A stretch of 24,063 nucleotides of DNA from a virus. A program made the position numbers and the translations under genes. The notes beneath the pieces were generated by a model. It was given only the letters and a program-made list of their open reading frames with translations, did no database searches and was not told where the DNA came from. Below are positions 1 through 24,063 of this stretch, piece after piece (within the stretch, counting starts at the first letter, position 1; every line of letters starts with the position of its first letter). The DNA lies in IMG/VR virus record IMGVR_UViG_3300021090_000007, positions 1-24,063 of that record, one strand, 5' to 3'.

Positions 1-66
1 AGCCCGCTCACGCCGCAGTACGGCGGGGAGACCCTTTCCCCGTTCATTCAGCTTGCCACCCGGTAA
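1..66 (+). CDS. Major capsid protein, 3' end (duplicate of the end of 22662-24002)
   Basis: The first 21 codons and the TAA at 64-66 repeat the last codons of the capsid gene that ends at 24002. It is a partial copy only because the circular genome was opened inside this gene. It should not be counted as a second gene or as a truncated pseudogene. Confidence 0.95.
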   Translation, partial: SPLTPQYGGETLSPFIQLATR

Positions 67-127
67 CTGAACCCCTAGGCCGTACCCGATAACCGTCGGG
101 AGTAGGCCGAACCTGATAGGCCGTAAA
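1..127. repeat. Terminal direct repeat, left copy (circular overlap)
   Basis: These 127 bases are identical to 23937-24063. The repeat starts exactly at a codon of the capsid gene and ends in the following gap, so it is not a biological terminal repeat of a packaged genome end but the overlap left when a circular sequence is written out linearly. The length of 127 is also a common assembler k-mer size, which supports that reading (inference). Unique genome length would be 23,936 bp. Confidence 0.93.
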
Positions 128-149
128 ATCCCTATCGGAGAGGAAAATC
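67..149 (+). promoter_or_regulatory. Gap after capsid gene with two small stem-loops and an SD
   Basis: The 83-bp gap holds three loosely repeated TAGGCCG words. One stem-loop is CCCGA (85-89) with TCGGG (96-100), loop of 6. A second is GATAGG (115-120) with CCTATC (131-136), loop of 10. A purine-rich ribosome site (GGAGAGGAAAA) precedes the ATG at 150. The stems are short and lack a T-run, so they are more likely RNA processing or partial attenuation elements that set the level of capsid mRNA than full terminators; this is inference. Confidence 0.4.
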
Positions 150-707
150 ATGGCAGGAATGGAAGGGCTCGGAAGGCTCTTTGACATCGGGCTCGCGGTA
201 GCACCGGTGGACATTGACACGTCGGATGCCGCAACCGGTAAGCGTATCGACATGTCGCACGCTACTGGCGTGACGATCGTCGCTATCACTCTCGCGGGTG
301 GTGCAAACGATCTGGTGTTCGACGTTCAGCAGCACACGGCGTCAGTGTCGGGTACGTCTCAGGACCTTGACCCGACCGGTAATGCGCTCGCTACCGGCGT
401 AGACCACTACTACATCAAGGCCGAAACCGCGCTGGACAACGATGAAGCATGGGTGAAGGTCTCCCAGACTGCCGCATCGGAAGTCACTGTGGTTGGGGCC
501 ACCTACGGTACTCAGCAGAAACTCGTGGCGATTTACGTTGCCGCTGATCAGCTCGCAGACGGGTACCGTTGGCTGTCAGTCAACGTCGCATGTACCACGT
601 CAACATCACAGATCCTCGCGGTTCTGTACATCCTTCACGATCTGTCGCGTCAGCGCGGACCGGCCAACCTTCCGAACCTGCTCAATGCAGGTGCGGCGAA
701 CGCGTAA
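150..707 (+). CDS. Probable capsid decoration or minor head protein
   Basis: The 185-aa product follows the capsid gene directly, the usual place of decoration or head-stabilising proteins. It is rich in Ala, Thr, Val and Asp with alternating polar and hydrophobic residues, as in beta-rich virion proteins, and has no signal peptide, membrane segment or catalytic motif. The C-terminal part (LHDLSRQRGPANLPNLLN) reads like a conserved tail of this kind of protein in actinophages, though I recognise it only by style. ATG at 150 has a good GGAGAGG ribosome site. The gene is first in a tightly packed run extending to 1858. Function as capsid decoration is inferred from position; it could instead be a neck protein. 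Confidence 0.72.
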   Translation: MAGMEGLGRLFDIGLAVAPVDIDTSDAATGKRIDMSHATGVTIVAITLAGGANDLVFDVQQHTASVSGTSQDLDPTGNALATGVDHYYIKAETALDNDEAWVKVSQTAASEVTVVGATYGTQQKLVAIYVAADQLADGYRWLSVNVACTTSTSQILAVLYILHDLSRQRGPANLPNLLNAGAANA

Positions 708-715
708 GGGGAGTC

Positions 716-1177
716 ATGTCTGTTCTTCTGGACGCGAACGCATTCCGTAAAGCCGTCGGCGGACTCGGACCGGTTAAGAAGTCAACCGGCACCCTTGCCG
801 CCACCACGGTACCCATCTTCACTGTCGCCGGTGGAAACGTACTCGTCACTCATGTCTACGGACTGGTGACGACTTCCATCACGGTAGCGAACTCGTACAA
901 ACTCCAGGTCAACCCAACCACTGGTGACACACAGAACCTTTGCGCCGCTACGGACATCGGGACCACGGACACGCTTGCCGGTTCCATCCTGACATTCGGC
1001 GCACCTACGGCGACCCTTCCCCCTCAGCTTCTGTCTGTTGGGTACGGGTCTTCCAGGCTGAATGCCGTCATCCCGATCGGTCAGATTGAGTCGGTGTCGG
1101 CCGGTACCGATGGCGTGATTCAGTGGTGCGTCATGTGGGTGCCACTCGATGACGGTGCTACTCTGGTGGCCGCGTAA
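716..1177 (+). CDS. Small virion-type protein of unknown function
   Basis: The start chosen is ATG 716, with AAGGGG just upstream and an 8-bp gap from the previous stop; a longer frame reaching upstream to 569 would lie inside the preceding gene. The 153-aa product is Thr/Val/Gly-rich, with predicted beta strands throughout and a C-terminal stretch ending QWCVMWVPLDDGATLVAA. It has no enzyme motif. Its place between a decoration-like protein and head-completion genes suggests a second decoration or head-surface protein. The stop overlaps the next start as TAATG, so translation is likely coupled. Confidence 0.7.
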   Translation: MSVLLDANAFRKAVGGLGPVKKSTGTLAATTVPIFTVAGGNVLVTHVYGLVTTSITVANSYKLQVNPTTGDTQNLCAATDIGTTDTLAGSILTFGAPTATLPPQLLSVGYGSSRLNAVIPIGQIESVSAGTDGVIQWCVMWVPLDDGATLVAA

Positions 1178-1317
1178 TGGCTACCACATACCACAAGGCC
1201 AATGGCCCTGATAATCAATACTCGGTAGTCAAGGTCACGGATGCCCCCGCGTATTCCGTGATTGCTGTCGTGTTCGATGAGCAGACGGCTACCGACATCG
1301 CGGCGGCTTTGTCGTGA
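1177..1317 (+). CDS. 46-aa hypothetical head-region protein
   Basis: A short frame starts at ATG 1177, sharing one base with the preceding TAA (TAATG), and ends at TGA 1315-1317, which overlaps the GTG of the next gene as GTGA. It reads MATTYHKANGPDNQYSVVKV then continues to a helical DEQTATDIAAALS end. Coupling on both sides and filling an otherwise empty 140-bp gap make it a credible gene despite its length. I do not recognise the family; a small head or neck protein is the contextual guess. Confidence 0.62.
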   Translation: MATTYHKANGPDNQYSVVKVTDAPAYSVIAVVFDEQTATDIAAALS

Positions 1318-1697
1318 TCAGCAACCGTGACGCATTCGACCGGCTCACCCGTCAGGGTGGGTCGGTTGACCCCGTGCTACGTAAGGCGCTGCTCTACCTT
1401 GACGGCAGGCTTGCCGCCATCGAGACGGCGCTTGGTCCTCAGCTCACCCCCGGTACCCCGTGGGTAAAGCAGGGCGAACCGGACACCGAACCCGTCCTAG
1501 GAACCGTCCTAGACGGCTCTGACCAGGGTGTGTCTACCGCTGTGGAAGCCCCCGAGACACCCGAACAAGAGGCCGTGCCCCCTTACATCGAGTGGTCGAA
1601 CGCAGAGCTACAGGACGAACTGAGAGCGCGCGGACTGACCACTAGCGGGGACAAGGCCACGATGGCGAACCGGCTGACCAGAGATGATCAGTCGTGA
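1314..1697 (+). CDS. SAP-domain-like small head-region protein
   Basis: A GTG start at 1314 overlaps the previous stop (GTGA). The 127-aa product has a helical N-terminus (residues 1-40), an acidic Pro/Glu-rich linker, and a C-terminal segment (about 90-122) matching the SAP-type helix-extension-helix pattern: WSNAELQDELRARGL, then a Gly-Asp-Lys turn and a second helix ATMANRL. SAP and similar HeH domains bind nucleic acid, and short proteins carrying them are common beside phage capsid and connector genes. A role in the head or connector, touching DNA, is inferred. The stop overlaps the next gene's GTG. Confidence 0.75.
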   Translation: MISNRDAFDRLTRQGGSVDPVLRKALLYLDGRLAAIETALGPQLTPGTPWVKQGEPDTEPVLGTVLDGSDQGVSTAVEAPETPEQEAVPPYIEWSNAELQDELRARGLTTSGDKATMANRLTRDDQS

Positions 1698-1858
1698 GCT
1701 GGGAACAATTGCTATCTATCCGGATAGCAGCGAGGGAAGACGCTAGGGCGCTAGCCGACACACAGCCGGTTGCGTGCCCGTTCGGCGGCTTCCCTCTTGA
1801 GGCGGGACCGAACGGCACACTGCACTGCCCTGAGGGCGATTACACGTGGCCTGAGTAG
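1694..1858 (+). CDS. 54-aa Cys-containing protein, actinophage head-module type
   Basis: A GTG at 1694 overlaps the preceding TGA. The product has an N-terminal helix (MSWEQLLSIRIAAREDARAL) and a C-terminal part with the pattern VACPFGGFPLEAG then LHCPEGDYTW. Small proteins with a CPxxGxPL...LHCP...W signature occur in the same place in many actinophages (recognised from memory, not searched). Only two cysteines are present, so a full four-Cys zinc ribbon is missing; metal binding would need histidine or dimerisation. Function is unknown. Confidence 0.7.
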   Translation: MSWEQLLSIRIAAREDARALADTQPVACPFGGFPLEAGPNGTLHCPEGDYTWPE

Positions 1859-1889
1859 TGAGCTACTCTGTGACCAGGAGGGGGAGACT

Positions 1890-2144
1890 GTGAACTCAAC
1901 AATTGCGTTTCTGTCCATGGGTGTGTCATTGCTCGCGGTTCTCACATCCTTGGTCACCACGATTAGATGGGTCTGGCGTCAGGCACAAACTCAGGCTATC
2001 CAGACCCGAGCAACGATCAGCAATACAGAAGCAACTCAAGAGTTGACTAAGAAGTTTGGCCTGTACACCGACAAGGCAGACGGTCATCTCTTGGACCATG
2101 AGAAGCGGATCACTCGACTAGAGGACCGCGCAGCACCACGTTAA
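1890..2144 (+). CDS. Small N-terminally anchored membrane protein with coiled-coil tail
   Basis: The GTG at 1890 has a very strong ribosome site (AGGAGGGGGAG) 4-14 bases upstream, so this start is preferred over one at 1770 that would overlap the preceding gene. The 84-aa product has one hydrophobic segment (about residues 5-26, FLSMGVSLLAVLTSLVTTI) followed by a charged helical region (LTKKF...HLLDHEKRITRLED) typical of a short coiled coil. The topology resembles accessory holin or spanin-like proteins, and it is one of three small membrane proteins in a genome without a visible lysin. A lysis role is only a possibility. Confidence 0.65.
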   Translation: MNSTIAFLSMGVSLLAVLTSLVTTIRWVWRQAQTQAIQTRATISNTEATQELTKKFGLYTDKADGHLLDHEKRITRLEDRAAPR

Positions 2145-2211
2145 CAACTTCATAGTCACACCCTTTCCCTGTATCCAATGGATGCACGGACAAGAAAGCA
2201 AGGTCACAGGA

Positions 2212-3273
2212 ATGGGTATCTGGTATGCATCCCGCGAGGACGTAAAGTCATCGCTGGATATCATGGAGACCGCACGTAATAACGTGGCGGTTGATCGGGC
2301 AATCGAGTCGGCATCTCGTAATGTCGAGGGACTCTTGCACCGACGCTTTTACCCTGAGCTTGCAACGCGCTATTTCGACTGGCCTAACGGGCAGTACGCG
2401 CGACCATGGCGACTGTGGCTTGACTCAAACGAACTGGTCAGCATCACCACTCTGGTATCAGGTGGCGTGACGTTTTCCGCATCTGACTACTTCCTACGGA
2501 ATAGCGATGACAAGAGTGAAGCCCCGTATGATTCCCTTGAGCTTGATCTGGATTCGAACGCGACGTTCGGGGGTGGACCGACGCACCAAAAGGATATCGC
2601 GATCACGGGTGTCTACGCCGGTTGTCCCATTGACGAGACGCCAGTCGGAACGGTTTCGGAAGCCCTAGACACAACCGAGACCGGTGTGGACATCGCGGAC
2701 TCAAACGCCGTTGGAGTCGGGCATGCCATCCGTGTAGATGACGAGCGGATGATCGTCACTGGAAAAGCCATGGTGGATACCGGGGTGAATATCGACGCCG
2801 GTGATTCTCTCATTGCTAACGTGTCAGATACGAGTATCACACTCTCGACTATTACAGCGGCACCCCAACCGGGTGAGGTCATCCTGATTCACTCAGAGCG
2901 GATGCTTGTCATTGACCTATCAGGTTTGACACTGACGGTCAAACGTGGATGGGACGGCTCAGTCCTAGCCACCCACGCCGGTAGCTCAGACATCTACGCC
3001 ATGCGCGGGCTGACCGTCGTCAGGGGCTCACTGGGCACCACAGCGGCTAACCACCTGACATCCGCACCTATCTATAGGTTCACCCCACCGGGGCCGGTGG
3101 TCTCGCTCACAGTCGCTGAGGCTGTGTCTTCCCTGCTCAACGAGTCGGCAGGGTTCGCCCGTACGGCTGGCTCGGGGGACAACGCCAGAGAGGCAGCCGG
3201 TAGGGCTCTCAAGGACGCCAGAGACCAGGCAGTCAGGTCCCATGGGCGTAGGGCAAGGATGCGTGCGGTATGA
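2212..3273 (+). CDS. Head-to-tail connector (adaptor) protein with inserted repeat domain
   Basis: It is the first gene of the connector set. The N-terminal 110 residues look like an HK97 gp6-type adaptor: helices ending in a Gly-rich Arg/Tyr motif (EGLLHRRFYPE, TRYFDWPNG) and a segment on surface strands. A middle domain (about residues 145-290) repeats the pattern LTVKRGWDGSVLATH...IYA and LTVVRGSLGTTAANH...IYR in tandem, a module also seen at the end of the 9241-11481 tail protein. The C-terminus is helical and basic. ATG 2212 (353 aa) is chosen with an AAGG upstream; ATG 2182 in the same frame has no ribosome site. It should bridge portal and neck. Confidence 0.78.
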   Translation: MGIWYASREDVKSSLDIMETARNNVAVDRAIESASRNVEGLLHRRFYPELATRYFDWPNGQYARPWRLWLDSNELVSITTLVSGGVTFSASDYFLRNSDDKSEAPYDSLELDLDSNATFGGGPTHQKDIAITGVYAGCPIDETPVGTVSEALDTTETGVDIADSNAVGVGHAIRVDDERMIVTGKAMVDTGVNIDAGDSLIANVSDTSITLSTITAAPQPGEVILIHSERMLVIDLSGLTLTVKRGWDGSVLATHAGSSDIYAMRGLTVVRGSLGTTAANHLTSAPIYRFTPPGPVVSLTVAEAVSSLLNESAGFARTAGSGDNAREAAGRALKDARDQAVRSHGRRARMRAV

Positions 3274-3647
3274 CAAACGACGTACGGGCGTCCGGCCCCC
3301 TGTTCGACGGTAGGGCAGCAATAGCCGTCAAGGAATACACGCGTGAACTAGAGCATCAAGTCGCGCAACGTGGCGAGCAACTGATCAGGACCCAACTAGG
3401 TCATGTATTGCGTCATCCCACTGGACGCTACATGTCGAGTATCAGTGTTCAACACAAGTTCGGCGATAGCGTTGTGACCGACAGCGGTATCGTGTATGGA
3501 CCATGGCTTGAGGGTACGGGCTCACGCAACCGGACAACGCGATTCAAGGGTTACGCCACGTTCCGGCGGATGCGTCACCAGCTTGACAGCGAGGCTGAGA
3601 GCATCGGCAATCGTCTCATGCATCATTACCTGAGGCGGATGCAATGA
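3270..3647 (+). CDS. Tail-completion/neck protein, HK97 gp10-like
   Basis: The ATG overlaps the previous stop as ATGA. The 125-aa basic protein has a long N-terminal helix (YTRELEHQVAQRGEQLIRTQL), a central strand pair, and the family-type signature VYGPWLEGTGSRNRTTRFKG around residues 78-97, then a C-terminal helix with FRRMRHQL. The (Y)(G)xWLExGT-type motif and size match HK97 gp10-like neck proteins, which cap the connector and help tail joining. It is followed by the tail terminator candidate in ATGA overlap, which fits the usual order. Confidence 0.85.
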   Translation: MTNDVRASGPLFDGRAAIAVKEYTRELEHQVAQRGEQLIRTQLGHVLRHPTGRYMSSISVQHKFGDSVVTDSGIVYGPWLEGTGSRNRTTRFKGYATFRRMRHQLDSEAESIGNRLMHHYLRRMQ

Positions 3648-4096
3648 GCACTCAAGGACTTTTCAACGCGCTAGTCAGTCACGGTATGGCGTCCGGATTG
3701 TTCGAACGTGTCAGTAGTCACGAACCCAAGAACGCACCGGGTAACGGATATAGCATGTTCGTTTACCTAGACCGTATCGTCCCTGCCGCTAGCGCATCGG
3801 GGCTGAACTCGACTACGGGTCTCGTCATCTTCACTGTAGAGATCAGGGCATCGTTCACGTCCAAGCCTGAGGATGACATCGACCCGAATCTACTTGCCGC
3901 TGTGGATACCATGTTCACGGCGTACTCGGGTGACTTTGAAATGGGCGGGCTTATCCGTAACGTGGATTTGCTAGGCCAATTCGGCGTACCTCTCATGGCT
4001 GATTTCGGGTACAAAGAGCAAGATAAAATGATGTACCGTACCGCCGTACTCACGGTGCCGCTGGTAGTCAACGACCTTTGGAGTCAATCACCATGA
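3644..4096 (+). CDS. Tail terminator-like protein
   Basis: The 150-aa product lies between the gp10-like neck protein and the tail-tube protein, the standard place of the tail terminator (lambda gpU type). It has an N-terminal helix, a strand (YSMFVYLDRIVPA), a central region with TVEIRASFTS and the helix DPNLLAAVDTMFTAYSG, and a C-terminal strand (RTAVLTVPLVV) as in the alpha/beta fold of that family. Start ATGA overlaps the neck gene. The assignment rests on order, size and secondary structure pattern, not on a diagnostic motif. Confidence 0.72.
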   Translation: MSTQGLFNALVSHGMASGLFERVSSHEPKNAPGNGYSMFVYLDRIVPAASASGLNSTTGLVIFTVEIRASFTSKPEDDIDPNLLAAVDTMFTAYSGDFEMGGLIRNVDLLGQFGVPLMADFGYKEQDKMMYRTAVLTVPLVVNDLWSQSP

Positions 4097-4830
4097 GTAA
4101 ATCTGGTGGAATGGGTGACAATTTCTACGTCGATGGATACGACTTGTCCGGCGACATCAACTCACTATCCCGCATCGGGGGTGGTCCCGCGATGTTCGAC
4201 ATGACCGGCATTGACAAGGCCGCATTCGAACGTCAAGGCGGGTTGCGTGACGGGTCCATTGAATGGGTCACGTACATGAACGATTCGGTTGGACAAGCGT
4301 TTGACAGGCTCAGCAATCTACCGACATCTGACGTAGTGGTTGCGTATTTCCGAGGTACCGCGCTCGGTAACCAGGCGGCAAGCTGTGTGGCAAAGCAGGT
4401 GAACTACGACCCTACTCGTGGCGCTGACGGTGATCTCAAGTTCGCCGTGCAAGCCACGTCCAACGGGTATGGTGTCGAGTGGGGAACTCAGGTCACCGCC
4501 GGTAAGAGATCAGACACCACAGCGACTAGCCCAGCGACAGGCGTTGACTTCCTCGCAGCGTCATCGTTTGGGTGGCAGGCATACCTACAGGTGTTCAGCT
4601 TCACCGGCACGTCATGCACCGTGACGCTTCAAGACAGCGCGAACAACAGCGCGTTTGCGGGCTTCACCGGTTCGGCATTCGTGGCGGCTACCGCTATCGG
4701 TACGCAGCGCATCGCCGGTACCCCGACGTCCACCGTTCGCCAGTACGTCAGGGCGATCACAACGGGCACGTTCTCAGAGTGTACGTTCGCCGTCATGTTC
4801 GTGAAGAACGAAAGCCTGGTGGCATTCTGA
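4093..4830 (+). CDS. Major tail tube protein (larger of two paralogues)
   Basis: ATG 4093 overlaps the previous stop (ATGA) and has GGAG 10 bases upstream; an in-frame ATG at 4078 is less likely. The 245-aa product carries the tail-tube pattern MTGIDKAAFER, then DGSIEW, NDSVGQA and LPTSDVV in the first 90 residues. The last 90 residues form a Thr/Ser/Ala-rich beta domain (FSFTGTSCTVTLQDSANNSA...TSTVRQYVRAITTG) like Ig or galectin-like surface additions. It should polymerise into the tail tube. The same core pattern recurs in the 5525-5947 protein, so this element has two related tube-type genes. Confidence 0.8.
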   Translation: MSKSGGMGDNFYVDGYDLSGDINSLSRIGGGPAMFDMTGIDKAAFERQGGLRDGSIEWVTYMNDSVGQAFDRLSNLPTSDVVVAYFRGTALGNQAASCVAKQVNYDPTRGADGDLKFAVQATSNGYGVEWGTQVTAGKRSDTTATSPATGVDFLAASSFGWQAYLQVFSFTGTSCTVTLQDSANNSAFAGFTGSAFVAATAIGTQRIAGTPTSTVRQYVRAITTGTFSECTFAVMFVKNESLVAF

Positions 4831-5084
4831 TGATTGAATGCACGTATCAGGTACTCGCCGTCTATCTGGCGGATGTCGAGAAAGGCGAGAGCACGCTACC
4901 CGTGCTTGCGTGGGACGACGCCGGACAAGCCATGGCGCTGGGAGACAAGAACCTGATCCTGGCGTCTGCCGCTGTGGGCTTTACCGGACTTCGCATGAAC
5001 GGTAGCCGCCCTACGCCCGACCCCCGAGTACAGCCACCCGTCATCATCCGGCCGCCTAATCGTGACACCAGGGACGTACCGTGA
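4830..5084 (+). CDS. 84-aa tail-region protein of unknown function
   Basis: ATG 4830 shares a base with the stop of the tail tube gene (TGATG). The product starts MIECTYQVLAVYLADVEKG, has a central ALGDKNLILASAAVGFTGL segment and a proline/arginine-rich disordered end (RPTPDPRVQPPVIIRPPNR). Its GTG/TGA overlap with the next gene indicates coupled translation. Nothing points to an enzyme. I do not recognise the family. Confidence 0.65.
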   Translation: MIECTYQVLAVYLADVEKGESTLPVLAWDDAGQAMALGDKNLILASAAVGFTGLRMNGSRPTPDPRVQPPVIIRPPNRDTRDVP

Positions 5085-5521
5085 ACCGCATCACTCCGAA
5101 CATGCCCGCCGGTGCGTACATGTCGTACCGCATCATCTCACCATCACGGACGCATTTCGGACCGGCGACGTGTGAGGACGTGGATTGTCAAGCATACATA
5201 GAGGGATGGCGATCCATCTTTGACGAGAGCACAGAACTCGGGGCGCGACAGGCGTACTACGTCAGGCATGAATCAGGGCGTGGATTTCGAGAGACTCGTG
5301 ATGAGACGGGACTGACGGTGTTCTCATTCAGTCCAGGTCAGCGATGCTTTCGAAAGCATGTCTACCGTAACGAACTCCCACCCATCTACCGTGTGCAAGG
5401 TGGCGATTTCCGGGGTAACCCGCGCGGCATCGTACCCGTCAACCACGTCCGGCCGGAAGACTGGATAGAGGATTTCGCAGAACATCAGGACAAAATCACG
5501 ACGATCCTTGAAAGGGGATAG
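5081..5521 (+). CDS. Conserved actinophage-type tail-region protein
   Basis: GTG 5081 overlaps the previous stop. The 146-aa product contains strings that I recall from a conserved but uncharacterised family in actinophage tail operons: HFGPATCEDVDCQAY followed by EGWRS, RQAYYVRHESGR, LTVFSFSPGQRCF, and GGDFRGNPRGIVPVNHVRP with a final DWIEDFAEHQD. The three Cys and several Arg/Tyr are at strongly patterned positions. Function is unknown; being between the two tube-type genes suggests a tail tube or tail assembly factor. Confidence 0.72.
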   Translation: MNRITPNMPAGAYMSYRIISPSRTHFGPATCEDVDCQAYIEGWRSIFDESTELGARQAYYVRHESGRGFRETRDETGLTVFSFSPGQRCFRKHVYRNELPPIYRVQGGDFRGNPRGIVPVNHVRPEDWIEDFAEHQDKITTILERG

Positions 5522-5524
5522 ATC

Positions 5525-5947
5525 ATGGCAAAGACTACCGGTATGGCGCAGACGGCTCTGTCTGTGGACGATAGTGCGGGTGCCGCTAAGGACATCCGCA
5601 ATGACATCGCAAGCTTCACGTTCAGCACCCCGCGTGCCGTTCAGGACGTGACGGGACTGGACAAGAGCGCGCATGAGACGCTCTTGCTTCTGGCCGACTT
5701 CTCAATCACGATCAGTGGCGCGGCGTTCAACGACTCGGCCAACCAGGCGCACGCGGTATTCAAGACCGTTCCGTCAACGTCGGTAGCCCGTACCACGACC
5801 ATCACGTTTACCGGCACGGTTGGTGCGAACACACTAGCGCCGGAAGTCCACTACACCGATTACTCAATCAACCGCGCGGCGGATGGCTCGCTCACCTGGA
5901 CAGCACCCGGTGTCCTGGCGAATGGCACCGCCCCGACGTGGGCATAG
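5525..5947 (+). CDS. Second tail-tube-like protein (shorter paralogue)
   Basis: The 140-aa product begins three bases after the previous stop, with an AAAGGGG ribosome site. It shares an ordered set of motifs with the 4093-4830 protein: DVTGLDKSAHE, a DFSI strand, NDSANQA and VPSTSVA, compared with MTGIDKAAFE, DGSI, NDSVGQA and LPTSDVV. The C-terminus is a beta segment (FTDY-like YTDYSINRAADGSLTWTAPG) typical of tail tube subunits. It sits just before the chaperone genes, where the main tube gene normally lies, so which of the two is the main tube subunit cannot be told from sequence. Confidence 0.78.
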   Translation: MAKTTGMAQTALSVDDSAGAAKDIRNDIASFTFSTPRAVQDVTGLDKSAHETLLLLADFSITISGAAFNDSANQAHAVFKTVPSTSVARTTTITFTGTVGANTLAPEVHYTDYSINRAADGSLTWTAPGVLANGTAPTWA

Positions 5948-5974
5948 TCAACCGATATCCGTAGGGGGAGTTCA

Positions 5975-6382
5975 ATGGGTTTCAGGGCACCATCAACAAT
6001 CTTCAAGCTCAATTTCAAGGGTGAGCTTGAAGGGCTGGAAGTCGCGACCAAGTCTGTCCCCACTGGGGATCTCATGGACCTCATGAGGATGGCCGTCTCA
6101 CTAGGCTCACGTGGTTCGGACATCAAGCCGGAAGACATGGACGCGGTCAACAGCCTGTTCGCCGGTTTCGCGAAAGCTCTACTCTCGTGGAACTTGGAGG
6201 ATGAGGAAGGCGAGCCCATTCCGGCGACCCTTGAGGGGATCGTCGGACAGGAATTCAACTTCGTTATCGCGATCATCATGACGTGGGTGGAAGCCGTAGC
6301 GGGGGTGAATATCGACCTGGAAAAAGACTCGCCCTCTGGAAAGACTTCCATGGAGGGCAACATTCCGATGGAACTCCTGTAG
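5975..6382 (+). CDS. Tail assembly chaperone G
   Basis: The 135-aa product precedes the tape measure gene and has the acidic, helical profile of gpG-type chaperones: GDLMDLMRMAV, AVNSLFAGFAKALLSWNLEDEEGEPIPATLEGI split by turns, and FVIAIIMTWVEAVAGV. It should coat the tape measure protein before tube polymerisation. ATG 5975 follows a GGGGGAG ribosome site. The zero-frame stop is TAG 6380-6382; a second reading frame continues to 6555 and encodes the T part (separate entry). Confidence 0.86.
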   Translation: MGFRAPSTIFKLNFKGELEGLEVATKSVPTGDLMDLMRMAVSLGSRGSDIKPEDMDAVNSLFAGFAKALLSWNLEDEEGEPIPATLEGIVGQEFNFVIAIIMTWVEAVAGVNIDLEKDSPSGKTSMEGNIPMELL

Positions 6383-6555
6383 AAAAACCATTCGAGCTAG
6401 ATGAGGCGGAAACCATCCTCGCTATCTGCGATCGTTTCAAGTGCCTACCTAGTCAGGCACGCAGAGAGGATGCCTCTGTTCTACGGCTCTTGAAGATTGA
6501 AGCGCTAGGCAAGCCGGTACAGCAAGAGGAAGGGGGTGACGAGTTCGATGCCTAA
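5975..6555 (+). CDS. Tail assembly chaperone GT fusion by -1 ribosomal frameshift
   Basis: The -1 frame relative to G stays open from before 6283 to TAA 6553-6555 and contains a T-type domain: ETILAICDRFKCLPSQARRE followed by ASVLRLLKIEALG. This (L)PSQ...LLRLL...EALG pattern matches the T segment of actinophage chaperones. No good start codon with ribosome site exists for T alone, which argues for frameshifting. The slip most likely occurs at 6319-6325 or 6337-6343. The end overlaps the tape measure start region. That a GT fusion exists is established for this gene order; the exact slip site is inference. Confidence 0.8.
6319..6343 (+). promoter_or_regulatory. Candidate -1 frameshift site(s) for G/GT
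   Basis: Two heptamers lie in the zero-frame register of G. The first is G GAA AAA (6319-6325): the A-site Lys tRNA can re-pair fully one base back, the P-site Glu imperfectly. The second is T GGA AAG (6337-6343), one base different from lambda's G GGA AAG. Neither is a perfect XXXYYYZ, so the choice between them is open. Confidence 0.5.
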
Positions 6556-8725
6556 CACAGTAGAGATTGACGTCAGGGCCAATGACGAGACAAAGGGATT
6601 TGCTGGCATCAAGGCGGGGCTTGAGAAGTCCCTAGGTGGGCTCAAGGGCCTTGCCGTAGCGGCCGGTGCTGACATCGCGTCGTCTCTCGCGGGTCCTCTT
6701 GTGGCCGGTGCTGGCGTAGCCGTAGCTGCCTTTGCCTCTGTAGGTGCCGCTGTGGGGGCGTTCGGTGCCGCTGTGGCTCCACAACTGGGCAAGGTCACAG
6801 AGGCTACTGACCTGTATGCCAAAGCTCAGAAGTCAGCAGCGGCCGGTAGTGCGTCAGCCGCTAAGGACATGGAGGCGTATAAGAAGTCACTCGCCCAACT
6901 CCCACCGGCTACCCGTGCAACAGCGGTCGCGTTTATCGGTCTCAAGAACGATTTCCAAAAGTGGTCTGACTCTCTGGCACCCAAGACCATGCCCATTTTC
7001 ACCAAGGGTATTGGTGTCCTGCGTACGCTACTGCCGTCACTCACGCCGTTGGTCAACGTAGCCGCTGACTCACTGAACAAGTTCATGGGTGTCCTACAGA
7101 AGGATGCTTCTGGGGGTGGTGTCCAGAAGTTCATCGGTAAGCTTTCGGAATCGGCACGCGTTGTGCTACCGGCTATGCTCATGTCGTTGCGTAATCTCGC
7201 CATCGGATTCGGTGGGATCATCTCCGCATTCCTCCCGTTCTCAGGGTCACTCGGTAACGGCATGGAAAAGCTGACTAAGAAGTTCGCCGACTTTGGCCGT
7301 AGTCTGGGTACCAATTCCTCATTCGTTAAGTTCATGGATGACGTGCGCGCTAAGGGTCCTGGCTTGTTCTTGCTACTGGAGAATCTGGCTAAGTCCGTGC
7401 TTGCGATCGCCACAGCGCTAGCCCCCTTCTCAGGGTTGACACTGCTAGTGGCGGAAGCATTCGCCAAGCTGATTGCGGCCATCCCTCAGGACGTCATGAA
7501 TTGGCTAGCCCCTGCTATCGCCGGTATCGTTCTGGGCATCAAGGCGTGGGCTGTTGTGCAAGGTATTCTCAACGTGGTCATGGCGGCTAACCCGATAGCT
7601 ATCGTGGTGCTCGCAATAGCGGGGCTCGCAGCTGGACTCATCTACGCGTACAAGCACAGTGCGACATTCCGAGACGTGGTGAATAGTGCATGGAGTACAA
7701 TCCGGACCAAGGTCAGTGACGCATGGGGTATCATTCAACCCATCTTTAAGAAGTTCGCAGGTTGGTTCAAAGACGCAAAGGTCCCCATCGGTGAGTTCGT
7801 AGACTTCATTAAGACTGACGTAGTCGGCATCATTCAGGATCTCGCCGGTGGTATCTCTGGTATCGGCGATAGCGTCAAGAATCTTCCAGATCAGTTCAAC
7901 TCTCTCAAGAGTCTCGGGGGTGGACTCAAGGGCAAGGGTGCTGACGATAAGAAGGATGGCGCGCTTGATGCCGTAACCAACGCCATTGAGATGATAGTCA
8001 AGAAAATCAAGAGCATCATCAGTGGTCTAGGTAGGTGGATCGGTGACAACTGGTGGAAGCCATGGCGTAAGGTCACTGACTTCATGGCTGACTTCTGGGC
8101 TATCCTCGCGGGTATCTGTGTGGGTGGACTCAAGGTAGTCGTTCACGCTATTCTCTCGCCGTGGCCTGGACTACAGAAGCGATGGGATAAGGCCACTCGG
8201 GGACTTGCTACTTCAGTAGCTCACCGCGTACATGACATCGTTATGTGGTTTGGTACCCTACCTAGCCAGATCGCACGTGTCGCTAACCGTATGTGGAACT
8301 CAGTACCGCATAGCCTTAGCGGCATGATGTCCACCGTCAAGGGAATGCTACGCGGCTTTGGTTCATGGATTGCTGACAGACTAGCGAGCATCAAAAGCTC
8401 TATCGCCAGTTTCGCCATGGGTGCCATTCCAGGATTCGCGCATGGTGGCGTGGTCGGTGCCGCTGGTGGCGGGCCACGCTCGGGACTTATCATGGTGGGC
8501 GAACAGGGACGCGAACTGATCAGGGTTCCCTCAGGATCAACCGTCATCCCCAACGGACAAACAGAATCCATGATGAATAGTTCCGGTGGGGGTGTAGCGA
8601 AGGTTCAGCTTGAATGGGTGGGCGGCAACGCCAGTGATTCATTCATGACATGGCTACAGAATAACATTCGTGCCCGCGCTGGTAGCGGACCTGACAGTGT
8701 CCAACGGGCACTAGGTAAGAGGTAA
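6548..8725 (+). CDS. Tail tape measure protein
   Basis: The 725-aa product is the longest virion-module protein with this profile. Residues 20-80 form an Ala/Gly/Val-rich helical region; 95-330 are helical with LKNDFQKWSDSLAPK-type segments; a hydrophobic part near 325-375 (VLAIAGLAAGLIYAYKHS) is the classic tape-measure core, followed by FRDVVNSAW and repeated Trp-containing helices. The C-terminus has the typical FAHGGVVGAAGGG then MVGEQGRELIRVPSGSTVIP. ATG 6548 lies 11 bases after AGGAAGGGGG; GTG 6536 in the same frame overlaps that site. At roughly 0.15 nm per residue the tail would be about 110 nm (inference). Confidence 0.93.
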   Translation: MPNTVEIDVRANDETKGFAGIKAGLEKSLGGLKGLAVAAGADIASSLAGPLVAGAGVAVAAFASVGAAVGAFGAAVAPQLGKVTEATDLYAKAQKSAAAGSASAAKDMEAYKKSLAQLPPATRATAVAFIGLKNDFQKWSDSLAPKTMPIFTKGIGVLRTLLPSLTPLVNVAADSLNKFMGVLQKDASGGGVQKFIGKLSESARVVLPAMLMSLRNLAIGFGGIISAFLPFSGSLGNGMEKLTKKFADFGRSLGTNSSFVKFMDDVRAKGPGLFLLLENLAKSVLAIATALAPFSGLTLLVAEAFAKLIAAIPQDVMNWLAPAIAGIVLGIKAWAVVQGILNVVMAANPIAIVVLAIAGLAAGLIYAYKHSATFRDVVNSAWSTIRTKVSDAWGIIQPIFKKFAGWFKDAKVPIGEFVDFIKTDVVGIIQDLAGGISGIGDSVKNLPDQFNSLKSLGGGLKGKGADDKKDGALDAVTNAIEMIVKKIKSIISGLGRWIGDNWWKPWRKVTDFMADFWAILAGICVGGLKVVVHAILSPWPGLQKRWDKATRGLATSVAHRVHDIVMWFGTLPSQIARVANRMWNSVPHSLSGMMSTVKGMLRGFGSWIADRLASIKSSIASFAMGAIPGFAHGGVVGAAGGGPRSGLIMVGEQGRELIRVPSGSTVIPNGQTESMMNSSGGGVAKVQLEWVGGNASDSFMTWLQNNIRARAGSGPDSVQRALGKR

Positions 8726-8727
8726 AC

Positions 8728-9237
8728 ATGCATCGCTATAAGTCGTGGAATGGCCCGATGCCCACCACAGCGGCACAAGCATCCGTGACTACGGGTACGG
8801 CCATCAAGACCATGTTGCAGCTCAGCACCCCGAGCACGCGACAGTTGCAGGTCATCGCATGGGGGTTCTCGATTGACGACTACCCCGGTGCTGACTCGGT
8901 TGTGGAGCTACTCCAAACGGACGTAGCGGCCACCGTGACGGCTCACGTAGCCGCCGGTGTGCAGCCCCTTGACCCGAACGCCCCGGCTTCCCTGCTCACG
9001 CTGGGAGTCGCTAACACGGGGTACACCGGGACGGCGGAAGGCACCACGACGGCGGCCCGTGTGTTCGACGCTGTGTCTCTGGACACGACGGCGGGCAGCA
9101 ATGCGCCTCTGTCGTATACCTACCAGTTCATGCCGGATGAACGCCCCATTCTCGCCATCTCCAAGTTCCTCAGGGTACGGGCAACCACGCCGACTACCGC
9201 CGTTGACATGCGGTGCTGGATTGTGTGGGACGAATAA
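8728..9237 (+). CDS. Tail protein of unknown detail (between tape measure and minor tail)
   Basis: The 169-aa product starts three bases after the tape measure stop, with AGAGG upstream. It is beta-rich, with QLQVIAWGFSIDDYPGADSVV near residues 39-59, a VFDAVSLDTT stretch, and a strand-rich end (FLRVRATTPTTAVDMRCWIVWDE). Its place is that of a distal tail or tail-baseplate component, but it is far shorter than common distal tail proteins. A decoration or capsid-surface-like fold is also possible. No enzyme motif is seen. Confidence 0.7.
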   Translation: MHRYKSWNGPMPTTAAQASVTTGTAIKTMLQLSTPSTRQLQVIAWGFSIDDYPGADSVVELLQTDVAATVTAHVAAGVQPLDPNAPASLLTLGVANTGYTGTAEGTTTAARVFDAVSLDTTAGSNAPLSYTYQFMPDERPILAISKFLRVRATTPTTAVDMRCWIVWDE

Positions 9238-9240
9238 CCA

Positions 9241-11481
9241 ATGAGTGTCGCATCTCGTATAGCAGAGTGGGATCAGAACCTAGGACGTAACCGCCGGTGG
9301 GGTGGTTCTGTCAGCATGGGATCAGGTCCCGGTTACTCCACGAGTGAGACACCCGTTGGCCCGATGGTTGAGATCTACGTTGATGAAACGTGGATGGACA
9401 TTTCACCTGACGTTCGCTATGCGGACAAGATTAACATCTCGGGTGGCCGCCCCAATGAGGCAGCGACTACGCCCCCTAGTACGTGTCGCTTTGTGCTCAA
9501 CAATCAGAACGGGCTTTACTCACCACGCAATGCGATGTCGCCTTTGTACCGGAAGATCGGACGCAATACGCAGGTACGCGTATCGGTCAACCAAGAGGGC
9601 ACCGTGCGGTACCGGTTCTATGGTGAGATCGTGGCGTGGCCGTCTCAGTGGGACAACACAGGTAACGACGTATGGGTGACGATTGAGGCGGCCGGTATCC
9701 TGCGGCGCTTGTCGCAAGGGGATAGCCCGCTTCACTCGACTCTCTACCGGGGGCTGTTGCGGAACACGGTTAACCCTGTCATCGCCTATTGGCCTATGGA
9801 GGACGGTGCTGAATCCACGTCGCTTGCTAGCGCTGTGGCTAACGGGCTGAGTGCAACCATTGGCGGCACCCCTACCCTCTCCAGCTACACAGGCTTCCCA
9901 TGTTCCGATGCTATTCCGGTGCTGGCTAACGGATCGGTTACCGGTGCGGTACCTGCGTACACCGTAACGGGTAGTACTCAGGTACGCTTTCTCGTGGCTA
10001 TCCCTGCGGCTGGTGATACTAACGGTAAACGACTGTGCAGCATCACAACCACCGGCTCAGTTAGGACCTGGATTCTGGTCTACGGTTCGGGCTCGGGTGG
10101 CACTCTACAGTTGAACGCATATGATGAGGATGGTGTACTGCTAGATCAAACGGGTGTCTTTGGGTTCAACATGAACGGCTCAGCTAAACGAGTGTCCATG
10201 GAAATGACCCAAAACGGGGCAGATGTTGACGTGCTCATGCAGGGCTTTGAAGTGGACTACCCAACGGTGGGGGCTAGCACGCCTGACACGTTCGTTGGCA
10301 TGACGGTAGGTCGTGTGACTCGGATATCGTTGTCCATTGGGCAGGGTCCTGGCGAGACAGCATTCGGGCACCTATCCCTACAGAAACAAATCAGCGGGCT
10401 TACTGATGAGGTATCCCAGATCAATGCATACAGCGGCGAGAACCCCACTAGCCGTCTTAGGCGGCTATGCATAGAGGAAGCCGTTCCGTTCAGGTCAATA
10501 GCTCATGCGTCATACAGCGACGTAGCGGGCTTCATGGGGCCACAGCGGTCTAACAACCTGGTGACGTTGCTTCAAGAATGTGTGGACACCGACCTAGGAA
10601 TTCTGTACGAACCTCGCGATGAGTTCGGCTTGCAGTATCGCACACGGCTTTCTCTCTACAATCAAGCTGCTAAGCTTGCGCTGTCTTACACGAATAGTGA
10701 TCTCTTTGCGCCACCTATCCCCGTGGATGACGATCAGCTTTCACAGAACGACATCACGGTCAAGCGCGACCAAGGATCGTCAGCGCGCTCTGTGCTGGAG
10801 ACAGGAGCTCTGTCAGTACTACCACCACCGGCGGGTATAGGTCGGTATGACGTGTCCCCCACCGTCAGCCTGGAAGACGACACGCTACTAGCTGATCAAG
10901 CGGGATGGCGGCTGTTGCTCGGTACGGTGGATGAGCCGCGATACCCCACAATGACCGTGCATCTCAAGCGTGCAACCTTTACGGCAAACTATGACCTCAC
11001 TGCCGCTGTGCTGACTCTGGGTATTGGTGACCGGATCACCATCTCGGATGCTCCCTCTCAGGTTCCCGCCGGTGATATCAGTCAGATAGCGCAAAGCTAC
11101 ACCGAAACCATTGACCAATTCGAGCACATCATCAGCTTTAACGGTGCGCCTGAAAGTCCGTACCACATTGCCGTAGTGGATGACGCCACGCTAGGCCGTG
11201 CGGATACTGACGGTAGCTCGCTGACTGCCGCAGTGGACTCGACAGCCGTCAGCCTTTCGGTCGCCACTACGGCGGGCCCGGTATGGGTGGATTCTGCGGC
11301 TTATGCTTCTGAGTTCCCGTTTGACGTCATGATAGGCGGGGAAGTCATGACCGTTACAGCCATCACGGGCACGGCCAGTCCTCAGACGTTCACGGTGACG
11401 CGCAGCGTCAACGGAGTTGTTAAGGCGCAGACTACGGGCACGGATATCCGGCTAGCTCAACCGATGATTATTTCTCTGTAA
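9241..11481 (+). CDS. Large minor tail protein with LamG-like insertion
   Basis: The 746-aa product begins with the pattern of actinophage minor tail proteins: VEIYVDETWMDISPDVRY, STCRFVLNNQNGLYSPRN and a strand pair VRYRFYGEIVAWP (about residues 40-135). Residues about 180-370 start at YWPMEDGAEST and have the alternating-strand, Gly/Thr-rich character of a concanavalin/LamG-like fold. The rest resembles a baseplate hub with QEC and LYEPRDEFGLQYRTR segments, ending in a small domain (EVMTVTAITG...FTVTRSVNGVVKAQT). It probably combines distal tail and host-contact roles. The ATG at 9241 has only a weak upstream GGGA; ATG 9316 is an alternative start. Confidence 0.85.
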   Translation: MSVASRIAEWDQNLGRNRRWGGSVSMGSGPGYSTSETPVGPMVEIYVDETWMDISPDVRYADKINISGGRPNEAATTPPSTCRFVLNNQNGLYSPRNAMSPLYRKIGRNTQVRVSVNQEGTVRYRFYGEIVAWPSQWDNTGNDVWVTIEAAGILRRLSQGDSPLHSTLYRGLLRNTVNPVIAYWPMEDGAESTSLASAVANGLSATIGGTPTLSSYTGFPCSDAIPVLANGSVTGAVPAYTVTGSTQVRFLVAIPAAGDTNGKRLCSITTTGSVRTWILVYGSGSGGTLQLNAYDEDGVLLDQTGVFGFNMNGSAKRVSMEMTQNGADVDVLMQGFEVDYPTVGASTPDTFVGMTVGRVTRISLSIGQGPGETAFGHLSLQKQISGLTDEVSQINAYSGENPTSRLRRLCIEEAVPFRSIAHASYSDVAGFMGPQRSNNLVTLLQECVDTDLGILYEPRDEFGLQYRTRLSLYNQAAKLALSYTNSDLFAPPIPVDDDQLSQNDITVKRDQGSSARSVLETGALSVLPPPAGIGRYDVSPTVSLEDDTLLADQAGWRLLLGTVDEPRYPTMTVHLKRATFTANYDLTAAVLTLGIGDRITISDAPSQVPAGDISQIAQSYTETIDQFEHIISFNGAPESPYHIAVVDDATLGRADTDGSSLTAAVDSTAVSLSVATTAGPVWVDSAAYASEFPFDVMIGGEVMTVTAITGTASPQTFTVTRSVNGVVKAQTTGTDIRLAQPMIISL

Positions 11482-11490
11482 GGGGGAGAC

Positions 11491-11997
11491 ATGCCGTATC
11501 CGGTGTTCACCGCTGGTCAGAGAATCACCGCTGGTGGGTTGACCGCTGGTAAGCTGGAATTCGTTACGAACTCAGCGGGTGCTCAAACGAACGCCACTAC
11601 CACGATGGCGAACATCACAGGGTTGAGTTTCGTAGTCGAGGACAACGCGCGATACCGGGTACGTGTTCTTGTCGCGTATGACGCACCTACCGCTACAGAC
11701 ATTAAGTTTGATTGGGCGGGAATTACCGGTGCGGTACTGGGGCGAAACGTCATGTCTCCTGCGACCGGTACAGCAACGAACATTGACACGAACGTTCAGA
11801 TGATTAGGCGTGCGGCATCAACGGATGTCGTCGCTGGTGGGCCTAACGCGGTAGATAGCGCATTCAGTGTCTATGCAGAGACGATTGACTTTCTCACCCA
11901 AACGGGCGGCACGGTGAACTTCCGGTTTGCAGCTAACGCAGTGGGGACGGCAACCGTTCAGGCTGACAGCTTTATCTACTATCAGCGGATGGGATAA
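11491..11997 (+). CDS. Tail-tip protein, paralogue A
   Basis: The 168-aa product starts with MPYPVFTAGQRITAGGLTAGK and ends with VQADSFIYYQRMG. It is beta-rich and clearly related to the next gene: both share the LEFVTNSAG-type segment, NIDTNVQMIRR, FRFA near the end, and QADSFIYYQR. Such proteins with an AGQ-x-(I/V)T N-terminus are placed at the tail tip in actinophages, often next to the LamG-type minor tail protein. It has a strong ribosome site (AAGGGGGAG). Its likely role is host recognition or a tail fibre tip; binding target is unknown. Confidence 0.8.
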   Translation: MPYPVFTAGQRITAGGLTAGKLEFVTNSAGAQTNATTTMANITGLSFVVEDNARYRVRVLVAYDAPTATDIKFDWAGITGAVLGRNVMSPATGTATNIDTNVQMIRRAASTDVVAGGPNAVDSAFSVYAETIDFLTQTGGTVNFRFAANAVGTATVQADSFIYYQRMG

Positions 11998-12002
11998 GAG
12001 AC

Positions 12003-12530
12003 ATGCCATACCCTACAGTTCTAGCGGGACAGCGAGTGACATCTACTATGCTCAATGCGGGCAAGATGGAATTCGTGACGAACTCCGCTGGTTCCCAGGA
12101 CAACACGTCTACCGTGTTCATAAATGCTGTTGATCTCGTGTTTCCAGTCGAGGCTAGTTCTCGTTATTTCGTTCATGCTCTCATCTGCTATAACGCTCCG
12201 GAACCCGTCGCCAATGGTGACATCAATTTTGAGTGGACAGGCCCATCGGGGGCTACCATGGACAGGAACGTTATCTCTCCAGCTCTTGGTATGACTACGA
12301 ACATTGACACGAATATCCAGATGATTCGTCGGGGCATCGGTACGGATGTTCGATCAGGTGGCACTACCGCACCGGGAACGGCAACGGCGTTCACCGTCCA
12401 TGAGGAAGTATGCAATCTCGTGGTGAGCACTACAGCGGGTAATGTCCAGTTTCGTTTCGCGCTTGGCGCAGGTGTGGGAACGGCCACGCTTCAAGCTGAC
12501 TCATTTATCTACTACCAGCGCATCGCATAG
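12003..12530 (+). CDS. Tail-tip protein, paralogue B
   Basis: The 175-aa product starts five bases after paralogue A and shares its whole order of motifs: MPYPTVLAGQRVTSTMLNAGK, EFVTNSAGSQ, NIDTNIQMIRRG and QADSFIYYQRI. It differs most in the middle (VRSGGTTAPGTATAFTVHEE in place of VVAGGPNAVDSAFSVYAE). The ribosome site (AAGAG) is weaker than that of A. The arrangement is a tandem gene duplication with divergence in exposed loops, consistent with two related receptor-binding or tip subunits (inference). Confidence 0.8.
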   Translation: MPYPTVLAGQRVTSTMLNAGKMEFVTNSAGSQDNTSTVFINAVDLVFPVEASSRYFVHALICYNAPEPVANGDINFEWTGPSGATMDRNVISPALGMTTNIDTNIQMIRRGIGTDVRSGGTTAPGTATAFTVHEEVCNLVVSTTAGNVQFRFALGAGVGTATLQADSFIYYQRIA

Positions 12531-12540
12531 GAGAGCACAC

Positions 12541-12825
12541 ATGACGCTTCAATGGATTGATAACCCCATCACCGTGGTTCCGTACATCCAACTGGGATCA
12601 GTGGTGAAGGTACGCGGAAACAAGAACCTTGGCGGGGGTGAAAACCGTGTGGCCGCCACCACCATCACATGGTACGGAGACAGCAACACGCCCGCTGAAT
12701 CAGTCCTGTTCGCGGATGTGGAAGCCATGTGGGACATGCTTGTGACAGCGGGCTATACCATCATGGATGCGTCAGTGACAAACCCTGGCGGTATCGAGCT
12801 GGACATGCCTATCGAAAAGGCATAG
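12541..12825 (+). CDS. 94-aa hypothetical protein, last gene of tail operon
   Basis: The start is ATG 12541, behind AGGAGAG; a longer frame from 12442 would overlap paralogue B. The 94-aa product (MTLQWIDNPITVVPYIQLGS, then TWYGDSNTPAESVLFADVEA) has mixed strands and helices and no membrane segment or catalytic residues. It occupies the place where a lysin gene would be expected after the tail module, but nothing in it resembles a muramidase, amidase or peptidase. Function is unknown; a small tail-tip or assembly protein is possible. Confidence 0.68.
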   Translation: MTLQWIDNPITVVPYIQLGSVVKVRGNKNLGGGENRVAATTITWYGDSNTPAESVLFADVEAMWDMLVTAGYTIMDASVTNPGGIELDMPIEKA

Positions 12826-12834
12826 CACATGGCA

Positions 12835-12867
12835 GAGCCCCCTACCATCACGCATGGCAAGGGGCTC
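12835..12867. terminator. Weak stem-loop between convergent genes
   Basis: GAGCCCC (12835-12841) pairs with GGGGCTC (12861-12867) over a 19-base loop. It lies in the 57-bp gap where the rightward tail operon meets the leftward small genes, where a bidirectional terminator is expected. The stem is GC-rich but there is no clear T-run on either strand, so efficiency is uncertain. Confidence 0.4.
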
Positions 12868-12882
12868 GCTTTGGGGCGTGGG

Positions 12883-13113
12883 TTACTGAGTGGCCTTGAC
12901 GGTGTTCTGGTGGTTACGGTTCCACTCTTGCCGCCATGGCGAGAGGGTGAGTTCGGCCGTCTGTGTTTCCAGCGCCGTCACTCGCTCACTGACAGCCGCG
13001 ATGTCTTCCAGGGTGGGACTCGGGGCGGCCCTACGTGCGGCCCTGATCTGGAGTCCGATAGTGACGGCGTACAGGACGATAAGCACGGACATGAGTACGT
13101 ATACGAGTGTCAT
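12883..13113 (-). CDS. 76-aa single-pass membrane protein with coiled-coil tail
   Basis: The chosen start is ATG at 13113, two bases after the stop of the upstream gene; an in-frame ATG at 13161 would overlap it. The product has an N-terminal hydrophobic helix (MTLVYVLMSVLIVLYAVTIG), a basic patch (QIRAARRA), then a helical heptad-like stretch (IAAVSERVTALETQTAEL) and a basic end. It is the last gene of the leftward translocase cluster. It could be a small accessory membrane protein for the translocase (Spd-like proteins of actinomycete plasmids are also small and membrane-bound) or a holin-like protein; neither can be decided here. Confidence 0.68.
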   Translation of the reverse strand: MTLVYVLMSVLIVLYAVTIGLQIRAARRAAPSPTLEDIAAVSERVTALETQTAELTLSPWRQEWNRNHQNTVKATQ

Positions 13114-13115
13114 GA

Positions 13116-13403
13116 CTATGACCCACTCACAACGGCCATGCCATCTGGGGTCATGAACCATTCCGCGTTCATGTCCTTGAGCTGTGAATTCAGCTCGCAG
13201 AACTCGTCACTGAGCATGAGTGCCTTTACCGCTACGTTGGTAGCTGACCACGTCCACCACGGGCCATACCACGGGATGCGCCGTAGTGTGATGTAGACAG
13301 GATCAGCATCGCTGAGCGCCGCTTGCATGGCTTGGATGATTTCGGTGTACTCTTTGAGCGCGTCTGATGCAATACGCGCTTGACGCCTAGCTGTGAAAAT
13401 CAT
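13116..13403 (-). CDS. 95-aa hypothetical protein in translocase cluster
   Basis: The ATG at 13403-13401 overlaps the stop of the upstream gene (ATGA) and has AAGGGA behind it; a longer frame from 13484 is not needed. The product starts MIFTARRQARIASDALKEYT with an amphipathic helix to about residue 35, then a hydrophobic, tryptophan-rich segment (RRIPWYGPWWTWSATNVAVKALML) that may dip into the membrane, then a helical end. The WYGPWW motif is unusual. Family unknown. Its coupling to neighbours suggests work with the translocase. Confidence 0.65.
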   Translation of the reverse strand: MIFTARRQARIASDALKEYTEIIQAMQAALSDADPVYITLRRIPWYGPWWTWSATNVAVKALMLSDEFCELNSQLKDMNAEWFMTPDGMAVVSGS

Positions 13404-13654
13404 GATGTGTGTTCCCTTGCTCTTTTCTCGACTTCCGGAAGGGGTTCCATCCGGAAGGTGATGAGTTCCCCGTTGATGTCCCATGTGGATGAACAGTCAT
13501 GACGGCGTGCCCACGTGCTGAGACCTACGGCGAATTGGCGGGGAGATTTCTGGTACTCATCCATGGTGTTGACTCGGTACGTCCTACCGTCCATGAATAC
13601 CCGCCATGGAATCCGGCGGGGTAGCTCTCTGTCGTCAATGACTTCCATGCCCAC
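13400..13654 (-). CDS. 84-aa hypothetical protein downstream of the translocase
   Basis: The gene begins 26 bp after the translocase stop. GTG 13654 (AAAGG 4 bases upstream) or ATG 13648 are both possible. The product (VIDDRELPRRIPWRVFMDGR, TYRVNTMDEYQ, STWDINGELITFRMEP) is a mixed alpha/beta soluble protein with no membrane segment. The stop overlaps the next ATG. I do not recognise it. Confidence 0.62.
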   Translation of the reverse strand: MGMEVIDDRELPRRIPWRVFMDGRTYRVNTMDEYQKSPRQFAVGLSTWARRHDCSSTWDINGELITFRMEPLPEVEKRAREHTS

Positions 13655-13680
13655 ACTGTACCTTTCGTTGACTCTGTTGA

Positions 13681-15654
13681 CTAGTGCTGAACTCGCCGGT
13701 ATCGGGCTCGGCCTACCTTCTCAGCCCTACCCAGCTTGATAAGTTGCTTGAGGTGTAGGTCTACGTTCGTCTGGTGTAGCCCCGTGAGTTGCTCGATTTC
13801 CGTACGGTGAGTCACTGACCCATCCTCATGTAGCGCCTCATACACCTTCTCAGTAGTCGAGGGTTCCACTAGCTGAGCGTCTATCACGTCCTGCTCATGG
13901 TCTTCGATAGCAGGTGCTGTACTCGACTCGATAGGCCATGTGATTTCACGTACGGCTGTCACGTGGGGTGTGGTCATGACCTCGTTCGCCAGGACTTCCC
14001 CACTCAGATAGGTTGCCTTAGCCTGTAGCGGGTCACGGTAACCGTGTTCCGTCTCGATAAGGAACCTGTTGTTATCTAGCCGCTTAGTGTTCCATCCATC
14101 CTTGGTCGCACCTTCACCAAAGATGACACGTGACGCTCCCTCATCCTTAGTGCGTAGCCCGATAGTCTGCCGCATCTGTACCTTGACGTCGGTCGGAAGG
14201 TTGTCATCTTTGGGGTGCTGAGTAGCGAGGATAAGCGTACCGCCGTACTTCCGCGCTAGGGCGGCAACGTTGTTCAGTTTCTTATGTAGCTTGGCGTGAG
14301 CGATGCCTTGTGCCTCATCCACGATGAATACAATCTGTGGTTCTAGCGCTGTGGGCTTCCAGTTCTGCCAACCCCGTTCCGTCATCAGGTCACCCCGCCG
14401 GTTGAACTCTTCTTTCAAGAGGTCAAGGGCAAGTCGAGTGTCATCGGTACTGGTCACCACAGCGGCAACCCTTCCAGCCCAGCGGGTGAACTCGGTTGCA
14501 CCGGGGGTGAGGTCCACCAGAACAACGGCCACCCATGGGATGTGAGTGAGCATACGAATGATGACCTGCATAAGGTTCGACTTACCAGCACCCGACATGC
14601 CCGCGATAAGCAGGTGCTGCAAGACGTTGATAAGGACCTCTTGACCGGTCTCGAATAGCCCGATGGGAATCATGTGTGAGTCGCCATCGTGACTGAGCAG
14701 CGGGATAGGTTCGGCGAACGGATCAGCCGTCATGAACCTAAGGCGTGCGTCCCGCGCGAACTTACCGGGACCGGTGAGCCGTTCCACTCGGGATGCTCCA
14801 TAGCGGATGTCGGGGAAGCATCGTTCTAGTTTCTCCAGTCGGCTACGGATCTCGGACACGCCTAGCTTGTGGGTGGTGTGAATGTCCATGGTGACGGACC
14901 ACTGATCAAGTGCCACCCGACGTAGCTCTGTGCCGACCATGTCAGCGTTCCGCATGTGGACCAGCCACCCACGTACCAACTTGAGGGCGGTACGCCGCGC
15001 TTGGCGTCGGCGCGTGCCACTGAGCGCGGACCGGTCCACCGGCACCGCTCGTGGTCCCTTCCGGAAACGATGGACATACCACCATGCCGAAACGGCACAT
15101 GCCAAGATCGCGTACGTTTGTGCCATGTTGGTACCTGGTACGCCGAACACGAGACCGTGTACCACGAGTGCCAGAATGTACCCGTACCAAGGTGCCAGAC
15201 CGACCCAATGCCGGATGCCAAAGCGGTACGTACCAACGATGGCACGCACGATGGAACGGGCGGCAAGGTACCAGCCGAACCGATCAAGGTACCTGCTGAC
15301 GGGCTGACGTGCCGCTGTGGCCTTCTCAGCCTCACGTTCCACCGGCCGCCGGACGTAGATCACATCGTGGCCCACCGGCGAGACTCTAAGCATCAAGTGC
15401 AGCCCGCGCGCCCGCGTATTCGAGGGGGGTGCCCACTTAAGTTTTCCGCTTACTTGGTCCCGCGCTCGCACTCGCAGGCCCGTACGGGCACGCTCAGGGC
15501 CGCCGGTGGACTTGAGCACGGGCACGGAACCGAGCACGGTCGGGATGTCGTTGCCTGTCCGGTGACCACACCACCGGCAGTGAACCATGTCCGAGTCGTT
15601 CCACTTCTGGCACGCGGCGCACTGTTCCACATTGGCATCCGGTGGCCTGGTCAT
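13681..15654 (-). CDS. FtsK/SpoIIIE (TraB-like) DNA translocase
   Basis: The 657-aa product has, in order: a zinc ribbon (C12-x2-C15 ... C26-x2-C29); a basic region; two membrane helices (about 153-173 and 177-194); a helical linker; and a motor domain with Walker A GMSGAGKS (about 352-359) and Walker B IVFIVDEAQ (about 441-449), then TLILATQHP as in FtsK-type motors. The last 60 residues form a winged helix (EKVYEALHEDG...EIEQLTGLHQTNVDLHLKQL) where FtsK gamma and plasmid TraB proteins bind their DNA signals. ATG 15654 has AAAGGTGG upstream; the frame extends to 15768 but without need. In actinomycetes such proteins move double-stranded plasmid DNA between cells. The architecture fits TraB better than a chromosomal FtsK, whose membrane part is larger. 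A phage role, for instance in DNA delivery, is possible. Confidence 0.85.
   Translation of the reverse strand: MTRPPDANVEQCAACQKWNDSDMVHCRWCGHRTGNDIPTVLGSVPVLKSTGGPERARTGLRVRARDQVSGKLKWAPPSNTRARGLHLMLRVSPVGHDVIYVRRPVEREAEKATAARQPVSRYLDRFGWYLAARSIVRAIVGTYRFGIRHWVGLAPWYGYILALVVHGLVFGVPGTNMAQTYAILACAVSAWWYVHRFRKGPRAVPVDRSALSGTRRRQARRTALKLVRGWLVHMRNADMVGTELRRVALDQWSVTMDIHTTHKLGVSEIRSRLEKLERCFPDIRYGASRVERLTGPGKFARDARLRFMTADPFAEPIPLLSHDGDSHMIPIGLFETGQEVLINVLQHLLIAGMSGAGKSNLMQVIIRMLTHIPWVAVVLVDLTPGATEFTRWAGRVAAVVTSTDDTRLALDLLKEEFNRRGDLMTERGWQNWKPTALEPQIVFIVDEAQGIAHAKLHKKLNNVAALARKYGGTLILATQHPKDDNLPTDVKVQMRQTIGLRTKDEGASRVIFGEGATKDGWNTKRLDNNRFLIETEHGYRDPLQAKATYLSGEVLANEVMTTPHVTAVREITWPIESSTAPAIEDHEQDVIDAQLVEPSTTEKVYEALHEDGSVTHRTEIEQLTGLHQTNVDLHLKQLIKLGRAEKVGRARYRRVQH
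15060..15270. repeat. TGGYAC-rich stretch inside the translocase gene
   Basis: This coding segment (membrane part of the translocase) carries many GTACCA, GTGCCA, TGGTAC and TGGCAC words on both strands, for example around 15089-15100 (GGCACATGCC), 15117-15144, 15159-15174, 15184-15202 and 15229-15243. The same words fill the upstream region. Some are explained by Tyr/Val/Trp codons, but the density is unusual compared with the rest of the gene. A DNA-binding signal embedded in the gene is an inference. Confidence 0.4.
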
Positions 15655-15657
15655 CGC

Positions 15658-15679
15658 GTGCCACCTTTGGCATGTGCCA
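15658..15679. repeat. 22-bp direct repeat, copy 1
   Basis: The sequence gtgccacctttggcatgtgc plus CA matches 15816-15837 at 19 of 22 bases; the three differences are consecutive in the middle (ttt versus ggc). Copy 1 covers the ribosome site of the translocase gene. Each copy contains alternating GTGCCA and GGCA half-sites and is followed by an inverted TGCCA...TGGCA pair, as in a complex operator. Confidence 0.7.
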
Positions 15680-15869
15680 GAGTGGCACGATGACTTGTGG
15701 TCACTGGTACATGGAACCTGGCACAGAGGCAATCGCGTGGTACATCGAGCCCGGTACCGAAATGGCACGTTGGTACGTGGAACCTGGTACGCGCCCTACG
15801 GCCGAAGGACAGGAGGTGCCACCGGCGGCATGTGCCATTCTTGGCATGGGAAAGGGACGTACCACTTAG
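15672..15869 (+). CDS. Candidate small gene with three WYxEPGT peptide repeats
   Basis: A rightward frame of 65 codons from ATG 15672 (or 74 from GTG 15642, overlapping the translocase start) contains three 11-residue units at 15706-15804: WYMEPGTEAIA, WYIEPGTEMAR and WYVEPGTRPTA. Between units most base changes fall at third codon positions and are silent (GAA/GAG, CCT/CCC, GGC/GGT, ACA/ACC/ACG), while the complementary strand peptides are not conserved. That favours coding on this strand. Against it: no clear ribosome site, and the stop lies in the loop of the 15851-15887 hairpin. It may be a small protein or only a repeat array. Function unknown. Confidence 0.4.
   Translation: MCQSGTMTCGHWYMEPGTEAIAWYIEPGTEMARWYVEPGTRPTAEGQEVPPAACAILGMGKGRTT
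15706..15804. repeat. Three tandem 33-bp imperfect repeats
   Basis: Units begin with TGGTAC at 15705, 15738 and 15771, each followed 14 bases later by TGGCAC, CGGTAC or TGGTAC. The exact 33-bp spacing is a multiple of three, compatible with protein repeats, and is near three helical turns, also compatible with protein binding on one DNA face. Confidence 0.75.
15816..15837. repeat. 22-bp direct repeat, copy 2
   Basis: This is the partner of 15658-15679, in the same orientation, 158 bp away, and on the other side of the 33-bp units. It is followed by a TGCCA (15833-15837) - TGGCA (15842-15846) inverted pair. Confidence 0.7.
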
Positions 15870-15887
15870 GGTGTGGTACGTCCCTTT
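15851..15887. terminator. Perfect 15-bp stem-loop
   Basis: AAAGGGACGTACCAC (15851-15865) pairs perfectly with GTGGTACGTCCCTTT (15873-15887) over a 7-base loop. Flanking A and T runs make it usable as a bidirectional terminator, for the leftward pair of genes ending at 15975 and for any rightward transcript from 15672. It also contains two of the TGGTAC words and would lie in the leader of a translocase mRNA started near 15905, so an attenuator is another reading. Confidence 0.65.
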
Positions 15888-15911
15888 GTCGTTTGTGTAC
15901 GTCATGTCGTC

Positions 15912-15951
15912 AGTGTATGCGATGATGACTCTGTTTGTCACGCTATGTGAC
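15912..15951 (-). promoter_or_regulatory. Possible translocase promoter with GTCAC operator-like repeat
   Basis: On the minus strand GTGACA (15941-15936) and TACACT (15917-15912) are separated by 18 bases, a passable sigma-70-type promoter. The -35 element overlaps the inverted repeat GTCAC-N5-GTGAC (15937-15951). The 320-bp stretch 15655-15974 contains no other clear leftward promoter. Assignment is tentative. Confidence 0.28.
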
Positions 15952-15974
15952 TACAGGTCAAGGGTGACGGTTGG

Positions 15975-16139
15975 TCATCCACCTGGAAGCTTGACCGGTG
16001 GTTGACTCCAGTTCTCGTCAAGAATCGTCTCGATATCCTCAAGCGCTGAGTGCTTGTCGGATTCGTATTTGTCAGCGTCATCTGCAAACGCACGTTCGAT
16101 TCGTGCTCGAATGCGTGCCTCTTGGTCGGGGGTGATCAT
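15975..16139 (-). CDS. 54-aa acidic hypothetical protein
   Basis: ATG 16139-16137 overlaps the stop of the upstream gene as ATGA. The product (MITPDQEARIRARIERAFAD, DADKYESDKHSALEDIETIL, ending DENWSQPPVKLPGG) is a charged, mostly helical soluble protein with an acidic middle. Coupling to the 110-aa gene and placement next to the control switch suggest a regulator accessory or early protein. I do not recognise it. Confidence 0.65.
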   Translation of the reverse strand: MITPDQEARIRARIERAFADDADKYESDKHSALEDIETILDENWSQPPVKLPGG

Positions 16140-16468
16140 GAGTCACTGCCCAACTCATATAGGTCGTCGTCGCGCATGGTGGACATGCCCGCTGCCTGTA
16201 GCTCTTTGATGGACATCCGGCTACGTACCCGCTGTGCATCCTTCCTTTCTTGTGCGAGTTCATCGCGGTGCATCTGTGCTGTCATCAGAGTGCTAAAGCT
16301 ACAGCTCTGCGTTTCTGCGTAGTCGGTCACGGTGTCGAGACCTAGTTCGTTCGCCACGTAAGGCATTCCCTTTTCGTCCCACGCTTCCACCGGGAGGTAT
16401 TCCATCCGGTGAGTGAGTGAGCTGAGAAATGCCGCCATGGTGCCTGTCGTGCATGGGGTGAATGTCAT
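16136..16468 (-). CDS. 110-aa hypothetical protein, first leftward gene of the switch
   Basis: It is the first gene transcribed leftward from the two-way promoter region. Residues 1-30 are mixed (MAAFLSSLTHRMEYLPVEAWD), the middle has ELGLDTVTDYAETQ, and residues 60-100 are a charged helix (MHRDELAQERKDAQRVRSRM). ATG 16468 has AAAGG 13 bases upstream; ATG 16438 is another possible start with a weak site. It does not look like a Cro or integrase. Its position opposite the repressor is that of early or lytic-entry genes in temperate phages. Confidence 0.62.
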   Translation of the reverse strand: MTFTPCTTGTMAAFLSSLTHRMEYLPVEAWDEKGMPYVANELGLDTVTDYAETQSCSFSTLMTAQMHRDELAQERKDAQRVRSRMSIKELQAAGMSTMRDDDLYELGSDS

Positions 16469-16499
16469 GACTGTCAGTCAACCTTTCTTGTCTTCGCAG

Positions 16500-16552
16500 T
16501 TGTCCGTACTGCCTACATGTGTTAGACTACGTTAGTAGGCAGCACAAAGCAA
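16500..16552. promoter_or_regulatory. Face-to-face promoter pair with palindromic operator
   Basis: Rightward: TTGTCC (16500-16505), 17-base spacer, TAGACT (16523-16528). Leftward on the other strand: TTGCTT (16552-16547), 17-base spacer, TAGTCT (16529-16524). The two -10 boxes overlap, so RNA polymerase can occupy only one at a time. Arms CTGCCTAC (16509-16516) and GTAGGCAG (16535-16542) form an inverted repeat centred on the shared -10, a likely repressor site. The layout is that of a bistable switch controlling repressor versus leftward genes. Confidence 0.65.
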
Positions 16553-16563
16553 GGGGTCGCCAA

Positions 16564-16596
16564 ATGGTGACACGTAGTCAAGAAAAGAAAGGATGA
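16564..16596 (+). other. Ten-codon leader frame before the repressor
   Basis: ATG 16564, preceded by AAGGGG at 8 bases, opens a frame MVTRSQEKKG ending at TGA 16594-16596, three bases before the repressor ATG. The repressor's own GAAAGG ribosome site lies inside it. The octamer CAAATGGT occurs at both starts. It may couple or tune repressor translation. Confidence 0.4.
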
Positions 16597-16599
16597 CAA

Positions 16600-16818
16600 A
16601 TGGTCAATCCACGAATCGACTTCAAAGCCCGTAGGCAGGCTAAGGGCTGGTCTCACGTGCAGCTAGCGCAGCGCGTAGGGGTCACACCGGCGGCTGTTGG
16701 CCACTGGGAGATAGGGACGCGCGAACCTTCCGCGCGGAACGCTCTCAAGCTCTCTCAGGCGCTCGGGTGCAAGGTGGAAGACCTGTTCACGTACGATCCC
16801 GAACAGCCGGACGCATGA
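16600..16818 (+). CDS. XRE-family (HTH_3) repressor-like regulator
   Basis: The 72-aa product is essentially a single lambda-repressor-like helix-turn-helix domain: FKARRQAKGWSHVQLAQRVG then VTPAAVGHWEIGTREPSA and ALKLSQALGCKVEDLF. Such single-domain proteins bind DNA as dimers and lack a LexA-type cleavage part, so induction by RecA is not expected. ATG 16600 has GAAAGG upstream. It is followed by a strong stem-loop and sits downstream of the two-way switch, so autoregulation and control of leftward genes are likely. It could act as copy-number control for the replication genes or as an immunity repressor. Confidence 0.88.
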   Translation: MVNPRIDFKARRQAKGWSHVQLAQRVGVTPAAVGHWEIGTREPSARNALKLSQALGCKVEDLFTYDPEQPDA

Positions 16819-16819
16819 A

Positions 16820-16854
16820 AAGGCCGCCCGGTGCGGACAACACCGAACGGCCTT
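16820..16854 (+). terminator. Stem-loop terminator after the repressor
   Basis: AAGGCCG (16820-16826) pairs with CGGCCTT (16848-16854) and CGGTG (16829-16833) with CACCG (16841-16845), with one 2x2 mismatch between and a 7-base loop. The A-rich 5' side and short T tail fit an intrinsic terminator separating repressor and helicase transcripts. Confidence 0.65.
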
Positions 16855-16914
16855 CACGCGATCTCTCGCACATTCACCCAAGCTCAAGCTACCACAGATG
16901 TAGTGGCTTGACTA

Positions 16915-16930
16915 GTGGTCAGGAGACCAC
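16915..16930 (+). promoter_or_regulatory. Hairpin presenting the helicase ribosome site
   Basis: GTGGTC (16915-16920) pairs with GACCAC (16925-16930), leaving the SD core AGGA as the four-base loop, 8 bases before ATG 16933. This could limit or tune translation of the replication protein. Confidence 0.45.
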
Positions 16931-16932
16931 CA

Positions 16933-18333
16933 ATGCCTGAACTGAACGGCAAGATCCGGGTACTTCCACCGGCGCATGCTCAGCGGATTCAAGCCCAGCG
17001 AGAGCAGTACGACCGCGAGGAACGTATGCACCTCGCTATGGAGCTGGATAAGGTCAAAGACCAGATCATGACCGCCACTGACGTACGTGATCTGTACGCG
17101 CTCTGCTATATCGCTCGCAAAAACGGCGCATGGAACGATGAACTCAAGACTCTTGGGTCCAAGAAAAAAGAGTTCCTTGAGAAGTACGCGCCCGGTGCTG
17201 GTTTCAAGTCACGCAATCCCGAGCCTGAGACTCTGGCACTAACCGATGGTGAAGACACATGGGAAGACGTAGATCCTACCGACGTCCTTAACGGGATGTT
17301 CGAACCGACTAAGCCGGATCTCATGATGCGCACTGACGATATCGGTCTCATCTACTCTGGCAAGCTTCACAGCTTCCATGGTGAGTCTGAATCAGGCAAG
17401 TCTCTCGTGCTCCTATGGGAAGCCGCAAGGCTCATGAACAACGGTGAGGACGTTCTGTGGCTGGATTTCGATTCCGACCTACAGGAAAACGTCGGTCGTC
17501 TCGTGGCGTTCGGGGTAGAGAAGGACGTCATCCGGGAACACTTCAAGTACAAGCGTCCTGAGGCGGGCATCATCGGGTCAGCAGGGTATGAGGCCATGTT
17601 CTCACGTACGTACGCACTCGCGGTTCTCGATGGTGTCACTGACGCCATGATGCTGCTCAGCGAGGATGGCACGATCAAGGGTGACCCAAACGACGCGTTC
17701 ACTAAGTTCTCTCGCAAACTTCCCCGTAGGCTCGCGGACGAAACCGGCGCGGCAGTTGTCATGGTCGACCACGTGACAAAAGACGCACAGACAAGAGGCC
17801 GATTCGCCATCGGTGCGCAAGCCAAGATGAGTCAGCTTACAGGTGCGGCTTACAGCGTGGCAGTCAGCAAGGTATTCGGGCGCGGTATGAAAGGTGAGAT
17901 CACACTGTACGTAGGCAAGGACCGTCCGGGCGGTGTGCGTATTCATGGTAGCTCTACCGTCAAGAATCAGCAGCAAGAGATCGCACGTATCACGGTGGAT
18001 GACACCGGGGATCAAACGGTTCTCACGATCAACCCGTACAAGAACTCATCTGACAGCGTGGATGATCTGTCATGCATTGACGACACGGTTGAGCGCAACG
18101 TAGCCACTGCGGTATCAACCCAACCCCATGGTCTGGGCTTCAATCAGATCATGGAAGTCATGAAGAAAGCCGGGCATGGCGCGGCTCAAGGCACGGTGCG
18201 GGAAGCTATCAGCAATCTCATAGACGGCGGCTACGTCCATGAGGGGCAGAAGCTAGGACGCGGGCTGATCCCCTTCACCCTGATCAAGGCTTACGCGGGC
18301 ATCGAGCCCCCGACTGTATCTGACCGTATCTGA
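16933..18333 (+). CDS. RepA-like AAA/RecA-fold replicative helicase
   Basis: The 466-aa product has an N-terminal helical region (residues 10-90), an acidic linker, and a RecA-fold core with Walker A GESESGKS (about 150-157), a conserved strand LWLDFDSD, Walker B LAVLDGVTD (about 229-237) and a third strand VVMVDHVTKD. The order matches RepA/DnaB-related hexameric helicases of plasmids and phages. The last ~60 residues resemble a winged helix (LGFNQIMEVMKKAG, TVREAISNLIDGGYVHE). ATG 16933 is preferred over GTG 16915 because it has AGGA upstream. Its 3' end forms part of the iteron array, so replication protein and origin are linked. No primase or polymerase is present, so host enzymes are probably recruited. 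Confidence 0.85.
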   Translation: MPELNGKIRVLPPAHAQRIQAQREQYDREERMHLAMELDKVKDQIMTATDVRDLYALCYIARKNGAWNDELKTLGSKKKEFLEKYAPGAGFKSRNPEPETLALTDGEDTWEDVDPTDVLNGMFEPTKPDLMMRTDDIGLIYSGKLHSFHGESESGKSLVLLWEAARLMNNGEDVLWLDFDSDLQENVGRLVAFGVEKDVIREHFKYKRPEAGIIGSAGYEAMFSRTYALAVLDGVTDAMMLLSEDGTIKGDPNDAFTKFSRKLPRRLADETGAAVVMVDHVTKDAQTRGRFAIGAQAKMSQLTGAAYSVAVSKVFGRGMKGEITLYVGKDRPGGVRIHGSSTVKNQQQEIARITVDDTGDQTVLTINPYKNSSDSVDDLSCIDDTVERNVATAVSTQPHGLGFNQIMEVMKKAGHGAAQGTVREAISNLIDGGYVHEGQKLGRGLIPFTLIKAYAGIEPPTVSDRI

Positions 18334-18403
18334 CCGTATCTCAGATACACATCCTGACTGTATCTGGCGTATCTCATCCTTAAGAGATACGCCAGTCAGA
18401 TAC
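18311..18403. repeat. Iteron cluster with palindrome: probable replication origin
   Basis: Three near-identical 10-mers (CGACTGTATC, TGACCGTATC, TGACCGTATC; 18311-18340) overlap the end of the helicase gene. GTATC or GATAC occurs eight times: 18316, 18326, 18336, 18344, 18360, 18369, 18386 and 18399. An 11-bp perfect stem TGGCGTATCTC (18365-18375) pairs with GAGATACGCCA (18384-18394), 8-base loop. Downstream, 18411-18465 is AT-richer, with CAAGATC/GATCTTG inverted at 18427/18451. This is the usual build of an iteron origin placed beside its Rep gene. Confidence 0.75.
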
Positions 18404-18493
18404 GGTCGAAAGACAGTGACAAACAACAAGATCCAAATACAGTCAAGACTGATCTTGGTTTGTTCTGCCGCTGTGGCCGTACAGTAGAGATCA

Positions 18494-18527
18494 GACCCGC
18501 CGGTTACTCCCCCGAGTCCGGCGGGTC
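18494..18527. terminator. Perfect 10-bp stem-loop before the terminase genes
   Basis: GACCCGCCGG (18494-18503) pairs with CCGGCGGGTC (18518-18527), loop 14. It lies just before the small terminase ribosome site. It may terminate replication transcripts, but no T-run follows; being next to the terminase, it could also mark or flank the packaging start site (inference). Confidence 0.5.
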
Positions 18528-18552
18528 CACCTACATCTAAGGGGAGGGATGT

Positions 18553-19068
18553 ATGGATGAGATGACGGAACCAGTTGACGGCATGACGGAGTTGACCACA
18601 GAGGTTAGCCGCACTGGTGGTGGAAGGTACGAACGGTCTATCGAGACGGCGCAACGTGATGCGGAAGCGGCACGGCTCAAGTCGCGCAACATGACGTATC
18701 AGCAAGTGGGCGATGCACTCGGGGTGAGCAAACAGGCCGCCCATAAGATGGTTGAGCGCGCGATGCGCGACACGCTAGAGGAACCGTCAGACCTCTTGCG
18801 TCAGCTAGAGCTGATGAAACTAGACGCCGCAGAGTCTGCCGCTGTGGCCATCATGGAACGTCTGCATTATGCGCACTCAAACGGCCGTCTCGTTTACATG
18901 GGGGACAACCCGATTAGGGATGATGGTCCCGCACTGGTGGCTATCAACACGATCATCAGGTGCATGGAGCGACGCGCTAAGCTCTTGGGTCTCGACTCCC
19001 CTACCAAGCTCGCTGTCACTGGCGCTATGCGGTACGAACTCGTGGGCATCGAGATGGACGACGTGTGA
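18553..19068 (+). CDS. Terminase small subunit
   Basis: The 171-aa product starts at ATG 18553 behind AAGGGGAGGG. It has a DNA-binding helix-turn-helix at about residues 46-70 (SRNMTYQQVGDALGVSKQAA), a central helical oligomerisation region (LRQLELMKLDAAESAAVAIM) and a C-terminal segment (VAINTIIRCMERRAKLLGLDSPTK) matching small terminases, which end with a LLGLD-type motif. It should recognise the packaging site, probably in the preceding 150 bp, and hand DNA to the large subunit. Its TGA overlaps the GTG of the next gene. Confidence 0.9.
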   Translation: MDEMTEPVDGMTELTTEVSRTGGGRYERSIETAQRDAEAARLKSRNMTYQQVGDALGVSKQAAHKMVERAMRDTLEEPSDLLRQLELMKLDAAESAAVAIMERLHYAHSNGRLVYMGDNPIRDDGPALVAINTIIRCMERRAKLLGLDSPTKLAVTGAMRYELVGIEMDDV

Positions 19069-20387
19069 CAACTCCAGTCATCCACAGATACCGGCCGCGT
19101 GGTGCGTGTCGAGACGTGTTCACCTGTAAGCGTGATGAGATTCTACTGAGTGGTCCCGCCGGTACGGGCAAGAGCCGCGCTTGCCTTGAGAAGCTACACG
19201 TGATGGCTCTTAAGTACCCCGGTATGCGTGGCCTTATCGTACGCAAGACTCTCGCCTCTCTCGGATCAACCGCTCTCGTGACATGGCGTGAGAAGGTTGC
19301 CGCTGTGGCGATAGAGACTGGCGTCGTCATGTTCTACGGAGGGTCACCACAAGAGGCAGCACAGTACCGCTATGACAACGGATCAACGATTACGATCGGT
19401 GGCATGGACAAGGCCACTAAGATCATGTCATCAGAGTACGATGTGGTTTACGTTCAGGAAGCTACCGAACTGACACTCAGCGACTGGGATCACATTACTA
19501 CTCGTCTACGTAACGGCAAGATTCCGTATCAGCAGATCATCGCGGACTGTAACCCTGATCGTCCAACCCACTGGCTTAACGAGCGATGCAACTCGGGGCG
19601 GACTCTCAAGCTGGAATCTCGGCATGAAGATAACCCGACACTCGTCAACGATGACGGCACATACACGATCAGTGGCCTTAGTTATCTGTCCAAGTTGGAC
19701 GCGCTCACCGGTGTCCGGCGTCAGCGGTTGCGGTTCGGGCTCTGGGTTGCCGCAGAGGGAATCGTGTATGAGGACTACGATCCCGTTATCCATCTGATTG
19801 ATCAACGCCCCATACCTGATGATTGGGCACGCTATTGGGTCATCGACTTTGGGTATACCAACCCGTTCGTACTCCAGTGGTGGGCGGAAGACCACGACGG
19901 ACGGCTGTACATGTATCGCGAGATCTACATGACGGGCAAGCTAACTGAGGACCACGCCAAGACCGCGCTAGCTCAGGTGACCGATAGGCGTGGCAACTGG
20001 ACTGAGCCTAAGCCGGTGGCGATCATCTGTGACCATGACGCGGAAGACCGCGCGACGTTCACGAAACATACTCAGCTACCGACTACAGCGGCTAAGAAAG
20101 GCAAGACCAAAGGTATCCAGGTCACACAAGCCCGCTTCAAGGTTCAGAAGGATGGCAAGCCACGTATCTATTTCATGCGCGATACCGTGGTGAAGAGAGA
20201 CACATCTCTATCCGATGTGGGTAAGCCGACATCCACTGTTGAGGAACTCACCGGGTACGTGTGGCCCGATGGCAAGACCGGCGACAAAGCAGAGGAACCG
20301 GTCAAGGAAGACGATCACGGTATGGACGACATGCGGTATATGTGCGCACACCGGGACACCCGCGAGTACGCCGTTAGGTGGATCTGA
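19065..20387 (+). CDS. Terminase large subunit (ATPase/nuclease)
   Basis: GTG 19065 overlaps the small subunit stop. The 440-aa product has Walker A GPAGTGKS (30-37), Walker B VVYVQEAT (127-134, with the catalytic Glu), a coupling motif ADCNP (160-164), and RNaseH-like nuclease acidic residues at D261 (VIDFGYTNP), D323/D325 (ICDHDAED) and D421/D422 (HGMDDMRYM). All motor and nuclease parts are intact. It packages DNA into the prohead through the portal. Length is normal. Confidence 0.95.
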   Translation: MTTPVIHRYRPRGACRDVFTCKRDEILLSGPAGTGKSRACLEKLHVMALKYPGMRGLIVRKTLASLGSTALVTWREKVAAVAIETGVVMFYGGSPQEAAQYRYDNGSTITIGGMDKATKIMSSEYDVVYVQEATELTLSDWDHITTRLRNGKIPYQQIIADCNPDRPTHWLNERCNSGRTLKLESRHEDNPTLVNDDGTYTISGLSYLSKLDALTGVRRQRLRFGLWVAAEGIVYEDYDPVIHLIDQRPIPDDWARYWVIDFGYTNPFVLQWWAEDHDGRLYMYREIYMTGKLTEDHAKTALAQVTDRRGNWTEPKPVAIICDHDAEDRATFTKHTQLPTTAAKKGKTKGIQVTQARFKVQKDGKPRIYFMRDTVVKRDTSLSDVGKPTSTVEELTGYVWPDGKTGDKAEEPVKEDDHGMDDMRYMCAHRDTREYAVRWI

Positions 20388-20428
20388 TGATGTACATTGA
20401 ACTCAACACACATGAGGTAGGGCTATGA
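20387..20428 (+). other. 13-codon bridging frame between terminase and membrane protein
   Basis: ATG 20387 overlaps the terminase TGA (TGATG) and the frame MMYIELNTHEVGL ends at TGA 20426-20428, overlapping the ATG of the next gene (ATGA). It may pass ribosomes from the terminase to the 20425 gene. A functional peptide is unproven. Confidence 0.35.
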
Positions 20429-20679
20429 CCGCGCTGGACGCATGGACCACGGGCCGTCAGACCCGTTCACAGCGGCGCGCACGTAGACCTGTACTTGTGG
20501 TCCTGTTGACGCTCGCAGGTCGGTACCTGCCGCAGTGGGCTACCGTGCGGCGCACTCTCACCTACGTCACGGCGTTCGTTCTGATTGATCTGTCTGCGTG
20601 GCAATTCGCCACATGGTCGGGGCTCTTGGTCACGGGGCTTTCGTTGCTCGCTCTCGACTTCCTGAGCGATGACGAATGA
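20425..20679 (+). CDS. Small membrane protein between terminase and portal
   Basis: The 84-aa product has a basic N-terminus (RQTRSQRRARRPVLVVL), a first hydrophobic stretch (PVLVVLLTLAGRYL), then a longer hydrophobic helix pair (TYVTAFVLIDLSAW, LLVTGLSLLALDFL) and an acidic end. Similar small membrane proteins sit between terminase and portal in actinophages; their role is unknown, with holin-like activity sometimes proposed. The stop overlaps the portal ATG (ATGA). Confidence 0.75.
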   Translation: MTALDAWTTGRQTRSQRRARRPVLVVLLTLAGRYLPQWATVRRTLTYVTAFVLIDLSAWQFATWSGLLVTGLSLLALDFLSDDE

Positions 20680-21968
20680 GGTCACTCCGATCAGTAGTCA
20701 ATAAGTCGCCGGTGCCGTACGTCGCCACCCGGAACAGTCTGCTTTCCATGTTCCGCTCTGATGACAAGCTTGACCAGATGCGAGCCATGGGCTCAGTCGG
20801 TACTCTGTTTGCCATCGTGAATGTCACGAGCGAGGCCACGTCACAAGTTAACTGGCGGCTCTACCAAAAGCAGACGGATAATCGTCGCCGGTATGAGTAC
20901 GACGGACAGGACGCGCGTAAAGAGGTCCTGAATCACCCCGCACTACTGGTGTGGAACAAGCCGAACCCGTTCATGACACGGCAAGAGTTTGTCGAGGCGA
21001 CTGAGCAGCACCGGCTACTCACCGGTGAATCATGGTGGTTGCCCACACAAGGGGACATATTCAACTACCCTACCGAACTCTGGTATGCGAGACCTGATCG
21101 TATGGAGGTAAACCCTGATCCATTTGGGGACTTCCTTACCGGGTATTCATACCGATCACCTGACGGCACTAAGATTCCACTCACCCCTGATGAAGTGATC
21201 CTAAACCGTATCCCCAGTCCCATTGACCCGTACCGTGGGTGGGGACCGGTGCAATCCATCCTCGCTGATCTCGATGCCACGAGACTATCCGCTGAGTGGA
21301 ACCGTAATTTCTTCCGCAACAGTGCGATGCCCGGTGGCATCATCAAGGTTGATGAAGGCTTGACGGATGGTCAGTACAACCGGCTACAGCAGCAATGGGG
21401 GGAGCAGCACCGGGGCGTGGGTAACGCGCATCGTGTCGGCATCCTTGAAGCCGGTATGGAGTGGGTTGATCGTTCGTTCAGTCAGCGAGACATGCAATTC
21501 GTTGAGTTGCGTAAGGTATCGAGTGAGGTTATCCGCGAGGCGTACCACTTCCCTAAGCCAATGCTTGGCGCTGTGGATGACGTCAACCGGGCCAACGCTG
21601 AGGCGGCGGAAGTCGTATTCGCTAGATGGCTGGTCAAGCCCGCGCTTGAGCGCATGAAGCAAGCGCTTAACGCTGAGTTCCTGCCCCTGTTCGGCTCACT
21701 GGGTAACGGTGTCGAGTTCGACTATGACAACCCGGTGCCAGATGACAGAGACGCGGACAACCGGGAGACGGAAGTCAAGGCCAACGCGTACGCGACCCTG
21801 GTGAACGCCGGTGCTGATCCTGAGCTGGTATCGGAATACCTGTGCATCCCGTATCTTGGAACCGTGCCCCCGATTCTTGCGCCGGTTCCGGCTGAACCCG
21901 CGCTACCGGCCGGTGCTATGCCCATAGGGCAGCGTCTCAATGGGCACAAGGTTAAGGAGTGGGTGTGA
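20676..21968 (+). CDS. Portal protein, HK97 family
   Basis: The 430-aa product matches the phage_portal family: an N-terminal wing region, EVLNHPALLVWNKPNPFMT, FVEATEQHRLLTGESWWLP, EVILNRIPSPIDPYRGWGPV, LSAEWNRNFFRNSAMPGG, and the C-terminal helical part FVELRKVSSEVIREAYHFPK then PMLGAVDDVNRANAEAAE. The dodecamer forms the DNA channel at one head vertex, binding terminase and connector. It has normal length. ATG 20676 overlaps the preceding stop. Confidence 0.94.
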   Translation: MRSLRSVVNKSPVPYVATRNSLLSMFRSDDKLDQMRAMGSVGTLFAIVNVTSEATSQVNWRLYQKQTDNRRRYEYDGQDARKEVLNHPALLVWNKPNPFMTRQEFVEATEQHRLLTGESWWLPTQGDIFNYPTELWYARPDRMEVNPDPFGDFLTGYSYRSPDGTKIPLTPDEVILNRIPSPIDPYRGWGPVQSILADLDATRLSAEWNRNFFRNSAMPGGIIKVDEGLTDGQYNRLQQQWGEQHRGVGNAHRVGILEAGMEWVDRSFSQRDMQFVELRKVSSEVIREAYHFPKPMLGAVDDVNRANAEAAEVVFARWLVKPALERMKQALNAEFLPLFGSLGNGVEFDYDNPVPDDRDADNRETEVKANAYATLVNAGADPELVSEYLCIPYLGTVPPILAPVPAEPALPAGAMPIGQRLNGHKVKEWV

Positions 21969-22669
21969 AGCTCAACCGCCCGTACAACTTCCAGCGTCCT
22001 ATGGACGTAGCGCCCAAGACGTGGTTTAAGGTCACGAACCTGAGCAACGACACATCCGAGATCGCCATCTATGACGAGATCGGTATGTACGGGATTACTG
22101 CGGCTGATTTCGTAGATGAACTCAACGGGATCAAAGCGAAGAACATCACGCTACGGATCAACTCCCCCGGTGGCGATGTGTTCGATGGTCTCGCCATGTA
22201 CTCCCGACTACGCTCACACTCGGCCACCATCAATACCCTAGTGGATGGGCTTGCCGCATCTGCGGCATCGTTCATCGCCATGGCCGGTGACACTGTGACC
22301 ATGTCTGAGGGATCAGTCATGATGATCCATGAGGCATCGGGTGTGTGCATGGGTGCGGCATCGGACATGCGCTGTCTAGCTGATCTACTCGACAAGATGT
22401 CTGCCAACATCGCAGACATCTACGCGAGACGTTCAGGGCGCACCACTGACGAGCACCGTACCGCCATGAAAGCGGAATCGTGGTACACCGATCAAGAGGC
22501 AGTCAAAGCAGGACTCGCCGATTCGGTGGCTGGTTCAGAGCCCACGAACAAACTTCCCGACGTCGTTAAGATGACGGCACCGGGCGCACCATCTTGGGAC
22601 GACATCTTCAAGGATGTTGACCTGAACGCAATAGCGGATGCTCTGAAGGGAGTGAAAACGGATGACTAA
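21965..22669 (+). CDS. ClpP-like (S14) prohead protease
   Basis: GTG 21965 has AAGGAG 5 bases upstream and overlaps the portal stop; GTG 21959 is possible too. The 234-aa product shows the S14 pattern: LRINSPGGDVFDG (about 63-75), catalytic serine in GLAASAASF (S99), catalytic histidine in MMIHEAS (H122), and AESWYTDQEAVKAGLAD near the end. It should cleave scaffold and capsid N-termini during prohead maturation. The capsid ATG lies 8 bases before its stop, so expression is coupled. Confidence 0.93.
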   Translation: MKLNRPYNFQRPMDVAPKTWFKVTNLSNDTSEIAIYDEIGMYGITAADFVDELNGIKAKNITLRINSPGGDVFDGLAMYSRLRSHSATINTLVDGLAASAASFIAMAGDTVTMSEGSVMMIHEASGVCMGAASDMRCLADLLDKMSANIADIYARRSGRTTDEHRTAMKAESWYTDQEAVKAGLADSVAGSEPTNKLPDVVKMTAPGAPSWDDIFKDVDLNAIADALKGVKTDD

Positions 22670-24002
22670 GGTTGTAAGCCCTACCACCCCGGATGAGCTT
22701 GGTGAAGCTCTGAGGGACAAGGACCGGATCAAGAACCTGTTTGAGGCGGGGGAATTCGGCGACTTCATCAACGGCTATATTGCCAACGTGGCAAAGAAGG
22801 ACACCGACCTGACTGCCCAGATCAATGAGCAGGTCGCGGCGGGTCTCGCCGAATTCATGAAAGCCAACCCGTCCGCCGGTAAGACCAAGACCCTCAACCA
22901 CGACCCGGCCGCCATCGCATCCGGCACGCCTTCCCGGCTGTACAACAACCCCCGTGCAACGGGTGCGCCTCTCGATGGCCTGTTCCCTGACTTCTACACC
23001 TACCTGCAAGCGGTGTGGCAGAAGGGCAACAAGTCGGCTGAGACCATGGAGAAAATCCAGAAGGTTCGCGACTACTCCGAGCGCGTACCGGCGGAAGGTG
23101 GGCTGTTGGTCCCGGAAGAGTTCCGGTCACAGCTCATGATGCTTGCACTGGAGACCGCTGTGGTAAGGCCGCGCGCTACGGTCATCCCCATGCAGTCCCC
23201 CCGGCTTCACGTCCCGATGGTTGACGAGACCAGCCATGCGTCATCCGTGTTCGGTGGCGTCATCGTCTACCGTACGGAGGAAGGTGCCGAACTGACGGAG
23301 TCCACTGCGGCATTCGCATCCGTCAAGCTGGACGTCACCAAGCAGACAGCTCTCTCGCACGTCCCGAACGAACTGATCCGGGACTGGGGTGCGTTCGGCG
23401 CGTTCATGGATTCGACCCTTCCGGCCGCCATCGCGTTCTTTGAGGACGTCGATTTCATCAAGGGTAACGGTGCCGGTGCGCCGCTCGGGGCGCTCAACTC
23501 GGGTAACACTGCGCTGATCTCAGTCGCCGCAGAGTCCGGCCAGACCGCAACCACGATCGTGTGGGAAAACGTTCTTCACATGTATCAGCGGATGCTGCCC
23601 AGTTCGCTCCCCCGAGCCGTCTGGGTTGCCGCACCAAACACGTTCTTCGAACTCGCCACCATGGCGCTCTCTGTGGGCACCGGCGGTTCGGCCGTGTGGA
23701 TCACTGACGGAACTGGTCAGCCTGTTCTCACCCTGCTAGGCCGTCCGGTCATCCTCACTGAGAAGGCACCGGCCACGCTGGGCACCATCGGAGACCTCAA
23801 CTTCGTTGACTTTGGTATGTACCTCATTGGGGACTACCAGACCATGAGCGTTGACAGTTCCGAGCACGTTAAGTTCACGTCAGACAAGACCACGTACCGC
23901 GTGATCGCTCGCAACGACGGCCGCCCTTGGCTGGCTAGCCCGCTCACGCCGCAGTACGGCGGGGAGACCCTTTCCCCGTTCATTCAGCTTGCCACCCGGT
24001 AA
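22662..24002 (+). CDS. Major capsid protein, HK97 fold
   Basis: The 446-aa product has an N-terminal helical part (1-105, DELGEALRDKDRIKNLFE...), likely the delta scaffold removed by the protease, then the HK97 core: GGLLVPEEFRSQLMMLALE, a P-domain with EEGAELTESTAAFASVKLD and TKQTALSHVPNELIRD, an ENVLHMYQRM helix, and the end RPWLASPLTPQYGGETLSPF. ATG 22662 has GGGAG 8 bases upstream. The ending is repeated at 1-66 because the circular genome was cut here. Confidence 0.95.
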   Translation: MTKVVSPTTPDELGEALRDKDRIKNLFEAGEFGDFINGYIANVAKKDTDLTAQINEQVAAGLAEFMKANPSAGKTKTLNHDPAAIASGTPSRLYNNPRATGAPLDGLFPDFYTYLQAVWQKGNKSAETMEKIQKVRDYSERVPAEGGLLVPEEFRSQLMMLALETAVVRPRATVIPMQSPRLHVPMVDETSHASSVFGGVIVYRTEEGAELTESTAAFASVKLDVTKQTALSHVPNELIRDWGAFGAFMDSTLPAAIAFFEDVDFIKGNGAGAPLGALNSGNTALISVAAESGQTATTIVWENVLHMYQRMLPSSLPRAVWVAAPNTFFELATMALSVGTGGSAVWITDGTGQPVLTLLGRPVILTEKAPATLGTIGDLNFVDFGMYLIGDYQTMSVDSSEHVKFTSDKTTYRVIARNDGRPWLASPLTPQYGGETLSPFIQLATR

Positions 24003-24063
24003 CTGAACCCCTAGGCCGTACCCGATAACCGTCGGGAGTAGGCCGAACCTGATAGGCCGTAAA
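23937..24063. repeat. Terminal direct repeat, right copy (circular overlap)
   Basis: Identical over all 127 bases to positions 1-127; see that entry. Joining the copies places the small head genes from 150 onward directly after the capsid gene. Confidence 0.93.

Follow-up and report, generated by a model that had tools for sequence, protein, structure and literature searches.

A TraB/FtsK-type DNA pump and plasmid-type replication genes in the small circular genome of a virus allied to soil actinomycete phages

Is a virus genome that combines a complete set of tailed-phage genes with plasmid-type replication functions and a TraB/FtsK-type DNA translocase that of an ordinary phage, or does it belong to an element that might also be transferred between cells as double-stranded DNA, and how would such a virus leave its host in the apparent absence of a lysin? 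These questions are raised by a stretch of DNA of 24,063 bp (hereafter, the window), which comprises an entire virus record. The first and last 127 bases of the window are identical, and this exact direct terminal repeat makes the window a closed circle 23,936 bp in length, as the first-pass annotation had proposed; the element is the whole circle rather than the region from 12883 to 18552 to which that annotation was attached.

The window is a small circular virus genome, kin to phages of soil actinomycetes. Searches with PHROGs, Pfam, and NCBIfam profiles identified a complete set of siphovirus virion and packaging genes, including terL, portal, ClpP-type protease, HK97 capsid, head-tail connector, tail tube, tape measure, and tail tip, in full agreement with the head-tail gene set recognized on first reading. 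The plus strand encodes, in this order, a repressor, a helicase followed by iterons, the terminase pair, portal, protease, capsid, connector, tail proteins, tape measure, and tip and minor tail proteins up to position 12825; the block that follows, which consists of small genes and the pump, is on the minus strand. The virion module includes the following features:

18553–19068, plus strand: terminase small subunit position, HTH protein (PHROG 645)
19065–20387, plus strand: terminase large subunit
20425–20679, plus strand: 84-aa membrane protein in the gap between terL and portal, found also in lysin-bearing relatives
20676–21968, plus strand: portal protein
21959–22669, plus strand: ClpP-type head maturation protease
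22662–24002, plus strand: HK97-type major capsid protein
150–1177, plus strand: two conserved head-region proteins (150–707 and 716–1177), no function assigned
2182–3273, plus strand: head-tail connector
3270–6555, plus strand: tail completion, tube, and chaperone-like genes
6536–8725, plus strand: tape measure protein, in which a hydrolase domain was looked for and none was found
8728–12825, plus strand: minor tail proteins and tail tip (tip at 9241–11481; PHROG 5313, E = 1e-188)

A DNA search with the whole window against phages and plasmids produced no matches. The named relatives of the virion module come almost exclusively from filamentous actinomycetes (Streptomyces, Kitasatospora, Nonomuraea, Lentzea, and others), in which TraB-type transfer is known to function.

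The virion genes share this molecule with replication functions of the plasmid type, namely, a helicase and the adjoining iterons, preceded by a repressor gene:

16600–16818, plus strand: single-domain HTH_3 repressor (E = 7e-16)
16915–18333, plus strand: AAA_25/RepA-like replication helicase, 472 aa
18309–18448, no strand: iteron cluster with GTATCTGAC/AGATACGGTC repeats and inverted repeats, located where the helicase gene ends, ahead of terS; proposed replication origin

The original call of a RepA-like helicase is upheld by a weak match to PF13481 (AAA_25; E = 8e-4) and by 34–39% matches on plasmids, only two in number and both from actinomycetes, with a pump gene and a DUF2637 gene also present on one of the two. 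The small Streptomyces plasmid CP146840 encodes homologs of both the helicase and the pump of the window. The iterons, too, withstand scrutiny: 8 of the 15 AGATAC sites are located within 18101–18500 (p = 3e-11 versus 2e-6 for the best shuffle). The repressor, also confirmed as a single-domain protein, belongs to a family common to five of the six compact genomes compared.

These compact genomes were gathered by portal and tail-tip searches, which yielded six relatives: G002, G003, G017, G032, and G033 (contigs of 20.9–23.3 kb), and G009 (28.4 kb). Four of the six are circles, with end overlaps of 649 bp at 97% (G002), 280 bp at 97% (G033), exactly 127 bp (G003), and exactly 52 bp (G009). The search for overlapping ends was negative for G032 and G017; the G032 replication gene spans the contig ends, which fits a circle. 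Circular assemblies are compatible with an extrachromosomal episome; free phage genomes can likewise assemble as circles. Across the genomes included in the gene comparison (the window and five of the six relatives), the virion module is constant, and the replication genes are of several types, that is, an AAA_25 helicase in the window, prim-pol together with a D5-type gene in G002, a D5-type gene in G003, and a third type in G032, G033, and G017. All six relatives share the virion module, and three of them (G002, G032, and G009) also encode the pump, which is thus present in four of the seven compact genomes and absent from G003, G017, and G033. Together, these genomes form a clade of small circular siphoviruses without a recognizable lysin and with exchangeable plasmid-type replication and transfer modules. 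The GC content of the compact genomes is 57–65%, compared with 68–72% in the larger relatives. No compact member was found among 84,980 species genomes (nearest portal, 54–56%), the cultured ones included, or among the records of the plasmid set searched.

The pump and its surroundings on the minus strand consist of the following:

13681–15654, minus strand: TraB/FtsK-type dsDNA translocase (pump), 657 aa; alternative starts at 15375 and 15768
13400–13654, minus strand: small conserved gene downstream of the pump, with a 58% identical homolog near the pump in G002 and G032 and none in pump-less relatives
13116–13403, minus strand: small gene, 95 aa, with a homolog in G033
16136–16468, minus strand: 110-aa protein on the pump strand, no function assigned

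The start of the pump gene initially placed at 15768 had to be revised, the most likely start judging from the sequence being 15654; codon scoring alone favored 15375. With the start at 15654, the protein retains the cysteines of the zinc ribbon (C12xxC and C26xxC) noticed on first reading, a CxxC pair that is missing in the relatives of the pump. The protein has the layout of TraB, with a putative membrane anchor (two predicted helices, 154–169 and 176–197, at low pLDDT, within an N-terminal half modeled with low confidence), an FtsK-type motor domain (321–576; Walker A motif GMSGAGKS), and a C-terminal winged helix (598–657) modeled confidently (pLDDT about 88). The match to PF01580 is above the Pfam cut-off (E = 5e-7), and the motor adopts an FtsK/TcpA-like fold (Z of 24–26), although the structure matches are restricted to the motor and do not separate TraB from FtsK and TcpA. 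These features agree with the FtsK/TraB pump originally described, the two membrane helices being modeled at low confidence.

Among the NCBIfam families, plasmid TraB (NF041214) ranks first for this protein (E = 3e-15), ahead of FtsK (1e-4), and it is the top-ranked family for the pumps of G002 and G009 as well; all of these scores lie far below the 800-bit equivalog cut-off (55.7 bits for the window pump), so that the window pump is not filed as a TraB member. The best plasmid match (E = 5e-24) extends over 64% of the protein and includes the winged helix, compared with a best phage match (E = 1e-15) over 37%, in the core part. Judging from the sequence, plasmid transfer proteins are closer to the pump than chromosomal FtsK is. 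A tree of 25 pumps places those of G002, G032, and G009 with TraBs of small plasmids (support 94/96), and the window pump forms a long branch of unsure placement. A role as the packaging motor was ruled out, given that the terminase pair is present and the pump is missing from relatives with the same virion; its presence in some compact genomes and absence from others mark it as an accessory protein and not part of the packaging machinery.

The pump locus of the window is distinguished by a dense cluster of short repeats:

14910–15880, no strand: GTRCCA repeats on both strands and in all frames, in the 5' half of the pump gene and upstream of it; proposed cis-acting transfer or stability locus

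This 1-kb segment accounts for 27 of the 45 GTRCCA sites in the genome. The pump coding sequence contains 14 such sites, compared with a mean of 5.0 and a maximum of 12 in 3000 controls with the codon usage of the genome; when the codons of the gene itself were shuffled, at most one of 3000 shuffles reached the observed count, with 14 as the maximum. Upstream of the gene, there are 13 sites, against a maximum of 5 in 3000 controls. Given the codon and Markov controls, a chance origin of the repeat clusters is unlikely.

We also performed an unbiased scan for 6-mers clustered within 400 bp, with the best of 15 shuffles of each genome as the null. In each compact genome, one cluster adjoins the replication gene, at the presumed origin, and every pump-bearing compact genome contains a second significant cluster at the pump locus, these two being the strongest clusters. 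The pump-locus motifs are GTGCCA/GTACCA in the window, TCCGGA in G002, CGGATC/ATCCGG in G032, and GCGAAC in G009, with p values from 5e-8 to 1e-11, all of them lower than the shuffle null of the respective genome. The G002 genome carries seven copies of ATCCGGAA in all three reading frames of a DUF2637-like gene, more than in any of 5000 synonymous shuffles (maximum 5); the repeat cluster inside the pump gene of G013 is not above its shuffle null. Four Streptomyces plasmids (p7, CP146840, NBC_00138, and pRL2) show a significant cluster inside the DUF2637 gene of the tra region, and the core CGAACA is common to G009 and CP146840. The same scan shows no such cluster in pIJ101 and pSGL1, plasmids with spd genes of another kind, so that some genuine clt sites escape it. 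In the published clt loci, repeats of 7–9 bp are arrayed in or beside tra genes and are bound by the pump (PMC3583192; PMC4170104); by analogy, we infer that the present clusters may be clt loci.

The main difficulty is that the GTACCA cluster is also found in two pump-less genomes, G033 and G017, which makes its reading as a transfer site tentative; in these genomes, it may be left over from a lost pump locus, act in trans, or serve stability. It is, accordingly, quite conceivable, although short of probable, that the GTRCCA cluster is a partition or stability site, or an operator array for another protein, such as the product of 13116–13403, and not a transfer locus. The G033 genome, in which the cluster occurs together with a homolog of 13116–13403, conforms to this possibility, and so does the published precedent of SpdA2 of pIJ101, a small stability protein that binds DNA at a palindrome within the gene encoding it (PMC4170104). 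However, the cluster in the window occupies part of the pump gene and the sequence immediately preceding it, and G002, G032, and G009, which encode the pump without the 13116–13403 homolog, have clusters with other motifs at the pump locus.

Several connections lead from these genomes to plasmids. In G002, the gene adjacent to the pump encodes a four-helix protein similar to the DUF2637 protein of pRL2 (61% over half the length by tblastn; 55% over 156 residues by blastp), a match that alone settles its identity, Pfam and profile comparison having been indecisive; in pRL2, the neighbor of the DUF2637 gene gives only a weak motor match. This match between spread genes, together with the plasmid matches of the helicase, supports the exchange of plasmid and phage modules in this group. 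With the Streptomyces conjugative plasmids that rely on a single TraB and clt (pIJ101, pSVH1, pWTY27, and the small p7 and CP146840), the window shares an FtsK-family pump with an N-terminal membrane helix or helices, the C-terminal winged helix (in the published cases), Rep with iterons (in some), the short-repeat cluster at the tra locus, and small size. Unlike these plasmids, the window contains a full set of tailed-phage genes; the relationship of its pump to theirs is merely a distant one (25–28% identity), and a DUF2637/spd gene was looked for and none was recognized. Actinomycete AICEs follow a similar logic, with Rep and FtsK-type Tra (PMC3218068), but the window has no integrase and carries virion genes.

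Among phages, the large Streptomyces phage Gilgamesh (129 kb) also encodes an FtsK-like translocase, which forms one clade with the pumps of two 130-kb circular plasmids; however, these genomes are five times larger, their pumps belong to another clade, and their match to the window is confined to the motor core. Integrative actinophages and prophages of Streptomyces, Thermoactinospora, Nonomuraea, and others possess the same terminase-to-tail module, mostly at 45–60% identity, several with a pump and some with a DUF2637 gene, but are larger (29–50 kb and more) and encode lysins of the Amidase_2 or CHAP type; those checked for an integrase have one of the tyrosine family. Streptomyces phage Dagobah (47 kb), which has the most similar capsid among cultured phages (46%) and a 38% match to the helicase, differs from the window in having an endolysin and long terminal repeats and no annotated pump. 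No TraB-bearing actinophage-plasmids were found in the open-access literature searched, which does not prove that there are none.

Pump genes in integrative actinophages of the same virion family imply that this gene alone is no proof of conjugation, and the reservation expressed at the outset, that an FtsK-like gene could be routine in ordinary phages, is partly justified. A rather unlikely, though by no means negligible, alternative is, then, that the window is an ordinary small temperate or lytic actinophage, with the FtsK-like gene acting as an intracellular accessory (in circle segregation, clearing of DNA from the septum, or exclusion) and without intercellular transfer. Many larger actinophages, as well as Bacillus phages, have annotated FtsK-like genes, and close relatives of the window do without the pump; yet plasmid TraB and not FtsK is the best curated match, the repeat cluster at the pump locus resembles plasmid tra loci, the plasmid-type DUF2637 gene accompanies the pump in relatives, and the integrase and lysin searched for were not found.

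The latter search covered 71 window ORFs on both strands and detected no integrase, ParA, or lysin families, with PF00589 and PF07508 among those absent, as the initial reading of the frames had indicated. Hydrolase and integrase families were also missing from the non-homologous ORFs of G002, G017, and G003, and in G032, G033, and G009 from the tape measures, the tips, and the genes without a match, so that none of the six compact relatives has a Pfam-detectable lysin; six lysins of relatives had no significant counterpart in the seven compact genomes. The lysis gap noticed in the window is therefore real by Pfam and extends across the compact clade; as to integration, G009 does carry a tyrosine recombinase. 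In four larger relatives, the same kind of scan detected lysins (Amidase_2 or CHAP), and it also detected the integrases of G034 and G009; the gap is thus not due to blindness to this virion family. A novel type of lysin would escape the family scan, a limit illustrated by G024, in which a likely M15-type lysin gave only a weak peptidoglycan-binding match. The lysin of Dagobah is located away from the virion genes, so that position alone cannot exclude a lysin.

The small membrane proteins encoded toward the end of the tail module are the best candidates for a lysis protein, and there is a second candidate at 1890–2144:

12883–13113, minus strand: 76-aa protein with one membrane helix and a charged tail, homolog in G002; candidate holin or single-gene lysis protein
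1890–2144, plus strand: 84-aa protein with one membrane helix and a charged tail; second candidate lysis/holin protein

The plus-strand ORF at 12829–13296 looks spurious; the minus strand there holds the small membrane protein with a homolog in a relative. It is nearly an even call whether the lysis gap is only apparent, in which case an unrecognized lysis protein would kill the cell alone or with a novel hydrolase, the probable candidates being the small membrane proteins (12883–13113, 1890–2144, or 20425–20679). Each of the six compact genomes compared encodes small one-helix proteins close to where the tail module ends, the small protein of G002 has a weak match to a holin PHROG (E = 0.08), and the Dagobah case makes position no guide; the lack of hydrolase families in the scanned ORFs of seven genomes and of significant matches to the six lysins speaks against this explanation. 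It concerns release and is compatible with the phage-plasmid interpretation given below.

Alternatively, the window could be a helper-dependent or defective element, which would need the induction of a lysin-bearing phage of its own family in a shared host cell to make or release particles. Streptomyces and its kin commonly harbor relatives that combine this virion family with a lysin, but the virion and terminase genes of the window are complete and open, unlike those of typical satellites, and several separate circles repeat its gene content, so we consider such dependence improbable. A peptidoglycan-free host, suggested by the relative L126 from a MAG labeled Dehalococcoidia, was dropped from consideration, the contig having 70% GC and an amidase.

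On balance, we favor, with moderate confidence, the interpretation of the window as a non-integrating phage-plasmid, most likely, of an actinomycete, with a TraB-type transfer module of the actinomycete-plasmid kind, given the clade of circles, the swapped plasmid-like replication modules, TraB as the best match, and the repeat clusters similar to those of Streptomyces plasmids. The phage-plasmid with a TraB-type pump suggested by the first-pass annotation thus gains support, with conjugation itself going beyond what the pump gene can establish. Under this scenario, the circle would replicate as an episome from the iteron origin under the control of the repressor; the membrane-anchored pump would form a hexamer, its winged helix would dock on the GTRCCA array at 14,910–15,880, and double-stranded copies would be driven through septa and mating contacts, as in Streptomyces plasmids. 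Upon induction, the terminase would package the genome into tailed particles, to be released by a small membrane protein alone, by the host's own hyphal breakdown, or with a helper; no known hydrolase accounts for the release.

Several observations weigh against the phage-plasmid interpretation, namely, the lack of compact members in cultured genomes and the plasmid set, the dispensability of the pump (missing from three of the seven compact genomes), its score of 56 bits against the TraB cut-off and its long branch, the presence of pump genes in integrative prophages of the same virion family, the GTACCA cluster of the pump-less G033 and G017, which may serve another role, the lack of a DUF2637 spread gene in the window, and the low-confidence model of the N-terminal part of the pump.

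A broader conjecture, at this point an unlikely one, is that an entire clade of 21–28 kb circular tailed phages has shed the lysin and, mostly, the integrase, and lives chiefly as actinomycete plasmids, with virions for distance, TraB-driven hyphal transfer of double-stranded DNA locally, and hydrolase-free release, the pump-less members with repeat arrays being mobilized in trans by the pump-bearing ones. Phage-plasmids have been described as spreading by virions, having at most acquired mobilization genes that need a helper (reviewed in PMC11652158). The repeat arrays offer a direct binding test. If the phage-plasmid interpretation is true, the full virion set together with a TraB-type transfer locus would constitute a natural test of one element using both routes, as well as a test case for a tailed phage leaving a walled cell without a known hydrolase, and would show that transfer and replication cassettes move between Streptomyces plasmids and phages.

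Two compact relatives of the window virus that lack any pump (TraB/FtsK-type double-stranded DNA translocase) contain dense GTACCA clusters, namely, G033 at 13016-13311 (2016-2311 of L166), with 13 of the 31 sites in the genome, and G017 at 21579-21809 (10579-10809 of L090), with 9 of 23.

In the window itself, a SAP-domain protein (1314-1697; PF02037, best E-value among the window ORFs, 3e-8) is encoded amid the head genes. The 110-aa early-region protein encoded at 16136-16468 matches a short stretch within the tail operon of relatives, a sequence similarity suggesting that this gene might have been moved or duplicated. The virion family of the window, together with an amidase, is also represented in a 39-kb contig (L126; L161-L162) from a MAG labelled Dehalococcoidia; the GC content of this contig, 70%, suggests misbinning.

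Among Streptomyces plasmids, the 130-kb circular NZ_CP108441 (L172) and NZ_CP070374 (L177) encode a pump that is sister to that of the 129-kb Streptomyces phage Gilgamesh, and these are probably large phage-plasmids. Four other Streptomyces plasmids carry a short-repeat array inside the DUF2637 gene of the transfer region, with a motif that varies by plasmid:

L178 9501-9900, in-gene repeat array of pRL2
L085 6201-6600; L171 6201-6600; L083 7101-7500, in-gene repeat arrays of the other three plasmids (p7, CP146840, NBC_00138)

Such in-gene arrays may be a useful guide to the position of clt sites, the short-repeat loci in or beside plasmid tra genes.
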